Part shown: positions 1-58,656 of the stretch, in pieces
Layout of the letters: each line of letters begins with the position of its first letter
How positions within the stretch are numbered: position 1 is the first letter of the stretch
Source of the DNA: a virus
Reading direction: 5' to 3' (one strand)
Length of the DNA: 58,656 nucleotides
Virus record (IMG/VR): IMGVR_UViG_3300007512_000042
Coordinates: 1 to 58,656 of that record
Position numbers and translations under genes: made by a program
The notes under the pieces: model-generated
The model's database searches: none
The model's input: the letters and a program-made list of their open reading frames with translations, nothing else
What the model was told of the DNA's origin: nothing

Positions 1-236
1 GAACACGCCTAACATTGGATTTTTATAATGCGACGAAGGATATAGCTATAGAAGTACAAGGAAGCCAGCACACAAAATACAATAAATTCTTTCATAAAGG
101 AAATAAAATAAATTATTTAAATCAATTAAAAAGAGACGACGACAAACTATCCTTTTGTGACCTGAATGGTATTAGATTACTTGAGGTTCACGAAGGCAAT
201 CTTGATTTTGCCTCTCTGTATAAAGAAATAGTGTAA
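1..236 (+). CDS. Partial Vsr/PD-(D/E)XK-type endonuclease (C-terminal fragment)
   Basis: The reading frame is open from base 3 and has no convincing start, so the gene begins upstream of the window; TTG at base 15 is only the first in-window candidate. The fragment carries the pattern LDFY..(I)EVQGSQH, then about 25 residues on RDDDK and FC..NGIRLLEV. That is the core of Vsr-like/homing-type restriction-fold nucleases, in which the acidic residue, the QH and the basic strand form the active site. Family assignment is by pattern only; the N-terminal DNA-recognition part is missing. Confidence 0.55.
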   Translation, partial: TRLTLDFYNATKDIAIEVQGSQHTKYNKFFHKGNKINYLNQLKRDDDKLSFCDLNGIRLLEVHEGNLDFASLYKEIV

Positions 237-242
237 ACATAT

Positions 243-509
243 ATGGATATGTACGAAGACTTACCTGACCGCCCCCTAGAGGAGTTTACTATTCCTAATA
301 GCTTTTTAGACAAACTATTTGAGTTTACGGGGGACGGCGATGACGGGGGTTTTATTTTAGCCTATGTCACACAAGATGGACGCCCCCTTATTCAGTGTAA
401 AATTGGCTCCCAGATTGTGGAAATGGGGCTACGAAAAGCATTGGAAAAATTCCTTGACGACATGGAACTGGGCGAAAAAGCGCTCTCCGAAGACCAACCT
501 CCTTCATAA
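243..509 (+). CDS. Small acidic hypothetical protein (88 aa)
   Basis: It starts six bases after the nuclease fragment and ends three bases before the cupin gene, so it is probably co-transcribed. The protein is acidic, with a GDGDDGG turn near residue 31 and a helical C-terminal half. No recognisable domain, signal peptide or membrane segment. Function unknown. Confidence 0.6.
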   Translation: MDMYEDLPDRPLEEFTIPNSFLDKLFEFTGDGDDGGFILAYVTQDGRPLIQCKIGSQIVEMGLRKALEKFLDDMELGEKALSEDQPPS

Positions 510-512
510 AAC

Positions 513-869
513 ATGAGTTCGACATCTGTGCCAATTATAGACAAAGAGTGGGGACACGAAAAGTGGCTTGTTAACAATAAAAAAGAAAATTATTGTGGCA
601 AAATTCTTCATATTAACGAAGGGCATCGTTCATCAATGCACTACCATGTAAAAAAGCACGAAACTTTTTATATTCTTTCTGGTACACTGCAAGTTGACAT
701 GATTAATACTGTCACAGGTGAAGTTATTACTTATATCGTACAAAAAGGGGAAACTTTTGAGGTAGAGCGCAACGACCCCCATCAACTAATTGCTGTGGAT
801 GGTCCCGTTGAGTTTATTGAAATTAGCACCTTTCACGAAGATAGTGACAGCCTAAGAGTCTGGAAATAG
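513..869 (+). CDS. Cupin, phosphomannose-isomerase-type
   Basis: A 118-residue single-domain cupin. Metal ligands of the classical cupin are visible: H43 and H45 in MHYH, E50 in HETFYILSG, and H90 in NDPHQL. The start WGHEKW resembles the C-terminal domain of type II mannose-6-phosphate isomerase/GDP-mannose pyrophosphorylase. The known family role is sugar-phosphate isomerisation or binding; here it could feed nucleotide-sugar synthesis for the glycan module at 16-37 kb (inference). The substrate cannot be told from sequence. Confidence 0.8.
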   Translation: MSSTSVPIIDKEWGHEKWLVNNKKENYCGKILHINEGHRSSMHYHVKKHETFYILSGTLQVDMINTVTGEVITYIVQKGETFEVERNDPHQLIAVDGPVEFIEISTFHEDSDSLRVWK

Positions 870-872
870 TTC

Positions 873-901
873 TTGACTTTGTTTGGTTGTAACGCTACAG
901 T
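873..901 (+). promoter_or_regulatory. Sigma-70-type promoter of the replication operon
   Basis: TTGACT (873-878), 17 bp spacer, TACAGT (896-901). The ATG at 911 is 9 bases after the -10 box, predicting a leader of about 3 nt. Confidence 0.65.
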
Positions 902-910
902 AGTATTGGT

Positions 911-2431
911 ATGATATTTTCACTAGAGCTTGAACAACATCTTCTTTCCGCGCTTATCAAACACCCTGAGAAGTACGGCAATATTGCTAGCTTTATTGAT
1001 GAGAATGATTTTTGTGCAGACGAGAACTCTATAAATAAAACTATTTTTTATGTGCTTAGGCAAGCGCTAGAAAACGCAGAGCAGATGGACGAAGTGCTTT
1101 TGTCCCAGCGTGTGGACGCCCTTAATATCAGCTTTCCAAATGATATTAAAATTTCTGATTATATTCGCTCTTTAGCCTTGCGCAAAGTTTCTCCAAACAA
1201 TGTAGAAAAAATAGCCCAAGAGCTTAAAAAATATACCGTTAGACGCGAAATCTTTGATGGCGCAAAAAGAGTGGCGGACTCTATGCGCAAAATGTCTCCT
1301 TGCACCTCATACAATGACATCATAGAAAGCGCAGACAACACCTTTAACGAGAAAATTAATTTTTTTGATGCTGGCCCTAGTAGCCCCGTTAATATCTCTG
1401 ACGAGATGGAGGAATGGATAGAGGTTAGAGGCAATAACCCCGTTACGGAGTTTGGCCTTATGAGCCCTTACAAGCGCGTCAATGATCTTTATGGCTCCCT
1501 ATTGCGTCCGGGCAATATAACGGTCGTGGTGGCTCGCTCAGGGGTCGGGAAGACGCGTTTTTGTATGGACTTTTGTACCAAAGTGTCTTCTCAGTACGGA
1601 GTTCCTGTTTTGCATTTTGATAATGGTGAAATGTCAAAAGAAGAGCTTATTGTGCGCCAATGTTCGGCTTTAAGTGGCGTGTCAGCTAACCTACTAGAGA
1701 CAGGCCAATGGAGACAAGCCGGAGAAGAAATTGTGAACAAGGTTCGCGCCGTTTGGAAAACGGTAAAAAATATTAAGTTTTATTATTATAATGTGGGAGG
1801 GATGAGCGTGGATAACATGACAGCAACCTTACGACGCTTTTACTATTCCAAAATAGGCAGAGGGAATCCCTTGATTTTTTCGTTTGATTACATTAAAACC
1901 ACCTTCGAGAACAATGGAGCGAAGTCAGAATGGCAAATCGTTGGGGAGATGGTAGACAAGTTTAAAAAAACTATTCAAAAAGAAATTCTTTCTGACGGTG
2001 GTCCCGTTATCCCTATGATTACTTCGGTACAAAGCAATCGATCTGGAATAGTCAACAATAGACAAGCACAGGATGTTGTTGATGACGAAAGTATCGTATC
2101 TCTTTCTGATCGCATTACTCAATTTTGTTCTCATATGTTTATTTTAAGACAAAAGACTTTAGACGAAACAGCCAATGAGCCGAATTTTGGTACTCATAAA
2201 TTGATTAATGTGAAGTCTCGTCACCTTGGCGCCGAATATATGAGAGCCATTAACCCAGTCAGAATGCCAGATGGTTCTTTGCGCAAAAATGCGATTAACC
2301 TACAAATGGATGGTTTTAACGTGGAAGAACGTGGCGACATGGTGGATTTAGTGAGAGCTCTAGATGTTAACGGCGAGCTTGACGCCGATGAAAACGTTGC
2401 TGATGATTTTATTCCGGAGCTTTTACGCTAA
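911..2431 (+). CDS. dnaB: Replicative DNA helicase, DnaB-like
   Basis: 506 residues, close to normal DnaB length. Residues 1-110 match the DnaB N-terminal helical domain (LEQHLLSALIKHP, later KYTVRREI). The RecA-like motor starts near residue 185: Walker A ARSGVGKTR at about 208-217, the catalytic-glutamate region LHFDNGEMS near 234-242, and Walker B FSFDYIK near 325. It should unwind the phage fork as a hexamer and work with the primase immediately downstream, whose ATG overlaps this stop (TAATG). First gene of an operon running to about 12.66 kb. Confidence 0.93.
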   Translation: MIFSLELEQHLLSALIKHPEKYGNIASFIDENDFCADENSINKTIFYVLRQALENAEQMDEVLLSQRVDALNISFPNDIKISDYIRSLALRKVSPNNVEKIAQELKKYTVRREIFDGAKRVADSMRKMSPCTSYNDIIESADNTFNEKINFFDAGPSSPVNISDEMEEWIEVRGNNPVTEFGLMSPYKRVNDLYGSLLRPGNITVVVARSGVGKTRFCMDFCTKVSSQYGVPVLHFDNGEMSKEELIVRQCSALSGVSANLLETGQWRQAGEEIVNKVRAVWKTVKNIKFYYYNVGGMSVDNMTATLRRFYYSKIGRGNPLIFSFDYIKTTFENNGAKSEWQIVGEMVDKFKKTIQKEILSDGGPVIPMITSVQSNRSGIVNNRQAQDVVDDESIVSLSDRITQFCSHMFILRQKTLDETANEPNFGTHKLINVKSRHLGAEYMRAINPVRMPDGSLRKNAINLQMDGFNVEERGDMVDLVRALDVNGELDADENVADDFIPELLR

Positions 2432-3525
2432 TGGAAACCGAAGACATTAAAGAAATCTTAATTGAACTAGGGTTTAAACTACGTGATCGCGGACCCTACT
2501 GGCAAACCAATGCGCTATGGCGCAATGGAGATAACTTTACTGCGGTCCAAATATATAAAGACTCTGGGGTTTGGCGCGACTATGTTGACGACACTTCTTT
2601 TTTGCCCTTTCAGGCACTTATAGAGAAAACCTTAGGAACTAAGGATAAAAAAATACTGTCTCGCTATATTCAGCCTTCTGGCGACGTCAAATCGCCCTCT
2701 GCCTTTGAAAAACAAGATCAAAAAGTTAAAATACAAATGGACGAAACCTATTCATTGGAGTATTTATCCAAATTATTGCCTCATTTTAAATTCTATAACG
2801 ATAAAGAAATCTCAAATTTAACATTAAAGCTCTACAAAGGTGGTTTGGCTACCGCTGGTAAGCTGAACGGCAGATTTGTTTTTCCTGTTTTTGATGAAAA
2901 CGATCCTTCTCAAATCATTGGCTTCACAGGGCGCCATTTGCGGTGGAACAGCGAATCAGAGTTTCCCAAGTGGAAGCATGTAGGGCGCAAATCTAATTGG
3001 CTTTATCCTATATGCATTACTGGGCCAGCGGATTTCTGCCCTTTTTTAGAATGCATTCAAGAACGCAGAGAAATTATCGTTGTCGAAAGCATTGGGGATA
3101 GTTTGGCATTAACAGAGAACGGCTTCCTGAACCATCTTGTAGTAGGAGGACTTGACCTAAGCTCAAAGCAGATTTCTTTTTTGCTATCCCAAGAATTGAA
3201 CCAAATCATTATTGCTACCAATAATGACGAGTCTAAAGCGGGGCTTCATGCAGCTATTAAAATTTTCGTTAAGCTTTTAAATTATTTTGACATCAATAAA
3301 CTCCGCATCAATCTTCCAGTAGGAAATGACTTTGGAGATATGCAGCAAGAAGGTGTAAATTTTACAGAGGCATGGTATAAAAAACCCTTAAACAAAGAGA
3401 AGCAAATATCTAAAATATACTCTATCCTTAAAAGCAAAGAGGGAATGAATATCGTAAAAAATAAAACAGAAAGAAAGAAAAAAATAAATTTTCTTAAAAA
3501 TCTACTAGAACAACCCAATGTCTAA
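2431..3525 (+). CDS. DNA primase with TOPRIM domain, DnaG-like
   Basis: 364 residues. The N-terminal part (FTAVQIYKDSGVWRDYV, residues 37-52) resembles the phage primase/toprim architecture. The TOPRIM core runs from about 213 to 300: VVESIGDSLALTENG with E219, then IIIATNNDESKAG with N264-N265-D266. The usual DxD is therefore NND; the second acidic residue is kept and the first is Asn. There is no obvious DnaG zinc finger. Its position between helicase and polymerase genes supports the primase role. Confidence 0.82.
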   Translation: METEDIKEILIELGFKLRDRGPYWQTNALWRNGDNFTAVQIYKDSGVWRDYVDDTSFLPFQALIEKTLGTKDKKILSRYIQPSGDVKSPSAFEKQDQKVKIQMDETYSLEYLSKLLPHFKFYNDKEISNLTLKLYKGGLATAGKLNGRFVFPVFDENDPSQIIGFTGRHLRWNSESEFPKWKHVGRKSNWLYPICITGPADFCPFLECIQERREIIVVESIGDSLALTENGFLNHLVVGGLDLSSKQISFLLSQELNQIIIATNNDESKAGLHAAIKIFVKLLNYFDINKLRINLPVGNDFGDMQQEGVNFTEAWYKKPLNKEKQISKIYSILKSKEGMNIVKNKTERKKKINFLKNLLEQPNV

Positions 3526-4567
3526 AAGAAAACCTGTTTACCTATCAGCTAGCCGCCTCAAAACGGTTAAGATGTGTTCTTGGCTTTATTGGTGCAAATA
3601 CCACCAGCGTTTACCAGACAAGTCTAACGATGGTGCTTCCAGAGGCACTGTTTGCCACCTAATTTTTGAATGTCTCGGAAAGCCCTCGAGAAGGCACTAC
3701 TATGACTCTATTCTAAAAAGCAATGATCCGTTTGTTATCCCTTCTATTAAAAGGCTCATACTGTCCACTGCTCAGGCACTTAATGTAGACGACGAAGAGA
3801 ACATGAGTCTTATTAAAGATATGATTGCAGCAGGGGTGCGCTACGATTTTTTAGGTAAGAAAAACGGTAAACCAGCCCAGTCCTTTTCAGAGTATGAGTT
3901 TGACATGCATGTCAACGAAGGAGCAAAAGATTATTATATTAAAGGCTTTATAGATAAGTTGTTTATATACGATAAAAAAAGCTCTGCTTTGATCAGAGAC
4001 TTTAAAACAAGCAAACAGGTCTTCAAAGGGGAAGATAAGAAAAAAAACCTGCAAGACTATATTTACAGCCTCGCTGTTAAATACCTTTTTCCAGATATTA
4101 AAAACCGTAATAGCGAGTTTGTTTTTTTAAAATTTGATTTGGAAAAAGGCGATAAACCTGAAGGCATTATGAAGATGCGTAAAATTTCTAACAAAAAGTT
4201 GGATGAGTTTGAAATCGAATTAACACAAGCCCAAACATATTTAACAAAATTTAATTATAATTGCGCTATCGGCTCTTATGCCGCAGATAAACCAAACCCC
4301 AAAGACGGCAGCTTTGGTGGCCCTATTGCTTGTGGGAGAGCAAAATACAGAGGTCAACCCAAGAAAGACGGTAGCCCCATGTGGCACTGTACTTACAAAT
4401 TTCCCTTTGATTACTATGGCCTTTTTGATGAGAACGATAATCTGGTAAGTACAGAATTTCCAGATAACTACAGCGTACTCCTCAAAAATAAGAAAAAAAA
4501 CTTTTCTATTAAAAAACTACATTACGCAGGGTGCCCTCGGTGGAATTATCTTGACATGCCCATGTAA
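3518..4567 (+). CDS. PD-(D/E)XK exonuclease, Cas4/RecB-like
   Basis: 349 residues overlapping the primase gene by 8 bp. RecB-family motifs are in order: RGTVCHLIFE with H47, GFIDKL with D146, RDFKTSK with D161 and K163, and QDYIYSLAV with Q179. Cysteines at 20 and 26 plus a C-terminal AGCPRW could form a Cas4-like metal site (inference). Family role: ssDNA/dsDNA exonuclease in recombination or end processing. The last codons contain the -35 element of the next promoter. Confidence 0.85.
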   Translation: MSKRKPVYLSASRLKTVKMCSWLYWCKYHQRLPDKSNDGASRGTVCHLIFECLGKPSRRHYYDSILKSNDPFVIPSIKRLILSTAQALNVDDEENMSLIKDMIAAGVRYDFLGKKNGKPAQSFSEYEFDMHVNEGAKDYYIKGFIDKLFIYDKKSSALIRDFKTSKQVFKGEDKKKNLQDYIYSLAVKYLFPDIKNRNSEFVFLKFDLEKGDKPEGIMKMRKISNKKLDEFEIELTQAQTYLTKFNYNCAIGSYAADKPNPKDGSFGGPIACGRAKYRGQPKKDGSPMWHCTYKFPFDYYGLFDENDNLVSTEFPDNYSVLLKNKKKNFSIKKLHYAGCPRWNYLDMPM

Positions 4568-4578
4568 TAGGCTATACT
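4551..4578 (+). promoter_or_regulatory. Promoter of the PHP/polymerase section
   Basis: TTGACA (4551-4556), 16 bp spacer, TATACT (4573-4578). The -35 lies inside the end of the upstream nuclease gene. ATG 4587 follows the -10 by 8 bases, predicting a leader of about 2 nt. Confidence 0.75.
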
Positions 4579-4586
4579 CAGATAGT

Positions 4587-5330
4587 ATGGTACCTTTATT
4601 TAAAACGCATTACAGCATAGGTAAGTCTATACTAACCGTCAATGACCCCTCTCGCCTCAAAGAGGGAAGCTCGGACAGCGTAATACAAATTGCCCTTGAT
4701 AACAACCTTGACAAACTAGTGCTTGTGGAAGATAATTTTCACGGTTTTCTCGAATCGAAGAAAAGGTGCGAAGAGCATAATATACAACTTGTGTTTGGGT
4801 TGCGTTTAAATGTTTGTAACTCCCATAGCGATGACAACAAAAAAAACCATAAAGTCATCGTGTTTGCCAAGAATGACCACGGATGCAAAAAGCTTTATAA
4901 GATACATTCATCAGCTTTTTGTGACTACAGCCAACGGCTAACATTCAAAGACTTAAAAGAGCACTGGACAAACAATTTATTGATGGCGATTCCTTTCTAT
5001 GATTCGTTTTTATATCACAATAATTTTTCTTTCAGTGAATTTATTCCTGATTTTAGTTTTTGCAAACCGCTGTTTTTCCTAGAGAACAATAAGCTTCCCT
5101 TTGACCATTTACTGCGCGCAGTTGTAGAAGAATATGCTAAAGCGCACACATATGAAACAGAAGAAGCGAAAACTATTTATTATAAAAATAGAAAAGATTT
5201 TGCAGCTTACCAGACTTTCAAAATTATCTGCAATCGTAGCTTTAGCGGTCGCAAGTCAGACTTAACTCGACCGAATTTGGACCATTGCGGCAGCCAAGAG
5301 TTTTGTATGGAGAGCTTTTTAGAAAAATGA
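4587..5330 (+). CDS. DNA polymerase III alpha, separate PHP-domain fragment
   Basis: 247 residues from ATG 4587. I prefer this start because the protein then begins as PHP domains do (FKTHYSIGKSILT) and sits just after a promoter; an upstream in-frame ATG at 4551 is the alternative. The rest follows the DnaE N-terminus: ALDNNLDKLVLVED, a GLRLNV strand, and a C-terminal RPNLDHCGSQEF segment that in DnaE leads into the polymerase domain. The usual first metal-binding His is replaced (FKTHYS), so the PHP is probably inactive. The polymerase part is a separate gene at 7690. No intein blocks are visible at the end. Confidence 0.8.
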   Translation: MVPLFKTHYSIGKSILTVNDPSRLKEGSSDSVIQIALDNNLDKLVLVEDNFHGFLESKKRCEEHNIQLVFGLRLNVCNSHSDDNKKNHKVIVFAKNDHGCKKLYKIHSSAFCDYSQRLTFKDLKEHWTNNLLMAIPFYDSFLYHNNFSFSEFIPDFSFCKPLFFLENNKLPFDHLLRAVVEEYAKAHTYETEEAKTIYYKNRKDFAAYQTFKIICNRSFSGRKSDLTRPNLDHCGSQEFCMESFLEK

Positions 5331-5794
5331 AAAAATTTATAATCAGTGACAACGCTCTTGAACGAGTAAAAGACCGAGCAGCAAAGCTTCCTTTGCTAAA
5401 TAATTCTATCCGTCAAGGTATGGGCAGCTTGGTGGCATACATAGGCGAAGAGGTTGCTAAAAATGTTCTCAACGGGGAAATTAAAGATACCTATGATTAT
5501 GATATTGTTTACCAAGGTACGAAGGTCGATGTCAAAACCAAAGAGCGTACGGTTGCGCCTAAAGCTTACTACGAATGTTCGGTCGCAGACTTCAACACAA
5601 GACAAGACTGTGATGAATATGCTTTTGTAAGCGTTCTCCACACTCTTAAAGAAGCGTGGTATCTCGGAAAGATTAGTAAGCGTGACTTTTACAATCAAGC
5701 AGTTTTCCACCGTAAAGGAGAGGTTGATCCTGCTAACAATTTTACCTTTAAAGCAGACTGTTATAACATTCCTATAAATTTATTAAATTCATAA
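5327..5794 (+). CDS. PD-(D/E)XK nuclease-like protein
   Basis: 155 residues starting at the ATGA overlap with the PHP gene; an upstream in-frame extension to 5285 is less likely. The core has GEE, then YDYDIVYQGTKVDVKTKER, a D..(V)DVKTK arrangement typical of PD-(D/E)XK nucleases, followed by YYECSV and DEYAFV strands and WYLGKI. The role could be repair or Holliday-junction/flap processing; the specific substrate is unknown. It sits inside the gap that separates the two halves of polymerase III alpha. Confidence 0.65.
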   Translation: MKKFIISDNALERVKDRAAKLPLLNNSIRQGMGSLVAYIGEEVAKNVLNGEIKDTYDYDIVYQGTKVDVKTKERTVAPKAYYECSVADFNTRQDCDEYAFVSVLHTLKEAWYLGKISKRDFYNQAVFHRKGEVDPANNFTFKADCYNIPINLLNS

Positions 5795-5862
5795 TGAAAA
5801 AGAAACAATACGATATTCTTCCGTCTCCCTGCGAAGAGGATTATATGGTATGGGTATGGTAA
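5794..5862 (+). CDS. Possible 22-residue peptide
   Basis: ATG 5794 overlaps the previous stop (TAATG), and the frame runs 22 codons to TAA, ending two bases before the next ATG. It begins MKKKQYDILPSPCEEDY and ends in a hydrophobic VWVW. It may be a real mini-gene or only a coupling bridge. Confidence 0.35.
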   Translation: MKKKQYDILPSPCEEDYMVWVW

Positions 5863-5863
5863 G

Positions 5864-6034
5864 ATGGACGACACCCCTCAACAACGATATAACAAGACCC
5901 CCAAAGGGAAAAAAGCTCGGCTTCGAGCTCAAAAAAAGTACGATATAAAAGACAAAGAAAAACGCCGTGCACAAAAAAGAGAATACATGCGCCGCAAAAG
6001 AGCAGAGAACCCTAGTTACTGTAAATGGAAATAG
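5864..6034 (+). CDS. Small, very basic protein (56 aa)
   Basis: Rich in Lys/Arg with helical spacing (RYNKTPKGKKARLR, then KEKRRAQKREYMRRKR), ending NPSYCKWK. Composition suggests nucleic-acid binding. The stop lies two bases before the tRNA gene. No named family recognised. Confidence 0.6.
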   Translation: MDDTPQQRYNKTPKGKKARLRAQKKYDIKDKEKRRAQKREYMRRKRAENPSYCKWK

Positions 6035-6036
6035 TC

Positions 6037-6113
6037 GCCACCTTAGCTCAGTCCGGCAGAGCATCCGATTTGTAATCGGAAGCGCCTTGGTTCGAATCCA
6101 AGAGGTGGCTCCA
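6037..6113 (+). tRNA. tRNA-Thr (anticodon UGU)
   Basis: A full cloverleaf can be folded by eye. Acceptor GCCACCT (6037-6043) pairs with AGGTGGC (6103-6109). The anticodon stem is TCCGA (6064-6068)/TCGGA (6076-6080), with loop TTTGTAA and anticodon TGT at 6071-6073. The T-arm is CTTGG-TTCGAAT-CCAAG (6086-6102). The discriminator is T and CCA is encoded (6111-6113). It reads ACA codons. An HNH endonuclease gene starts six bases downstream. Confidence 0.95.
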
Positions 6114-6118
6114 TCTAT

Positions 6119-6634
6119 ATGAAAGACCATACACCCACATTAAAGAAAAAATGCAAAAATTGCGGCACAGCAATAACAGTGCGGCGTTCTGACCACAACA
6201 GAGGACAGGCTCTTTTCTGTAGCCGTGCTTGTAGCGGCTACCACAATAATACGAAAAGAAAGAGCTTAGACCTAACTTGCACCATATGCGGGGGCTCATT
6301 TAAATCTAAATGCTCCCACGCTAAATACTGTAGCACCTCTTGCCGCAGACACATGTATATCTCCCGCGCAAAAAAGGATAGAGATAGAGGGAAGTATCGC
6401 TACCACCTTAGCAAAAAAATAAGAGACAAGTACGGCACACTCTCTTGTTTTATTTGTGGCTGGCAAGAAGCCACGTGCGATGTGCACCATATTGTGCCTC
6501 GCTCAAAAGGAGGGACAGACGAAGATAGTAACATGACCGTCGTATGCCCCAACCACCACCGCATGATTCACCAAGGCAAAGTAAATGTGAATAATATTAA
6601 AACCCTAGCCCATCAATTTAAATTAAAAAAATGA
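6119..6634 (+). CDS. HNH endonuclease with zinc-binding N-terminus
   Basis: 171 residues. Residues 1-85 hold paired Cys motifs (CKNCG, CSRAC, CTICGG, CSTSCRR) typical of zinc fingers on phage HNH proteins. The HNH core is at about 117-160: CFICGW, CDVHHIVPRSKGG, VVCPNHHRMIH, giving the His-Asn-His metal site with two CxxC zinc pairs. It is likely a free-standing homing-type endonuclease. It lies just 3' of the tRNA, between the two DnaE fragments, so it may be linked to that gene split. Confidence 0.88.
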   Translation: MKDHTPTLKKKCKNCGTAITVRRSDHNRGQALFCSRACSGYHNNTKRKSLDLTCTICGGSFKSKCSHAKYCSTSCRRHMYISRAKKDRDRGKYRYHLSKKIRDKYGTLSCFICGWQEATCDVHHIVPRSKGGTDEDSNMTVVCPNHHRMIHQGKVNVNNIKTLAHQFKLKK

Positions 6635-7056
6635 AAGACAAACTTTTTTTATCACCAAAGATACAAGTTAAAACTGTGGATGGTTGCCGTGGGGTTTTCT
6701 GCGTAGAAGATATTAAGAAAGGGGAGGGCGTGGAAGAAAGCGGGCTTCTCCTTCTGGAAAATAACAAATGGGAGGACTGTGACAAAGAGCTTTTAAAGTG
6801 CGCTTTCCCATGGCCAGAGTTGCGCTCAGATTGGAAGGATTTTTGCGATGAACATGGAGGCATCTTGCCTTTTCATGCTACCCGTCCAGTTTTAGTGCTT
6901 GGGTACGGTATGTTTTATCGGCGCTCCCCCTCACCTAACATTAACCATAAGATAGAAAAAAAATTATTTACTTGCAATTTTGTAGCAACATGTGATATAA
7001 AAGAAGGGGAAGAATTGTTTTTACCTAAACCCAAAACCGAAGAAAACCATGAATGA
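6631..7056 (+). CDS. SET-domain protein (lysine methyltransferase-like)
   Basis: 141 residues, ATG overlapping the previous stop. The start GCRGVFCVEDIKKGEGVEE (about 18-36) matches the SET motif GxGVFA...I..GE. LGYGMFYRRSPSPNINHK (about 89-106) matches the YxxxxNHSxxPN segment, but NHS is replaced by RRS. CNFVATCDIKEGEELFLP matches the last F.A.RDI..GEEL motif. The fold is well supported; methyltransferase activity is uncertain because the NHS motif is degenerate. Target unknown. Confidence 0.72.
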   Translation: MKDKLFLSPKIQVKTVDGCRGVFCVEDIKKGEGVEESGLLLLENNKWEDCDKELLKCAFPWPELRSDWKDFCDEHGGILPFHATRPVLVLGYGMFYRRSPSPNINHKIEKKLFTCNFVATCDIKEGEELFLPKPKTEENHE

Positions 7057-7690
7057 TAATCTGTTACGATTTAAAAAAAACCAAAAGTATTTGTGTTTTG
7101 ATTTTGAGACGTGCCATCTAAATCTTTTGAACTCAGACAATAAGCCATGGCAATTAGGGTATGGCATTTTCCAAGGGAAGAAGCTCATAAAAAGTTTTGA
7201 TCGATTAATTAAGTGGCCTGTTTTAAACATTAGCCCCGAAGCAGCCAAGATTTGCCGTTTTAATCGTCGCCATTATGAAAAAAATGCTACAGATGCAGCA
7301 GCCATCCTTCAGGAATTTGAAAAATATCTTTACGACCCTTCTTATTTGGTTCTTGGCCATAATTTATTAGGGTTTGATGTTTATATCCACAATATTTATC
7401 GTAAATTACTCAAACTCAAGTCAGACTTCTCCTACGTAGACAGAATTATCGATACAAACTGCATCGCGAAAGCCGCCAAAGAAAAAATTAAAAAAAGCAA
7501 AAGCGAACCATTGATTAATTGGCAATATAAGCTGAATGAGTTTCGCAAAAGAGGGCTAAAAACTAACCAAAAACAATTACTTAAAGACTATGATATTAAA
7601 TTTGACGAAAGTAAGCTCCATGACGCTCGTTACGATATCGGAATGACATTTAAAATTTTTAACAAACTCATATGGGAGGTCGAAATATAA
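7049..7690 (+). CDS. DnaQ-like 3'-5' proofreading exonuclease
   Basis: 213 residues with the three Exo motifs of the DEDDh group: FDFET (D18, E20), GHNLLGFDVYI, and a late HDARYDIG. Located directly before the polymerase gene (stop and start overlap as TAATG), so it probably supplies proofreading as the epsilon subunit. That fits with the degenerate PHP domain at 4587. Confidence 0.85.
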   Translation: MNDNLLRFKKNQKYLCFDFETCHLNLLNSDNKPWQLGYGIFQGKKLIKSFDRLIKWPVLNISPEAAKICRFNRRHYEKNATDAAAILQEFEKYLYDPSYLVLGHNLLGFDVYIHNIYRKLLKLKSDFSYVDRIIDTNCIAKAAKEKIKKSKSEPLINWQYKLNEFRKRGLKTNQKQLLKDYDIKFDESKLHDARYDIGMTFKIFNKLIWEVEI

Positions 7691-10260
7691 TGTTTGCAGA
7701 TAAGTTTACCAAATACGATAAGTGTGCCCCAGCTGGGGTTCTTCTCCCTAAGATTAAAATCGATAAAAAGTTTTACAAAAAACTTGGTCTCGACGAAGAA
7801 GTCGATAATCTAAGATTCCTAAAGAAGCTTTGTTGGGAGAGTATTAAAGAGATGGGCATCAATAAATACCCCAACAAAGATCGATATTACGACAGAGCAG
7901 GAGAAGAGCTGAAAATATTAGACGAGCTCGGATTTATTGATTATATTTTGCTTAATTGGGATATTTTAAACTATTGTCACGAACATGATATACCGACTGG
8001 TCCCGGCCGCGGATCAGCCGCAGGTTCCCTAATACTTTATTTGCTCAAGGTTACAAAAGTAGATCCGATTAAGTACAATCTTTTCTTCGAGAGATTTGTT
8101 TCTAAAAGCCGTGCTCGCAAAATAGAGAAAGACGGTATAACTTATCTTGACGGATCTTTATTGGCTGATGTTGACAATGATATCGCTTATGATCGACGAA
8201 GCGAGGTGATTGAATACATCAAACGTAAACACCCTTCTCGTACATGCCGAATTTTAAATTTGGTTAGCTTAAGCGGTAAGCTTTGCATCAAGGAGACCGG
8301 CAAAATTGTTGGTCTTTACACAGAGCAAGAGGTTAACGAGTTAAGCGATTTGATTCCTGTTAAATTTGGTAAGGTTTCCCCTTTGTCTGAGGCGCGCCAA
8401 GAAAGTGAGCTTTTCGACGAGTGGTGCGAGGAAAACATCAAAGTTTACGAGATAGCTCGCAAACTAGAAGGCCTTATTAAGAACACAGGTATTCATGCGT
8501 CAGGTATTGCAATTTCCCATGACCGTTTAACTGATATTTGCCCGCTCCAAAAAACTAAAGAAGGAGAGCTGACCTCTTGTTATGACATGAATTGGATTTC
8601 TGAGCTTACAGTTAAGTTTGACATATTAGGCTTGAAAACTTTAACCGTTCTAAAAGAGGCGTCACGCCTTGCTCAAATAAACTTAGAGAGCATCGACCTG
8701 AGCCAAAAAAAGCTCTACAAGCATCTACAAAACCTTGAATGCCCACAAGGGCTTTTTCAAATTGAGGCGGATACCAATTTTGGTGTTTGCAAAAAAATTA
8801 AACCTCGCAACCTAGAGGAAGTTTCGGCTGTGATCGCTATAGCGAGACCGGGCGCTCTCGAATTCAAAGATCAGTACGCCAACTATATTCGCACAGGTAC
8901 CCCAGATCTAGTTCATCCTGAATTTGCTGATATTCTAGACTCTACCGGAGGTATTCCTCTTTATCAAGAGCAACTCATGCAAATGGCGGTGAAAGTAGGG
9001 TTTACGTTGGATGAAGCTGAGCAATTGCGCCGCATTGTTGGAAAAAAGAAAGTGGACCAGATGCCCGAATGGCAGTCCAAGATTCACCAGAAGGTAGAAG
9101 AAAACCGTTTAACGAACGCATGGACAGGCCTTCGCGGAACAGAGATCGCTGATGTCCTATGGCAGGTAGCAGAAGATAGCGCTAATTATTCTTTTAACAA
9201 ATCTCATTCTATTAGTTATGCCATCCTTTCCGCATGGACAACTTATCTAAAGTTCAATTATCCTCAATATTTTTATATTGCTTTGCTTAAAATGGCGAAA
9301 CACGAGGCTGATCCTTTTGACCAAGTCAACAGAATAGCTCGAGAGTTAAACTACTTTAACATGAAGCTCCTACCTCCCGATTTGGCAAAATCAGAAATGG
9401 ACTTTACAGTAGAAGGCAAAGATATTCGTTATGGGCTTAATTGTATTAAAGGTGTTAGCGAAAAAAGCTTACAGTCCATTGTTGACTTTAGAGCTTCGGA
9501 GATTTCTAATAAGTTTGATGTTTTTCTAGCCGCTAAAGACGCCAAAATTAACATAGGGGTGTTGTCATCGCTAATACAGGCCGGAGCACTTAGCTCTTTC
9601 GGCAATAGCCGCAGCCGCATGGCGCTTGAAGCTCAAGCATTTAATATTTTAACTGATAGAGAAAAAAGAAATTTCATAGCTCTTGGACCTAAATATAATT
9701 ATGATGTTTTAAACATATTGGGCACAGAGGTCCTCAAAAACAAAGGCGTAGGGGACGACAACAAACCAATCATGAAAGAGAGCCGCACCCAAACCTTTCT
9801 TAAAAAATACAGACCCTACAAACACATATACGATAAGAATAAAAGTTTTGAAAAATTTGCTAATTGGTATTTTGAAAACCAACTATTAGGCTATTCTTAC
9901 ACTCATACGCTCCGAGATGTCTTCAAGAACGAAACCGGCAATTTAATGAATTGTTACGAAGTGTGTTCTACAGATACCAACGAAGGTGTAAAATTTGTAG
10001 GAGTAGTAAAAGATTGTAGTCGGCGTTTGGTTAGCAGAAACAACAACCGTTACATTCGTCTTACAATGGCAGATGAACTTGGGCGTATTGATTGTATGTT
10101 TTTTGACCCCAAGCTGGAAAAATATTTAGAAGGTAAAGGGGCACCCGAAAAAGACAATATTGTCACTATTGTAGGAAAGAAATCAGAAGATATTGTTTTT
10201 GTAGACGATATGAATGTTTTAGATGGACGTATTTACATGAAACTGTCAGATATAAAATGA
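7690..10260 (+). CDS. dnaE: DNA polymerase III alpha, polymerase fragment without PHP
   Basis: 856 residues from ATG 7690, chosen because it overlaps the exonuclease stop and has GGGAGG 12-17 bases upstream. Motifs: GPGRGSAAGS (about 104-113), the catalytic DxD block as ADVDND (159-164), and the third Asp in VKFDILGLKTL, followed by the conserved YQEQLMQMA and NKSHSISYA segments. The C-terminal part contains helix-hairpin-helix and OB-fold-like sequence (VKFVGVVKD..RLTMADELGRIDCMFFD). The PHP domain is encoded 2.3 kb upstream; together the two add up to a normal DnaE of about 1100 residues. This is the main phage replicase. Confidence 0.93.
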   Translation: MFADKFTKYDKCAPAGVLLPKIKIDKKFYKKLGLDEEVDNLRFLKKLCWESIKEMGINKYPNKDRYYDRAGEELKILDELGFIDYILLNWDILNYCHEHDIPTGPGRGSAAGSLILYLLKVTKVDPIKYNLFFERFVSKSRARKIEKDGITYLDGSLLADVDNDIAYDRRSEVIEYIKRKHPSRTCRILNLVSLSGKLCIKETGKIVGLYTEQEVNELSDLIPVKFGKVSPLSEARQESELFDEWCEENIKVYEIARKLEGLIKNTGIHASGIAISHDRLTDICPLQKTKEGELTSCYDMNWISELTVKFDILGLKTLTVLKEASRLAQINLESIDLSQKKLYKHLQNLECPQGLFQIEADTNFGVCKKIKPRNLEEVSAVIAIARPGALEFKDQYANYIRTGTPDLVHPEFADILDSTGGIPLYQEQLMQMAVKVGFTLDEAEQLRRIVGKKKVDQMPEWQSKIHQKVEENRLTNAWTGLRGTEIADVLWQVAEDSANYSFNKSHSISYAILSAWTTYLKFNYPQYFYIALLKMAKHEADPFDQVNRIARELNYFNMKLLPPDLAKSEMDFTVEGKDIRYGLNCIKGVSEKSLQSIVDFRASEISNKFDVFLAAKDAKINIGVLSSLIQAGALSSFGNSRSRMALEAQAFNILTDREKRNFIALGPKYNYDVLNILGTEVLKNKGVGDDNKPIMKESRTQTFLKKYRPYKHIYDKNKSFEKFANWYFENQLLGYSYTHTLRDVFKNETGNLMNCYEVCSTDTNEGVKFVGVVKDCSRRLVSRNNNRYIRLTMADELGRIDCMFFDPKLEKYLEGKGAPEKDNIVTIVGKKSEDIVFVDDMNVLDGRIYMKLSDIK

Positions 10261-12662
10261 TTACAGAAGATATTAATTTTACCCCTCGATCACAAAAGTT
10301 GCTTCAGGCAACAAAGCGTATTGCGCTAGCTTTTCGGCATGATGAGATTTTGTTGCCCCATTTATTCGCTGCTTTTTTTGACCTTAAACAAGCTAAGTCT
10401 CTTAGTATTGCAATTGATCTTGGGCTTGATTTAGATCAATTACGACATGTTTTGTATAATGAAATATTATCTACGCTTCCCAATCATAAGGTTGAACCTG
10501 TTGAGATAAAGCTCTCTCCCCTTATAGTATCTATTTTAAAACAGTCTACCGAAATAGCATCTGAATTTGGCCATCCTTGGGTAAGCGTGGATCACATTTT
10601 TTTATCTATTTTAGATAATTTCGAGAAATGGCCCTCTAAGCTTCATGCTTTATTTTCTTTTAACACTACAGAGCTTTTTACGGAGATCGTTACTTATCTT
10701 TCAGACGCTCAGCTTCCTACAGCCCCCTCTTCTACAGGGGCGCCATCGCCCTTTACAGAAGGGAAATCAGACTTTAAAGTCTTAGAAAAATATGCTAATA
10801 ATTTAACCGAAAAAACACTTCAAGGTAAAACTGATCCCGTTTTCGGCAGAGAGGAAGAAACCGCAAAGGTGGAAGATATTTTAAATCGCCGTAAAAAAAA
10901 TAGCGTTATCTTGTTGGGAGAGGCAGGTGTTGGAAAAACTTCTATTGTTGAGGGTTTAGTTCAGCGCATTGTGAGCGGTGAAGCACCTTTGTTTTTGCAA
11001 AATAAAATTATTTTTAGTTTAGATTTAAATACTATTGTAGCTGGAACTAAATACCGAGGAGAGTTTGAGGATCGTTTGAATAAAATTATAGAAGAGGCCA
11101 AGCATTCAAATGTGATTTTATTTATCGACGAGATTCATACTCTTATTGGGGCCGGAGACGCTGAAGGGTCTTTAGATGCTGCCAATATCCTTAAACCTGC
11201 TCTGTCTAGTGGAGACATTACAGTAATCGGGGCCACTACTTACACCGAATATCGTAAAAAACTTTTCAAAGACAAAGCCCTGCACCGTCGCTTTGACCAA
11301 GTCATAGTCGAAGAACCAACCAAAGAGGAAACTTTAAAGATTTTAGACCAAAAAAAGAAAATTTACGAATCTTTTCACTATGTTTCAATCACTTCTGAGA
11401 TATTGCAGGATATAGTTAACTATGCGGAGGAGTTTTTACCACAGAGCCAGTTCCCCGACAAGGCTATTGATTTACTTGATCTTATATGCAGCCATGTTAA
11501 GATAAAAAAAATTAAAAAACCACGATCCCTACGAGACCTTGAGGCGAAGTTTATTTCCAATCTGACAGAAAACAAAAATTCTGAAGAAGGACAGAATATG
11601 CTTTTTGAAAAGATTAAGTCTGATGCCGCCAAATGGAGCGACCAACTATCTCATAAAAGGTACAAGGTTTCAAAACGCGATCTTTTTGAAATACTTTCCC
11701 GCAAAACAGGTATTCCAGCTCACGATTTTGGACAATCTGTGTCTCAAAAATATATCGGTCTTGAAAATCAGCTTAAAAAACTGGTAGTTGGACAGCCAGA
11801 AGCTATTAGCTCTATTTCACGTTGTCTTTTACGACATAAAAGCGGGCTTCGAGACACCGCGCGCCCCATTGGTAACCTAATGTTTCTTGGCCCTACCGGC
11901 GTTGGCAAAACCTATGTTGCAAAATGTCTGGCCAAATATTTTTTTAAAAATAAAAATAATTTTATTCACCTTGACATGTCTGAGTTTTCTGAAAGTGCTA
12001 GTGTGTCTAAGCTGATAGGCTCTAGTCCCGGGTATGTGGGCTTTGACCAAGGGGGCGTTTTAGTAGAAAAAATTTCTCAGAACCCAAATTCAGTGGTTCT
12101 TTTTGATGAGATAGAAAAAGCTCACCCCAAAGTGCACCAAATTTTACTTCAAATCCTCGAGGAGGGGCGCCTTCACGATTCACAAGGAAGAGACGCCAAC
12201 TTTCGAAATAGCATCATTATTATTACTGGTAATATTGGCTCTCAGAAACTTATGCAAAAAGAATCTCTTGGTTTTGCAGATTCTACCGCGCAAAGCCGCG
12301 TAAGTGACGCTCGCCAAGAGCTTAAAAAAGTTTTGCCTCTTGAACTTATCAATCGATTTGATGATATTATCTTTTTCAAAGACCTGTCTGATTCCAGCCT
12401 GAAGGCTATTGTTCGCCACGAACTTCAACATCTTGTGGAGAACGCCACCAAAAGTGGCATTAATTTAGACTTTGATTCGAATATTGAGGATTTTATTGTA
12501 AATGATATTGGGGATTCGTCTTTTGGCGCTCGCCTCATCAAGAGAGTAGTTCAAAATAAGATTACCGACAAACTTTCTTTAAAATTTATTAAAAACCCTC
12601 ACATAAAAAACTATTCGGTCCGCTATAATAAAAAGCAGGACAAAATTGATGTAAAATTTTGA
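10257..12662 (+). CDS. Two-ring Clp ATPase (ClpA/ClpC-like)
   Basis: 801 residues, ATGA overlap with dnaE. A Clp-N-like helical domain (1-150) is followed by AAA-1 with Walker A GEAGVGKTS (about 220), Walker B LFIDEIH and an arginine-finger region HRRFD, then AAA-2 with GPTGVGKT (about 544) and VVLFDEIEKAH. The middle domain is too short for a ClpB disaggregase. L671-G672-F673 (KESLGFAD) sits where ClpC carries its VGF ClpP-docking loop, so the protein could dock host ClpP. The target may be host or phage proteins in early infection (inference). Last gene of the replication operon. Confidence 0.9.
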   Translation: MITEDINFTPRSQKLLQATKRIALAFRHDEILLPHLFAAFFDLKQAKSLSIAIDLGLDLDQLRHVLYNEILSTLPNHKVEPVEIKLSPLIVSILKQSTEIASEFGHPWVSVDHIFLSILDNFEKWPSKLHALFSFNTTELFTEIVTYLSDAQLPTAPSSTGAPSPFTEGKSDFKVLEKYANNLTEKTLQGKTDPVFGREEETAKVEDILNRRKKNSVILLGEAGVGKTSIVEGLVQRIVSGEAPLFLQNKIIFSLDLNTIVAGTKYRGEFEDRLNKIIEEAKHSNVILFIDEIHTLIGAGDAEGSLDAANILKPALSSGDITVIGATTYTEYRKKLFKDKALHRRFDQVIVEEPTKEETLKILDQKKKIYESFHYVSITSEILQDIVNYAEEFLPQSQFPDKAIDLLDLICSHVKIKKIKKPRSLRDLEAKFISNLTENKNSEEGQNMLFEKIKSDAAKWSDQLSHKRYKVSKRDLFEILSRKTGIPAHDFGQSVSQKYIGLENQLKKLVVGQPEAISSISRCLLRHKSGLRDTARPIGNLMFLGPTGVGKTYVAKCLAKYFFKNKNNFIHLDMSEFSESASVSKLIGSSPGYVGFDQGGVLVEKISQNPNSVVLFDEIEKAHPKVHQILLQILEEGRLHDSQGRDANFRNSIIIITGNIGSQKLMQKESLGFADSTAQSRVSDARQELKKVLPLELINRFDDIIFFKDLSDSSLKAIVRHELQHLVENATKSGINLDFDSNIEDFIVNDIGDSSFGARLIKRVVQNKITDKLSLKFIKNPHIKNYSVRYNKKQDKIDVKF

Positions 12663-12671
12663 TTTAGAGTG

Positions 12672-12677
12672 TATAAT
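12672..12677 (+). promoter_or_regulatory. -10 element upstream of the small membrane-protein gene
   Basis: TATAAT (12672-12677) lies 10 bases before ATG 12688, the same geometry as the other promoters here, but no good -35 is found at 16-18 bp spacing. Confidence 0.4.
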
Positions 12678-12687
12678 ATTATTAATT

Positions 12688-12885
12688 ATGGAAGCTCTAA
12701 AAGGCAAAAAGACTTATTTTACCGCTGGCGCAGCGGTTTTGACGGCTCTCGGCGCATATTTCGCTGGAGAGGTCGATCTGACGGTTACAATACAGGCCGT
12801 TTTCGCAGCATTGATGGTAGTATTTTTACGCCAAGGGGTTACATCTGAGGCCAAAAAGGGCGCTGAAGCACCCAAGGAAGGTTAA
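12688..12885 (+). CDS. Small two-helix membrane protein, holin-like
   Basis: 65 residues: short basic start MEALKGKKTY, a hydrophobic stretch about 9-26, an acidic turn EVDL, a second hydrophobic stretch about 31-46, then a charged tail SEAKKGAEAPKEG. This layout is common in phage holins and small phage membrane proteins. There is no lysin next to it, so a lysis role is only a suggestion. Confidence 0.6.
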   Translation: MEALKGKKTYFTAGAAVLTALGAYFAGEVDLTVTIQAVFAALMVVFLRQGVTSEAKKGAEAPKEG

Positions 12886-12887
12886 TT

Positions 12888-13136
12888 ATGTCTGCAGGAA
12901 CAAGTGGTAATTCACCTTCTGGACCCGAGGCCACAGGTCCGGTTGATAGTCCAGACGCAACAGGCCCAGATTCAGGTTCTTGTGTAGGAGATGGCAGTGG
13001 CTCTACTGGTCCGGCTCCTGACGCAACAGGCCCAGATTCAAGCGGTGCAGCCGGAGAAACTAGTGGCCCTATCATAAGTGACGATAGAGATGCGGCAGCT
13101 GCGGCACCACGCCCCCTCCCTAGTCATAGACATTAA
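12888..13136 (+). CDS. Low-complexity Gly/Pro/Ser/Asp protein with DATGP repeats
   Basis: 82 residues; a Shine-Dalgarno-like AAGGAAGG ends about 8 bases before the ATG. Built from EATGP, DATGPDS (twice) and GSTGP units, ending in an Ala/Pro/His tail. No folded domain visible. The same motif returns in the 13629 gene, which suggests a shared disordered linker or interaction tag. It could be a structural or decoration component; function unknown. Confidence 0.6.
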   Translation: MSAGTSGNSPSGPEATGPVDSPDATGPDSGSCVGDGSGSTGPAPDATGPDSSGAAGETSGPIISDDRDAAAAAPRPLPSHRH

Positions 13137-13138
13137 TC

Positions 13139-13384
13139 ATGGCAGCTAACACTACACCATGTCAAGTTAACAGTGCGACAACTATTGCTGACCCGGGCTC
13201 TAATACCGATGGTTTTGGAGTCGTCACAAAAAGAAATATTTATATTGTCGCTGCTACCGCTAATTTTACAGCTAACGGTGTGGCTTGTGTACCCGGAAAC
13301 GTTAATTTTTCCAATAATCCCTTTTTGGTGACAGGGGCTGTTAGCGGGGCTACAGTTGGTACTATTTGGTATTACATTCAGTAA
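13139..13384 (+). CDS. Small beta-rich hypothetical protein (81 aa)
   Basis: Starts two bases after the previous stop. Alternating hydrophobic and small residues (NIYIVAATANFTANGVACVPG, in two strands) suggest an all-beta fold, as in small virion decoration proteins, but no family is recognised. No signal peptide. Confidence 0.6.
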   Translation: MAANTTPCQVNSATTIADPGSNTDGFGVVTKRNIYIVAATANFTANGVACVPGNVNFSNNPFLVTGAVSGATVGTIWYYIQ

Positions 13385-13587
13385 TGCCACTGCCAACAAA
13401 GCGAACTGACGAACCTCGCGATAAGTTTATATCTCGTTGTATGAGTGACGAGATGATGAACGCGGAATTCAAGGACCCCAAGCAGCGCGCGGCTGTTTGT
13501 AATAGTCAATTTGAGCGTCGTAAAAAAAGTAAAGGTACAGCTAGTTGGGATGATGTGCGCCAAGGAGATATTCTAGGTATTATATAA
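13384..13587 (+). CDS. Conserved-type small phage protein with RCM...QR.AVC motif
   Basis: 67 residues from ATG 13384 (TAATG overlap). The segment KFISRCMSD...EFKDPKQRAAVCNSQ is a pattern I know from short phage proteins and the tails of head-maturation proteins, with conserved Arg-Cys-Met and Ala-Val-Cys. Function unknown. Last gene before a new promoter. Confidence 0.65.
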   Translation: MPLPTKRTDEPRDKFISRCMSDEMMNAEFKDPKQRAAVCNSQFERRKKSKGTASWDDVRQGDILGII

Positions 13588-13594
13588 TTTTTAC

Positions 13595-13620
13595 TTGACA
13601 TTCTTTCTTTTCTCTATACT
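13595..13620 (+). promoter_or_regulatory. Promoter before the second DATGP-repeat gene
   Basis: TTGACA (13595-13600) and TATACT (13615-13620). The spacer is short at 14 bp. ATG 13629 is 8 bases downstream. Confidence 0.55.
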
Positions 13621-13628
13621 ATTTTTAT

Positions 13629-14027
13629 ATGAGTTCGAACTTAAGTACTGAAGCGACCGGACCCGCATCTTCTAGCGGGAACGTAGGAACAGGCACAGTC
13701 GGGGAACTGAAGACTGATTTTGCAAACTTGCTAATCAATCGAGTGACCTTGGGCGAGTGTCTAAATGTTATTCGTGATGCGTGCGTAGCTCGCGCAGGTG
13801 AGCTTGTGGATAGCGCCGATGAACCCACCCTAGAAAACATCAAAAAAGATGTAGCTGCTTTCCATGAAGCTGGCTCTGCTGGTGAAGCTGGCTCTTCCGT
13901 GGGAGATGGTAGTGATTACCAGAGCCCTGATGCTACTGGCCCTAGTGATGCTACTGGCCCTAGTGATGCTACTGGCCCTGCAGGAGACGGATCTTCTGGC
14001 AATGTAGGTGGTCCCACCGGCCCTTAA
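13629..14027 (+). CDS. Small helical protein with C-terminal DATGPS repeats
   Basis: 132 residues. A central helical domain (about 25-80, LKTDFANLLINRVTLGEC and following) is flanked by disordered Gly/Ser/Pro sequence. The C-terminus has three tandem DATGPS-type units encoded by an 18-bp direct repeat (about 13928-13980). It shares the [DE]ATGP motif with the 12888 product. It is a single-gene transcription unit: own promoter upstream and a strong terminator downstream. Function unknown. Confidence 0.65.
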   Translation: MSSNLSTEATGPASSSGNVGTGTVGELKTDFANLLINRVTLGECLNVIRDACVARAGELVDSADEPTLENIKKDVAAFHEAGSAGEAGSSVGDGSDYQSPDATGPSDATGPSDATGPAGDGSSGNVGGPTGP

Positions 14028-14060
14028 CCTGTTTTTGTATAAAAAATTTGTTTTCATTTT

Positions 14061-14086
14061 AGCCACACTTTTAGTGTGGCTTTTTT
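14061..14086 (+). terminator. Rho-independent terminator
   Basis: Perfect 9-bp stem AGCCACACT/AGTGTGGCT with a TTT loop, then a run of T. It ends the 13629 transcript; the next promoter begins two bases later. Confidence 0.9.
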
Positions 14087-14087
14087 G

Positions 14088-14115
14088 TTGAATAAGGTGT
14101 GCTTTATACTATAAT
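14088..14115 (+). promoter_or_regulatory. Promoter of the SSB-tubulin operon
   Basis: TTGAAT (14088-14093), 16 bp spacer, TATAAT (14110-14115). ATG 14124 is 8 bases on, predicting a leader of about 2 nt. An overlapping TATACT lies at 14105. Confidence 0.7.
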
Positions 14116-14123
14116 CTGACACA

Positions 14124-14717
14124 ATGAATGTAGCTATTTATAAGCCCAACGCAAAGAAAACCGGCAACGCTTTTAACTTTCAAATATCCACCAAAAAAGA
14201 CGTTACTTTTTATGTGAACGCTATCCAGCAACATAGTTGGAACGACAAGACAAAGACTGGTTCATTTGTTCAGAACAGAGAAGATCCTGATAAAAATATT
14301 AGCTTTAAGCTAAACGAGTTTGAGCTTGGTGAAATGCTGTCAGCCTTTGAAGGGCGTTATTCATGGAATGCGTTTCATTCTTTTAACGATAACAAAACCA
14401 TCATCAAGCTTGCGCCATGGGATAAGAAACGTACTGTTAAAAACAAGGATGGCGACGACTCTTTTGTGGTTCCGGCCTTTGGCTTTTCAGTGACACGAAA
14501 CGGGAATCAAACTTTTAGATTACCGCTAGAGCCCGGAGAAGTAGAGGCTATCAAGCGATTAATCTATAAATATTTTGATGTTTTGTTTCAAAATAGAGAG
14601 TTTTCTAGCTCGGATAACACCGCTGACGGCCATCGCCCATCCCCCAAGAAAACCTCTGCCCCCAAGCCTAAAAAGCCACCAGTAGAGGAAGAAGAGGATG
14701 ATGATGCTCCGTTTTAA
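14124..14717 (+). CDS. Single-stranded DNA-binding protein
   Basis: 197 residues. The N-terminal 150 residues form a beta-rich domain (FNFQISTKKDVTFYVNAIQQ, then FGFSVTRNGNQTFRLPL). It is followed by a Lys/Pro-rich linker and an acidic tip EEEEDDDAPF, very like the DDDIPF tip of bacterial SSB that recruits replication proteins. The DNA-binding fold is not the usual SSB OB sequence and may be Whirly-like (weak inference). First gene of an operon with the tubulin-like GTPase. Confidence 0.72.
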   Translation: MNVAIYKPNAKKTGNAFNFQISTKKDVTFYVNAIQQHSWNDKTKTGSFVQNREDPDKNISFKLNEFELGEMLSAFEGRYSWNAFHSFNDNKTIIKLAPWDKKRTVKNKDGDDSFVVPAFGFSVTRNGNQTFRLPLEPGEVEAIKRLIYKYFDVLFQNREFSSSDNTADGHRPSPKKTSAPKPKKPPVEEEEDDDAPF

Positions 14718-14729
14718 GTGTAAATTACA

Positions 14730-16010
14730 ATGCCCAACTTAAGGGAATACATGGAAGAAGAAAATAAAAAAAACATGAGCAACCTAGAAAATTTACCAGA
14801 TGGTGTAGACGAGCTTTCGCCCTCTCCCCAAGAAGAGTTTATAGACGAGGCCACAGACGAGGCCACAGACGAGGCCAGCTTTGAGGCTGAGGCGTTTTCA
14901 GATGATGACCTAGGGGTAGATATCCCTGATATTCCGCTGCCCTCAGAAGGGCCTCCAGAGGCTAATATAGAGGATAAGTTTGATTCAGCTTATAAATTTG
15001 CAGTCGTAGGGGTGGGTCAAGGAGGCTCTCGGTTAGCAGAGACATTCTGGAAGCTAGGATATAGGCGTGTAGCGGTTATCAATACCGCTGCCCAAGACCT
15101 AAAATCAATCAAGGTTCCTCGAGAAAATAAGCTTCTAATAGGGGGAGAAGGGGCCGGAAAAGATCGTAAGGTAGCTGAAGATATTTTTCAAGAGAACCGG
15201 GAAGATATCCTTGATTTTTTAAAGCGTACTTTCAAAGGTGGGTTCGATAGAGCTTTGGTGTGCATTGGTGCAGGTGGCGGAACGGGAGCCGGGGGAGGTC
15301 CTGTTGCAGTAGAAATAGTGCATGATCTTTGCCAAAGCTATAACATAGAATCCTCTGATGCTGATGCTCGCGTAGGTGCTGTAGTAGCTCTTCCTACTCG
15401 AGCAGAGGGCTCGCGCGTACAACAAAACGCCAAACAAACAGCAGACATACTAATCAAACAGTCTCAAGCGGGCACTTTATCCCCCCTTGTCATTTTAGAT
15501 AACGAGCGTATCAAACAAATTTATCCTAAATTGTCAGTCAATCAGTTTTGGAGTACCGCTAATACAAGTATCTGCTCTTTATTTCATTTATTTAATAAAA
15601 TAGCATGCCAAGATTCCCAATATACAGCTTTTGACAAAGCAGACTTGGATACTATTTTTTCATCAGGCATTATCTCTTTTGGGGCAGTCCCTGTTTCAAA
15701 AGGGGACGACGGTATAGAGGAAACCGATATCAGTTATGCAGTTCGTGACAACCTTAAGAAGAATATTCTGGCGAACATTGAAGTATCCACAGGAGATGTA
15801 GCCGCATGCGTTGTAATCGGAGATCGCAAGACCCTCGACAATACGGCGCAGGAGAGCCTAGAACATGGCTTTGAGCAGCTTAGTCGTCTTTTGGGGTCTG
15901 GTTCGACAGTCCACCGCGGCATTTACCATACTCCTAAAAAGGGGCTTGTGGTTTACACTATTATAGGAGGTATTAAAGCCCCTGAACAGTTGTTTGATTA
16001 TTCCAAATAA
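14730..16010 (+). CDS. FtsZ/tubulin-like GTPase
   Basis: 426 residues. GTPase core from about residue 88: T1 loop VGVGQGGSR (93-101), tubulin signature GGGTGAG (182-188), and a T7-type loop FDKAD with D302 and D305, the residues that complete the GTPase site of the next subunit. A ~85-residue acidic N-terminal extension holds three DEAT/DEAS repeats. Phage tubulins (PhuZ, TubZ) form filaments that position DNA or capsids; which role applies here is unknown. It lies 12 bases after the SSB gene. Confidence 0.9.
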   Translation: MPNLREYMEEENKKNMSNLENLPDGVDELSPSPQEEFIDEATDEATDEASFEAEAFSDDDLGVDIPDIPLPSEGPPEANIEDKFDSAYKFAVVGVGQGGSRLAETFWKLGYRRVAVINTAAQDLKSIKVPRENKLLIGGEGAGKDRKVAEDIFQENREDILDFLKRTFKGGFDRALVCIGAGGGTGAGGGPVAVEIVHDLCQSYNIESSDADARVGAVVALPTRAEGSRVQQNAKQTADILIKQSQAGTLSPLVILDNERIKQIYPKLSVNQFWSTANTSICSLFHLFNKIACQDSQYTAFDKADLDTIFSSGIISFGAVPVSKGDDGIEETDISYAVRDNLKKNILANIEVSTGDVAACVVIGDRKTLDNTAQESLEHGFEQLSRLLGSGSTVHRGIYHTPKKGLVVYTIIGGIKAPEQLFDYSK

Positions 16011-16031
16011 TTATATATCGTTCCATTTAAG

Positions 16032-16066
16032 CGCACCTACAAGTTGAATTGTGGGTGTGTTTTTTT
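16032..16066 (+). terminator. Rho-independent terminator after the tubulin-like gene
   Basis: 11-bp stem CGCACCTACAA/TTGTGGGTGTG with a six-base loop, then seven T. The loop, 3' arm and T-run also form the -35 and spacer of the next promoter. Confidence 0.82.
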
Positions 16067-16071
16067 ATAAT
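16044..16071 (+). promoter_or_regulatory. Promoter of the glycan operon, overlapping the terminator
   Basis: TTGAAT (16044-16049), 16 bp spacer, TATAAT (16066-16071). ATG 16083 is 11 bases on. Confidence 0.6.
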
Positions 16072-16082
16072 CCCTAACTTTT

Positions 16083-17996
16083 ATGGCTGAAAGAAAAAAG
16101 AAAATCCTGATTCACAGCAACCACTGCAAGGCGTTTACAGGGTTTGGCAAACACAAGAAAAATCTTTTAAAGTATTTGCACCGTACTGGCAAATATGAAA
16201 TAGTAGAGGCTTCTAATGCGAAGCATAAAGACCAAGTCTCCAATATGCCTTGGAAAGCTATTGGCACCCTTCCTTCTAACCAAAAACTTTTAATGGAGAT
16301 TGGCAAAGACCCGAATAGGCAGCGCAACGCAGGTTACGGGCACGAATTAATTAATGAAATAATTGAGGAAGAGAAACCTGATGTTTATTTAGGCATAGAG
16401 GATATTTGGGCCTTTAGTGGATTTACTTCGCGTCCATGGTGGAACAAAATGCATTGCATGATTCATACCACTTTAGACAGCGTCCCTCTTTTGCCCGAAT
16501 CTATCCAAGCTGCACCTAAAATAAAACATTATTTTGTATGGGCGTCATTTGCCCAGCGCGAACTCGAGAGGGTAGGGCATAAGCACATCAAAACAGTGAG
16601 AGGCTCTCTTGAGACTAATCATTTTTTTAAAATAGACGACAAGGAGCGCGAGCGCCTAAGGGAGGATCATGGGCTTTCTAAAAATTTTGTGATTGGCTTT
16701 GTGTTCAGAAACCAGCTTCGAAAAAGCGTTCCCAATCTCCTAGAAGGCTTTAAAACATTTAAAGCAGCCCATCCAGAATCTAGTCCTAAACTTTTACTAC
16801 ACACCCATTGGGCCGAAGGATGGGACATACCTACCTTAATCAAAGAAAAGCAATTAGATAAAGACGATATTGTTACCACTTATATATGCGGCAAATGTCA
16901 TCAGTATTTTGTGCGCAGCCATAACGGCCAAGCACAAGACTGTGCTGGATGCAACACAAAAGGTTCCCTGCATACAACCAATATTAAAGTCGGTGTTTCA
17001 GAAAAACAGTTGAATGAGGTCTATAATTTAATGGACGTTTATTGCCACCCTTTTACTAGCGGAGGGCAAGAAATCCCTATCCAAGAAGCGAAGTTATCAG
17101 AGTTGATTACTTTGGTCACTAATTACTCTTGCGGAGAAGACTGCTGTACCCCTGATAGCGGGGGATTTCCTTTGGAGTGGGCCGAATATCGGGAGCCCGG
17201 CACCCAATTTATTAAAGCTTCCACTTCTGCTCGTTCTATTTTTGAGCAACTTGTTCGAGTTTATAAAATGAGCCCCGCAGAGCGCGCAGCCAAAGGGAAA
17301 GAGGCTCGACAATTTGTAATTGATAATTACTCTATTGAGGTAGTAGGTAAATTTTTTGAAGACTTGTTCGACGAGTTGCCCCTGATAGACTGGAGCGAAA
17401 TTGACTTGCAAGCCGTGAAGCTTGAAAAAAGAAACCCAGACTATCAGCCTCCGGAGGAACCCAACAATTCAAAATGGCTTTTAGGCCTTTATAAAAACAT
17501 GCTGCGCATGGATATAGACGAAACAGATAATGGTTACAAGTATTGGATGAACGAATTTGTTAAAGGTAAAGCTAGAGCCGACATTTTAAATTTCTTTGTC
17601 CAAACAGCTAAAAAAGAAAACGCCGATCTTTTTAAAAAATCTTTAAAAGAAGAGATAGATTCTAGTCGCCCCAATAAAAGAATTGCCTATGTGATGCCGG
17701 ACCACGAGGAAGATGTCTTTATGAGCTTAAGTGTTATTAAGTCCCTCAAACAACTTTACCCGGATCATGACATATATTTCTTCACTCAAAGAAAACATTT
17801 TCCGTTAGTGGACGAAAGCACTGATGTCTATAAGCTGTGTGAGTTTTATAACGAAATGGATGATTGTTTATATTTTGAAGGAAAGGCAGATGAAAAGGGT
17901 TTGTTTGATATGGCTTTTCTGCCTTGGCTTGAAACTAAACGAGCTTTAAATTATACCCGCCATGGTCGAGACAAGCTTCAATTTGACTTAGCATGA
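16083..17996 (+). CDS. Multi-domain glycosyltransferase: GT4, DUF4214-like, GT9 N-half
   Basis: 637 residues. Residues 1-430 are a GT4-type glycosyltransferase (start HSNHCKAFTGFGKHKKNL, late GGQEIPIQEAKLSE in place of the E-x7-E motif) with a zinc-ribbon insertion CGKC...CAGC near 270-295. About 463-525 resembles DUF4214 (LLGLYKNMLRMDID..GYKYW). About 534-637 looks like the N-terminal Rossmann half of a GT9 heptosyltransferase (RIAYVMPDHEEDVFMSLSVIKSLKQ). The GT9 C-half is at the start of the next gene, which overlaps by 4 bp. Likely cytoplasmic; donor and acceptor unknown. Confidence 0.8.
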   Translation: MAERKKKILIHSNHCKAFTGFGKHKKNLLKYLHRTGKYEIVEASNAKHKDQVSNMPWKAIGTLPSNQKLLMEIGKDPNRQRNAGYGHELINEIIEEEKPDVYLGIEDIWAFSGFTSRPWWNKMHCMIHTTLDSVPLLPESIQAAPKIKHYFVWASFAQRELERVGHKHIKTVRGSLETNHFFKIDDKERERLREDHGLSKNFVIGFVFRNQLRKSVPNLLEGFKTFKAAHPESSPKLLLHTHWAEGWDIPTLIKEKQLDKDDIVTTYICGKCHQYFVRSHNGQAQDCAGCNTKGSLHTTNIKVGVSEKQLNEVYNLMDVYCHPFTSGGQEIPIQEAKLSELITLVTNYSCGEDCCTPDSGGFPLEWAEYREPGTQFIKASTSARSIFEQLVRVYKMSPAERAAKGKEARQFVIDNYSIEVVGKFFEDLFDELPLIDWSEIDLQAVKLEKRNPDYQPPEEPNNSKWLLGLYKNMLRMDIDETDNGYKYWMNEFVKGKARADILNFFVQTAKKENADLFKKSLKEEIDSSRPNKRIAYVMPDHEEDVFMSLSVIKSLKQLYPDHDIYFFTQRKHFPLVDESTDVYKLCEFYNEMDDCLYFEGKADEKGLFDMAFLPWLETKRALNYTRHGRDKLQFDLA

Positions 17997-19147
17997 ATGT
18001 TCTAGAAAAATACAGTATAAATTGTGGCGTAAAAATATCCCACCCGGCTGCCGCTTCGTCGTATTTTCCTCTTCGGGACGAAGAATATATTATATTGGAT
18101 TTACGCAATAAATACCCCAGCAACATTTATGAGGTTTTTCCTGACGTGTTAGCCTATATTAATAGCAGCCTTAAAAAGGCTAATATCAAAATATACGCTT
18201 TCAATAATTCAGAAAGTGAAATTGTTGCCGGAACCCAACCTTTTATTAGTCTGACAAAAAAACAAGAGGCTTATCTTATTAAAAATTCTCTTTTGGTCGT
18301 TTCAGGAGATAATCTTTCAGCTCACTATGCGGCGGCTTTTGGGGTTCCTAGTTTGGGACTTTATTCCGCTTACCCTGCTGCCTGTACAGCCCCTCTTTGG
18401 GGCAAGTCTCATTCTTCATTAGAGAGCGACCGGTGCGGCAACCTTCCTTCTTACGGTATAGAAGAAAATCCTAAAACTATTAATTTTATTAAGCCAGAAA
18501 AGATTGCTGCTTTGATTTTAGAAAAACTTAAAATTGACCACCCCATCGCCGACGAAACTATTTACATAGGGGATCATTATCCAATTAAAGTAGTTGAAGT
18601 TATCCCGGACCATATTTCGCCTCCTGATTTTTTACAAGGTAGAGCAATCAACTTGCGTGCCGATTATCATTTTGACGAAGAACGTATTGTACACTGGCTT
18701 CAAGGAAGAACAGTTAACCTGTTAGTAGATCGACCTATTAATTTAAATTTATTAAAATATTTTAAACAAAACATTGTTCAACTTACAGTTAACATTAATG
18801 ATTCTTTTTCAGAAGAGTACCTAAAATCAGTGGTGGCTCTAGGAATTAAATCAGAGATTTTTTGCGAAGATAAAGCGAGGTTAAGTGATTTTAGGTTTAA
18901 CTTATTTGATTTTGATATAGAAGAGAGTATTTTTAAGTCTAAAAAAGACCTTGATGAGTCTTTAAATAAATTTAACAAAAACACAAAGTTCTTGTCTGGC
19001 AAAATTTTACTTAGTGACGGACAAAGGTACTCATGCCTTGAGGCAAAAAAACAAAAAAATGTCTTGACAGGAGAGCCCGAAGTAGTGTATGATACAGAAG
19101 ACTTTTGGAAAGAATTAGATCACTACAGACTCTTTAACAATATATGA
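17993..19147 (+). CDS. GT9-like C-terminal half fused to an unknown domain
   Basis: 384 residues, ATGA overlap with the preceding gene. Residues 75-180 match the C-terminal nucleotide-sugar domain of heptosyltransferases (KNSLLVVSGDNLSAHYAAAFGVPSLGLY). Residues 200-384 are not recognised and are rich in Asn/Leu/Asp (GRAINLRADYHF, GRTVNLLVDRPINLN, a possible internal repeat). It may complete the GT9 begun in the upstream protein. Function inferred from these halves only. Confidence 0.65.
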   Translation: MNVLEKYSINCGVKISHPAAASSYFPLRDEEYIILDLRNKYPSNIYEVFPDVLAYINSSLKKANIKIYAFNNSESEIVAGTQPFISLTKKQEAYLIKNSLLVVSGDNLSAHYAAAFGVPSLGLYSAYPAACTAPLWGKSHSSLESDRCGNLPSYGIEENPKTINFIKPEKIAALILEKLKIDHPIADETIYIGDHYPIKVVEVIPDHISPPDFLQGRAINLRADYHFDEERIVHWLQGRTVNLLVDRPINLNLLKYFKQNIVQLTVNINDSFSEEYLKSVVALGIKSEIFCEDKARLSDFRFNLFDFDIEESIFKSKKDLDESLNKFNKNTKFLSGKILLSDGQRYSCLEAKKQKNVLTGEPEVVYDTEDFWKELDHYRLFNNI

Positions 19148-19905
19148 CATACAAGCGAAACGAAGATGGGCTTCTTGAAGGGGTAGACTATACATTCAAC
19201 GACGACAGTTCAGTGGACTGGCGCGCCATGATTGACCCAAAGCATCTTTACCCAAATAAAGGGTGGTTTGAATCGCGTGGAGAACCAATGCCTCGTTCCT
19301 CAGAAGGGTTAGCTGATCACCAATTACTTATCAAACTGTCAGGTATTAAAGAACTAGCTAAGTTGCGAGGGTTTGATGGAGTTCGTTATGAAGTTATTAA
19401 ATGCGAGAAAGATCATGTCGCAGTGAAGTGTCGCATACATTGGATACCAAATTTTGAGTCAGGCATGTATTACTCCCTTAAAGAGGGGGACGAGGATTAT
19501 TTTAATAGTCGAGTAGCATTTGAGGACATTGCAAACGCAACAACCGAAAATACTAGTAGCTTTGCTCAAAAATTTCTAGAAACTATAGCGGCTAATCGCG
19601 CTTTCGTGCGCTGTGTTCGCAATTTTTTAAATGTTCATATTGTAGGGGCCGACGAGATAGACAGCTCTCAAAGTAATACTGTCCCTCCTGCGACCCAAGA
19701 GCCTAAGCGACCAGACAAGCTGTCCCCTATTAACTTATTGATGGAAAAAGTAGATCTTGGAGAGGAAGATTTTTCTACCTTTAAAGATATTTTACGAGGT
19801 CTATGGAAAAATAAACAATATCAAAACGAAAAAGTTGCCGACTGGGAAAGTTGGGATGACATTCCTAAGCGCGAAGTAGTTAAAATCTTAGGGATCATAG
19901 ACTAA
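19144..19905 (+). CDS. Putative phage ssDNA-annealing/recombination protein
   Basis: 253 residues. The stretch LADHQLLIKLSGIKELAKLRGFD, then FEDIANATTENTSSFAQKFLETIAANRAFVRCVRNFLNVHIVGADEI (about 55-175), has the layout of ERF/Rad52-type annealing proteins, where a strand is followed by an ETRAxxRALR-like helix (here ETIAANRAFVRCV). The C-terminus looks helical and separate. It would belong with the nucleases and RuvB-like helicase functionally, yet lies inside the glycan region. Assignment is by pattern and tentative. Confidence 0.5.
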   Translation: MTYKRNEDGLLEGVDYTFNDDSSVDWRAMIDPKHLYPNKGWFESRGEPMPRSSEGLADHQLLIKLSGIKELAKLRGFDGVRYEVIKCEKDHVAVKCRIHWIPNFESGMYYSLKEGDEDYFNSRVAFEDIANATTENTSSFAQKFLETIAANRAFVRCVRNFLNVHIVGADEIDSSQSNTVPPATQEPKRPDKLSPINLLMEKVDLGEEDFSTFKDILRGLWKNKQYQNEKVADWESWDDIPKREVVKILGIID

Positions 19906-20003
19906 TGTATTTATTTTTTATTTTACTTGCGTCCGGTATCGCTTTGTGGACCATGTGCCAGAAAAGTAACGAAGACGATGATGATGGCCCGATTTGGAGA
20001 TAA
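19905..20003 (+). CDS. 32-residue single-span membrane peptide
   Basis: TAATG overlap with the previous gene. MYLFFILLASGIALWTM is one transmembrane segment, followed by an acidic tail NEDDDDGPIWR. Confidence 0.55.
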   Translation: MYLFFILLASGIALWTMCQKSNEDDDDGPIWR

Positions 20004-20069
20004 AACTTCAATTCTCGTGAACGAAAAAATTTTTTCAAAACAAATTCAAACAATAGTGGACTATATACT

Positions 20070-20252
20070 ATGTCAATCAATGTAATAAACAGAACATCAA
20101 CCCAAAAGGTTGCCCTTAAGGTATGCGAAGAAAAGCGCCCCCAATTCACAAGAGTATCTCCGATTTGGCTTGACAAACTGAACCAAGACGTTATACTTCT
20201 TATAGAAGATAGAATTTTACACAACACTAGCAAACAAAAAACATTACGATAA
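20070..20252 (+). CDS. Small hypothetical protein (60 aa)
   Basis: A TATACT sequence abuts the ATG, too close for a normal promoter at this start. Mixed charged protein with Arg/Lys-rich ends; no domain recognised. Ends one base before the next ATG. Confidence 0.5.
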   Translation: MSINVINRTSTQKVALKVCEEKRPQFTRVSPIWLDKLNQDVILLIEDRILHNTSKQKTLR

Positions 20253-20253
20253 T

Positions 20254-20544
20254 ATGAGTAATAATACTAAGGAATCCGAATGGAAGAACCGCGAGCGCGG
20301 AGCTCTTTGGAAGAAGCAAGGCAAGAACCAGAACTACCTGACTGGTGTCATCAAAAGCCTAGACGACATGGGACAGGAAGTAAAAAACAAAGTGATTGTT
20401 TTTGCCAACAAGAACAAGACCAGCGAAAATGCTCCGGATTTCATTATTTATGAATCCAAGGACATGAACCAAGCCGACACCGCGGCTTCCGCAACCGCTT
20501 CGACCAACGAGAACAACGAAGAAATTCCCGCCCTGTTGAAGTAA
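20254..20544 (+). CDS. DUF736-like small protein
   Basis: 96 residues: RERGALWKKQGKNQNYLTGVI...VIVFANKNKTSENAPDFIIYES. The GALWKK, YLTG and VF.NK.K..PD segments match the single-stranded, beta-rich DUF736 pattern seen in phages and plasmids. The C-terminal 25 residues are Ala/Thr/Glu-rich and disordered. Role unknown. Confidence 0.65.
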   Translation: MSNNTKESEWKNRERGALWKKQGKNQNYLTGVIKSLDDMGQEVKNKVIVFANKNKTSENAPDFIIYESKDMNQADTAASATASTNENNEEIPALLK

Positions 20545-20545
20545 A

Positions 20546-20710
20546 ATGACAAACTCCCTCTTATCAGAAAAGATAGCAGAGATATCTGACACTCTAGTTT
20601 CCTACGCTCCCAGTTTTGAGAGCGATGAAGATAAAGAGGAATACATTTATGCGGTAAACGAGGCTATTCTCGACTTAGAAAAAATACAAGAACAGTTAGC
20701 AACTACATAA
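20546..20710 (+). CDS. Small acidic hypothetical protein (54 aa)
   Basis: ATG 20546 two bases after the previous stop. Begins MTNSLLSEKIAEISDTL; predicted helical with regularly spaced hydrophobics and many Glu/Asp. No family recognised. Confidence 0.55.
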   Translation: MTNSLLSEKIAEISDTLVSYAPSFESDEDKEEYIYAVNEAILDLEKIQEQLATT

Positions 20711-20712
20711 CA

Positions 20713-20913
20713 ATGTCTAATTCTGTCAGCGAGTTCGAAAGAACCAAACCAACAGAGACGTATAAGCTCTTTAAAGAACTTATACAAAAATATAGCAAAC
20801 TCGGCGAAGTAAATCCCCCAATGGATGATATTGATTGTGCTATTCAAAGAACCTCTACAATGGTAGTAGAGGATTTAAATAATCTTTTTAAGCTTTTCAA
20901 AAGTGGCGAGTAA
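20713..20913 (+). CDS. Small helical hypothetical protein (66 aa)
   Basis: Starts two bases after the preceding stop and overlaps the deaminase start by 11 bp. Contains TYKLFKELIQKYSKLGE and VVEDLNNLFKLFK helices. No recognised domain. Confidence 0.55.
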   Translation: MSNSVSEFERTKPTETYKLFKELIQKYSKLGEVNPPMDDIDCAIQRTSTMVVEDLNNLFKLFKSGE

Positions 20914-21325
20914 GAGAATAGATTGGGTTCGATATGCCCTTGACCTTGCTAAGGTGGCCGCTACTCGTAGCGAAGATCCCTTTGTCAAGGTCGGGGCAAC
21001 GATCCTTCGAAAAGATCACTCTATCGCATCCTTGGGCTACAATGGAGTCCCCTCTGGCGTAAAAATTAACTGGGGCGACCGAGATGAGCGTCGCAAGAGA
21101 GTTATTCATGCGGAAATTAATGCGTTGCGCTACATCAAACCACAAGAGGGCTACATATTAGCCTGTTGTTTGTCTCCGTGTAGGTATTGCGTACAAGCTA
21201 TCGCATCTTACGGTATTAAGATTGTGTGCTATGATGAAGAGTATGACAAAGACGAGTTTGCTTTTGAGTTAGCGAAAGAGTTTGGCGTGAGTTTATGCAA
21301 GTACACTGAAGGGATTTATGAATAA
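20903..21325 (+). CDS. dCMP/cytidine deaminase family enzyme
   Basis: 140 residues from a GTG start. Zinc and catalytic motifs: HAEINAL (His ligand and catalytic Glu) and SPCRYC (two Cys ligands). Context PFVKVGATILRKD and GYNGVPSG matches deoxycytidylate deaminases, which make dUMP for dTTP synthesis. The most likely role is nucleotide supply for replication. Allosteric regulation cannot be judged. Confidence 0.88.
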   Translation: MASKRIDWVRYALDLAKVAATRSEDPFVKVGATILRKDHSIASLGYNGVPSGVKINWGDRDERRKRVIHAEINALRYIKPQEGYILACCLSPCRYCVQAIASYGIKIVCYDEEYDKDEFAFELAKEFGVSLCKYTEGIYE

Positions 21326-21327
21326 AT

Positions 21328-21549
21328 GTGCATCATTTTATTCTCCAGCTTGACAAGGAGGTATCTTCCGATGACTGTATCATCGCTTTAGATGATTTTA
21401 TGTCTAGCATTATTGACCACCATATTCACCAAACCCCAATAAACCCTAAATATTTATTTTCAAAAAAATCACATTTGTTAGACGACCTGACTTCCAAAAT
21501 GAGACACGTTCAAACAAACACCCACCTTTTTTTAGTTATATCAGAATAA
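21328..21549 (+). CDS. Small hypothetical protein, GTG start (73 aa)
   Basis: Starts at GTG two bases after the deaminase stop. Hydrophobic and His-rich (DHHIHQTP); no domain recognised. The start is uncertain and a short ATG frame overlaps. Confidence 0.45.
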   Translation: MHHFILQLDKEVSSDDCIIALDDFMSSIIDHHIHQTPINPKYLFSKKSHLLDDLTSKMRHVQTNTHLFLVISE

Positions 21550-21595
21550 GAGGTTGACTTTTTCTTTTTTTGAATTAAAATTTTTATATATACGA

Positions 21596-21862
21596 ATGAG
21601 TACTATACTAGAAACCGTAACGGAAGCTCCAGCTACGCTGGTTAGCGCTATTGAATCAGCCAACTCTGAACAGCTTGATACTTTATGGAGTATTTTAAAG
21701 TATAAAGAGATTGGTATTTTTAGAAAAATTAAATGTATGACTCATGTGTTAGGTCTTGAATTCACTCAAGTGGTAGATGATTTGCCTAAAGATGACGAAG
21801 GGCGTGTTTTAGACTATAAGACACGTCATATGATTCACGATATTTTAATCCAAGTCTCTTAA
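21596..21862 (+). CDS. Small hypothetical protein (88 aa)
   Basis: Start placed at ATG 21596 rather than an upstream TTG because a TTGACT element (21554-21559) and an AT-rich stretch sit where that extension would be. Begins MSTILETVTEAPATLV; helical, no domain recognised. Confidence 0.55.
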   Translation: MSTILETVTEAPATLVSAIESANSEQLDTLWSILKYKEIGIFRKIKCMTHVLGLEFTQVVDDLPKDDEGRVLDYKTRHMIHDILIQVS

Positions 21863-21869
21863 AAAACAA

Positions 21870-22091
21870 ATGAACGACGACATGTCTTCGGAAAGTGGCT
21901 CTTATATTGTAAGAGATAAGCGTGGCACCTATATGAGTGGCTATAGCCAGCAACTAGGAAAAACCAAGGCCCGTGCTTGGGCTCGCCATTGTGCACAGCG
22001 CTCGAAAGGGGTGCTCTATTTTCGCAAAGGAGAAGGCGAGCCAGAGGAAGAGCTCGAAAATTATTTAGTGGCCCTCAAAAATAAAGGGTAA
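21870..22091 (+). CDS. Small hypothetical protein (73 aa)
   Basis: GSYIVRDKRGTYMSGYSQQLGKTKARAWARHCAQRSKGV looks like a small beta-hairpin/helix unit; the C-terminal part is acidic. Found just before the first TibC-like gene. Confidence 0.55.
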   Translation: MNDDMSSESGSYIVRDKRGTYMSGYSQQLGKTKARAWARHCAQRSKGVLYFRKGEGEPEEELENYLVALKNKG

Positions 22092-22093
22092 AC

Positions 22094-22963
22094 ATTAAAC
22101 GGGTTTTTATTCATCTTGCGTCTAATTCGCTTGGGGATAATTTGGCGTGGACACCTCAAGTAGAGGAATTTAGGCGCCTTCACCAATGCGATGTGGATGT
22201 TCACGTCTCTCCACGTTTACGTTGTCTTTTTGATGGGGCCTACCCTTTATTGAATTTTGCTTCTGAAGTTCCTGACGGAATAAAAGGCATTTCTATAGGG
22301 TGCCACACGCCAAATGACACCACGAAACCTGTTATTCAGATAGCCACCGATCAACTCGGGCTTCCTTATAGAGAAATTAAACCTAAAATAACGCTACCCA
22401 CTAACTTAAAAAATAATTTTAATAAAAAGTATGTTTGTATTGCAACCCAATCTACGGCCCAATGCAAATACTGGAATAACCCTAGTGGGTGGAAGCAAAC
22501 GGTTGATTACCTCAAAGTCTTAGGCTACGAGGTAGTATGTATAGACCGAGACGCTTGTTTTGGTGTGAAAGGCCAGTGGAACCATACTCCAGATAACGCC
22601 ATAAGAAAAAACAATTTTAAAGAGAATAATGATCCTGAGATTCCTTTGACTGATCGTATCAATGACTTATATTTTTGTGATTTTTTTATTGGACTAGGAT
22701 CAGGCCTTTCGTGGCTTGCGTGGGCCCTTGAAAAGCCGGTAGTATTAATTTCTGGCTTTTCGCCACCATCTGCTGAATTTTATACCCCTTACCGAGTTAT
22801 TAATCAAAATGTTTGCAATTCTTGCTGGGGTGACCCTGATCACCCTTTTGATAAAGGTGACTGGATGTGGTGCCCTCGCCACAAAGATACTTCTCGTCAT
22901 TTTGAATGCAGCAAAGAAATAACCTTTGAAATGGTTAAAAAACAAATAGATCGTTTACTATGA
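22094..22963 (+). CDS. TibC-type (autotransporter) heptosyltransferase-like GT
   Basis: About 289 residues. Strong match to the autotransporter O-heptosyltransferase pattern: STAQCKYWNNPSGWKQ, CDFFIGLGSGLSWLAWAL, FYTPYRVIN, CNSCWGDPDH and MWCPRH with Cys positions for a metal site. The open frame extends 16 codons upstream of TTG 22142, giving RVFIHLASNSLGDNLAWTP, the conserved N-terminal loop of the family. No ATG/GTG/TTG is available there; ATT 22094, five bases after AAAGGG, is the best start. Family members transfer heptose from ADP-heptose to proteins. Confidence 0.82.
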   Translation: MKRVFIHLASNSLGDNLAWTPQVEEFRRLHQCDVDVHVSPRLRCLFDGAYPLLNFASEVPDGIKGISIGCHTPNDTTKPVIQIATDQLGLPYREIKPKITLPTNLKNNFNKKYVCIATQSTAQCKYWNNPSGWKQTVDYLKVLGYEVVCIDRDACFGVKGQWNHTPDNAIRKNNFKENNDPEIPLTDRINDLYFCDFFIGLGSGLSWLAWALEKPVVLISGFSPPSAEFYTPYRVINQNVCNSCWGDPDHPFDKGDWMWCPRHKDTSRHFECSKEITFEMVKKQIDRLL

Positions 22964-23343
22964 AAATAGAAGTATCAAACGGAGAAATTTTAGATAAACT
23001 ATCTATCCTTGAGCTGAAGCTTCATTTTATGGAAGATGAATCGCAAAAAGCTAATGTCCAAAAAGAATACGATCTCTTAAAAACAGTAAGCACAAAAATC
23101 CTTTTGACCAACAACAAAACCTTTCCTGAGGGTTTGTATAACGAGTTACGTCATATTAACTTGAAATTATGGTCTATTGAACATAAAATTAGATCAAAAG
23201 AATTTAACGATGAGTTTGATAAAGGTTTTATCCAATTAGCTCGCTCTGTTTACAAAACCAATGACAAAAGAGCCCGCATCAAAAAAGAAATCAATGTGCT
23301 CACAGGTTCGATGCTTGTAGAGGAAAAACACTATGAAGACTAA
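22960..23343 (+). CDS. DUF6165-like protein of glycan clusters
   Basis: 127 residues. SNGEILDKLSILELKL, a helical middle, LWSIEHKIR, then FIQLARSVYKTNDKRARIKKEIN and TGS..VEEK match a small helical family often found beside LPS or glycan glycosyltransferases. Overlaps both neighbours (TibC-like genes) by 4 and 11 bp, suggesting they work together. Biochemical role unknown. Confidence 0.65.
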   Translation: MKIEVSNGEILDKLSILELKLHFMEDESQKANVQKEYDLLKTVSTKILLTNNKTFPEGLYNELRHINLKLWSIEHKIRSKEFNDEFDKGFIQLARSVYKTNDKRARIKKEINVLTGSMLVEEKHYED

Positions 23344-24226
23344 AATTTTTTTTAAAGCAAATGGCCTTGGCGACACCATTGGATGGATGGGGCAAGTGGA
23401 GAGGTACAAAAAAGCTACAGGGAATCAAGTTGATGTTTTTTGTAGATTTAATGATATTTTTGGGGGAGAGAACATTAACATATATCCAAAGAATAGCCCA
23501 CTAATCCAAGACACTTATGATTACTCTTTTGTGATAGACTATCACGGTTGGGATAGGCCCCCTCATCTTACGAATGAAGTGAAAGACATTAAAGAAGGAG
23601 GGCTGATTCAAATGGCTTCTGAAATTTTGGGATTCGAGGAAGTAGAGGAAATAAAACCTATCCTTAAGTTTAAACCTAAAAGTATAAAACTCAGACGCCC
23701 CACGGTTTCGATGGCCTCTCTATCCACAATGCAGCAACGATTTTGGACTCTCAAGGGGGGATGGAACAGGGTTATCTCTTATTTAAAGCAGCGGAGAATT
23801 GATGTTGTTAGTCTAGACCAAGATATACAATTTGGAGGTGGTGTACCTCGAGGAGACATTCCTGCTTATACCCCTATTCCATCAGCATCAAAAAATAAAA
23901 CTGGTCTTTCTCTTCGCGCAGTAGCGAACTATATCAATAAATCGTTATTTTTTATGGGGTTGAGCGGAGGTCTTTCGTGGCTTGCGTGGGCGCTCAATAA
24001 GCCTGTGGTAATGGTGGTGGGACCAATTAGTGAAAGATATCATTTTGAAAACCCTTACCTAGTACAAAACAAAAACGTCTGCCATGCGTGTTGGGACAAA
24101 CATGAGATGGTAGCGAACGATTGGTATTGGTGCCCTGAAAAGAAAGATTTCGAATGTAGCAGACAAATAACGCCCGAGATGGTGATCGAAAAAATTGATC
24201 TAATTTTAAATTTAAATAAGATATGA
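23333..24226 (+). CDS. Second TibC-type heptosyltransferase-like GT
   Basis: 297 residues, paralogous to the 22094 product. It starts KIFFKANGLGDTIGWMGQVERYK, has MASLSTMQQRFW and GWNRVISYLK, FFMGLSGGLSWLAWALNKPVV, and a Cys set NVCHACWDKHE/WYWCPEKKDFEC that probably binds iron or zinc as in TibC. Two adjacent paralogues suggest two transfer steps or two acceptors (inference). Confidence 0.82.
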   Translation: MKTKIFFKANGLGDTIGWMGQVERYKKATGNQVDVFCRFNDIFGGENINIYPKNSPLIQDTYDYSFVIDYHGWDRPPHLTNEVKDIKEGGLIQMASEILGFEEVEEIKPILKFKPKSIKLRRPTVSMASLSTMQQRFWTLKGGWNRVISYLKQRRIDVVSLDQDIQFGGGVPRGDIPAYTPIPSASKNKTGLSLRAVANYINKSLFFMGLSGGLSWLAWALNKPVVMVVGPISERYHFENPYLVQNKNVCHACWDKHEMVANDWYWCPEKKDFECSRQITPEMVIEKIDLILNLNKI

Positions 24227-25092
24227 ATTATTTTGTTGTTCATTCGGATAAGAAATATGCTAAAAACGCTGAAAAGTTATTTTATTTTTTAGAAAAACAC
24301 TCTTGTCATCAGGTTATATACGTTACGTTAGATTTTTATTATAAATCTCCCTTTGCTAACGTGATCCCTGTTACTTATAATACAAACGTGAGCGTAGACA
24401 GTACTATAGAATACGGGAGGAACTTACCTTTTATGTTTGTGAAACCCACTATCTGTCAATTTGTTTTAAGTCTTTTTGAGGGGGCTAATTTTTGTTATCT
24501 TGACTCTGACATTATTCCCCTTCCGAATATAGATTCTATATTTAATAAATTTAATTCTTTGGAAAATTACCCCCTATTTGCGCAGCATTGTTGGCCCGGA
24601 TTACTCTGGAACCACATGGACGTTGACGAAGACCATGAACAAAACTTATTTACTTATTTAAATTACGACAAAGCGGGCCTCAGAAACGGCGTCTTGGCCG
24701 AGAGGTATATCCAAGGCTGTCTGTTTCTTTTTAACGAAAAATGCCAACTTTTTTTAAAAAAATGGGTTGAGGTGTGTAACGACGAATATATAACAAAGAA
24801 CTATAAGAAGTATGCCCCAGCACACGAAGAGTCCATTGCTAACGCTTTGTTGTGGGCGAACCAGTATCATAAAGATTTGGGAGCAGTTCATATTGATTTG
24901 CCGGTTTCTGAAGACAAGCGACATGATCTTACGGAATTTTTTAATTTAATAAGAAAACCCCCTCAAGATGAGTTTTTCTACGATGAGTTTAGCCGCTTCC
25001 CAAGTCGTTCGAATTTCGACAGTATTAAATGTCTACATGGAAAACTGGACGATAAAAATATGAATTTGCTTAAACACTATGAATGGAACTAA
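24223..25092 (+). CDS. GT-A fold glycosyltransferase (GT8-like)
   Basis: 289 residues. N-terminal NYFVVHSDKKYAKNAEKLFYFL and the metal-binding YLDSDIIPL (D-x-D, about 91-99) followed by LFNEKCQLFLKKW fit nucleotide-sugar-dependent GT-A enzymes. Substrate unknown. ATGA overlap with its upstream neighbour and 14 bp overlap with the methyltransferase. Confidence 0.7.
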   Translation: MNYFVVHSDKKYAKNAEKLFYFLEKHSCHQVIYVTLDFYYKSPFANVIPVTYNTNVSVDSTIEYGRNLPFMFVKPTICQFVLSLFEGANFCYLDSDIIPLPNIDSIFNKFNSLENYPLFAQHCWPGLLWNHMDVDEDHEQNLFTYLNYDKAGLRNGVLAERYIQGCLFLFNEKCQLFLKKWVEVCNDEYITKNYKKYAPAHEESIANALLWANQYHKDLGAVHIDLPVSEDKRHDLTEFFNLIRKPPQDEFFYDEFSRFPSRSNFDSIKCLHGKLDDKNMNLLKHYEWN

Positions 25093-26002
25093 AAAGCCAA
25101 TATCAATCAACCACTATTTTCCCGAAGGCGAAGATTGGCGAACCTATCCTGCGATCAAGGTAACCACTGCCGACGCGTTCCATTATTGCGCTATGCCCTT
25201 GGAATTCGCTATGTACCGTGGTATCGAAAAGGTGTGGAGCTGCGAGCTTGGCGACAACTCTTGGGCGACCTTCGATGACACTGAGATGTACAACGCCGTT
25301 TTAACTGATCGTAACGGGAATATAATAATGCAAAAAAAATGGAACCCTCTAGAGGATGGAGATTTTTTTTATCAGGCTCTTTATCTTTATTGCATGCGTC
25401 TCACCAGTGAGGGTAAAAAACCTAAAGGTATCGCGATAGGAACCCATGATGGAGCATTTGGAGAATGGGCCCCTGTAGTACAAGAGGATTTAACTGATGC
25501 TTGCTTGGTTGAGGCGTCGCAACCTCAATTTGCGAACCTTGTTCGCAATTATCAAAGGTACCCCAACGTTAAATTGGTCAACCAGTTGATTACCACAGAA
25601 GGGCAAGATATAGAATTTTTCGAAGGAGGAAATGGTTACACTAATTCTGTTGTAGAAAGAGTCATAAGAGACTGGGAAACGCAGGAAATCAAAAGCTCTA
25701 TAAGATCCTCTTGTTCAATTAATGATTTAATTGGCAATTACATATCCAGCGGAGAGCGACTAGATTGGCTTCATTTAGATGTTGAAGGATATGATGCGGA
25801 TTTGCTAAGAGCTCTCAAGCAACCGCTCCCGCCTTTTATTATTTTTGAAAATCACCCTTCTCACCACAAGGAAGAACTGGAGTATAATGAACAACAAAAA
25901 AAACGGATTCAAACTTATCTGAGGGATAGCGGGCACGACATAGTATCTTCAGGTGTTTCTTGCTTAGCAACCCTCCCCTATGAAGTTCAAAACATTAAAT
26001 GA
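25079..26002 (+). CDS. FkbM-family methyltransferase
   Basis: 307 residues. SAM-binding region GIAIGTHDGAFGEWAPVV (about 122), CLVEASQPQFANLVRNY, VKLVNQLITTEG, then LDWLHLDVEGYDADLLRAL and FIIFENHP are the ordered FkbM motifs. FkbM enzymes O-methylate sugars or polyketides; here a sugar is likely. The 80 N-terminal residues are an extra, unrecognised domain. Confidence 0.78.
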   Translation: MNGTKKPISINHYFPEGEDWRTYPAIKVTTADAFHYCAMPLEFAMYRGIEKVWSCELGDNSWATFDDTEMYNAVLTDRNGNIIMQKKWNPLEDGDFFYQALYLYCMRLTSEGKKPKGIAIGTHDGAFGEWAPVVQEDLTDACLVEASQPQFANLVRNYQRYPNVKLVNQLITTEGQDIEFFEGGNGYTNSVVERVIRDWETQEIKSSIRSSCSINDLIGNYISSGERLDWLHLDVEGYDADLLRALKQPLPPFIIFENHPSHHKEELEYNEQQKKRIQTYLRDSGHDIVSSGVSCLATLPYEVQNIK

Positions 26003-29000
26003 AAATTAAAGCACACTGCCCCTTTTTAGGTCGTACCGGGTATAATGCCCATGCTCGAGGCTTTTTTACTGCTTTAAGCGAGTTAATTGACTTGCGGGTT
26101 GACAACTACACATGGTGCGATGATACTGATAACTATCTTACCGACCATCAAAAACGTATTATTTCCGAGGTGACCTTAAGAGCTCCCGACGGAGAGCAAC
26201 AGTATCCTCCCGACTGGAAAGAAGAAATTGAAAGCTTTAAGTATGATGTAGACATTGTACTACACGAACATTGTCATCGACACTTCTGGCGCGAATACAC
26301 GAAGCCAAAAATTGCCTATACTGTATGGGAGACAGATCGGATGAATGATGATTTTTTTGAACGTCTTTTAGAATATGACCAGCTTTGGGTTCCATCTGAA
26401 TGGCAAAAAGAATGCGCTATAGGGCAAGGTTATCCGTGCGATCGTGTTAAAGTGGTGCCTGAGGCGGTAGAACCTGATTGTTTTCCCGATAATGCAATTG
26501 TGCCGGATGATTCAATATTTACATTTTGTGTGTTAGGGCGCTGGGACCACCGTAAATCAATTACTGAAATTTTGGAATGTTTTGTTGAGCTTTTTGGAAA
26601 CAATCCTAAGGTGCAGCTTATTGCCTCTATTGATAACCATTATGCTGAAGATGGCCTATCCACCGAAGAAAGGTTTAAAAAAATGGGGTGGGGTAATATA
26701 AAAAATATTATATTAAAATCTTTTCCCTCTCGCCCCGAGTATATCGATATTCTACGGCGCAGTCATGTTTTTTTATCCTGTGCGCGTTCGGAAGGATGGA
26801 ATATTCCCCTTATCGAAGCCATGGCATGCGGCGTACCATCCATCTATAGCGATTGCTCTGGCCAAACAGAATTTGCATCTGGGAAGGGTATTCCAATTCC
26901 TATCTTAGGGAAGGAGAAAGCACGCATTGGCCATGGTGGTATTGCTAGCAAATGGACCACTGAGATGCCGGGCCACTATTTTACCCCGGATTTTACACGT
27001 CTTAAAGAGAAGATGCGGTTTTGTATAGACAATTACGCTACGCTTAAGACCAGAGCTCTCAAGGAATCAGTAGAGATTAGATCGAAGTATACTTGGGCAA
27101 ACGCCGCCCTCATTGCGTTGAAGAACTTAGAAAACTTTGCCCCAAAAACCCAAAAGGTCAATGTATTAGTACACGCTGATGATGAGTATTTAAAATATGC
27201 TAATATATGTATAGAGTCTATTAGAAAACATTCTGGTTATAATGTTATTTTATATGGGTATGATACCCATTTTAAAGGAAAATTTATTCCCCCGAACACT
27301 GAAGTTCGGCGGTTGCGAAAATGGCCCCTATCAAAAAACGGTCGTAACTTAGGCGTCATGAGTTGCCGCGTTTCTATGTGTTTAGATGCGCTCGAGCAGG
27401 ATCCTAATGATTTATTTATTATGGTGGATTCCGATATGGTTGCAATGAAAGACCTGCGTCCCTTTTTTAGAGAGCAATTCGATAGATTAGAAGATTACCC
27501 CCTTTGCATTACCTATAAGCACGACAATCTTATTCACTCTAGGCTAGAGCCAGATGGCACCACAATCCAAAAAGGGCACGGTGATGAAGCGGCCTCTGTT
27601 TTTGGTGTTGAACCTAGAGGGGTTGCCTTCAATCATCCCATTGATTTTACTATTGGTCATGGGGTTGTTATTTTTGATAAAAAATCAGCGCCATTCTTCT
27701 CAGAGTTGCTGGAGCTTTCCTTACGGAGTCTGAAGGAAGAGCTTGTTGACCTCATTGATGATAAGTCTTTTGAATCAGAAAGAATCCACAATATTTTGAT
27801 GTGGAAATATGGCTTTACACAACACTTACCTCTTTCATGGGTTTCTAAGGATGAAGATAATGATTTTCTTCAACCAGACCTGAAAACGTACACGGACGCT
27901 GGATTTGATGTGGTTTACACTCATCAAGATAGACGTTCTTATGACATTGCCCCAGAGCAACTTTTATTTTTGCATGGCAGATCTTTTCCCCCTCTCTCTT
28001 CCCAATTAATGATTATCGCTCATCCTGACGACGAAACTATCTTTGGGTTCTCTGAGTTAGATGGCGACACTGATTGGAAAATAGTGTGTGTTTCTAGCGA
28101 TAATCGTGAGGATGATTTCCATAAGGCGATGGCATTTTATGGGATTAAAGACTACGAGATGTGGGGTTTTAACTCTTCGGTTATGGAAGCATTTCCTTCT
28201 GACTCATTAGATAAAAAAATAGAACATTTAATCAACAGCCAACAATGGAAAAAAGTAGTTACCCACAACCCATGCGGAGAGTATGGTCATATTCAGCATA
28301 AAAATGTTTTTGATTCGGTCAAAAAATATTGTGATAATTTTTATATTTTTTGCAAATCTGCCTCAATATTAGGGCCCCACGAACTTCAGCGCAAACAGGA
28401 GGCTTTAAAAATCTACAGCTCAGAGGATATCATCCCTCAACTCCAACAGCTTAACGGAGACTGGTATATTATGCCCGACATGTCTACCAACTATATAGAG
28501 CATGGTACTGTAGAATTATATAAACCAAGCAGACATACCACCCCTTTTATTCACTGTTGGGAAAAGACCCCCGATTATTCGCCGGTACCCTTTCATAAAA
28601 AAAAGGAGTTCCCCTCTTTTGTCCCAAAAATTAAAGTGCACTGTCCTTTTCTCGGACACACTGGCCTCAGCGCTTCCGCGCGCGGGACGTTCACAGCATT
28701 AAGCAGTATTGTTGATCTGCGCGTTGACAACTATACGTGGTGCGATGACCGTCACAACTACCTTACTGAACACCAGAAAAAGATTATTTCTGAAGTGACC
28801 TTGAAGGACCCTCAAGACAATTATATCGAGAAACAGCACCCACCTGAGTGGAAGAAAGAAATAGAAGATTTCCAATACGACATAGATATCGTGTTTCATG
28901 AGTACGATCACGACCACTTTCTTAAGAAGTATAGTAAGCCAAAAATTGCCTACACCGTATGGGAGACAGATTTATACGCTGCTCACTTTTTTAAAACACT

Positions 29001-30603
29001 TCTTGAATACGACGAATTATGGGTTCCATCTAAATGGCAAAGAGAATATAGCATAGCGCAGGGTTACCCGGCTAGTCGCGTTAAGGTAGTGCCTTTTGCT
29101 GTAGAGTCCGATTGTACCCCCAGTTCTGATGGTGAGTCTTTAGATGATTCAGTTTTTACCTTTTGTTTGTTTGGGCGTTGGGATTATCGCAAATCTACCA
29201 CGGAGATTATCCGATGTTTTGTTGAATTGTTTGGTAACAACCCAAAAGTACAACTAATAGCTTCTATTGATAATCCTTTTGCCCTTGATGGGCTTTCGAC
29301 GGAAGAGCGTAAAGCAAAAATGGGGTGGGGGGAGGTTGATAATATTATTCTTAAGTCTTTCCCCAATCGTAAAGAATATGTCAAAATTATTCAAGAAAGC
29401 CACGTATTTTTATCTTGTGCACGTGCAGAAGGGTGGAATATACCTTTATTAGAAGCGATGGCTTGCGGGACTCCTGCTATTTATAGTGATTGTTCTGCTC
29501 AACTAGAATTTGCCCAAAATAAAGGTATTCCGGTTCGTGTCTTAGGAAAGGAGAAAGCTGGAGTAGGTATAAGGGAAGTAGTCAGCCGATTTACTGCGAA
29601 CCTTCCCGGCCATTACTTTAGTCCGGATTACGAGCACCTGAAAAGCCAGATGCAGTATTGTATAGACAACTATAAAAGTTTAAAAACAACAGCCCTCAAG
29701 GAGTCCGCCGAACTTCGTCAAAAGTATACGTGGCAACATACTGCCCGCATTGCCCTTGACCATTTAGACAGTTTTTGTAAATCTCAGGCCATTAATATTC
29801 CCAAACCAAACCCTTCCCCTGCTTCATCCAAATTTATGAAAAAGAAGATATTCTTTCCCCTCATTACCTACGGAGGTATGTGTAATACTGAATTCGCTAT
29901 TGGTGCTATGGGTACCCTTTTGCGGATTCAGCAAAGTTCTGATATTGATATGGTGGTTTCTTCCATTGTCTTTGAGAGTTTGATTAGTCGGGCTCGAAAC
30001 GCTTCTGCTGCTTGGGCGCTTTCGTCAGATTATACCCATTTATTGTTTATTGATTCTGATATTCATTTTGAGGCAAACGATGTCTTCAAACTAATTGAAG
30101 CCGACAAAGATGTGGCGGTGGGTGTTTACCCTAAAAAATATTACAATCGCCACAAAATGGAATTTTTAGCCAAGGACGCACCTCATGTTTTTAACGATAA
30201 AAATGAATGGAGAGCCCTTGCGACGGATTTCTCTAGCGAATGCGGCGACAAGGCTTTAGATAAGGCACGGCAAGGCGAAATATTCACGGTAGATTATGCA
30301 GCCACAGGTTTCATGCTTATTAAAACTGATGTCTTTAAAAAAATTATTGACAAGCGCCCTGACCTGAAGTATACTAATGATGTTGATGGCTACATGAGTG
30401 CCGGAGACAACTTTTATGACTTTTTCACAGTGGGTGTAAATCAATCAAATAAAAAATATGAAAGCGAGGACTACGGCTTTTGCCAGCTCTGGCGTTCGGT
30501 CGGCGGACAAATCCACGTTATACCCTCTATCAATCTTACCCACACGGGAAGAAACCATTACCCCGGAAACATCCAAGCTCAAGCTCAAATGTTTCATAAA
30601 TAA
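25999..30603 (+). CDS. Giant five-domain glycosyltransferase/deacetylase (1534 aa)
   Basis: Domains in order: GT4 copy 1 (1-385; E-x7-E as EGWNIPLIE), GT-A domain with IMVDSDMVAM (about 385-660), PIG-L-type deacetylase with AHPDDE (about 674-679) and GHIQH (about 660-860), GT4 copy 2 (877-1260; EGWNIPLLE), and a C-terminal GT2-like domain with FIDSDIHF and VDYAATGFMLIKTDVF (about 1275-1534). The two GT4 copies are very close even at DNA level, so an internal duplication surrounds the other two domains. It could build an oligosaccharide stepwise and de-N-acetylate it. Start overlaps the FkbM stop by 4 bp. Confidence 0.85.
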   Translation: MKIKAHCPFLGRTGYNAHARGFFTALSELIDLRVDNYTWCDDTDNYLTDHQKRIISEVTLRAPDGEQQYPPDWKEEIESFKYDVDIVLHEHCHRHFWREYTKPKIAYTVWETDRMNDDFFERLLEYDQLWVPSEWQKECAIGQGYPCDRVKVVPEAVEPDCFPDNAIVPDDSIFTFCVLGRWDHRKSITEILECFVELFGNNPKVQLIASIDNHYAEDGLSTEERFKKMGWGNIKNIILKSFPSRPEYIDILRRSHVFLSCARSEGWNIPLIEAMACGVPSIYSDCSGQTEFASGKGIPIPILGKEKARIGHGGIASKWTTEMPGHYFTPDFTRLKEKMRFCIDNYATLKTRALKESVEIRSKYTWANAALIALKNLENFAPKTQKVNVLVHADDEYLKYANICIESIRKHSGYNVILYGYDTHFKGKFIPPNTEVRRLRKWPLSKNGRNLGVMSCRVSMCLDALEQDPNDLFIMVDSDMVAMKDLRPFFREQFDRLEDYPLCITYKHDNLIHSRLEPDGTTIQKGHGDEAASVFGVEPRGVAFNHPIDFTIGHGVVIFDKKSAPFFSELLELSLRSLKEELVDLIDDKSFESERIHNILMWKYGFTQHLPLSWVSKDEDNDFLQPDLKTYTDAGFDVVYTHQDRRSYDIAPEQLLFLHGRSFPPLSSQLMIIAHPDDETIFGFSELDGDTDWKIVCVSSDNREDDFHKAMAFYGIKDYEMWGFNSSVMEAFPSDSLDKKIEHLINSQQWKKVVTHNPCGEYGHIQHKNVFDSVKKYCDNFYIFCKSASILGPHELQRKQEALKIYSSEDIIPQLQQLNGDWYIMPDMSTNYIEHGTVELYKPSRHTTPFIHCWEKTPDYSPVPFHKKKEFPSFVPKIKVHCPFLGHTGLSASARGTFTALSSIVDLRVDNYTWCDDRHNYLTEHQKKIISEVTLKDPQDNYIEKQHPPEWKKEIEDFQYDIDIVFHEYDHDHFLKKYSKPKIAYTVWETDLYAAHFFKTLLEYDELWVPSKWQREYSIAQGYPASRVKVVPFAVESDCTPSSDGESLDDSVFTFCLFGRWDYRKSTTEIIRCFVELFGNNPKVQLIASIDNPFALDGLSTEERKAKMGWGEVDNIILKSFPNRKEYVKIIQESHVFLSCARAEGWNIPLLEAMACGTPAIYSDCSAQLEFAQNKGIPVRVLGKEKAGVGIREVVSRFTANLPGHYFSPDYEHLKSQMQYCIDNYKSLKTTALKESAELRQKYTWQHTARIALDHLDSFCKSQAINIPKPNPSPASSKFMKKKIFFPLITYGGMCNTEFAIGAMGTLLRIQQSSDIDMVVSSIVFESLISRARNASAAWALSSDYTHLLFIDSDIHFEANDVFKLIEADKDVAVGVYPKKYYNRHKMEFLAKDAPHVFNDKNEWRALATDFSSECGDKALDKARQGEIFTVDYAATGFMLIKTDVFKKIIDKRPDLKYTNDVDGYMSAGDNFYDFFTVGVNQSNKKYESEDYGFCQLWRSVGGQIHVIPSINLTHTGRNHYPGNIQAQAQMFHK

Positions 30604-30614
30604 TTTATTAAAAC

Positions 30615-30869
30615 ATGTGGACACGAAACAAACATAAACATACGGCTCGGCGACCTCATCTGCAAAAAGGCGGTTCGCACAGTAGCGCGGGACGCCAAAA
30701 AATCTCCTCTCGTAAGGATAAAAAAATCAACCAAATGAATCTTGTCGAAACACAAAAGAAGATTGAATTCTTGAAAAGCCGTAACGAATACAATAATCAA
30801 AACAAGTACGCAAGAGATCTGACTGATCGATTTTTGGAATTAATGAACAGTGGCTCCCACAGCAACTAA
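30615..30869 (+). CDS. Small basic hypothetical protein (84 aa)
   Basis: Lys/Arg/His-rich N-terminus (RNKHKHTARRPHLQKGG, SSRKDKK), then a helical C-terminus. Could bind nucleic acid; no family seen. Confidence 0.55.
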   Translation: MWTRNKHKHTARRPHLQKGGSHSSAGRQKISSRKDKKINQMNLVETQKKIEFLKSRNEYNNQNKYARDLTDRFLELMNSGSHSN

Positions 30870-31215
30870 CTCCACATTCCCCCCCTTGGATTGTGATCCC
30901 TGTGAGCTTCTCAAAGGGGACGAGAAAGCTTTCCTTATTGCTTCATTAGTATTGGTTGGCGAGCGCCCTGTTTTCTTTTATGATAAATTTAATTTATTTG
31001 CAGAGCCTTTTATTTCCCAGAATACTAAGAACCGCATTGAGTTTCCATTAAAACCAACAGCAGAGCTTCCTGATTATATTCCTACTTTTGGTTTTGGGGT
31101 CAACCACAATATTCTGATAGCCGAGGTGTGGCCTTGGCTTGACAAGGGTTGGCATCGTTGGTGGGAACATACGATAGTAGGTAGGAAAGATTTTACACTA
31201 AGTGTTTATGCCTAA
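30850..31215 (+). CDS. Hypothetical protein, GTG start (121 aa)
   Basis: Overlaps the previous gene by 20 bp and the carbamoyltransferase start by 8. Contains KGDEKAFLIASLVLVGERPVFF and a Trp-rich C-terminus WPWLDKGWHRWWEH. No family recognised. Confidence 0.55.
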   Translation: MAPTATNSTFPPLDCDPCELLKGDEKAFLIASLVLVGERPVFFYDKFNLFAEPFISQNTKNRIEFPLKPTAELPDYIPTFGFGVNHNILIAEVWPWLDKGWHRWWEHTIVGRKDFTLSVYA

Positions 31216-32818
31216 GTCTGTTTTAAGTTTTGCGGCCGCGCATCACGATTCTAATTTATCCGTGTATGTAAAGAATCAGCTCTATACTATAGAGCTGGAA
31301 AGAATTTACGGCAATCGATACTTGGCGTTTCAAACATGTTCAGAGGCCGAACAACAATCCCTTTTAATCTCTTTAAAGCAAATCCTAAAAGACAAAGGCC
31401 TTCTTGTACCTTCTTTTGATGTGGGTTTGTTTGATTGGGAAAGTACAGCAGAAACGATTCAAAAGTTTTGTGAGATTTTTAATGTTGTAAAAGTTTATCA
31501 AAAAGGAGATGACGCCACGTTCCATCATAGAGCTCATGCCGCGGGAGCTTTTTATTCCAGTGGTTTCGATGAAGCTTTGGTTTTTAGCTATGATGGAGGG
31601 GGGGAACCTGACGGTACTATTTGTGTCTACGACCTTAAAAAACCTGATCCGGATTTTACTCAACTTAACCCCTTTGCACTGCGATGTTTGACGACCAAAT
31701 ATTGTTCTTTATCTTCTTTTATGGAAGAAATTAGAGGTTCGCAAAAAAATCAAGATTATCTTCATCGACGTTTTGATCAAGTGGACCATGGGTGTTCGGG
31801 TAAGTTTATGGGATTATCGGCGTATGGTGTTTTTGATAAGTTTATGTTTGATGCCTGCAAAAAGTGGTTGCAGGTAGGTTCCCTTAATCCGTATGATTCT
31901 CATTTTTGGGGAGAGATAGGAACTCATTTTAAAAATGGAGTGCAGGGTACAACTTCCTATAATTGGGCTTTTAACATGCAACGTGCTTTTGAAGCTGATT
32001 TTTTAGAGCTTTTTGTTAAGTTTTTTGATAAGAGCAAACATAAAAACGTTTGCTTAACGGGAGGGGGTGCCCTCAATGTTGTGCTCAACGAGAGGCTGAG
32101 TAAGACTTATCCAAATGTTAATTTTTTTGTTTCCCCTTCTCCCGGTGATAGCGGTTTATCATCTGGCATGATAGTCCGTTATCTCAAAAACCCGCTTGTT
32201 TCCGAATCTATGTATACGGGCTGTGAAATTTTAGACAAAGGGGCTTTGCCATACATTTTAGATCATCGAGCGTGGAAGAAGGCTACCCCGAAACTCATAG
32301 CAAAGGAATTAACAAGAGGAAAAATTATTGGTATCTGTCGAGGTGACAGCGAAATAGGCCCCCGTGCATTAGGAAATCGAACTATATTGGCGGATCCCCG
32401 AAGTCACCAAGCTAAAGATATAATCAATGATAAAGTTAAATTTAGAGAATGGTATCGGCCGTTTGCTCCTGTATGTAAAGAAGATAAGGCATCAATTTTT
32501 TTCGAAACGTCTGATAATGCGTGCTACAAGTATATGTCTTTTAGCCCTCAGGTGCGAGAAAAATATCGAACAGTATTGCCCGCAGTGACCCATGTGGACG
32601 GATCCTCTCGATTACAAACCGTTTCTGCACAGCAAAATCAGTTTATCTATGACATATTAGATGAATTTGAGAAGCTGACGGGTATTCCCGTCTTGGTTAA
32701 CACTTCTTTTAATACTAAAGGAAAAGCTATTTTAACTCGATATCTCACCGCTATGCAAGTCTTAGATTCAACAGGACTTGACAGCGTGGTGCTAGAAGGC
32801 TATTATATTTATAAATAA
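31208..32818 (+). CDS. Carbamoyltransferase (NodU/CmcH family)
   Basis: 536 residues from ATG 31208 (GTG 31202 is the alternative). N-terminal Kae1-like part: FAAAHHDSNLSVYV, HHRAHAAGAFY, FSYDGGGEPDG, CLTGGGALNVVLNERL, SPSPGDSGLSSG. C-terminal YrdC-like part: GRSEIGPRALGNR-type sequence (GDSEIGPRALGNRTILADPR), YRPFAPV, LVNTSFN. It transfers carbamoyl from carbamoyl-phosphate, via carbamoyl-AMP, to a hydroxyl, probably on a sugar of the phage glycan. Complete length for the family. Confidence 0.9.
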   Translation: MPKSVLSFAAAHHDSNLSVYVKNQLYTIELERIYGNRYLAFQTCSEAEQQSLLISLKQILKDKGLLVPSFDVGLFDWESTAETIQKFCEIFNVVKVYQKGDDATFHHRAHAAGAFYSSGFDEALVFSYDGGGEPDGTICVYDLKKPDPDFTQLNPFALRCLTTKYCSLSSFMEEIRGSQKNQDYLHRRFDQVDHGCSGKFMGLSAYGVFDKFMFDACKKWLQVGSLNPYDSHFWGEIGTHFKNGVQGTTSYNWAFNMQRAFEADFLELFVKFFDKSKHKNVCLTGGGALNVVLNERLSKTYPNVNFFVSPSPGDSGLSSGMIVRYLKNPLVSESMYTGCEILDKGALPYILDHRAWKKATPKLIAKELTRGKIIGICRGDSEIGPRALGNRTILADPRSHQAKDIINDKVKFREWYRPFAPVCKEDKASIFFETSDNACYKYMSFSPQVREKYRTVLPAVTHVDGSSRLQTVSAQQNQFIYDILDEFEKLTGIPVLVNTSFNTKGKAILTRYLTAMQVLDSTGLDSVVLEGYYIYK

Positions 32819-32819
32819 G

Positions 32820-33041
32820 ATGAAAGAACAAATACTTAACACTATCGCCGTACATAACGTAAGCCAATACCACCATGCTAAAACTAACCTAGATAATTAC
32901 TTAGCTAACCCTGCTGCTATTGGAGAGCATCCTGACATTGTCGCTGAGGCGATTAAATTGGTGGAATCTATGGAGGCGGCAGAATCCAACCTTCAAACAT
33001 TAAACGCAGCCTATGGAACCGATTACACAACAGCAATGTAA
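32820..33041 (+). CDS. Small helical hypothetical protein (73 aa)
   Basis: Starts one base after the carbamoyltransferase stop. Amphipathic helices (AEAIKLVESMEAAESNLQTL). No domain recognised. Confidence 0.6.
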   Translation: MKEQILNTIAVHNVSQYHHAKTNLDNYLANPAAIGEHPDIVAEAIKLVESMEAAESNLQTLNAAYGTDYTTAM

Positions 33042-33222
33042 TGAATTTTATTTAAAAGACACCAAGTTTAGAGTCTTCGCTGACGATAATATCATTAGCG
33101 TCTATAATGTTCACCATCTTTCTCGCGCAGATATTAATGCGGCGATTCGCTATATGATACTAGAAGCTATTATTGAAATTGGTACCTATCAAGTAAACGT
33201 TTACTCAGAAAATTTTAAATGA
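33013..33222 (+). CDS. Small hypothetical protein (69 aa)
   Basis: Overlaps the previous gene by 29 bp in another frame and the next by 4. KFRVFADDNIISVYNVHHLSRADINAAIRYMI suggests an alpha/beta fold. Function unknown. Confidence 0.55.
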   Translation: MEPITQQQCNEFYLKDTKFRVFADDNIISVYNVHHLSRADINAAIRYMILEAIIEIGTYQVNVYSENFK

Positions 33223-33977
33223 GCAATATTTTAATTTCAACCATCGTTAGAAACCGCGGTGAAACCCTTCGTGGGTGGCATGATCAACTTGAATCGTTGG
33301 TTTGTTTAGACGAGCATAATCAATACTATTTAAGTATTTATGAAAATGATTCCGAAGACAATAGCGTCGCGCTGTTAAATTCTTTTGATTATTCTTTTTG
33401 TAAGGATTACTGTCTAAAAAGCGAAACGCTTAACACCAAATATTACTATCCTCCTTTTGAGGACTACGGAACGGAGCAAGGACACTTTAGTAAAGTTGAT
33501 AGAGTCAACAATTTAGCAGCAGCGAGAAATAAAAGTATTTTTGAGTGTGGTTTTTTGGGAGACACCGACTATGTTCTTTGCATAGAACCTGATATTAAAT
33601 ACAGCCCACAAGAATCGCTACCGAGCGTCATCAACAAGCAACACTACGATATTATTTCAGCTAAAAGCATTTTCACCAGCACTCGTTATGAGTCGCATCC
33701 TCTGTATGATGGGTGGGCTACCAGAAAAACCGAACATGAGGAAAGCTGGGATTTTTCCATATCTTTAGAGGGTATGATACCAGTTTGGTCAACGTTTAAT
33801 TGTTTTTGTATGTACAAGTCCCTTCCTTTTAAACAAGGGGCCGCTTTCGGAGGGTTTAATAAACGGCTAGATAAGCCTGACTGTGACACGGCTGTTATAT
33901 GTGAAGAGTTCCGTGCTTTAGGGTACCATAATATGGTAATGAATTGTGAGTTTGAGGTCTTACAAGAGCTTGAATAA
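33219..33977 (+). CDS. GT69-like (CAP59-type) glycosyltransferase
   Basis: 252 residues. RNRGETLRGWHDQLESL, YYLSIYENDSEDNSVALL, FSKVDRVNNLAAARNKSI and YVLCIEPDIKYSP match the alpha-1,3-mannosyltransferase CMT1/CAP59 pattern, with NDSEDN and EPD as likely nucleotide-sugar/metal residues. Acceptor unknown. Overlaps the aminotransferase-fold gene by one base (TAATG). Confidence 0.7.
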   Translation: MSNILISTIVRNRGETLRGWHDQLESLVCLDEHNQYYLSIYENDSEDNSVALLNSFDYSFCKDYCLKSETLNTKYYYPPFEDYGTEQGHFSKVDRVNNLAAARNKSIFECGFLGDTDYVLCIEPDIKYSPQESLPSVINKQHYDIISAKSIFTSTRYESHPLYDGWATRKTEHEESWDFSISLEGMIPVWSTFNCFCMYKSLPFKQGAAFGGFNKRLDKPDCDTAVICEEFRALGYHNMVMNCEFEVLQELE

Positions 33978-35143
33978 TGAAGTGGCCGTTAAATATTTCT
34001 CATTTTACTTTTTTAGATAGATTAAAAATTTGTTTGTTCTTTTTGAATCCTAAAAAAGTTTGGACGATGGGGGCAGAAGTAGAGTCTTTGGAAAAAGTGA
34101 TGGCCGAATACACTGGGGCTCGCTATGCGGTATTTACTTCTAGTGGTTCGACGGCGAATAGCCTAATAGCGATGAGCCTAAAAGACCTTAAAAAGGCTGA
34201 ACTTTGGTCTCATGATAAATGTGAAATTGTTTTTCCTTCTACTACGTGGGCCACGTCTGTCACCCCTTTTATAAGAGAAGGTTTCATTCCTAAATTTATA
34301 GACGTGTGTCCCCATGACCTCTCTCTTGATTTGCACCTACTAGAGCAGTATCTCTCAGAACACTCAAGAAAGGTAAGGTGTGTTTTCTTGACGTCGCTTT
34401 TAGGGTTTACCCCAAATATAGATGCAATAAAAGCAATATCCCAAAAGTACAAAGTGGAAGTGATGCTTGACAATTGTGAAAGCCATTTAGGTAGGTTTCA
34501 AAACGAAAACATAAATTCCTTTTTTACCTCTACTACCAGTACATATTTCGGGCATTTGGTTCAAAGCATTGAAGGAGGGTTTGTTTTCACCAACAGCAAA
34601 AAAGAGTACGAATATTTTGTTATGGCACGCAACCACGGTATGACGCGATCCTTGAAGAGCCCTGAGCCCTATTTAAATCCTTTGGTTGATCCGCGGTTTG
34701 ATTTTTACACCAAAGGAAGCAACTTTAAAAATTCGAACGTTAATGCGCTGATCTGTAACTTGAATTTTCAGAGAGTAGATAAGTACATTAAAGCGCGAGT
34801 ACATAAATATCAACTCTTTAAAGAAGGTATGGCTAAGATACTTGACTTCCCAGAAGAGTCCTCTTCTAAGATGCACGTTCCTTTTTCTTTACCAATAATA
34901 CCAAAAAAAGAATACCTTGATAAGGTACCTCTTTTCAAGCAATACTGCGAATCCCATTCCATCGAAATGCGCCCCCTCGTTTCAGGCAACCTTCTGACAC
35001 AAACAGCATTTAAAGAATATGGTAATGGGGCAGACTTTAAGTATAGCACCTTCCTACATGACCATTGTTTTTACATAGGGTTGCATCCAAGCTTAAAAGA
35101 TAGCAGCATTAGAAAGCTATGCAAAGAATTTAATAAAATTTAA
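33977..35143 (+). CDS. DegT/DnrJ-family sugar dehydrase (E1/ColD-like)
   Basis: 388 residues of fold-type I PLP enzyme: FTSSGSTANSLIAMSL, EIVFPSTTWATSVTPF, FLTSLLGFTPN, MLDNCESH. Where aminotransferases have a Lys that binds PLP, this protein reads YFGHLVQSIEGG, with His in the catalytic position. That is the mark of CDP-4-keto-6-deoxyglucose-3-dehydrase (RfbH/E1) and GDP-4-keto-6-deoxymannose-3-dehydrase (ColD), which make 3,6-dideoxysugars. Which nucleotide sugar is used is unknown. Confidence 0.82.
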   Translation: MKWPLNISHFTFLDRLKICLFFLNPKKVWTMGAEVESLEKVMAEYTGARYAVFTSSGSTANSLIAMSLKDLKKAELWSHDKCEIVFPSTTWATSVTPFIREGFIPKFIDVCPHDLSLDLHLLEQYLSEHSRKVRCVFLTSLLGFTPNIDAIKAISQKYKVEVMLDNCESHLGRFQNENINSFFTSTTSTYFGHLVQSIEGGFVFTNSKKEYEYFVMARNHGMTRSLKSPEPYLNPLVDPRFDFYTKGSNFKNSNVNALICNLNFQRVDKYIKARVHKYQLFKEGMAKILDFPEESSSKMHVPFSLPIIPKKEYLDKVPLFKQYCESHSIEMRPLVSGNLLTQTAFKEYGNGADFKYSTFLHDHCFYIGLHPSLKDSSIRKLCKEFNKI

Positions 35144-35146
35144 TTT

Positions 35147-35707
35147 ATGAACGAAATTAACGGTGAATTTGGCCCAAATAATCCAAGATCTTTAAATATT
35201 TTTATTCCACAGATTTCAGATCAAACGGTGGTAGATGATTGTATTTTGCCATTGCTTCAAGAGGCTATTGCTGAGGGTGAGTTCCTTTACCCTTATTATA
35301 TAGCGCCAAACCAGACTGAGAAAGCGTCTTTGGTCTTTGGTTATCTTTTTTCCGCGTGTGTTCGAGAAAAAACTTTTGCTTTGGCTTTAGATGGGAATAA
35401 TCCCGTGGGGTTTGAGGCTTATTTGCGTAGTCCATTTTGTGATTATTTTAAAACTCCTAATATCTATGATGGTTTGCTCACCTTTGTTTCAAAATCGTAT
35501 CGAAGAAAAGGGGTATCCACTAAGTTACGTAAATTTTTATTGAACACAGGAGGGTTTAAGAGAGGCGACATATTTCGCTTTAGCGTTAAAAGAGACAATG
35601 CGGCAGGGTACTTATCAGTAGAGAAACTTGCAAAAGAGCTTAACATTAATATGGTAGAAACCGGTGCTAACTATGAAGGCCAAGTCACTCACCAGCTTGA
35701 TATTTAA
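35147..35707 (+). CDS. GNAT-family acetyltransferase
   Basis: 186 residues. Central YDGLLTFVSKSYRRKGVSTKLRKFLL is the acetyl-CoA-binding motif A (RxxGx[GAS]). Preceding strand NPVGFEAYL and following FRFSVKRDNAAGYLSVEKL are typical GNAT elements. May acylate the amino group exposed on a sugar (inference from context). Confidence 0.72.
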   Translation: MNEINGEFGPNNPRSLNIFIPQISDQTVVDDCILPLLQEAIAEGEFLYPYYIAPNQTEKASLVFGYLFSACVREKTFALALDGNNPVGFEAYLRSPFCDYFKTPNIYDGLLTFVSKSYRRKGVSTKLRKFLLNTGGFKRGDIFRFSVKRDNAAGYLSVEKLAKELNINMVETGANYEGQVTHQLDI

Positions 35708-36296
35708 GGAGTTAACAGGGAAAGAGATTTTACCTGTTCAAGAGGCGTTTCTTGATGAAGTAGCCCCTATTGTTGCTGATTTTAAATATGATTTGCTTGA
35801 ACCTCCTAGCTCTGCCTCGGTAGCTCTTTCTGTTGCTTGTGACAAAGACCTTTATCAAACCCTATCTAACAGTATGGGTTTATGGGGCGCTAACCATTTT
35901 GTTTTTTCCGATGTTGTTCGTCAATGGCGTACGGGGGATTATCCTGATCTCATAGCGGGGATGGGTCACCCTAAGTTTAAAGGGGGCGACCCTCGTACAG
36001 CTGAAATAGAGGGGTTAGCCGTTAAACACAATATTTCCCTTTCTTCGTTAGGATCTTTTAAACAGTTTGGGGCTCAGAGAGGGCTATATGTTAATTTAGC
36101 TGGGTGCTTAGGGATGATATTATGGGACATGGGGTTCACGGAGGATAATGTAGATTTTTTTCCTATGGTATGGAGATTTTTGGGACTGACGAAGCTTTAT
36201 GGTTTTCTTAATGATGAAATTAAATTGGGAAGTGGAATAGATTGTATTAAAGAAGCTTACCGCAAGGTTTATCCAGATCGTTATGATACTCACTAA
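35673..36296 (+). CDS. Citrate-synthase/citryl-CoA-lyase-like protein
   Basis: 207 residues from ATG 35673, overlapping the GNAT gene by 35 bp. GLWGANHFVFSDVV (about 70-83) matches the G..GGAN.AV segment, and MGHPKFKGGDPRTAEIEGLAVKHN (about 97-120) matches GFGH..YK..DPRA, keeping the catalytic His and the DPR arginine. Citrate synthases are about 400 residues, so this is a shortened single-domain relative. It could join or cleave a small acyl-CoA, perhaps supplying an unusual acyl group to the neighbouring GNAT. Confidence 0.62.
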   Translation: MKAKSLTSLIFKELTGKEILPVQEAFLDEVAPIVADFKYDLLEPPSSASVALSVACDKDLYQTLSNSMGLWGANHFVFSDVVRQWRTGDYPDLIAGMGHPKFKGGDPRTAEIEGLAVKHNISLSSLGSFKQFGAQRGLYVNLAGCLGMILWDMGFTEDNVDFFPMVWRFLGLTKLYGFLNDEIKLGSGIDCIKEAYRKVYPDRYDTH

Positions 36297-37023
36297 TAGT
36301 TCTCAATTTATAGGACAACTTGTTTCCGACTTAAAGCCTATTGAGGAAACGATCTCAAACCCTTATTTTTCTTATACTTTAGGCTTTAATATTAAACATA
36401 ATGAAATTCGTCAATGCAAACTTTATATTCGTTTTTTTGATCGTGACGATTCTTTTTTAAAGTTTTTTGAAATTTTCACAGATGCAAACATTAAGGCAAT
36501 GGCTATTCATGATTTTCGCCACGCGGAAGACATTGCTTTTAAGAAGAGCGCATTAGGCTTTAAAGGATTTACCATTGGCCTTGTGAGAGATTTTAATACT
36601 AATAGAACAGGGTGTGGATGGGGGGCTCGTGCCACAAGCATTATTAGTGGTCCTTATTTTTATGGCTATAGATTTTTTGATGATTTCCTTTTCAGAAAAA
36701 TGTACAAATACGTCACACCTAATCTACGCTTTTTAAAGCTGCCCTTCATGACGGAGATGGTGGAAATACAAGAGTCCTTTGAGGAAAAAGAGCACAAATA
36801 TTGCTTGTGCCCCACGATAACAAGAGATAATTTAAGTGAAATTAGTCGATCTATAGAGGGAAACTTAAGCCCTTCGTGTAAATTATACCATAACGAAATT
36901 ATAAAGCTTAACCCCGCATTGACGCTGGTTAACATGGGGATAGGGCCTAACGAAGAAAAATTGTATTATCATAATTTTAAAAAATCTAACAAAATAAAAC
37001 ATTACTTTTTAAACGATGAATAG
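36283..37023 (+). CDS. Unknown protein next to the citrate-synthase-like gene (246 aa)
   Basis: Overlaps its upstream neighbour by 14 bp and the spanin-like gene by 8. Alternating strands such as FSYTLGFNIKHNE, CKLYIRFFD and FTIGLVRDF suggest a beta-rich fold; Cys pair CLC near 177. No signal peptide or membrane span. I do not recognise the family. Placement suggests a step in the glycan/acyl pathway. Confidence 0.6.
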   Translation: MILTNSSQFIGQLVSDLKPIEETISNPYFSYTLGFNIKHNEIRQCKLYIRFFDRDDSFLKFFEIFTDANIKAMAIHDFRHAEDIAFKKSALGFKGFTIGLVRDFNTNRTGCGWGARATSIISGPYFYGYRFFDDFLFRKMYKYVTPNLRFLKLPFMTEMVEIQESFEEKEHKYCLCPTITRDNLSEISRSIEGNLSPSCKLYHNEIIKLNPALTLVNMGIGPNEEKLYYHNFKKSNKIKHYFLNDE

Positions 37024-37444
37024 CTATATTTTAGGTGCAGCGTTGGGGGTCACCCTCTTAATATCCGCGGTGGGGTATTTTTTTTATAAAAAGAACGAAA
37101 AGCTGAAAGCTGAACTCACCACAATCAACCTTCAAGTAGAAAGCTACGAGAACAGGCTAGGACAATTGACCCAAGCGGTTGATGACGCCCAAAAAACAAT
37201 GGACACTCTACACGAACGCAATAACGCTATTGAAAAAGCTGCGGGCGATCGCAAAGAAGAGCTTGACAAAGTTCTCAGAACGCATAATATTGACAGGATC
37301 GCCGAGCGCAAGGCCTCCCTCCTTACTAGGAAGGTTAACAGGGCCAGCGCTAACGTGATGAAAACATTCGAAACGTTAACCGACCCTAAATATGTTTACA
37401 CCAAACCAATCGATTTCGGCGGTAGCGCCATGGAAGAAAATTAG
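37016..37444 (+). CDS. Inner-membrane coiled-coil protein, i-spanin-like
   Basis: 142 residues. One N-terminal transmembrane span (about 5-24, ILGAALGVTLLISAVGYFF) followed by a long periplasmic coiled coil (LKAELTTINLQVESYENRLGQ and on, to about 90). This is the shape of Rz-type i-spanins that fuse inner and outer membranes at lysis. A second small membrane gene is embedded in its 3' end in another frame, as Rz1 is in Rz, but that one has no lipobox. Confidence 0.55.
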   Translation: MNSYILGAALGVTLLISAVGYFFYKKNEKLKAELTTINLQVESYENRLGQLTQAVDDAQKTMDTLHERNNAIEKAAGDRKEELDKVLRTHNIDRIAERKASLLTRKVNRASANVMKTFETLTDPKYVYTKPIDFGGSAMEEN

Positions 37445-37559
37445 TATTAAGATATTTTTCACTACCGTTGCCTTAGTTTCAATGTATTTAGTGGGGTGGT
37501 CTTCTTACAACTATGCCCTTCAGTTTACATCTTACCCAGCAACAAAAGCAATAAAATGA
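37392..37559 (+). CDS. Small single-span membrane protein overlapping the spanin-like gene
   Basis: 55 residues starting inside the 3' end of the 37016 gene. Short polar start MFTPNQSISAVAPWKK, then one hydrophobic span (ISIKIFFTTVALVSMYLVGW) and a short tail. The overlap recalls Rz/Rz1 nesting, but no lipobox Cys is present. Confidence 0.55.
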   Translation: MFTPNQSISAVAPWKKISIKIFFTTVALVSMYLVGWSSYNYALQFTSYPATKAIK

Positions 37560-37569
37560 AACGGATTAT

Positions 37570-37650
37570 ATGTTATGGGATGAATGGAAGCTTTCAAAAG
37601 TATTTACTAAAACCCTGTCCGAGTTGGAGATCCCAATCGAAGATAAATAA
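37570..37650 (+). CDS. Possible 26-residue peptide
   Basis: Frame MLWDEWKLSKVFTKTLSELE and on, ending TAATG with the HIT gene start. May serve mainly for translational coupling. Confidence 0.35.
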   Translation: MLWDEWKLSKVFTKTLSELEIPIEDK

Positions 37651-38045
37651 TGAAAGATTGTCGTTTTTGTGACCTCAGCCTCCATGCGGTGATGGATACC
37701 GACGAGTATGCCGCCTCTTTTCTTGATGCTTGGCCAGTGGTAGAATTTCATACGCTTTTTATTCCTCGTCGCCATGTCTTGACTTATTTTGATTTGAGCG
37801 AAGAGGAATTGCAAAGTATCCATAAGTTAATAATGACGCAGCGCAAGCGTATTTTAGATCAAGATCCAACCATAGAAGGTTTTAATATTGGGTGGAATTG
37901 CGGGAAGGCGGCTGGTCAAAGTGTTTTCCATGCTCACTGTCATTTAATTGCTCGCAAAGAGGGTGAAAAAATTCAGCGTAAGATATCAGAGCCGCCATCT
38001 TTCCTTCATCCGTGGGTAGATGAGCTTGGAATCTTACAAAAGTGA
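37650..38045 (+). CDS. HIT-family nucleotide hydrolase
   Basis: 131 residues. CxxC at the N-terminus (CRFCDL), middle FIPRRHVLTYFDL, and the catalytic histidine triad VFHAHCHLIAR near 103-113. HIT proteins cleave AMP from adenylylated compounds. It may act on nucleotide waste or an adenylylated metabolite; specificity unknown. Confidence 0.88.
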   Translation: MKDCRFCDLSLHAVMDTDEYAASFLDAWPVVEFHTLFIPRRHVLTYFDLSEEELQSIHKLIMTQRKRILDQDPTIEGFNIGWNCGKAAGQSVFHAHCHLIARKEGEKIQRKISEPPSFLHPWVDELGILQK

Positions 38046-38260
38046 ACGAAAAAAGGCCAAATAATAAATATGCGCGAAACAAACAAAAGGCCACCAAGAG
38101 GGCGTCGCTCGACCATGGAATATGTGAAATATGTGGGGGAGAGTTTAGAGCTTCTCATAATTTTGAAAAGGACTTGGAGTGTGAATTGATATGGGTCAAA
38201 TATAAAAGAAAAACGATTTTAGTTTGCGACCAGTGTAAAAAAGAGTTAGAATCAACATAA
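38042..38260 (+). CDS. Small zinc-ribbon protein with PNK-type N-terminus
   Basis: 72 residues from a GTG overlapping the HIT stop (GTGA). N-terminus NEKRPNNKYARNK resembles those of the genes at 39687 and 39806. CEICGG and CDQCKKE form a probable zinc site. Function unknown. Confidence 0.65.
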   Translation: MNEKRPNNKYARNKQKATKRASLDHGICEICGGEFRASHNFEKDLECELIWVKYKRKTILVCDQCKKELEST

Positions 38261-38265
38261 TAATT

Positions 38266-38499
38266 ATGTATGCAGCATACAAAAACGAACCCCAATTTTC
38301 ACATGATCCCGCTCCCGATAACACTCCGGTTAGATCGCATCAAATAAGACTAAGTGACAAGCAAATTGATTCTCTTAAAAGCCTGAAAAGTAGAAATTAC
38401 GGGGGCCTAACCTTAGGAGTAGCAAACGAATTTAATATCTTAGTATCAGTTGTTAACCAACTTACAGAAGACGATGAAGTTTTAGATAATTATGATTAA
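38266..38499 (+). CDS. Small hypothetical protein (77 aa)
   Basis: HQIRLSDKQIDSLKSLKSRNYGGLTLGVANEFNILVSVVNQL looks like a short DNA-binding or dimerising helix pair; acidic tail. No family recognised. Confidence 0.55.
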   Translation: MYAAYKNEPQFSHDPAPDNTPVRSHQIRLSDKQIDSLKSLKSRNYGGLTLGVANEFNILVSVVNQLTEDDEVLDNYD

Positions 38500-38505
38500 A
38501 AATTT

Positions 38506-39204
38506 ATGAAAAAGTTAAAAATACTACTATTATTACTGACCGTGCTTATTGTTAGCGCCTCAGCAATAGCCGCTCCAACAATGCCGGGAAGCATAAAAAT
38601 TTCTGGAGTAACACATAATAGCGTAAAAATAGATTGGCGCGAATCTATCTCTATGAGCGGAGAAGGCAAAGTCATATACGAAGTTAAGATGCGTATTCGC
38701 AAGGGAGACAAGCCATCCGAGTGGGGGTTTCATGGAGGTTGTTGTTTGTCAAGAGATAACAGCGTAATAGTTAGCGGTCTTTTGCCCGAAACGAAATACG
38801 AGATTAGAATAGTTGCGTACGACTCCTCTGGAGAAAACAGTAAAGCCCGAATGAAAGAGAACGCTTTTACTACTTTAGAAAAGCCAACTACATACCAAGT
38901 GCTAAAAAGTTTCCCTGTAGGATTTTCTCTGGTAAGCATTCCATTTAAATTTGTTGATAATACAGTAAAATATATATTTGGAACAGAAGCGTTCTTTAAC
39001 AAACATCTTACGATCTACAAATACAATCGACAAACTGGTTTTGCTATTAACAGTTATGACCTCGATTTTGGCTGGGATGACGAATCAATGGTGCTGGAAG
39101 CTGGAGAAGCTATTTGGATACTGAACGATTCCCCCAGCGGAGAGATAAGACATAGAGCGTTCAGAGGAAATGTTTCAGACAAGTGGCGAGAGATAGATGA
39201 ATAA
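38506..39204 (+). CDS. Secreted fibronectin type III protein
   Basis: 232 residues. Signal peptide 1-23 (KKLKILLLLLTVLIVSASAIA) with likely cleavage before APTMPG. One FN3 domain (about 24-125): P..P..I.ISGVTHNSVKIDW, then VSGLLPETKYEIRIVAYDSSGENS. The C-terminal 100 residues have strand-rich sequence with FGWDDESMVLEAGEAIWI. Exported to periplasm or surface; may bind host surface glycans (inference). Confidence 0.72.
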   Translation: MKKLKILLLLLTVLIVSASAIAAPTMPGSIKISGVTHNSVKIDWRESISMSGEGKVIYEVKMRIRKGDKPSEWGFHGGCCLSRDNSVIVSGLLPETKYEIRIVAYDSSGENSKARMKENAFTTLEKPTTYQVLKSFPVGFSLVSIPFKFVDNTVKYIFGTEAFFNKHLTIYKYNRQTGFAINSYDLDFGWDDESMVLEAGEAIWILNDSPSGEIRHRAFRGNVSDKWREIDE

Positions 39205-39207
39205 GTA

Positions 39208-39393
39208 ATGCCTTGTAACACTAATATAACCTGCGTTTGCCAATTAGAAGTTTCCGATGCTGACGAATACGAAGCTCTACAAGAAGTAGTTGAAATGATC
39301 GAAAAAAAATACGAGCTGTCCGAAAATGTCACTCTAACAGTGAAAGAAACAGTGACGACATCTTCATCGGGCTGCGGTGTAAACTATAAATAA
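39208..39393 (+). CDS. Small Cys-containing hypothetical protein (61 aa)
   Basis: CNTNITCVCQ at the start and SSSGCG near the end, a Glu-rich middle. No signal peptide; function unknown. Confidence 0.5.
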   Translation: MPCNTNITCVCQLEVSDADEYEALQEVVEMIEKKYELSENVTLTVKETVTTSSSGCGVNYK

Positions 39394-39397
39394 GAAA

Positions 39398-39487
39398 ATG
39401 TCCAATAAACATAAAATTATATGGTGGCTTATTATTTTAGGGGCTATAATTCTAAATTGCGTACTAGCTGCTAAATATTTAACTTGA
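39398..39487 (+). CDS. 29-residue single-span membrane peptide
   Basis: MSNKHKIIWWLIILGAIILN and on: a Lys-rich start and one transmembrane span. Stop overlaps the TTG start of the next gene (TTGA). Confidence 0.5.
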   Translation: MSNKHKIIWWLIILGAIILNCVLAAKYLT

Positions 39488-39684
39488 AAATATTAAAAAA
39501 TTTATGGTTAATCTGGTGTCGTACAGTCGATCATCGCATAGGCAAAACAGATGAAGATGAGCCAGACATTCCTATACTTTCTTTGCGGCAGGCTCAAGTT
39601 AGTCTTTTTTTAAGAACTTTTATAATTTTGGTGAACTTAATTACTTGTTTTTTTATCGTGGCGAATATAATACATAAATGGTAA
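39484..39684 (+). CDS. Small membrane protein, TTG start (66 aa)
   Basis: Starts TTG in a TTGA overlap. Basic N-terminus KILKNLWLIWCRTVDHRIGK, acidic DEDEPD, and a C-terminal transmembrane span (about 46-64). Function unknown. Confidence 0.55.
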   Translation: MKILKNLWLIWCRTVDHRIGKTDEDEPDIPILSLRQAQVSLFLRTFIILVNLITCFFIVANIIHKW

Positions 39685-39686
39685 TT

Positions 39687-39809
39687 ATGAAGAAAAAAAA
39701 GCCAAATAAATTTATCGCACGAGAGAAACCTAAAACGAGTTGTGAATTTGTTCCATTTACGATTGAAAATTTTCCAAATAAAAAATATAATATAACATTT
39801 GAAATATGA
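39687..39809 (+). CDS. 40-residue protein with PNK-ARE N-terminus
   Basis: N-terminus MKKKKPNKFIAREKPK belongs to the local repeated motif; its stop overlaps the next ATG (ATGA). Confidence 0.5.
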   Translation: MKKKKPNKFIAREKPKTSCEFVPFTIENFPNKKYNITFEI

Positions 39810-40009
39810 ACGAAAAAATGCCAAATAAGATGTGTGCGCGAGAGTCAAAAGTGAACGAAAAATCGCCAAATAAGATGCGCGTGCGGGAGGCCGACCACTA
39901 TTTTAAAATTTTAAATAAAATCCAAAAAGAGCGGAGCCAAATAAATTTTGATAGTCTTTATGCTCGCCAAATGATTGCAGCCAAAATCGCTGACTCTTAC
40001 GACCTTTGA
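39806..40009 (+). CDS. Small basic protein with two PNK-ARE motifs (67 aa)
   Basis: Contains NEKMPNKMCARE and, 15 residues later, NEKSPNKMRVRE, an internal repeat encoded by near-identical DNA. The rest is helical. Function unknown. Confidence 0.55.
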   Translation: MNEKMPNKMCARESKVNEKSPNKMRVREADHYFKILNKIQKERSQINFDSLYARQMIAAKIADSYDL

Positions 40010-40332
40010 GCAAAAAAAACAATACAATGAATAAGATTTTTTTATTATTTTTAATTATTTTGACAGGATGCGCTTCTCCCCGAATTGCCCTTGAAAACAA
40101 ACCTATTCCTTTCGTTAAGCCTCCATTGCCAGCCGGAATCGACTTGCGCGAAGTGGAGTGGCAAGTATTAAGCGTCAACACAAACGCTTGGTTTGCGCTA
40201 GATACTGAAAATTATTTAGGTCTTTCAAAAAACATGGTAGACATAGCTGAATACATACAAAAATTGCGGATTGTAACAGAGCAATATCAAACCAATTATA
40301 GCAAAATGTTCCCAAATAAGACAAATGACTAA
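40006..40332 (+). CDS. Outer-membrane lipoprotein, o-spanin-like
   Basis: 108 residues from TTG 40006 in a TTGA overlap; ATG 40027 is an alternative that gives a shorter n-region. Signal peptide ends with lipobox ILTGC, then ASPRIALENKPIPFVKPPLPAG, a Pro-rich segment, and a helical C-terminus. This shape fits Rz1/o-spanin proteins; it could pair with the 37016 product. Confidence 0.6.
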   Translation: MSKKNNTMNKIFLLFLIILTGCASPRIALENKPIPFVKPPLPAGIDLREVEWQVLSVNTNAWFALDTENYLGLSKNMVDIAEYIQKLRIVTEQYQTNYSKMFPNKTND

Positions 40333-40786
40333 AATTGCTATTGTAAGTGGAGGGTTCGACCCTGTTCATGTAGGTCATGTTGAGTTAATCAATCAAGCGA
40401 GTTCAATCGTAAGTCACGACGGAGGGGGCGTAATCGTCATTCTTAATACAGATGAATTTTTAACACGCAAAAAAGGGAAGCCCTTTATGCCATTTTTTGA
40501 GCGTCAAATAATTTTAGAAAATTTAAAAAATGTTGACTTGGTAATAAAGCCGACCGATAAAGATGATACTGTCAGAGAAACCCTCAAGTCGCTTGCAAAA
40601 TTGGCAGAGAATGAATACAAGTTATATTTTTGCCAAGGAGGGGATAGAACTTACGACAAGGACAACCCTTCTAATACGCCCGAACACGATGTATGCAAAG
40701 AAGTGGGCATTGAACCGATTTATGGATTAGGAGACAAAGTTCAAAGTAGCAGTTGGCTCATAAAAAACAGTAGTAAAAAGAATTAA
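40325..40786 (+). CDS. Nucleotidyltransferase (cytidylyl/HldE-type)
   Basis: 153 residues. GGFDPVHVGHVEL is the HxGH nucleotide-binding motif, followed by VIVILNTDEFL, FFERQIILENLKNVD, FCQGGDRT and the late SSSWLI in place of ISSTxI. It resembles glycerol-3-phosphate cytidylyltransferases and the adenylyltransferase domain of HldE, which makes ADP-heptose, the donor used by TibC-type enzymes. Substrate is not proved. Last gene before the rII promoter. Confidence 0.8.
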   Translation: MTKIAIVSGGFDPVHVGHVELINQASSIVSHDGGGVIVILNTDEFLTRKKGKPFMPFFERQIILENLKNVDLVIKPTDKDDTVRETLKSLAKLAENEYKLYFCQGGDRTYDKDNPSNTPEHDVCKEVGIEPIYGLGDKVQSSSWLIKNSSKKN

Positions 40787-40820
40787 ACAAAACTTTTAAA
40801 AACTTTTTTTAGTTTTGGGC

Positions 40821-40848
40821 TTGACTTATTTTGCAGGGGTGCTATACT
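40821..40848 (+). promoter_or_regulatory. Promoter of the rIIA-rIIB operon
   Basis: TTGACT (40821-40826), 16 bp spacer, TATACT (40843-40848). ATG 40859 is 10 bases on, predicting a leader of about 4 nt. Confidence 0.78.
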
Positions 40849-40858
40849 TGGTTCCGTT

Positions 40859-43261
40859 ATGATTACTAAACAGTCCGATATTAACCTCAAGCAATCGCAA
40901 GATTTCAAATCCTATACCTTTGGGATTAAGGATACAGGTCTTGCTCATATCTTCAATGTTCTGCGTAACCAGTTATACTCTGATAAGATTCTCGCAGTCA
41001 TTAGAGAATACTCTGCAAACGCTATTGATGCTCACGCCGAACTTGGCAAGCAATCAACCCCAATCAAAGTTACCCTTCCTAACAAACTAAACCTCAAGTT
41101 AAAGATTCGTGATTTTGGTCGAGGGTTGACCGAAAACCAGATTGGTGAGATTTACGCAATGTATGGAGAATCTACCAAGCGCGGCACAAACCAGCAAGTT
41201 GGTCAGTTGGGCCTTGGATGCAAGTCAGCATTTGCTTATGGTGATAATTTTGTAATTAACTCCTTTGTAGGTGGGAATGTTACTTCTTACAATGCTTTCA
41301 TTGACCCATCTCAAGTTGGTCGAATATCTAAATTGCATAGCAAAAAGACCAAGGAAAAGAACGGTATCGAAATTGAGATACCTGTCAATCAAGATGATGT
41401 TGACGCATTTAGAGAAAAAGCGATTGACCTTTTCCAGAATTTTGAGGTAAAACCCGATATAGAGGGGCAATCTATCCAAGATGCCATTAGTGATGGTGAT
41501 GTTCTTATCGGTAGCGATGACGGTTCATGGAAAGTGATTCGTAATTCATCGTCAGTTGCCGTGATGGGTAACATTCCTTATCCTATTGATGGGTATGCGA
41601 TGGATTTTGATTACCGAGAGGAAGCGCATCTACGAACTTTAGTAAATTTGGGGGTGCGCTTGCGTGTCGATATTGGGGATTTGGAGGTTGCGGCTAGTCG
41701 TGAAGCACTTCAATACACCAAGGCAACGAAAGAGTCTATACGCAAAAAGTTGCAAGAGATTGTGGATGCCTTACCTACTTTATTGGGCCAAAGATTTAGT
41801 GAATGTAAATCAATGTGGGAAGCAAAATGTCTCTATCAAGCGAGTTTTGGTTATGGTGGATTTGCTTACCATTTAAGTGATATTATGGATAAAAAGGGGG
41901 TCACTTGGGTAGATTCTCAAGGCAAATCCCACAAAATTACAGACGCTAGTTTTAAGTTTGCCGAAAACACTACGGGGGGTAGTGGATGCCTAATCTCTGT
42001 TTATGCGAAAAATCGCCACGGCAAGCGACGAGTTAAAAGCGATAAAGATTCTCGCGTTCACGCTTCTGGTGAGAAGATATTATTTGTAGAGGATGATAGA
42101 GATACCCATGTCGGTCGTATGAATCGTATTGCTCCCCTTTTGGAAAATTACGAAGGTCGTGCAGATGACGAGGACATGAAGGACAAACCTATCTACGATA
42201 AGATATATCTAATCCATTATGATTCCCCTGCAATCAAGCGCAATGTTTTAGAGAAGAATAAGTTTGATGCACCTACTGAAAAACTGTCGTCACTTCATCC
42301 AGTTAAGTTGACCGTGGTTTATCCACGCGACACTAGCGTAAAGCACGGTAACATAAATGCTGGAGGGGTTTCCAAGGCCAAGCATACTTCTAATGTTTTT
42401 GTTTTTGATACAGATTTCAACGGAGGTAACTGGCATCACCCTAAAAGCGATTTCTTTAAAATTCAAGAGGTAGAATTGGATAATATAAAAAATGGTGTCT
42501 ATGTAATTTTAGATAAATTTTATATTAAAAACCCCGAAGGTGCAGAGCAGCATCCGAACACAATCAAGGAAATGACTGCATCCTATAAAGGTTTAACAGG
42601 AAAAGACTTGCCCACGGTGTATGCCTTTAAAGTGAAACAAGAGGATGTTCCTAAAAAACAAAAAGGATGGACAGACTTACATTCTTGGTATAAAGCCGCA
42701 GTTAACAAGTATCTTGAAGATAACTCACTTACACAAGAGTTTGTTGATTCCGAAGCAGCGAGCAAACATCTAGGAAATAGTGACCATTGTGACTTTCATT
42801 TCCTGTTGCGTAAGATGGCCAAGTGCAAGGATGCGACAAACCATCGTAATCCCATTAAATCGGAGCCTTCTTTAGTGGAAGAAGCATTAAGCAAAATAGC
42901 ACTTGACAACTCTCCCTTAAAGAAGTATCTTAAAGCAGTTGAATCTATGGTTCCAACTCAAGCTCAAGACAAGCAGATGCGAAACATTCGTGAGCAGTTG
43001 GGAAAAGACTTCAAAAATTGGCACAAGGGCGATAAAGTTACTGTTTCGCATGACCTTGACAAGCTATATGCAAAAGTAATTAGAACCTACAAGATGCTCC
43101 ATTATTACGAGGACAATTTCTTGTGCGGTTGGGGCTACCAAGGTCGTGATTTCAAAAAATCTTGGAAAGATTTGACCAACTATGCGAATCTGGTGGATGC
43201 TACTTATGTTCGCACTAACATTTTTGAAGAAGCAAATAAAATTGAAGCAAAAAAACAATAA
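40859..43261 (+). CDS. rIIA: rIIA-like GHKL ATPase
   Basis: 800 residues. The N-terminal GHKL fold is clear: N-box REYSANAIDAH (E50, N54), G1 box DFGRGL (D85, G87), G2 box GQLGLGCKSAF (115-125). The rest matches the layout of T4-like rIIA with a long C-terminal region. In T4, rIIA is a membrane-associated protein needed to grow on lambda lysogens; the biochemical role is unclear. Followed directly by rIIB, as in T4. Confidence 0.88.
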   Translation: MITKQSDINLKQSQDFKSYTFGIKDTGLAHIFNVLRNQLYSDKILAVIREYSANAIDAHAELGKQSTPIKVTLPNKLNLKLKIRDFGRGLTENQIGEIYAMYGESTKRGTNQQVGQLGLGCKSAFAYGDNFVINSFVGGNVTSYNAFIDPSQVGRISKLHSKKTKEKNGIEIEIPVNQDDVDAFREKAIDLFQNFEVKPDIEGQSIQDAISDGDVLIGSDDGSWKVIRNSSSVAVMGNIPYPIDGYAMDFDYREEAHLRTLVNLGVRLRVDIGDLEVAASREALQYTKATKESIRKKLQEIVDALPTLLGQRFSECKSMWEAKCLYQASFGYGGFAYHLSDIMDKKGVTWVDSQGKSHKITDASFKFAENTTGGSGCLISVYAKNRHGKRRVKSDKDSRVHASGEKILFVEDDRDTHVGRMNRIAPLLENYEGRADDEDMKDKPIYDKIYLIHYDSPAIKRNVLEKNKFDAPTEKLSSLHPVKLTVVYPRDTSVKHGNINAGGVSKAKHTSNVFVFDTDFNGGNWHHPKSDFFKIQEVELDNIKNGVYVILDKFYIKNPEGAEQHPNTIKEMTASYKGLTGKDLPTVYAFKVKQEDVPKKQKGWTDLHSWYKAAVNKYLEDNSLTQEFVDSEAASKHLGNSDHCDFHFLLRKMAKCKDATNHRNPIKSEPSLVEEALSKIALDNSPLKKYLKAVESMVPTQAQDKQMRNIREQLGKDFKNWHKGDKVTVSHDLDKLYAKVIRTYKMLHYYEDNFLCGWGYQGRDFKKSWKDLTNYANLVDATYVRTNIFEEANKIEAKKQ

Positions 43262-43276
43262 TTGAAAGAACAAAAA

Positions 43277-44101
43277 ATGATACCGTATATCCTAACAGAC
43301 GATAGCCTAACCGTGGTGTTGAATGGAGAGTCCTACACCATGAACAAATCGAACCCCGCTTTCCGCAATGCTCTTGAAGCACTTGATAGCGATGATGCCG
43401 AGAAACTGGCAGCAATGTTCGACACACCCAAAGCAGTTACCGAGTATGTTGATGGCAACATCGAAGTGACAAGTGCGGGAGAGGTAAAGTATAAAGGTAG
43501 CGAGGTTCATAACCATGTGGTTGGTCGCATCCTGTCCTTTATGAGCGAGGGTTTACCTTACAAGCCTTTGGTGAAGTTCCTTGAGAAGTTGATGGAGAAT
43601 CCATCACGCCGCTCAACTGAAGAACTGTATCGGTTTTTAGAGCATCGACAAATGCCCCTGACTCCTGACGGCAATTTTCTTGCCTACAAGGGAATCCGTG
43701 AAGATTATACCGATTGGTATAGTGGCAAATTCTCCAATAAGGTTGGTGAAACCTTGGAGATGCCGCGCAATGGGGTGTGCGATGATGCCAACCACGGATG
43801 TTCTTCGGGTTTCCATGCGGGTAGTTTGGAGTATGCCGAGGGTTATGGTAACGGAGGTCATTTAATGGTTGTAGAAATCAACCCCAAGGATGTAGTGAGC
43901 GTTCCTCACGATTGCGACTGCCAGAAGTTACGCACCGCAAAATATAAAGTGGTTGACCACTATAAAACCAAGTTGGCAGATACCTTCTGCGACGATTATT
44001 ACGAGGATGACTATGATGATAATGAGTCTGGTGAGTCCTATGACGATGGTTACGATGCTGGCTACCAAGCCGCAATCGACAAAGTAAAAGCGAATCTCTG
44101 A
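43277..44101 (+). CDS. rIIB: rIIB-like protein
   Basis: 274 residues from ATG 43277 (in-frame TTG 43262 follows the rIIA stop directly). FLEKLMENPSRRSTEELYRFLEH, TPDGNFLAYKGIREDY, and CSSGFHAGSLEYAEGY, then an acidic C-terminus with YDDGYDAGYQAA match rIIB-like proteins found across large phages. Partner of rIIA. Confidence 0.88.
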   Translation: MIPYILTDDSLTVVLNGESYTMNKSNPAFRNALEALDSDDAEKLAAMFDTPKAVTEYVDGNIEVTSAGEVKYKGSEVHNHVVGRILSFMSEGLPYKPLVKFLEKLMENPSRRSTEELYRFLEHRQMPLTPDGNFLAYKGIREDYTDWYSGKFSNKVGETLEMPRNGVCDDANHGCSSGFHAGSLEYAEGYGNGGHLMVVEINPKDVVSVPHDCDCQKLRTAKYKVVDHYKTKLADTFCDDYYEDDYDDNESGESYDDGYDAGYQAAIDKVKANL

Positions 44102-44126
44102 CAAGGGTTGTCGGTAGTCATAACAA

Positions 44127-44149
44127 GAGGGGGCGCGATGCGCCCCCTC
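44127..44149 (+). terminator. Strong hairpin after rIIB
   Basis: Perfect 10-bp stem GAGGGGGCGC/GCGCCCCCTC with a GAT loop. The following bases are CCCTTCTACC, so the T-run is weak; it could be a terminator or an mRNA-stabilising hairpin. Confidence 0.65.
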
Positions 44150-44197
44150 CCTTCTACCAAAAACTAACTGTCATACAATTTATTTAAATTTTTTAAA

Positions 44198-44458
44198 ATG
44201 GAGAACATAGAATCATTCACTTCACTTGACGCTGACCTTGGTAGCCAGTTTATCTGTTCAAAAACAATCAACATCCAATTTAGTGGAGAGGATTTAAAAA
44301 ATCTGCTGGCGTTGAAGGAGACGCAAGGCATCAACTTGCAGTTTGGGAGTGATGGTAACGGCAGTATCAAGCAATATGTAACAAATGAACAGTTTGATAC
44401 CTTGCATGAGTTATTGGATATTGTTTTAGAAGGAGTTTGCAATTACAACCTAGCATGA
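44198..44458 (+). CDS. Small hypothetical protein (86 aa)
   Basis: Contains FICSKTINIQFSGEDLKNLLALKE and a helical C-terminus. First gene after rIIB; ATGA overlap with the next. No family recognised. Confidence 0.6.
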   Translation: MENIESFTSLDADLGSQFICSKTINIQFSGEDLKNLLALKETQGINLQFGSDGNGSIKQYVTNEQFDTLHELLDIVLEGVCNYNLA

Positions 44459-44667
44459 CTAAAATTATATTTGAAGATGATGGCGGTGAAAAAGTCACCC
44501 TTGAAGGAGACTTTGTTCAAATCGGAGACTTGTTTCAAGCGTTAAAGAGAATGTGTCTAGCATGGGGCTACCATCCAGACAATGTTCAAGAATTATTTCA
44601 AGACTGCGAGAACTGGGCAAACGAAAGAACGGTTGAATCATTTTGCTGTGCGGATAAAAAAGAATGA
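44455..44667 (+). CDS. Small hypothetical protein (70 aa)
   Basis: Start at the ATGA overlap. Begins MTKIIFEDDGGEKVTLEGDF; two Cys near the C-terminus. An upstream in-frame ATG at 44437 lies within the previous gene. Confidence 0.6.
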   Translation: MTKIIFEDDGGEKVTLEGDFVQIGDLFQALKRMCLAWGYHPDNVQELFQDCENWANERTVESFCCADKKE

Positions 44668-44879
44668 AAATTTTTAACTTTATTAAAGACGAGTTGTGTG
44701 TCCCTATTGCCGCGCACAATCTCCAAGAAGCACAAGAGTCCTTTTTTAAGACCGAGGGCTATAAGATAGAGGTGGACAAACTTCGTTCGCCTGACGATGA
44801 CAAAGACCAGTTTAAACTATTCGACATGAAAAAACTGGAACAAGAATGGAATAAAGTAGAAGAAGGAGAACCAATTTAA
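44664..44879 (+). CDS. Small hypothetical protein (71 aa)
   Basis: ATGA overlap with the previous gene. Ends with AGAAGGAGA, a Shine-Dalgarno that serves the next gene. Helical, acidic C-terminus. Function unknown. Confidence 0.6.
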   Translation: MKIFNFIKDELCVPIAAHNLQEAQESFFKTEGYKIEVDKLRSPDDDKDQFKLFDMKKLEQEWNKVEEGEPI

Positions 44880-45383
44880 ATGACACATATTGAATTAAAA
44901 GAATACTTTGAACAACAACGAACAATGGGACTAAAAACTAGACACATCGAGCAAAACGAAAAGCAGATAAAGCAGCATCTTGCCTCTGTTAGAGCAGCAA
45001 AAATCTCCAAGCAAGTGTTTTGGGAAAAAAACCAGTATATTGGTCACAACCCTAAAATTACTCCAGAGCAAATCATTGCCAAAACTTCTACTGACAAGTT
45101 CCCGTGCGATGCTATTACGGTTCGCTTCCATTCTTTGAAACACAAGGTGGCTACTGCTTATTTTTATGGTAAATCGGAGACTCGCAAGTTCGGTAACAAT
45201 CACACATGGACTTATCCTGCAAGCAAATTAACGGTAACTTTCCCTAATACGAATCCCTCTAATGGGCGTAGAGCATGGGGCTACGCATATCAAGGAGACT
45301 TGCATAACAGCATGAGTCGGCAAGAAGTGGATATTACCTTGGATTACATTGAAGATGTTTTGTCAGATTTTCTAAACCTTTAA
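44880..45383 (+). CDS. Hypothetical protein (167 aa)
   Basis: Preceded by AGAAGGAGA. An N-terminal helical third, then strand-rich KFPCDAITVRFHSLKHKVATAYFYGKS and TWTYPASKLTVTF. No recognised domain. Confidence 0.6.
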   Translation: MTHIELKEYFEQQRTMGLKTRHIEQNEKQIKQHLASVRAAKISKQVFWEKNQYIGHNPKITPEQIIAKTSTDKFPCDAITVRFHSLKHKVATAYFYGKSETRKFGNNHTWTYPASKLTVTFPNTNPSNGRRAWGYAYQGDLHNSMSRQEVDITLDYIEDVLSDFLNL

Positions 45384-45386
45384 GTG

Positions 45387-45392
45387 TATAAT
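45387..45392 (+). promoter_or_regulatory. TATAAT -10 element upstream of 45398
   Basis: TATAAT five bases before ATG 45398, preceded by TG. No clear -35 box at normal spacing. Confidence 0.4.
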
Positions 45393-45397
45393 TTATC

Positions 45398-45571
45398 ATG
45401 GCATTAGGACAAAAGTATTCCATAGGAGACAGCAAGACCTCCATGTATTTTTGGGCAAACAATGATGCAGAAGCAATTCAGTTTGTTAAGCACCATAAAT
45501 TTACCATGACCAAGGATACTCGCCTCACCAATCGCACCTCTAAAAAAAGTATTGAAATCAATGAAAATTGA
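45398..45571 (+). CDS. Small hypothetical protein (57 aa)
   Basis: ATG 45398 to TGA 45569-45571; begins MALGQKYSIGDSKTSMYFW. Lys/Thr-rich C-terminus. Function unknown. Confidence 0.5.
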   Translation: MALGQKYSIGDSKTSMYFWANNDAEAIQFVKHHKFTMTKDTRLTNRTSKKSIEINEN

Positions 45572-45746
45572 CATACCAATTAGCTGGGACTGGAACAAGC
45601 AAGAAGAAGGAGAGGTTATTGTGGATATTCCCGAATCTAAATGCAAAGAGATAGTGCGTAACTTTTTAATGAACAAAGACTATCATCTTCGCAGAGAATG
45701 GCTCAAAACCAATGTGCCAGAAATCAATTTAAATGTTCCAGTATGA
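45561..45746 (+). CDS. Small hypothetical protein (61 aa)
   Basis: Begins MKIDIPISWDWNKQEEGEVIVD, at the ATG inside the end of the previous gene. One Cys near 33; no family. Confidence 0.55.
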   Translation: MKIDIPISWDWNKQEEGEVIVDIPESKCKEIVRNFLMNKDYHLRREWLKTNVPEINLNVPV

Positions 45747-45916
45747 AGAACTTTAAAAAGATTTTTTTATTCTTATCCTTATTTCTGTTCGCGGGGTGCA
45801 ACACAACCAAATGGGAGTGGTTGCCTCCGAAAGATAGAACGACCGCTATACCTTCGTTTCCTAAAGGGGATGAAGAACCCTCTGAAACGATTGATGTGCT
45901 GAAAGTATCTTTTTGA
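45743..45916 (+). CDS. Small lipoprotein (57 aa)
   Basis: ATGA overlap with the previous gene. Signal peptide KNFKKIFLFLSLFLFAGC with lipobox FAGC, then a Pro/Asp/Glu-rich mature part. A membrane-attached periplasmic protein; may be a spanin or superinfection-exclusion lipoprotein (inference). Confidence 0.7.
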   Translation: MKNFKKIFLFLSLFLFAGCNTTKWEWLPPKDRTTAIPSFPKGDEEPSETIDVLKVSF

Positions 45917-46248
45917 TGAAATATCTTATTACATTTTTTTTGAGTGTGCTTGCGGTATCTGGTGTTACCTTTGAGCCAGATATGGAGGTAAAAATCAAGG
46001 GATTGGTTTGCCCGTCTTGTGCGATTGGAATTAAAAAAAATTTCCTCAAGCACAAACCTCAAGTTAATGCGGTTAAATTCGATACTCGCAAACAAGTAGC
46101 ATTGGTAGATTTTTTTGAAAACGAAAACAAAAGAATTTATTGGCTTAAAAACGAACAAATTATCCAACTGGTTAAGGATGCTGGCTACGAAGTCACCTAT
46201 ATTAAGAGGTTAGACGGCAGCAAACCCAACCGATACAACACACCATGA
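45916..46248 (+). CDS. Secreted heavy-metal-associated (MerP-like) protein
   Basis: 110 residues. Signal peptide (KYLITFFLSVLAVSG), then MEVKIKGLVCPSCAIGIKKNFLKH with CPSC, then VNAVKFDTRKQVALVDF and LVKDAGYEVTYIK: a full HMA beta-alpha-beta fold. Periplasmic metal binding is expected; unusual in a phage. It sits directly after a lipoprotein and before the UvdE-like gene. Confidence 0.75.
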   Translation: MKYLITFFLSVLAVSGVTFEPDMEVKIKGLVCPSCAIGIKKNFLKHKPQVNAVKFDTRKQVALVDFFENENKRIYWLKNEQIIQLVKDAGYEVTYIKRLDGSKPNRYNTP

Positions 46249-47288
46249 TAACAGGACTAATCTTAACCAAACACCCCAAAGGTGCTTCCTTTAAAACTTT
46301 GAGTCGCGCCCGTTTTTTAGATTTAAACAAGCGTGAGTTCAAATTAGGAGAGGAAACTCTTTGTGACCGCATTGCCCACAACTTAAACATTACTCATTCC
46401 ATTATTGAGGGTTGTTCTAAACAAGGCATTCAACATTACAGATTGTCACCTCTTTTATTCCCACTATTGAGCGATAACTCTCTTGACCTTAATCTGGCTA
46501 CCATTAAAGGGGCAAATCAGATTTTAAGTCTTATTAAAAAAATTGGAGCAACCGCAATAGAGAATAACATTAGCCTTTCCGCTTGCCCCCCCATTCTTAC
46601 TGCTACCTCATCAGAAGGATTAGCAAGTGATAATAGCGATAGCATCGTTAAGACGGTGAAGCAGTTAGACTTTTATGCCCACCTCTTTGACCTTATGGGG
46701 TTTCCTGACGACTATTCAAACCCAATCCATGTTTACCCTCACATGGCTTCTAAAGATGCCTCACAGAGCCGTTTAGAGGGCATTGTAGACCGTTTTTATG
46801 ACGGTATGGTCAGATGCAATGATAGCGTGATTAAGCGTTTGGTTGTGATGAATGAACGAAACTCTTGCTGGAATTGCATGAACCTCTTTGTTTACTTTCA
46901 TCAGTATATGGGGCATAAACATCGCCACATCATGCCATTGAGTTATGATAGCTTGCATGACGAAAAAAATGGCTCTGCCCTACAAGGCAATACGGTAACT
47001 GTTGCTCAAAATATAGATGCTTTCGCAAAGACTTGGCCCGATGATATTACCCCTGTTTTTCGGTGGAGTCACGATACCGATGATGCTCCCGACTATGAAA
47101 GAGACATTGTTTGGGAGTCGGAGAGAAAAGGCTTTACAATCGCATCTCAATCAAGTAAAGTAGTTACCAGCAAGAAGAAGGCAACCAAAAAGAAACCTCA
47201 AGCCAAACCAAGTGTTAAAAAAATTCTTAAAAAAATAGAAAAAACTGTGCCGAAATCTACAACATTCAATCACCTATATGGAGAATAA
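46245..47288 (+). CDS. UV-damage endonuclease UvdE-like
   Basis: 347 residues, ATGA overlap. LGEETLCDRIAHNLNITHSII and GIQHYRLSPLLFPLLSD match the UvdE N-terminus; RLVVMNERNSCW and IMPLSYDSLHDE match later metal-ligand strands (ENE, DxxH). The usual SxHPGQ segment is replaced by SACPP, so some metal ligands differ. UvdE nicks 5' of UV photoproducts. C-terminal Lys-rich tail KKKATKKKPQ is extra. Confidence 0.66.
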   Translation: MITGLILTKHPKGASFKTLSRARFLDLNKREFKLGEETLCDRIAHNLNITHSIIEGCSKQGIQHYRLSPLLFPLLSDNSLDLNLATIKGANQILSLIKKIGATAIENNISLSACPPILTATSSEGLASDNSDSIVKTVKQLDFYAHLFDLMGFPDDYSNPIHVYPHMASKDASQSRLEGIVDRFYDGMVRCNDSVIKRLVVMNERNSCWNCMNLFVYFHQYMGHKHRHIMPLSYDSLHDEKNGSALQGNTVTVAQNIDAFAKTWPDDITPVFRWSHDTDDAPDYERDIVWESERKGFTIASQSSKVVTSKKKATKKKPQAKPSVKKILKKIEKTVPKSTTFNHLYGE

Positions 47289-47497
47289 TGCTCACTACAT
47301 TGAAAACGCCTAGAGGAACAACCCACGCAAAGATACTTACTCCTGACCGTAAAAAGTCGCTTGTGGACATTAAGCACATGGACTGCTTCAAAGGGGTTGC
47401 AGGTAAAGTTACTTACCTTAAAAAACTGCGCGATAAATATGTCGAGCTTGGTGCTTTCGATTTTGACGGAACTTGGCCTTTAAGAGAGAATGATTGA
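47288..47497 (+). CDS. Small basic hypothetical protein (69 aa)
   Basis: TAATG overlap with the UvdE-like gene. KTPRGTTHAKILTPDRKKSLV and FDFDGTWPLREND; no domain recognised. Confidence 0.55.
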   Translation: MLTTLKTPRGTTHAKILTPDRKKSLVDIKHMDCFKGVAGKVTYLKKLRDKYVELGAFDFDGTWPLREND

Positions 47498-47600
47498 ACC
47501 CACTCCCGAAACTGCGCTCCAAACTCTACTCATATTTATCTTTTTATTTTTTATTTTAAATTTGCGAAACAAAATTGCTTTAAACAAGCGAGATAAATAA
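47490..47600 (+). CDS. 36-residue single-span membrane peptide
   Basis: Starts inside the end of the previous gene. One transmembrane span (LLIFIFLFFILN) and a basic tail. Confidence 0.5.
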   Translation: MIEPTPETALQTLLIFIFLFFILNLRNKIALNKRDK

Positions 47601-47607
47601 AAACCCC

Positions 47608-47985
47608 ATGATTGAAAATTATTTAAAATTTCAGAATGGTAACTCGCGTGATATAATTACTTGGGTATTTTGTGAAGAATGCTACATACAAGATGAAGCG
47701 AAGCGAGAAATACCAAACTATATGACAGAAGAAGTTGATATAGTAAAAGTAGATTCTGATTTTGATGGCTCGATTATTAAATTTAATTGCCAGAGATGTA
47801 AAGGTGCGAAGCGTTCTTGGAAGAACAAAGAATCTCGCGTAGAGATTACAGCGAATCAATTCCAAGCTCATCCGTTTTTAGACCCCGACTACGACCCCTT
47901 CGATAGCGATTTGTCAGACGAATTTCTTTACGAAAATTTTCAAGAGCAACTAGATATAGCGAAATTTGTTAAAGACAATAATTAA
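47608..47985 (+). CDS. Zinc-ribbon hypothetical protein (125 aa)
   Basis: WVFCEECYI and FNCQRCKGAKR give a CxxC...CxxC zinc site about 40 residues apart. Acidic C-terminus. Similar spacing to genes at 48534 and 51244. Function unknown. Confidence 0.6.
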   Translation: MIENYLKFQNGNSRDIITWVFCEECYIQDEAKREIPNYMTEEVDIVKVDSDFDGSIIKFNCQRCKGAKRSWKNKESRVEITANQFQAHPFLDPDYDPFDSDLSDEFLYENFQEQLDIAKFVKDNN

Positions 47986-48006
47986 AAAAAATGAACTCAA
48001 ATAGAC

Positions 48007-48165
48007 ATGAAGCTAGACAAACTCAAAGAATACAAAATCTACTTGACTGACGAAGAAAAAGAAGCGTTGGGAGATGTTAAGATAAATTGTTCCACTTTCG
48101 CAAAATCAGTATTAGCGGGAATTGTTAACCAGATATTTGATTGCTATGAAGAAGTGGATAATTGA
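48007..48165 (+). CDS. Small hypothetical protein (52 aa)
   Basis: Begins MKLDKLKEYKIYLTDEEKEA; two Cys. Overlaps the next gene by 20 bp. Confidence 0.5.
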   Translation: MKLDKLKEYKIYLTDEEKEALGDVKINCSTFAKSVLAGIVNQIFDCYEEVDN

Positions 48166-48454
48166 GTGGCGCAAACAACGCACCGAACTTTGGGTATCTA
48201 ATCAAGAAGAAGCAATCTTCATTGGCGAATGTGACTATGGCATTACCGCAAAACAAAAGAAGCGCAACCGCACACTTGCCAAGATTATTTGTGATGCCTT
48301 GAGAGAGCATGACCCAGAGGCATATTCTGAATTATCCAAAGAAGAAATTTTAAAAAAATGCGAAAATAATTCGGAGCGAAACAAACTCTATGACCACAAC
48401 AACAAACTGAAACTAGAAGTTCCACCTATACAGCATCCAGAATGGCTAGTGTGA
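48146..48454 (+). CDS. Hypothetical helical protein (102 aa)
   Basis: ATG 48146 chosen over an upstream TTG. KKWIIEWRKQRTELW and AKQKKRNRTLAKIICDALREHDPEA are amphipathic and basic. No family recognised. Confidence 0.55.
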   Translation: MKKWIIEWRKQRTELWVSNQEEAIFIGECDYGITAKQKKRNRTLAKIICDALREHDPEAYSELSKEEILKKCENNSERNKLYDHNNKLKLEVPPIQHPEWLV

Positions 48455-48537
48455 AGAACATAAAAATAAAATCTTTAGTGGATATTACAACCAATCAACC
48501 CTATGATGATAGTGGAACTACACATCCTTACTTATGA
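48442..48537 (+). CDS. 31-residue peptide
   Basis: Frame MASVKNIKIKSLVDITTNQP and on; overlaps both neighbours, the second as ATGA. Confidence 0.4.
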   Translation: MASVKNIKIKSLVDITTNQPYDDSGTTHPYL

Positions 48538-48731
48538 CCTATCGGCTATTAAAAAATTGGGTTTGGTGCGAAGATTGTTTGGAATTTAAGGACGCTGGAG
48601 AGGAAGTTTCCTTCGTAAATATCGAAGAAGGTGTCGGAGGCAAAGATGTGATGACTTTTATATGTGATAAATGTGAAAACGAACACAAAAACATTGTAAT
48701 AGCCGCCGCCACTCCCCCAAGAGCAAGATGA
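48534..48731 (+). CDS. Small zinc-ribbon protein (65 aa)
   Basis: WVWCEDCLEF and FICDKCENEHK: a CxxC pair about 35 residues from the second. ATGA overlap. Paralogue-like of 47608 and 51244. Confidence 0.6.
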   Translation: MTYRLLKNWVWCEDCLEFKDAGEEVSFVNIEEGVGGKDVMTFICDKCENEHKNIVIAAATPPRAR

Positions 48732-48898
48732 AAAAGAAAAAAAACGACTTAATGACCACTCAAGAAATGATTGAAAGGTTGCACAAATACGGTATTAAAG
48801 GCGATGATGCCAACTGGAAAGATTTGTTGGTGCTTTTGGGCTTTTGTGGCGTGATTGTATTACTGACTGTCGGTTTGATATGGGCGGGAACATGGTAG
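48728..48898 (+). CDS. Small C-terminal-anchored membrane protein (56 aa)
   Basis: Basic start MKKKKNDLMTTQEM, then LLVLLGFCGVIVLLTVGLIW as one transmembrane span. Overlaps the next gene. Confidence 0.55.
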   Translation: MKKKKNDLMTTQEMIERLHKYGIKGDDANWKDLLVLLGFCGVIVLLTVGLIWAGTW

Positions 48899-49017
48899 AA
48901 CTGATTTTTTTATTGCCAACAATTATTTGTATGATTACCATTGGTATTATCGCTTGGCATCGACGCAAACAAAAGACTAAAGCCGACCACGAATGGGTCA
49001 ACCGCATACTACAATGA
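48880..49017 (+). CDS. Small membrane protein (45 aa)
   Basis: ATG 48880 (or 48892). A span LIFLLPTIICMITIGIIAW and a basic tail RRKQKTK. Overlaps the next start as ATGA. Confidence 0.5.
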   Translation: MGGNMVELIFLLPTIICMITIGIIAWHRRKQKTKADHEWVNRILQ

Positions 49018-49184
49018 CACTAGAGCTTACATCCGAAGAAATTGGTTGGATTAAATACTCACTAATCCGAGCTTCATCATCCCTTCGTGGACGAGATAGC
49101 GCAATGACATTAAGAGAAGAACGATTACTTTTAAGAATAGCCAGAAAAATTGAAAAACAAGAAAAACAGCGCGGGGAAGGGTGA
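49014..49184 (+). CDS. Small helical hypothetical protein (56 aa)
   Basis: MTLELTSEEIGWIKYSLIRA and a basic coiled C-terminus REERLLLRIARKIEKQEKQ. ATGA coupling to the membrane gene. Ends the mini-gene run before a new promoter. Confidence 0.55.
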   Translation: MTLELTSEEIGWIKYSLIRASSSLRGRDSAMTLREERLLLRIARKIEKQEKQRGEG

Positions 49185-49256
49185 TTCCCCTAGAAACTGC
49201 GCCTCAAAAGATTTTAAAAAAAATTATGAAAAAATTGATTGGGGCAAAAAAAACAC

Positions 49257-49285
49257 TTGCAAAACGAAAAAAGGTATGATATAAT
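49257..49285 (+). promoter_or_regulatory. Promoter before the FlbD-like gene
   Basis: TTGCAA (49257-49262), 17 bp spacer, TATAAT (49280-49285). ATG 49294 is 8 bases on. Confidence 0.65.
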
Positions 49286-49293
49286 GTTCTTGT

Positions 49294-49500
49294 ATGGCAC
49301 ACTTAATTGAATTAACCGATTCAAACACCCTAGAGAAGATGCTGTTTAACTTGGATACTGTTGTATCCATAGAGAGAACCAGCGGAAGCAACACTATCAT
49401 TACTACCCGTTGGGGCAGAACCAATGTCAAAGAATCATTGGACAACATTAGATTGCAAGCAGAATCTTCCCCTAAAACAGAAGCAGTTGTTCCTTTTTAA
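49294..49500 (+). CDS. FlbD-like small beta protein
   Basis: 68 residues. LIELTDSNT..MLFNLDTVVSIERT...TIITTRWGRTNVKESLDNI follows the short FlbD pattern (NxDxI..IE..T.I....G....V.ES..). Role in phage unknown. Confidence 0.55.
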   Translation: MAHLIELTDSNTLEKMLFNLDTVVSIERTSGSNTIITTRWGRTNVKESLDNIRLQAESSPKTEAVVPF

Positions 49501-49502
49501 TC

Positions 49503-49877
49503 ATGGATACATTAAACCTAGAGATTCAAGCGAACAGCCCATACAATGACGGTTGGACACAGCAATTCTACAAAGACGAATTAAAAAAAGTGAAAGCACA
49601 AGAAGAAGAATCAGAAATTCACCCCAAGCGAGCAGAAGTAGCCGAAGCAAATGCTGACGCATTATTCGCAGATGGTTTTGATGATGCGATTATTGGATTT
49701 GATGCTTCTGGAGGATGTGCGGTATATGATTACAACAAATGTTTGGAGGTTTTAATGCAACCGTCCCTGACAAGTGACAAGATGACAAGAGCAGAAGCGC
49801 ATGAATACATGGAATTTAATGTGGTTTCAGCTTATGTAGGAGACTTTACCCCTATTTTTATCCATCTTATCGCTTGA
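49503..49877 (+). CDS. Small phage protein with GFD/VYDYNKC motif (124 aa)
   Basis: ADGFDDAIIGFDASGGCAVYDYNKCLEVLM, then MTRAEAHEYMEFNVVSAYVGDFTPIF, a pattern common to short proteins of large phages. No biochemical function known. Confidence 0.65.
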   Translation: MDTLNLEIQANSPYNDGWTQQFYKDELKKVKAQEEESEIHPKRAEVAEANADALFADGFDDAIIGFDASGGCAVYDYNKCLEVLMQPSLTSDKMTRAEAHEYMEFNVVSAYVGDFTPIFIHLIA

Positions 49878-49880
49878 ATT

Positions 49881-50252
49881 ATGAGCAAGAAACACAAATA
49901 TACCAAAGAAGATATAGATGCAATGCGAGACAACCTCGCTGAAAGCGAATGGGAAGGCTTAAAAGATAGAGACTTGAGGCTAATCCTTCGTGAAGGTTGC
50001 GTTGGTTGGGATAATATGTCTGATGCGGATATAATTGCCTTGTATGAGCCAATTTATTATCCAGAAGGAAAATCAGATTGGAGCGCATCTAACACTCATA
50101 CGGACGCTGGAGTAAAGATTGATAGCTTTGAAGATGTTTATGGAGAAAGCGATAACTATAACTTGGGAGAACAAGTTGAACAGATTATTTGCGACAAGAA
50201 TATGAAAGACCAACAAGGTGAGATTACAGCAAAATTTAACGACATAAAATAA
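49881..50252 (+). CDS. Acidic hypothetical protein (123 aa)
   Basis: Short spacing to neighbours. Helical N-terminus with KYTKEDIDAMRDNLAESEWEG; the rest is acidic. Function unknown. Confidence 0.55.
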   Translation: MSKKHKYTKEDIDAMRDNLAESEWEGLKDRDLRLILREGCVGWDNMSDADIIALYEPIYYPEGKSDWSASNTHTDAGVKIDSFEDVYGESDNYNLGEQVEQIICDKNMKDQQGEITAKFNDIK

Positions 50253-50253
50253 A

Positions 50254-50553
50254 ATGGGAGGATTTAGTATTGAATACAGCATGAGCCGCATTGGAAATGA
50301 AGATACATTTCTTGAATTAGATGAGGCAAAGAAGATAAGTCGCAAAATTGTAGACAACTACATTAGTGAAGTCGAGTATGAAGATGGAAAGAATGCCATA
50401 GACGAGTATAATTGGCACATCGTTACTTCAGAGGGATTTGAAGAAGATTGGTTTAATGACGACAAGCTAAAGAAAACTGGTGAAATTAAAGCCAAATATA
50501 AAAAGTTGGCAAAAAACAATCGGGTTTTTATTTTAGAAGTAGATTGGAATTAA
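50254..50553 (+). CDS. Hypothetical protein (99 aa)
   Basis: Starts one base after the previous stop. Contains TFLELDEAKKISRKIVDNYISEVEYEDG; no domain recognised. Confidence 0.55.
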   Translation: MGGFSIEYSMSRIGNEDTFLELDEAKKISRKIVDNYISEVEYEDGKNAIDEYNWHIVTSEGFEEDWFNDDKLKKTGEIKAKYKKLAKNNRVFILEVDWN

Positions 50554-50562
50554 GAAATTAAA

Positions 50563-50730
50563 ATGACAACTAGAACTGGACGAGACAAGGTAAAGGACGA
50601 TATACTTATGGCAATGTATCGAAGCGTTGACAGACAGAACAAACATATTGTCAATTTGAATTGGCAGAGTGCCGAAGCAGAGAAGTGGCTACAAGTCAAT
50701 TTAAGGCATAGCTTTAACGAAGTAACATGA
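50563..50730 (+). CDS. Small hypothetical protein (55 aa)
   Basis: Begins MTTRTGRDKVKDDILMAMYR; Trp-containing helix. Ends as ATGA with the next gene. Confidence 0.5.
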   Translation: MTTRTGRDKVKDDILMAMYRSVDRQNKHIVNLNWQSAEAEKWLQVNLRHSFNEVT

Positions 50731-50966
50731 CTTACAAAGTAGAATTTGAAGTAGATGGAGATTCTGTTACCTATACAGTTAAAGCACAAAATGTTTTGAA
50801 CGCAGAAGAAGCGGCCAAGAAACAATTAGAGAAAGACAATAATGTCAAATTACAATGCGGGAACGGCTATCACGACAGAGGCAAAGCATATAGCAAAGAC
50901 GCATCCATAAAGAAGTCGAGATTCGCATGGGCAGTCACACAAATAGAGAACATAAAAGAGGCATGA
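50727..50966 (+). CDS. Small beta-alpha hypothetical protein (79 aa)
   Basis: YKVEFEVDGDSVTYTVKAQNVLNAEEAAKKQLEKDN looks like a beta-hairpin plus helix. Basic. ATGA on both sides. Confidence 0.55.
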   Translation: MTYKVEFEVDGDSVTYTVKAQNVLNAEEAAKKQLEKDNNVKLQCGNGYHDRGKAYSKDASIKKSRFAWAVTQIENIKEA

Positions 50967-51127
50967 TAAGATTATTAACCGCAATATCCTTGGCAGTTTT
51001 GTTAGGGTGTTCATATTATACATTTGTTACATTGGGGCAACTTATGTCGCATTTGGATGAGATAGAAAGAGTGGCAAGAATGGGCAACCCTTCACCATAT
51101 CATATTGTTAGTGTCGAAAGAGATTAG
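50963..51127 (+). CDS. Small lipoprotein or membrane protein (54 aa)
   Basis: Start at the ATGA overlap. Hydrophobic start IRLLTAISLAVLLGC, which fits a lipobox LLGC, then SYYTFVTLGQLMSHLDEIERVAR helix. Could equally be an anchored inner-membrane protein. Confidence 0.55.
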   Translation: MIRLLTAISLAVLLGCSYYTFVTLGQLMSHLDEIERVARMGNPSPYHIVSVERD

Positions 51128-51137
51128 AAAACATATC

Positions 51138-51257
51138 ATGTCGAAAATTTTTTTAATTTTTTTATTATTTACATCTGGTTGTAGCCATACTTACTATCAA
51201 CCCCCAACCGAATTAAAAAGTGAACCAACTGTTATTAACATAGATGACTACGCCTAA
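51138..51257 (+). CDS. Small lipoprotein (39 aa)
   Basis: SKIFLIFLLFTSGC with lipobox TSGC, then SHTYYQPPTELKSEP and an acidic end. Its end overlaps the next gene by 14 bp. Confidence 0.6.
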   Translation: MSKIFLIFLLFTSGCSHTYYQPPTELKSEPTVINIDDYA

Positions 51258-51564
51258 ACCCATTAAGAAGAAACCTAATGTTTTATGTATTAGTTGCGAT
51301 GCTGCATATCCTTTAAATGCAAAGAACATTACCGTGCATGAAACCATCCCTTTGCCTACCCAAAAAGGCAAACTTGTAAGATTTACTTGTAGTAAATGTA
51401 AAGGAGAAACAACTTCAATGATAATAGATGAAGAAGATATAAAGAATAGTGATTCACCTATGCTTCGTAATATAAGAGCTAAACAAGAGGATAGATTAAG
51501 TAAAGAGGGAACAAATAGAATTGTGAATGAAAAAGTAGTAAATAAAGGGAAAAAAGATAAATAA
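51244..51564 (+). CDS. Zinc-ribbon hypothetical protein (106 aa)
   Basis: NVLCISCDAAY and RFTCSKCKGETTS form a zinc ribbon; Lys-rich ends. Same spacing as the genes at 47608 and 48534. Confidence 0.6.
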   Translation: MTTPKPIKKKPNVLCISCDAAYPLNAKNITVHETIPLPTQKGKLVRFTCSKCKGETTSMIIDEEDIKNSDSPMLRNIRAKQEDRLSKEGTNRIVNEKVVNKGKKDK

Positions 51565-51631
51565 ATATACTTCTTCTTTTCTCTCTCAAAATAAGAATCC
51601 CCAAATTTAAATAAATTATATTAAATATACC

Positions 51632-51675
51632 AAACTAAAACCAGTTTAAGTTCAAACCAGTTCAAACCAGTTCAG
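51632..51675. repeat. Short direct repeats AAACCAGTTC
   Basis: TTCAAACCAG occurs exactly twice in tandem (51651-51660, 51661-51670), followed by TTCAG, and a near copy AAACCAGTTT lies 17 bases before. Probably a protein-binding site upstream of 51697. Confidence 0.6.
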
Positions 51676-51696
51676 TATCCCCCTCACTAAAAAAAT

Positions 51697-51975
51697 ATGA
51701 AACATTTTGTATTATTACTGTATAATTTTTATAGATATATGGTTACTTTTTTATATGGAGTATTTGCTATTATATTATGCTTGTATGATATAACATTTAC
51801 TCATTCATTGTTTTGGATTACTATGCTATTTTTGTCACTTATACAGTTCTTTGCGTATGCGAACGGGATGAAGGCGCAACTTGAAAGGCAATTCATAAAA
51901 GACTTTAATGAAACAGTAAAAAAATCACTTGAAGAACAACAACAAAAAGAATATAATCAATTTAGAAATAATTAA
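51697..51975 (+). CDS. Two-span membrane protein (92 aa)
   Basis: Two hydrophobic segments (about 4-28 and 36-54) and a cytoplasmic helical tail QLERQFIKDFNETVKKSLEEQQQK. AT-rich codons. Function unknown. Confidence 0.6.
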   Translation: MKHFVLLLYNFYRYMVTFLYGVFAIILCLYDITFTHSLFWITMLFLSLIQFFAYANGMKAQLERQFIKDFNETVKKSLEEQQQKEYNQFRNN

Positions 51976-52257
51976 ATGAAATCAGTTACTATTACAATAG
52001 GAGATTACGATTTAGAGATAATTGAACAAATTTTTGAGAAAGAAAGCGCATTTTCACCGCAAGACCCTCGCGATGAGCTTATGATTGAGCTTATGCGTCA
52101 AATCAAGGATAATCCCAAGGTAGATTTAGGTGATGATGAGGCCGCCGAATACGAAAAAGCGAAAACTCGCTTTAGTAAGAACCTTGGAGCAGATGGCAAA
52201 CAAGTAGTGAACCGAGAGGGCCAATACCTGTCGCCCGAAGAAGTGGGACTCGCCTAA
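51976..52257 (+). CDS. Acidic hypothetical protein (93 aa)
   Basis: Abuts the previous stop. VTITIGDYDLEIIEQIFEKES and a Glu/Asp-rich body with a C-terminal LSPEEVGLA. No family. Confidence 0.55.
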   Translation: MKSVTITIGDYDLEIIEQIFEKESAFSPQDPRDELMIELMRQIKDNPKVDLGDDEAAEYEKAKTRFSKNLGADGKQVVNREGQYLSPEEVGLA

Positions 52258-52358
52258 TTACGAACGAAATTTACTGAAATAAGCGCGGCGGCTTTTTGCA
52301 TTTTTTTTATGTTTTTTTATGTTTTAAGGGAATTATGAATGATTTTTAGCTAAATATC

Positions 52359-52386
52359 TTGACTTCTCAAATGTGAATGATATAAT
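52359..52386 (+). promoter_or_regulatory. Promoter before 52394
   Basis: TTGACT (52359-52364), 16 bp spacer, TATAAT (52381-52386). ATG 52394 is 7 bases on. Confidence 0.75.
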
Positions 52387-52393
52387 GGTAAAT

Positions 52394-52585
52394 ATGGATA
52401 CCGACATAGATTTTGAGTTTTGGGACGCCCAAATTAAACATTTTGTTAGTATTTTTAAAAGTGATATTTCTTCTGAAGAAGATAAAGAAATGGCCGAAAC
52501 CCATTTAAATGAAATAAAAGCTAGACTTAAAAGAGACATAAAAGATTTAAATAAATATATTAAAGAATTAGAGTCTGAATTGTGA
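52394..52585 (+). CDS. Small helical acidic protein (63 aa)
   Basis: ATG 52394 chosen because of the promoter; the frame is open to 52373. Long helix with heptad-like spacing (KARLKRDIKDLNKYIKELES). Ends GTGA with the next gene. Confidence 0.6.
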   Translation: MDTDIDFEFWDAQIKHFVSIFKSDISSEEDKEMAETHLNEIKARLKRDIKDLNKYIKELESEL

Positions 52586-52977
52586 ACGAATTTAGTGTAA
52601 ATATAAAATCAATGAAGAATAAACTATTGATGATAGTCGGTGTTCTGGCGATTGCCGGAACAAGTGCAAATGCGGGTTGGTTTGGTGCTGGTGTAAAGCC
52701 TGTTCCTTTCATCAAGGTTCCGTTGTTGAAGCTAGTTGTTCCGTGCCCCTCTGCAGTTGCAGGGCCGCGCGCGGGAACAGAGGCAGATGCAAAAATCTCC
52801 ACGCAAGGTGCGAGTGCTGCGCTACCTTGGTTGCGAGGTTCCGTTAGATGGCCAAGTTTAACCCTCGGGACTCCCGAGAAAAATATTACGATTGGCCCAA
52901 AACATCGTGACCCTTCCAAAGCAGCCGCAAAGAAGAAAGCGGCCGCCGCGAAGAAGCCAAAAGGTAAGCGTAAGTGA
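52582..52977 (+). CDS. Exported Ala/Pro/Lys-rich protein
   Basis: 131 residues from GTG in a GTGA overlap; internal ATG 52612 gives a cleaner signal peptide (KNKLLMIVGVLAIAGTSANA). Mature part is Pro/Val-rich, then Lys/Ala-rich (KAAAKKKAAAAKKPKGKRK). Might bind nucleic acid or envelope; function unknown. Followed by a terminator. Confidence 0.6.
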   Translation: MNEFSVNIKSMKNKLLMIVGVLAIAGTSANAGWFGAGVKPVPFIKVPLLKLVVPCPSAVAGPRAGTEADAKISTQGASAALPWLRGSVRWPSLTLGTPEKNITIGPKHRDPSKAAAKKKAAAAKKPKGKRK

Positions 52978-53009
52978 GCTAAATAAGCCCGCTTAACTCA
53001 TAACAACTA

Positions 53010-53037
53010 AATCCTCCTGCAATGGGAGGATTTTTTT
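53010..53037 (+). terminator. Rho-independent terminator
   Basis: 8-bp stem AATCCTCC/GGAGGATT with a seven-base loop and a T-run, 10 bases before the next -35 box. Confidence 0.85.
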
Positions 53038-53047
53038 ATTTTTTTTA

Positions 53048-53076
53048 TTGACTTTTAAAACTTGCGGTGCTATACT
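53048..53076 (+). promoter_or_regulatory. Promoter of the glycosylase gene
   Basis: TTGACT (53048-53053), 17 bp spacer, TATACT (53071-53076). ATG 53083 is six bases on, so the mRNA may start at the ATG itself. Confidence 0.75.
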
Positions 53077-53082
53077 GGTCTA

Positions 53083-53730
53083 ATGCTTACAGACAAAGTT
53101 GCCAAATTCTTCAGCTCAATACGCGACAAAGAAATATCTAATTACAATAATTATTGGTCGCAGTTGCAGCCGCGCTTTATAGATGAGGCTTTTAAGCGAT
53201 ATGTGTTTGCTTTTTTATCTGTTCATACTACATGGGAGAATAATTGCAAAGCATACAATATGTTAAAAGACTTTAATAAGTGGAAAGATAATGAAGCCTT
53301 ATTGCACAAGAAATTAGTGCAGTCAAGAGTGGGGATGCAAAATAACAGAACAAAATATTTAAATAAATTTATTAAAGATTTCTGGTCTGACCAAGCAAAG
53401 TTTGTTGTAAAGGAAGATGAGGAGTCTTGGACAGAGTGGCGTGATAGATTAGTCAAATCAATATTAGGTTTAGGCAAAGCAAAAGTTTCGTTTGCATTAG
53501 AGATGATGTATCCAGTAGATGCTCAAGTTGCTTGTATGGATACGCACCTATTTCAAGTCTATGGCCTTGACCAAACCAAAGATAGTAAGCACTATAATAC
53601 AATAGAAGCAGATTGGGTTGACCGTAGTAATAAGCGAGGACTTGCACCATACATGGCACGATGCCTTTATTGGGACAAAAATCAAAACAGAAAGAACTCA
53701 CGCTACTGGAGCAAAGTTTTAGAAAAATAA
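53083..53730 (+). CDS. HhH-GPD DNA glycosylase-like protein
   Basis: 215 residues; start chosen from the promoter. VGMQNNRTKYLNKFI, then RLVKSILGLGKAKVSFALEMMYP (helix-hairpin-helix GLGKAK with Lys) and VACMDTHLFQVYG (catalytic Asp in place of VDTHV) are the marks of endonuclease III/OGG-like glycosylases. Likely base excision repair; lesion unknown. Confidence 0.75.
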   Translation: MLTDKVAKFFSSIRDKEISNYNNYWSQLQPRFIDEAFKRYVFAFLSVHTTWENNCKAYNMLKDFNKWKDNEALLHKKLVQSRVGMQNNRTKYLNKFIKDFWSDQAKFVVKEDEESWTEWRDRLVKSILGLGKAKVSFALEMMYPVDAQVACMDTHLFQVYGLDQTKDSKHYNTIEADWVDRSNKRGLAPYMARCLYWDKNQNRKNSRYWSKVLEK

Positions 53731-53738
53731 TTAAAATC

Positions 53739-53766
53739 TTGACAAAATTTCCCCAACTGATATACT
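53739..53766 (+). promoter_or_regulatory. Promoter of the AT-hook/RuvB operon
   Basis: TTGACA (53739-53744), 16 bp spacer, TATACT (53761-53766). ATG 53774 is seven bases on. Confidence 0.78.
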
Positions 53767-53773
53767 TAACGAG

Positions 53774-54013
53774 ATGAAAAAGCAGACCTTGAACAAAGAT
53801 GGAACTCCCCGCAAAACAGGGAGTGGACGCAAGAAAGGGTCGAATTGTTATCAGATGATTACAATAAAACAACTGAAACAATACATTACTGAAGATTACA
53901 AAATACCAGTAAAGCGACTCTGGCTTGAGAATGTAGTTGACAATATGGCATCAAATGATGTAGAATCTATTGCTGCTAAAGTAGAAGAAAAAATCGAATA
54001 TACAATAAGCTAA
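53774..54013 (+). CDS. Small DNA-binding-like protein (79 aa)
   Basis: Start NKDGTPRKTGSGRKKGSN looks like an AT-hook/basic arm; then helical ITIKQLKQYITEDYKIPVKRLWLENV. May bind DNA. Co-transcribed with the RuvB-like gene. Confidence 0.6.
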   Translation: MKKQTLNKDGTPRKTGSGRKKGSNCYQMITIKQLKQYITEDYKIPVKRLWLENVVDNMASNDVESIAAKVEEKIEYTIS

Positions 54014-54019
54014 TTGACT

Positions 54020-54970
54020 ATGGAAAAAGAACAACCCTTCGAGAATCTGTTTGGTCAAGAGAATGTTAAGAAACGCCTCAAGTTTTACCTTGAAGCATTT
54101 GAAGCAACCAGTTTGTGTCCGTTTCTTGCATTCATTGGTGCAAAAGGATTAGGTAAGACAGAGTTTGCCCGACAATTCGCAAAAGAACTCAAGAATACTG
54201 ACGGTTCAAAGCGACCGTTCCTTGAGCTTAACTGCTCGACAATCAAGAATGTTGAGCAATTCTTTGAGCAGATATTCATTCCCATTATTATGGACAATGA
54301 GTTGACTGTCTTGTTTGATGAAGCGCACGAACTTCCCAAGGATTTAACGAACGCTTTTTTGACTGTATTCAATACAGAGAAGGTCACAACCAAGGAACTT
54401 CATTGGCGTGATGCTGTTTATCCATTCGACTTCAAGAAGCAGACCTTCATGTTTGCTACGACCGAATCGGATAAGATTTTCCCTCCATTGAAAGACCGTT
54501 TAACTTCGATTGATTTCGAGGATTATTCCAATGAAGATTTGGGGAAGATATTCAAGGCTCAATGCGAGGAAATTGATTTCTCCGATGAGGCGTTGTTGGA
54601 GTTGGCTAAAACGAGTCGCGGAAATGCGCGTTCATGCGTTATGCGAGGTCGTGAGGTTGCTTTGTATTGCGCTCGCAAAGGAGACAATATCTTTAGAGCA
54701 GAAGATTTGGAGCCATTCTTTGACCAGTTGGGCATATTGCCTTTTGGCTTGAGTGCGACAGAAATGCACCTACTTAAAATCCTTCGTCGTGATGGTCAAT
54801 GTTCCTTGCAGATGTTGTCTGCCAAGACTGGATTGAGTCGTAGTGCAATTCAGCGCGACCATGAGTTATACTTAATGCGTAAGAATCTGATTGTAATTGA
54901 CGGCAAGCGCAACATCACCAACGATGGAGTCAAACTGGTCGAGGCGCATCATCGCGCACAAAAGAGTTGA
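54020..54970 (+). CDS. RuvB-like AAA+ branch-migration helicase
   Basis: 316 residues from ATG 54020. FENLFGQENVKKRLKFYL, Walker A FIGAKGLGKTEFAR, Walker B VLFDEAHEL, sensor FATTESDKI, then arginine-finger region PLKDRLTSI. C-terminal winged helix GLSATEMHLLKILRR...SLQMLSAKTGLSRSAIQRDHE..L and LIVIDGKRNITNDG matches RuvB. No RuvA is seen. Likely branch migration with the phage nucleases; a clamp-loader role is less likely. Confidence 0.78.
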   Translation: MEKEQPFENLFGQENVKKRLKFYLEAFEATSLCPFLAFIGAKGLGKTEFARQFAKELKNTDGSKRPFLELNCSTIKNVEQFFEQIFIPIIMDNELTVLFDEAHELPKDLTNAFLTVFNTEKVTTKELHWRDAVYPFDFKKQTFMFATTESDKIFPPLKDRLTSIDFEDYSNEDLGKIFKAQCEEIDFSDEALLELAKTSRGNARSCVMRGREVALYCARKGDNIFRAEDLEPFFDQLGILPFGLSATEMHLLKILRRDGQCSLQMLSAKTGLSRSAIQRDHELYLMRKNLIVIDGKRNITNDGVKLVEAHHRAQKS

Positions 54971-54994
54971 CAAATGCCGCGCATTTGCTATACT
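54967..54994 (+). promoter_or_regulatory. Promoter before 55005
   Basis: TTGACA (54967-54972), overlapping the RuvB-like stop; 16 bp spacer; TATACT (54989-54994). ATG 55005 is 10 bases on. Confidence 0.75.
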
Positions 54995-55004
54995 TAACCC
55001 TGTT

Positions 55005-55199
55005 ATGACATACTTCTGGCTAATAGAGAATCTCATTAAGGAATACGCGAGACACCATCGCGCAGACGACACAACTTTAGACGGGTTCTTCAAACAGTTG
55101 CGCGAGGTAGTTGATGCCGAGCTTGACATTACTTCACTCAAGGAACGCATGAAGGAATACGACCTTTACAATTCGTGGAATGACGATGCAGGAGCGTAA
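55005..55199 (+). CDS. Small helical acidic protein (64 aa)
   Basis: ATG 55005 set by the promoter; the frame is open upstream into the RuvB-like gene but that part is a shadow. Begins MTYFWLIENLIKEYARHHRA. Function unknown. Confidence 0.65.
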   Translation: MTYFWLIENLIKEYARHHRADDTTLDGFFKQLREVVDAELDITSLKERMKEYDLYNSWNDDAGA

Positions 55200-55377
55200 T
55201 ATATACAAGGATGTACCTATCTCAATAGTTAGAAGATATGTACTTAATAAGATCAAAGAGCTTGACGATGTACAGTTATCGAGAGTATATGAGTTAGTTT
55301 CACACAATCTGGCTTTGCAAAAAACAAAAGAACATCATCTTAATATATTAGTGCATGAAGAACACGATTGGAACTGA
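55180..55377 (+). CDS. Small hypothetical protein (65 aa)
   Basis: Overlaps the previous gene by 20 bp. Helical RRYVLNKIKELDDVQLSRVYEL and His-rich end. Last plus-strand gene before the reversed block. Confidence 0.55.
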   Translation: MTMQERNIYKDVPISIVRRYVLNKIKELDDVQLSRVYELVSHNLALQKTKEHHLNILVHEEHDWN

Positions 55378-55443
55378 AACAAATAATAACTTAATAAGTG
55401 AATTGCAAATAGCTTAATACGTAATATAAGTGAAACAAATAAT
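55375..55443. repeat. AT-rich intergenic region with 13-bp direct repeat
   Basis: TGAAACAAATAAT occurs at 55375-55387 and 55431-55443. The stretch to 55500 is strongly AT-rich and holds no gene; plus and minus transcription units converge here. Confidence 0.55.
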
Positions 55444-55524
55444 TGCTAAATATAGAAATGTAAATAATTGTAGCATAAATAAGGCGTAATAAGAGGTGGG
55501 CGAAAAAAGAGTTTCATAAGTCAC

Positions 55525-55592
55525 TGATTACCAACGGTTTACGGCGGCGGGGTAGCCCGCGCCTCTAAACCCTTGTAGCGCAACAACTTACG
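55525..55592 (+). repeat. GC-rich ~69 bp repeat, copy R1
   Basis: Starts TGATTACCAACGGTTTACG, GC-rich middle, then CTCTAAACCCTTGTAGCGC and a TTACG end. Degraded at the right half compared with R2 and R3. Confidence 0.75.
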
Positions 55593-55602
55593 TTTGTCAA
55601 GC

Positions 55603-55631
55603 AAAAAACCCTCCCCATTGCGGGGAGGGTT
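55603..55631 (-). terminator. Terminator of the DUF932 gene (minus strand)
   Basis: Stem AACCCTCCCC/GGGGAGGGTT with loop ATTGC; on the minus strand it is followed by six T. Same core hairpin as at 58245. Confidence 0.85.
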
Positions 55632-55656
55632 GGTTCGTCTCAGAGCTTGTGTCCCG

Positions 55657-56412
55657 TTAGGACGCTAGAGACAATTCTCGTTGCGGAGCGATTCCGCACT
55701 CTCCATCCATCAGACCGTGGAGAGCTTCGGTGCGCTTGGGCAGCGCGTTGAGGTTGCCCTTCAACACCTCGGTAAAGGCGTTGAACATCGACCACGCATT
55801 GCGTGGTTTGAACTCATCGTGATTGGGCGTGCGCCATTGATGCACAATGTCCATCACATGAGTTTTGGTGCAAGCACCTGACAACATCCCGCGAATGATT
55901 AGGTCATTCGCTTCCATGTTGGACAGTTCACGCTCTTTGTAAGCGTCGAATCGCTTCTCTTGGAAGTTCCAATGGTCAGCGAGTTTGCCCAAGGTGCGGG
56001 AAACAACTGCGGGAAGGTCGCGCAAAATATGGCGCGTGTGCTTGCGGGAGAGTTTAACTTCCCCCATGAACGATAGGTTGTCGCAAACGAAAACATTTGC
56101 ACCAAACACCAACGAAGCAGGGAAACGCTTGTCGTGCGAGTTACGCACACCCATGACGCTGCCATACTCATTAGCACCATCCTGTCCCAAACGAAACAGG
56201 CCGAAGTAACGCCCACCGTCATGTGTTAGCGCGTGCGATTCTTCCTTTACCGTGATATTTGCACGGTCAAGGTGACTACGAACCTCCGTGACCAAACGAC
56301 TGTGCGGTACAGGCGTCCATGTATCCGTGGGGTCAGGAGTGTGAGATTGCTCCACTTCCCCGTAAGGAACTTGTGAAGCACCGCAATGTAACATTAGTCC
56401 AGTCATTGCCAT
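55657..56412 (-). CDS. DUF932 family protein
   Basis: 251 residues from ATG 56412, set by a promoter (TATACT 10 bases upstream); an in-frame TTG further up at 56511 is not needed. MHCGAS-type start (LMLHCGASQVPYGEVEQ), then ALTHDGGRYFGLFRLGQ, GVRNSHDKRFPASLVFGANVFVCDNLSFMGE and the late NAWSMFNAFTEVLKG are typical of DUF932, a common phage/plasmid protein family of unknown biochemical role. Confidence 0.85.
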   Translation of the reverse strand: MAMTGLMLHCGASQVPYGEVEQSHTPDPTDTWTPVPHSRLVTEVRSHLDRANITVKEESHALTHDGGRYFGLFRLGQDGANEYGSVMGVRNSHDKRFPASLVFGANVFVCDNLSFMGEVKLSRKHTRHILRDLPAVVSRTLGKLADHWNFQEKRFDAYKERELSNMEANDLIIRGMLSGACTKTHVMDIVHQWRTPNHDEFKPRNAWSMFNAFTEVLKGNLNALPKRTEALHGLMDGECGIAPQRELSLAS

Positions 56413-56422
56413 AACAGTAAAG

Positions 56423-56450
56423 AGTATACCATCTGTGCTAGTAATTGCAA
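56423..56450 (-). promoter_or_regulatory. Promoter of the DUF932 gene
   Basis: On the minus strand: TTGCAA (56450-56445), 16 bp, TATACT (56428-56423), 10 bases before ATG 56412. Confidence 0.7.
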
Positions 56451-56501
56451 GCAAAAAAAACGGTATCGCAAAAAAAACTTTTGGCTTGACACGTAACCCG
56501 T

Positions 56502-56570
56502 TGAGTACCAACGGTTTACGCGCGGGGGGAGGCCCGCGCCCCCTAACCCCTTGATACTCAAGGACTTAGG
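56502..56570 (+). repeat. GC-rich ~69 bp repeat, copy R2
   Basis: TGAGTACCAACGGTTTACG, GC-rich middle CGCGGGGGGAGGCCCGCG, then CCTAACCCCTTGATACTCAAGG. The right half includes the palindrome CCTTGA-TAC-TCAAGG. Overlaps the end of the 56558 mini-gene. Confidence 0.8.
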
Positions 56571-56677
56571 GCTTTCTTGTGTTTGGCCTTGCGTGAATAC
56601 GCAACCTTGCTCTTGTGCGGTTGCGATGGCGGCGGCACAGGCTTTCGGATTTTTTTATATGCTTCCAATCTAGTCAC
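56558..56677 (-). CDS. 39-residue basic peptide
   Basis: GTG 56677 to TGA. RLEAYKKIRKPVPPPSQPHK and HKKA tail, a Pro/Lys-rich pattern I know from short phage proteins. A TTGACT element lies upstream at normal distance but the -10 is weak. Ends inside R2. The 56412-56757 gap otherwise holds only the promoter, R2 and a terminator. Confidence 0.5.
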   Translation of the reverse strand: MTRLEAYKKIRKPVPPPSQPHKSKVAYSRKAKHKKALSP

Positions 56678-56694
56678 TTGTATATTATTACACG

Positions 56695-56729
56695 AAAAAA
56701 CCCCTGCAGTCAAGTCTAAACTGCAGGGG
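56695..56729 (-). terminator. Terminator of the 56757 gene (minus strand)
   Basis: Stem CCCCTGCAG/CTGCAGGGG with an 11-base loop; followed on the minus strand by a T-run. The spacer contains the TTGACT used above. Confidence 0.85.
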
Positions 56730-56756
56730 CTGCTATGAGAGACGGACTGTGTCCGT

Positions 56757-56975
56757 TTAGCGTGCGCGATAACGCGCGTTGCCTACGCGAGCAGACACGA
56801 TGCGCTTGCGGCTCACCTTACGGTCGAGACCAGTCGAAACATCGTTGAATGTCACATATTGAGGGCTTGCGCCGATGAATTGGGCGCAATAGTCCTTGTT
56901 CGTGCTTCCCTCTTTGAGGGTCAGGGTGGAAAAACGCCCACCCACCTGCGTCAGGAACTTATCCAGTTTGTTCAT
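56757..56975 (-). CDS. Small basic hypothetical protein (72 aa)
   Basis: Starts MNKLDKFLTQVGGRFSTLTL; Arg/Lys-rich C-terminus RKVSRKRIVSARVGNARYRAR suggests nucleic-acid binding. A beta-rich middle YVTFNDVSTGLDRKV. Own promoter. Confidence 0.65.
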   Translation of the reverse strand: MNKLDKFLTQVGGRFSTLTLKEGSTNKDYCAQFIGASPQYVTFNDVSTGLDRKVSRKRIVSARVGNARYRAR

Positions 56976-56984
56976 GCTTTGTAT

Positions 56985-57012
56985 AGTATAACCTTTCTGT
57001 TGGATTTGTCAA
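56985..57012 (-). promoter_or_regulatory. Promoter of the 56757 gene
   Basis: Minus strand: TTGACA (57012-57007), 16 bp, TATACT (56990-56985), nine bases before ATG 56975. Confidence 0.78.
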
Positions 57013-57080
57013 GCATCTTTTTTGAGAATAACGGCCATAACACAAATGGCCCCAGCGAGTATAACAGCAATCAGATACAT
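57009..57080 (-). CDS. 23-residue membrane peptide
   Basis: Begins two bases after the Gp88-like stop, with GTGAGG at the junction. YLIAVILAGAICVMAVIL is one transmembrane span, then KKDA. Its stop lies inside the next promoter. Confidence 0.45.
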   Translation of the reverse strand: MYLIAVILAGAICVMAVILKKDA

Positions 57081-57082
57081 CC

Positions 57083-57820
57083 TCACTTATGAGTATAACC
57101 TTTGATTCCTGCTTTGTCAAACTTTTTCAATGCCGCCGATGCTTTGCTTCCCTTTGGTTGGGAGCCGTGAACATGGAGCGCAAAATCTTCGCCGCGCTTG
57201 TTGTGGATTGCGTGGCTGTCGTCGTGGTCATGTTCCAAGCCGGAGGCTTTCAATTCGTCGGGGTCAAAAAACACACGCGCAGACTTTTCGCCTATCTCTT
57301 CAATCATGTCGTCGTGTTTGCCGTCCCAGCTTTGAGTGAAGGAAAAATTGTCGGGAATTAAATCCGCGTCTTGGCAAATCTTCAACCATTTCAGGCTCTT
57401 CGTGTAAGCGTAGAACTTACTGCGCGGATATTTTTTAGCAACTAACAGCCAAGCCTTCATATAGTTTAGAGTCTTGAAATCCCCGCCAATATGGACACGC
57501 ATAATGCCGCCAACTGTTTTGATTGCTTCGGGCAAACTTTCGCAAATCAGGTCAACCATGGATTTGATTGTTTTGGTTGCGTTTAGTAAGTCAAAGTTGT
57601 GCCAGCGTTGTCGTCGGACTGATGGATAACGCGCCTCGTCCATCGCAGCGTAGCAACGATAGTTTTGGTTTGGGCCGTCTTTTATCTTGCCAGTCTCTTT
57701 TATTGCGTAGGTCAAGCAACCAGACGCACCGGGACAAGTATAGCCAGAGGGCAAGGAAAAGTGCCAAATGCCTTTCAGCTTGGCGTTCTCAAATCCGAAT
57801 CGCAGAAGGTTTTTCGTCAT
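57083..57820 (-). CDS. Gp88-like phage protein with Cys motifs
   Basis: 245 residues from ATG 57820, set by its promoter. FSLPSGYTCPGASGCLTYA, YRCYAAMDEARYPSVRRQRWHN, then MRVHIGGDFKTLNYMKAW and FYAYTKSLKWL match the mycobacteriophage gene-88 family. Two conserved Cys clusters may bind metal. The barrel-like strand order resembles radical enzymes, but no CxxxCxxC motif is present, so that is not claimed. Confidence 0.78.
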   Translation of the reverse strand: MTKNLLRFGFENAKLKGIWHFSLPSGYTCPGASGCLTYAIKETGKIKDGPNQNYRCYAAMDEARYPSVRRQRWHNFDLLNATKTIKSMVDLICESLPEAIKTVGGIMRVHIGGDFKTLNYMKAWLLVAKKYPRSKFYAYTKSLKWLKICQDADLIPDNFSFTQSWDGKHDDMIEEIGEKSARVFFDPDELKASGLEHDHDDSHAIHNKRGEDFALHVHGSQPKGSKASAALKKFDKAGIKGYTHK

Positions 57821-57829
57821 AACAGAATG

Positions 57830-57857
57830 AGTATACCAGACCAGCAGCATTTGTCAA
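57830..57857 (-). promoter_or_regulatory. Promoter of the Gp88-like gene
   Basis: Minus strand: TTGACA (57857-57852), 16 bp, TATACT (57835-57830), nine bases before ATG 57820. Confidence 0.78.
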
Positions 57858-57881
57858 GAAATAAAAAACTTTAAAAAAAAC

Positions 57882-57910
57882 TTGACTTCGCAACGTTTTT
57901 GCGCTATAGT
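57882..57910 (+). promoter_or_regulatory. Promoter of the 57920 gene, divergent
   Basis: TTGACT (57882-57887), 17 bp, TATAGT (57905-57910), nine bases before ATG 57920. The -35 boxes of the two divergent promoters are 24 bp apart. Confidence 0.75.
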
Positions 57911-57919
57911 TAGAAAGTT

Positions 57920-58126
57920 ATGAGCAATAAGACTCCCGAAATGGAAGCGGCCCTTGAGGATCTGGGGCAGGTGTTGTTTGGTCGTAGTCGTCAAGTGGCT
58001 GCGGACAATCAGTTGTGCGTTGTGTGTGGTAGCGATGCTAATTTTTTCCGTGATGATCTTTCGCGCAAAGAGTTTAGTATATCACGAATGTGTCAGTCTT
58101 GTCAAGACAAAACATTCGGAGGGTAA
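57920..58126 (+). CDS. Small zinc-finger protein (68 aa)
   Basis: CVVCGSDANFFRDDLSRKEFSISRMCQSCQDKTFGG: two CxxC pairs 23 residues apart, a frequent short phage protein. The only plus-strand gene in this block. Probably regulatory or DNA-binding (inference). Confidence 0.72.
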   Translation: MSNKTPEMEAALEDLGQVLFGRSRQVAADNQLCVVCGSDANFFRDDLSRKEFSISRMCQSCQDKTFGG

Positions 58127-58167
58127 ATAGGTGTGCCCTTAATAGGGGGGCAATTAATGTGCGCCTT

Positions 58168-58236
58168 CGTAAACCCTTGAGTATCAAGGGTTTAGGCCCG
58201 GGGGGCTAGGCCGCGGTCGTAAACCGTTGGTAGTCA
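58168..58236 (-). repeat. GC-rich ~69 bp repeat, copy R3 (inverted)
   Basis: Reverse complement reads TGACTACCAACGGTTTACG, then a GC-rich middle, then CTAAACCCTTGATACTCAAGG and GTTTACG. Shares 19-base left and ~20-base right ends with R2. Confidence 0.8.
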
Positions 58237-58244
58237 AAGAGATA

Positions 58245-58269
58245 CCCCCTCCCCATTGCGGGGAGGGGG
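58245..58269. terminator. Strong hairpin, sister of the one at 55607
   Basis: Stem CCCCCTCCCC/GGGGAGGGGG with loop ATTGC. No long T-run on either side, so terminator activity is less sure. Confidence 0.6.
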
Positions 58270-58305
58270 CGCGTTAGTTATGAGAGAATGCGGAGGGAGG
58301 GGAAA

Positions 58306-58533
58306 CTATTCAGAGATTGTTTGGCGTATCTTCTTCATCTTGCTCTTTAAGAAAGAAACAGCTTCACAGTTTTTGGCATTCGTTTGAATGATGTGAGACA
58401 GACTATATTCTATCTTGCGCGTCAGGTCTTGACGCAATGCATCCAATTTGTTTGCATCTGCTCGCTTAACTGCGCGAGTCTTCTTTACTGCCTTCTTCTT
58501 ATCAGCCTTCTGTTTCAAATGTTTAGTCTTCAC
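58306..58533 (-). CDS. Small very basic protein, GTG start (75 aa)
   Basis: KTKHLKQKADKKKAVKKTRAVKRADANK is a histone-like basic arm; the rest is a helical domain with one Cys. Likely binds nucleic acid. No clear promoter seen; the region to 58656 has a GCGGG/CCCGC hairpin and no gene. Confidence 0.55.
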   Translation of the reverse strand: MKTKHLKQKADKKKAVKKTRAVKRADANKLDALRQDLTRKIEYSLSHIIQTNAKNCEAVSFLKSKMKKIRQTISE

Positions 58534-58656
58534 TTTTTTAAAATAAAATGGTGGCGGGAGTATTTGTGTACCCGCACCTTTTCAGTACCCAAGAAACAAA
58601 TGTTTCAGATCTACCTACTTCGGACTCACCCGCGATTTTCCTCTGCCACTAGGCCG

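Follow-up and report, generated by a model that had tools for sequence, protein, structure and literature searches.

A mobile phage module that pairs a GNAT-type acetyltransferase with a citrate synthase–like protein of altered active site

Results

Three overlapping genes in a virus record

The DNA analyzed here (the window) is a virus record of 58,656 bases, and the three genes of interest, which we refer to as the cassette, all lie on its + strand. The original prediction of three overlapping open reading frames at positions 35147–37023 was confirmed: the first gene overlaps the second by 35 bp, and the second overlaps the third by 14 bp. The first gene (35147–35707) encodes a predicted GNAT-type N-acetyltransferase of 186 amino acids, as judged from Pfam, from its homolog at locus L024, and from profile rank in record G003. 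The second (35673–36296) encodes a citrate synthase/citryl-CoA lyase–like (CS-like) protein that is 207 amino acids long when read from its ATG, with a GTG at 35664 also possible as the start; this assignment draws on NCBIfam, BLASTP, and profile searches and on the fold of an AF2 model. The third (36283–37023) encodes a 246-amino acid protein that was found only in the lineage of the window and of L010, another phage contig.

Immediately upstream, a gene for a ColD-like PLP enzyme of the DegT family (33977–35143, + strand) stops 3 bp before the GNAT gene; it belongs to the context of the window and is not common to L010. Downstream, a gene for an Rz-like spanin (37016–37444, + strand) overlaps the cassette end. 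The surrounding region also encodes glycosyltransferases, a carbamoyltransferase, and a 1534-amino acid protein (25999–30603) with glycosyltransferase and PIG-L domains. This fusion protein has an Anp1-like domain as well, and it contains two internally repeated glycosyltransferase units whose DNA is ∼70% identical; its L010 counterpart is 1211 amino acids long, the last domain being encoded there by a separate gene. Elsewhere, the window encodes a tubulin/FtsZ GTPase with a TubZ-like C-terminal domain (14730–16010, Pfam E value of 6.6e-15), which has a 45% identical homolog in the related phage G003, and the UV damage endonuclease UvdE (46245–47288, Pfam E value of 5.5e-11), whose L024 homolog adjoins the GNAT and CS-like genes at that locus.

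The cassette moves as a block and recurs in part in a distant phage lineage

Scans of IMG/VR with three motif patterns and a profile returned only four contigs, all of which contain the GNAT gene. One of them, L001, matches the window at 99.99%; it represents the same virus and was excluded as an independent carrier. With the window itself, the other three make four distinct carriers (the window, L010, L024, and L025). L010 has all three cassette genes, in an unchanged order and likewise overlapping by 35 and 14 bp. A block at window positions 35191–37017 (+ strand) is 87.6% identical, with one gap, to L010 positions 8030–9857. Identity drops abruptly at both ends of this block, to ∼70–73% in the flanking spanin and glycosyltransferase genes or to unalignable sequence; the fall to 73% at the spanin gene marks the right edge of the cassette. 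The neighbors differ on both sides, with L010 having a LicD-cytidylyltransferase fusion gene (L010 6976–8028) where the window has the PLP enzyme gene, and a sugar C-methyltransferase gene between the cassette and the spanin gene. The high identity of the block, its sharp edges, the weaker flanks, and the swapped neighbors argue that the cassette has been exchanged as one piece. A small open reading frame that comes after the carbamoyltransferase gene (32817–33041, + strand) is a conserved 225-bp stretch, 86.7% identical to L010, that starts the variable gene stretch in both contigs and may be a recombination anchor. Beyond the spanin gene, L010 contains three consecutive genes that appear sulfotransferase-like by eye (11526–13445).

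The three cassette genes are real and under purifying selection, because dN/dS between the window and L010 is ∼0.13 for the GNAT gene, ∼0.23 for the CS-like gene, and ∼0.11 for the gene of the 246-amino acid protein. In L024 and L025, a GNAT gene is followed by a CS-like gene with an overlap of 71 bp, at a different genome position and with no copy of the third gene. This pair adjoins genes for a dCMP deaminase and UvdE and lies outside the sugar-nucleotide cluster, and the replication and other core genes of these phages are ∼35–60% identical to those of the window phage. The view of the locus as a small module is thus borne out, as the three-gene block moves together and the GNAT and CS-like genes recur as a pair in a distant lineage; no relative was found in which these two genes are separated.

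When 84,980 bacterial and archaeal genomes were scanned for the 246-amino acid and CS-like proteins by a method that reaches close relatives only, no relative was found, and tblastn against isolate phages yielded no credible match to any cassette protein. Apart from the known loci, a looser GHP..DPR DNA pattern picked up only a 2-methylcitrate synthase (probably on a cellular stretch) and unrelated frames. One contig that matched the first DNA pattern (L005) contained no recognizable CS-like frame by eye and was set aside. We found no description of such a GNAT and CS-like pair in the literature searched.

Family and fold of the cassette proteins

The window GNAT scores 17.3 bits against Pfam PF00583, below the cut-off of 20.7, and its L024 counterpart scores 29.0 bits against the Pfam GNAT profile, which is above the cut-off. 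Both proteins contain an R-x-K-G-x-S motif. The similarity between the GNATs of the two lineages is weak (BLASTP E value of 3e-4, for a single pair), and when a profile of the window and L010 GNATs was compared with all G003 frames, the L024 GNAT ranked first, albeit weakly (E value of 0.01; runner-up 0.6).

The middle gene had been described as a shortened relative of citrate synthase and citryl-CoA lyase, and profile searches agree with this assignment. Taken alone, the window protein has a weak Pfam match (E value of 4e-4, below the cut-off), and it matches the NCBIfam citryl-CoA lyase family NF004868 with an E value of 8e-9. The L024 homolog, which is 27% identical to the window protein (BLASTP E value of 3e-27), passes the Pfam Citrate_synt cut-off (37.1 versus 27). 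Both proteins miss the NF004868 subfamily cut-off of 193 bits, at 34.9 bits for the window protein and 53 bits for that of L024. A profile built from the four phage CS-like proteins matches, among PDB sequences, the citryl-CoA lyase of Hydrogenobacter thermophilus (6hxp, E value of 1e-7), followed by ATP citrate lyase modules and then by citrate synthases. Structure prediction, which had been proposed as a test of the assignment, yielded a citrate synthase fold: the AF2 model is of moderate quality (pLDDT 66) and poor at the active-site loop (residues 72–101), and every top match listed by Foldseek and by VIA (with Z up to 12.1 for the latter) is a citryl-CoA lyase or a citrate synthase. From these sequence and model comparisons, the CS-like protein is assigned to the citrate synthase/citryl-CoA lyase superfamily, with the predicted fold of citrate synthase.

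The four phage proteins form one clade (support 90/89). In both sequence and fold, they are best matched by 6hxp and by the citryl-CoA lyase module within ATP citrate lyase, with which they share a small size, the lack of a long N-terminal domain, a GH-x-x-x-K-x-x-DPR motif, and Arg and Asn residues at the substrate/CoA site. The phage proteins differ in their shorter length, in having no loop after the first His, and in the Ala or Gly that takes the place of the catalytic Asp; in addition, their genes are linked to a GNAT gene, whereas that of citryl-CoA lyase is linked to citryl-CoA synthetase. Within NCBIfam, the phage proteins fit best to the plasmid-borne "citryl-CoA lyases" of NF004868 (PRK06224.1–5). 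The latter form a separate branch, and their gene neighbors encode a CoA-transferase, an acyl-CoA dehydrogenase, and HMG-CoA lyase, as in acyl-CoA catabolism operons, rather than a GNAT.

The third gene had been called unrecognized, and it remains so: searches of Pfam, PHROGs, NCBIfam, PADLOC, PDB sequences, phages, and plasmids gave no significant hit to its product. AF2, run with the two available sequences, did not predict a fold (pLDDT 34).

The CS-like protein lacks the catalytic aspartate

In an alignment of 16 proteins that includes Escherichia coli GltA, the residues corresponding to His99, Arg108, Asn141, and Arg168 of the window protein are invariant. All four phage proteins retain His75, His99, Arg108 (of the DPR motif), and Arg168. 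The first of these residues was placed by eye, where LWGANH aligns without gaps with LWGPAH of GltA; the automatic alignment is a few columns off at this point. The original prediction that the catalytic His and the DPR arginine are retained therefore holds, but it missed that the His/His/Asp catalytic triad is incomplete. The catalytic Asp is replaced by Ala143 (LNVDG versus lnlaG) in the window and L010 proteins and by Gly in those of L024 and L025. Ten sampled plasmid-borne NF004868 proteins have Ala, Thr, Ser, or Asn at this position, which indicates that members of the family without the Asp are spread more widely than phages. Since dN/dS for the CS-like gene is low both in the window/L010 pair (see above) and in the L024/L025 pair (∼0.08), loss of the Asp does not reflect decay.

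In the citrate synthase family, this Asp is the general base and is needed for enolization. Its loss speaks against an ordinary condensation of the citrate synthase type on an acyl-CoA, and it could mean that the CS-like protein has no catalytic activity at all. From the alignments and from what is generally known of this family, we take the lost residue (in the N-V-D-G motif) to occupy the position of Asp1026 in human ATP citrate lyase. When this residue is changed to Ala in the human enzyme, the module still loads CoA and unloads acetyl-CoA (PMC10115795). By analogy, a CS-like protein without the Asp could still bind CoA.

A possible acyl-CoA module

Taken together, these results identify a real, mobile, and conserved phage module that combines known folds with an altered active site; they do not establish that the system is of a new kind. 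The interpretation that we favor, to which we give somewhat less than an even chance, is that the GNAT and the small CS-fold protein form a mobile two-gene acyl-CoA module to which a third gene was added in one lineage. GNAT and citrate synthase families both use CoA, and the overlap of the two genes together with their co-inheritance argues that the products act jointly. The CS-like protein would bind a CoA thioester and a carboxylated partner and then cleave the thioester, in the direction of citryl-CoA lyase, with the enolate protonated by solvent; alternatively, it may hold an acyl-CoA and hand it on. The GNAT, translated from the same message of overlapping genes, would pass this acyl group on to an amine, probably one on a glycan or a related small molecule. 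For the window and L010, the genetic setting suggests a glycan or nucleotide sugar as acceptor, and the 246-amino acid protein may serve as an accessory of this one lineage, preparing the product or making use of it. Because the L024/L025 pair lies outside the sugar-nucleotide cluster, a role in glycan modification would not be general.

In a serious if rather unlikely alternative, the CS-like protein has no catalytic role: by analogy, it would bind CoA or acyl-CoA and, as a partner subunit, load or regulate the GNAT. All four phage proteins have Ala or Gly for the catalytic Asp, at the position that we equate with Asp1026, and the overlap of the genes points to a fixed stoichiometry of their products. 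Loading and unloading of CoA has itself been proposed as the task of the citrate synthase homology module in ATP citrate lyase. However, all four proteins also retain both histidines, the DPR arginine, and Arg168, which a mere scaffold would not need.

Sugar context and other roles for the pair

In the window and L010, the cassette is embedded in tight operons of sugar-modifying genes, which include the ColD-like gene in the window and the LicD-cytidylyltransferase fusion and C-methyltransferase genes in L010. In both, a PIG-L domain is encoded upstream, within the large glycosyltransferase protein. The PIG-L domain of the window is what the original prediction built on. In that scheme, the CS-like protein would make a special acyl group (here taken to arise as an acyl-CoA through condensation), and the GNAT would attach it to an amino sugar that the PIG-L deacetylase domain supplies. 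Apart from the loss of the enolizing Asp, this scheme is weakened by the other carriers, as no PIG-L domain was detected in G003 and G004 (two of the four carriers, whose records may be incomplete), where the pair lies beside the dCMP deaminase and UvdE genes. Nor is the adjoining PLP enzyme expected to supply an amino sugar. Its closest solved structure is ColD (2gms, E value of 2.6e-34), a GDP-4-keto-6-deoxymannose 3-dehydratase of the DegT fold family in which, as in the window enzyme, a His replaces the PLP-binding Lys of transaminases (tyfgHlvqsiEGG aligned on ssfysHhiatmEGG). With this His, the enzyme should remove a hydroxyl group rather than add an amine; the label "aminotransferase" for 33977–35143 is probably wrong, and the gene was rejected as an amino-sugar supplier. 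It is also a context gene, being part of the cassette in neither L010 nor L024/L025. The failure to detect PIG-L in two carriers and the nature of this neighbor leave the amino-sugar scheme as one guess among several, and we consider it improbable.

We regard as equally improbable a role in host metabolism or on nucleic acids, in which the CS-like protein would pair with or mimic host citrate synthase, or the GNAT would modify a nucleotide, protein, or tRNA. The dCMP deaminase and UvdE genes beside the pair in L024 and L025 are in keeping with such a target, but the sugar-modifying operons around the cassette in the window and L010 are not, and searches against defense families gave no match. 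A GNAT toxin–antitoxin or defense system was likewise not supported, with no match in PADLOC.

Chemistry of the aldol or Claisen type on a keto-sugar, by which the CS-like protein would place an acyl-CoA–derived carbon on the 4-keto group formed by the ColD-like enzyme to give a branched sugar, appears very improbable. It would fit the location of the ColD-like gene 3 bp upstream of the cassette in the window, the sugar C-methyltransferase gene directly downstream of it in L010, and the gene content of G003 and G004, which have a ColD-like ortholog, GDP-mannose 4,6-dehydratase, and thiamine diphosphate enzymes of a type that branches keto-sugars. Against it, the enolizing Asp is lost, the ColD-like gene is missing from the L010 fragment, and the pair and the ColD-like gene are far apart in G003 and G004. 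In G003, the ColD-like ortholog (48% identical) lies beside the GDP-mannose 4,6-dehydratase gene, a fucose synthase–like gene, and the thiamine diphosphate enzyme genes.

Finally, there is very little chance that the two genes are unrelated neighbors, because although phage moron genes are often packed tightly and the GNATs of the two lineages are only weakly similar, two lineages share the gene order and an overlap, with the genes at different places in their genomes, and the genes were transferred as one block.

Implications of a citrate synthase fold without its base

Proteins with the citrate synthase fold are textbook enzymes of central metabolism. A short, Asp-less form that is under purifying selection and travels with an acetyltransferase suggests that this fold has been reused beyond the making of citrate. 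If the acyl-CoA module proposed above is viewed at its most ambitious, it would be an undescribed phage pair in which a base-less CS-fold protein performs new acyl-CoA chemistry (for example, as a lyase or by carbon branching on a sugar or a carboxylated small molecule), coupled to a GNAT in a mobile, glycan-altering cassette; we think this unlikely, though worth stating. The pair would offer a compact genetic system for asking what the citrate synthase scaffold can do without its base, and the cassette would provide a way into any unusual acyl groups that phages put on glycans.

In the nucleotide-sugar cluster of G003 and G004, which contains the GDP-mannose dehydratase and ColD-like enzyme genes, the thiamine diphosphate enzymes are split into two overlapping genes (L044 825–2604 and L045 7615–8729). 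By eye, the enzyme of G003 is acetolactate synthase–like and that of G004 is transketolase-like. A nucleotide-sugar cluster with such enzymes possibly represents branched-sugar synthesis by phages.

Follow-up and report, generated by a model that had tools for sequence, protein, structure and literature searches.

An apparently exported heavy-metal-associated (HMA) domain protein with a predicted metal site, encoded in a phage genome and in related phage contigs

The stretch of DNA analysed here (the window), a virus record with a length of 58,656 bases, is identified as phage by PHROG matches to rIIA, rIIB, a DnaB-like helicase, a phage DNA polymerase and a baseplate-wedge protein. A gene for a small protein with a heavy-metal-associated (HMA) domain is located within a plus-strand gene run behind the rIIA/rIIB genes. 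The features of this region are:

40859..44101, plus strand: rIIA-like and rIIB-like genes (PHROG matches), upstream of the HMA gene in the same-strand gene run
45743..45916, plus strand: small lipoprotein gene (ORF reading), with lipobox LFAGC by eye and tail DVLKVSF
45916..46248, plus strand: gene for an exported HMA protein of 110 amino acids (ORF from ATG to TGA), export predicted
45916..45966, plus strand: hydrophobic leader at the N-terminus (residues 1-17), read by eye as a signal sequence
46009..46020, plus strand: CPSC motif (Cys32-Pro-Ser-Cys35), a predicted metal site where helix 1 of the model begins (sequence, AlphaFold2 model)
46225..46245, plus strand: C-terminal tail PNRYNTP, outside the HMA domain (alignment with relatives)
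46245..47288, plus strand: UvdE-like UV endonuclease gene (Pfam UvdE, 42.7 bits; cut-off 24)

The stop codon of the lipoprotein gene shares its last base with the ATG of the HMA gene, and the HMA stop codon is overlapped by 4 bases by the start of the UvdE-like gene. Between positions 43000 and 48600, 23 promoter-like sites were observed (14.7 expected, sd 4.0) together with three terminator-like sites, all on the minus strand (4.8 expected); no promoter-like or terminator-like site in this interval could be attributed to the HMA gene. A near copy of this region is present in contig L001, with 99.995% identity across 20,330 bases. Homologues of the UvdE-like ORF (46245-47288) were also found in L036 and L042, making three phage contigs in all. 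Elsewhere in the window, positions 25999-30603 encode a 1534-amino-acid protein with glycosyltransferase domains, a PIG-L-type deacetylase and a weak Anp1 match under the cut-off; Nol-like carbamoyltransferase and aminotransferase genes at 31202-35143 perhaps form a sugar-modifying cluster, and 10257-12662 encodes a ClpB/ClpA-type double AAA protein with a Clp_N match, here in a phage.

An earlier note on this DNA had described the protein as a complete HMA fold with a CPSC motif and a signal peptide. Pfam HMA (PF00403) aligned with the window protein over profile positions 2-62 of 62 at 21.9 bits (E 0.00024), under the gathering cut-off of 24.8 bits. This cut-off is passed by the relative L002 (26.6 bits), which is 51% identical to the window protein, and by the records of L004, L005 and L006, and HMA is matched at E<=0.01 by 36 of the 38 rows in the alignment, which comprises 36 viral and 2 cellular sequences. 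The AlphaFold2 model, made from the 38 aligned sequences, has a mean pLDDT of 82.8 with block means of 87-95 across residues 21-100. Its elements (strand 23-28, helix 33-46, strands 50-56 and 61-66, helix 79-88, strand 92-98) follow the beta-alpha-beta-beta-alpha-beta order of HMA domains, and CPSC opens helix 1, which starts at residue 33. Foldseek returned 22 PDB entries at E<=0.001, and every one carries the title of an HMA-domain protein. The closest solved folds by VIA-align are the CopZ/Atx1 copper chaperones 2xmv, 2xmt, 4a47 and 6ff2, the best being Atx1 2xmv (Z 9.8, 63 residues, 1.4 A); MerP 1osd aligned with Z 8.2 over 71 residues at 2.9 A. The window protein thus has both the fold of the HMA superfamily and the CxxC in the loop preceding helix 1, and model, Foldseek and VIA-align agree with the earlier description, Cys32 and Cys35 being in place. 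PHROGs assigned no family to the protein, BFVD gave no fold match at E<=0.001 and no PADLOC match was obtained.

A single-sequence scan of IMG/VR with the window protein returned two loci and a two-row alignment five. A DNA pattern around GLVCxxC returned 33 stretches, two of which are cut by contig or locus ends, and all 33 translate to an HMA-type ORF. Because this pattern itself demands the cysteines, IMG/VR was scanned a second time with an alignment (A5) of the region behind the cysteines, which gave 35 loci. The union of the pattern and A5 scans is 48 contigs and neighbour-gene scans added three, resulting in 51 IMG/VR contigs, a count that includes the near twin of the window, some near-duplicates and some pairs identical in HMA protein. 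The HMA-bearing contigs differ in gene neighbourhood, and the longest measures 200,819 bases. When prokaryote genome contigs were scanned with the two-row alignment, none of 84 candidate stretches was confirmed; the GLVCxxC DNA pattern had three matches in the prokaryote genome collection, of which two are real. L045 was rejected as a cellular relative, as it is a chance match on the strand opposite an ORF that reads by eye as acyl-CoA dehydrogenase-like.

The earlier note had proposed a search of related phages and named loss of the cysteine pair as the outcome that would speak against its reading. A CxxC was found upstream of the A5 match in 35 of 35 relatives, with a query that does not contain the cysteine region, and no such loss was seen; in the window protein Cys32 and Cys35 are the sole cysteines. 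Purifying selection is read from pairs of relatives: NG86 dN/dS was 0.045-0.21 in the 12 of 17 chosen pairs with finite dS, and dS was not finite in the other five, including both pairs with the window gene, for which dS is saturated and dN/dS undefined. The N-terminus of the window protein, MKYLITFFLSVLAVSGV, reads by eye as a short signal sequence, so that periplasmic export is predicted and the signal peptide of the earlier note is supported as an export-type leader. A plain leader is present in most rows and the N-terminus is variable. Lipobox-like starts were seen by eye in L013, L025, L029, L032, L038 and L039 (a strict pattern marks only L029 and L038), and L002, L019 and L030 have a longer N-terminal membrane segment. 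Export is doubtful for six close relatives (L071, L072 and L075-L078), because their leaders are very short and five of them lack a positive charge. At the other end of the protein, a tail RYNxP closes 27 of the 36 phage rows, compared to none of the 23 cellular rows.

Many of the HMA relatives sit behind a gene for a membrane coiled-coil protein. At 24 of the 53 loci of this gene an HMA gene follows, at 26 there is none despite sufficient space (608 bases or more), and three loci are cut short. Since the HMA search pattern demanded both cysteines, the genes behind the coiled-coil gene were listed directly, and those in HMA-less loci are of other kinds. Two of 25 checked HMA-less coiled-coil contigs (that of L154 left out) carry an HMA gene elsewhere, as found with a pattern demanding both cysteines. 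The gene found 64 bases after the HMA gene in L071 and L078 comes, in L128, L129 and L139, 6 bases after the coiled-coil gene. Its presence or absence at similar loci leads us to regard the HMA gene as accessory, with gains and losses, and the coiled-coil protein as independent of it. The 26 loci with room and no HMA gene led us to abandon the idea of a fixed functional pair of the HMA protein and the upstream coiled-coil protein. The lipoprotein family of the window was found at eight loci, four of which have an HMA gene close behind.

The HMA gene is near a DUF1501 gene in L004, near a DUF932 gene in L005 and, by eye, among T4-like genes in L017. Among about 19 viral loci examined for their neighbours, none showed a metal gene, so that nothing in the phages points to a metal; neighbours vary among the phages, and therefore no pathway is implied. 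An exported protein of about 230-260 amino acids, GspC/PilP-like by eye, is encoded near the HMA gene in L005, L079, L036 and L041 (the L079 copy has no Pfam match), and a ferredoxin-like protein, also by eye, in L013, L023 and L025. The DUF1501 protein of L004 is encoded at 8022-9305, and a DUF1552 protein is encoded behind the coiled-coil gene in L111. Proteins of these two families are typical of planctomycetes and verrucomicrobia, which gives a hint, and only that, of a planctomycete or verrucomicrobial host. The 170 kb phage contig L078 encodes on its minus strand (5194-6786) ankyrin repeats fused to an adenylate/guanylate cyclase-like domain, for which Pfam Guanylate_cyc gave 20.9 bits, just under the cut-off of 21.9.

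The HMA gene itself does not tell the host, because matches at E<=1e-15 occur in 5 of 387 genomes of the phylum of an Akkermansiaceae MAG and 5 of 398 of that of a Kordiimonadales MAG; at E<=1e-8, 17 of 145 genomes of the family of the Akkermansiaceae MAG have a match. The nearest cellular relatives found, scored with the phage profile, are those of L047 (76.5 bits) and L097 (67.4 bits). By eye, 11 of 22 cellular loci (L046, L047, L048, L083, L093, L094, L096-L099 and L101) are near a CsoR/MerR regulator, a CCALP membrane protein or a metal ATPase, and the remaining 11 have no metal gene within the few kb read. The regulators of L047 and L096 are confirmed by Pfam as CsoR (PF02583) and that of L099 as MerR, and a Marinobacter plasmid locus has a P-type ATPase and merR near the HMA gene. 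CCALP (MerT-like) membrane proteins are encoded in five cellular loci; that of L047 has no Pfam match and for that of G151, encoded between a pair of HMA genes, Pfam MerT gave 26.1 bits (E 1.6e-5), short of its cut-off of 32.9. In this Kordiimonadales MAG (G151:C149, loci L092 and L093) two exported HMA genes thus flank a distant MerT relative, and a canonical MerT is present elsewhere. A CCALP profile gave no match in 28 viral records and did match one of the two controls from cells. Likewise, Pfam MerT at E<=0.1 had no match in the window and 27 further viral records, which may be fragments, and matched one of two cellular genomes used as control (G151, 96.6 bits). An unrooted tree of 59 rows gathers 30 of the phage rows into a single group (97/98); the other six (L004, L040, L013, L029, L032 and L038) are placed with the 23 cellular rows. 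The tree is based on 86 columns, with many forks open and some long branches meeting; it would be compatible with more than one capture of the HMA gene from cells, which is possible.

Taken together, the window protein may well be a phage-borne periplasmic or envelope metal carrier, a reading that we hold tentatively. Metal binding is the most likely activity we infer for the phage HMA protein, because the cysteines are kept in all relatives tested, the fold is that of HMA domains, relatives are under purifying selection and the cellular kin are in part linked to metal regulators. The best reading is an exported carrier or buffer of a soft metal, captured from bacteria and adapted by phages, for which a metal, a partner and a benefit can be proposed. 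The metal is probably Cu(I), given that copper carriers make up the nearest folds and models; Hg(II) or Zn(II) could take its place. After export, Cys32 and Cys35 would hold the soft metal ion, most likely Cu(I), and the protein would buffer it or hand it on to a transporter in the host membrane or to a host enzyme. Such a buffering or delivery role is suggested since no transporter of the phages' own was found in the viral records searched. The RYNxP tail is a candidate docking element and may aid docking of the HMA protein. Copper is required by respiratory enzymes and toxic in excess; the benefit to the phage could be that copper is kept from halting the infected cell before lysis, or that copper enzymes are kept supplied. 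The earlier note had suggested protection of the infected cell, theft of copper or zinc, or signalling through the envelope, which are candidate roles. Against the carrier reading count the score of the window's own domain below the Pfam cut-off, the lack of metal genes in the viral loci read and in half of the cellular ones, the undefined dN/dS of the pairs with the window gene, and the doubtful export of the six relatives with very short leaders.

The main rival that remains is a decoy or inhibitor, whose HMA fold would dock on a host metal transporter or other envelope protein and block it, metal binding being secondary; metal traffic would then be stopped, or a receptor closed to later phages. 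The tail, which is conserved, specific to the phages and separate from the metal site, suits this role, as do the membrane or lipoprotein anchors of some relatives, the place of the gene behind rIIA/rIIB and the failure of both the CCALP profile and Pfam MerT to find an own transporter in 28 viral records. A pure docking domain would have no need for both cysteines, however, yet they are kept in 35 of 35 relatives, and the missing PADLOC match also argues against it, so that we regard this explanation as unlikely. Conservation of the CxxC throughout, in an apparently exported protein, would also fit a thiol-disulfide protein whose exposed cysteines oxidise or reduce envelope proteins with no metal carried. 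This is improbable, as the fold is that of HMA metal carriers and half of the cellular relatives read adjoin metal genes.

Quite improbable is a part in lysis or in the virion, in which the upstream membrane protein or lipoprotein and the HMA protein would make up an envelope-spanning (spanin-like) or structural pair. The upstream lipoprotein does have weak PHROG spanin matches (E 0.0092, 0.01 and 0.29, for that protein only) and many relatives come after the membrane coiled-coil gene, but a lipobox was seen by eye in only four of the 36 aligned phage rows, so that most cannot be outer-membrane spanins, the coiled-coil gene does without the HMA gene at 26 of its 53 loci, and the recognised cell-wall hydrolase of L078 is about 7.4 kb away. 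That the HMA gene is a passenger from the host, useless to the phage, could account for its presence or absence between otherwise similar loci; the low dN/dS among relatives, their wide spread and the shared tail make this very improbable. The carrier reading remains the one we prefer. A broader version of it, in which several phage lineages share a phage-adapted exported metallochaperone, the RYNxP tail addresses one host envelope protein and the virus controls periplasmic copper or another soft metal during infection, is doubtful. If true, it would represent viral metal management that is undescribed in the literature searched, in phages without a relative of the HMA gene among 50,697 annotated phage records. 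The relatives carried by about fifty virus contigs suggest that some viruses handle metals in the host cell envelope, and a widespread, conserved, apparently exported phage protein with a metal site would make viral control of envelope metals directly testable.

In tblastn searches of these annotated records with five family members (window, L002, L004, L031 and L032) no match was found, so that GLVCxxC...RYNxP marks a family none of whose five queried members has a counterpart there. No such phage HMA protein or family was found in the open-licence PMC literature among the matches listed: PMC9405923 names a copper chaperone through a cited work about a giant-virus dismutase, and PMC11128244 concludes that viral genomes are not main vectors of metal resistance genes at the studied site. 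Both results are in line with the statement in the earlier note that metal carriers are not a known phage function. Two cellular HMA queries did reach phage-filed records, one a single merA-type record and the other 16 records, two annotated as metal ATPases and 14 without annotation. Metal-resistance genes in such records are likewise metal genes in phage collections, but their HMA domains lie in a merA-type gene, P-type ATPases or unannotated records, and no stand-alone exported HMA protein of the window's family was matched.

Among known systems, MerP (TIGR02052) resembles the window protein in size, in having one HMA domain preceded by an export-type leader, and in the GxxCxxC ahead of helix 1. 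The earlier designation as MerP-like therefore holds for the fold, but does not extend to MerP identity: the window protein scores 17.5 bits with the NCBI model, which requires 92.55, its record has no MerT match, and the phage protein has the additional C-terminal RYNxP tail. CopZ/Atx1 proteins are the nearest solved folds and a CopZ model gives the best NCBIfam E-value (8e-06), but the window protein reaches only 25.9 of 95 and 20.9 of 85 bits with the CopZ models (NF033794 and others) and has a leader and a tail. CopZ/Atx1 copper chaperones are cytoplasmic. The nearest cellular kin found come from Verrucomicrobiota and Pseudomonadota; they are exported HMA proteins encoded near CsoR/MerR or CCALP genes (L046, L047, L094, L096-L099) and differ in lacking the RYNxP tail and in having CCALP/MerT neighbours of the kind not found in the 28 viral records. 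The HMA domain is well known, and the phage family with the RYNxP tail is a new variant of it.
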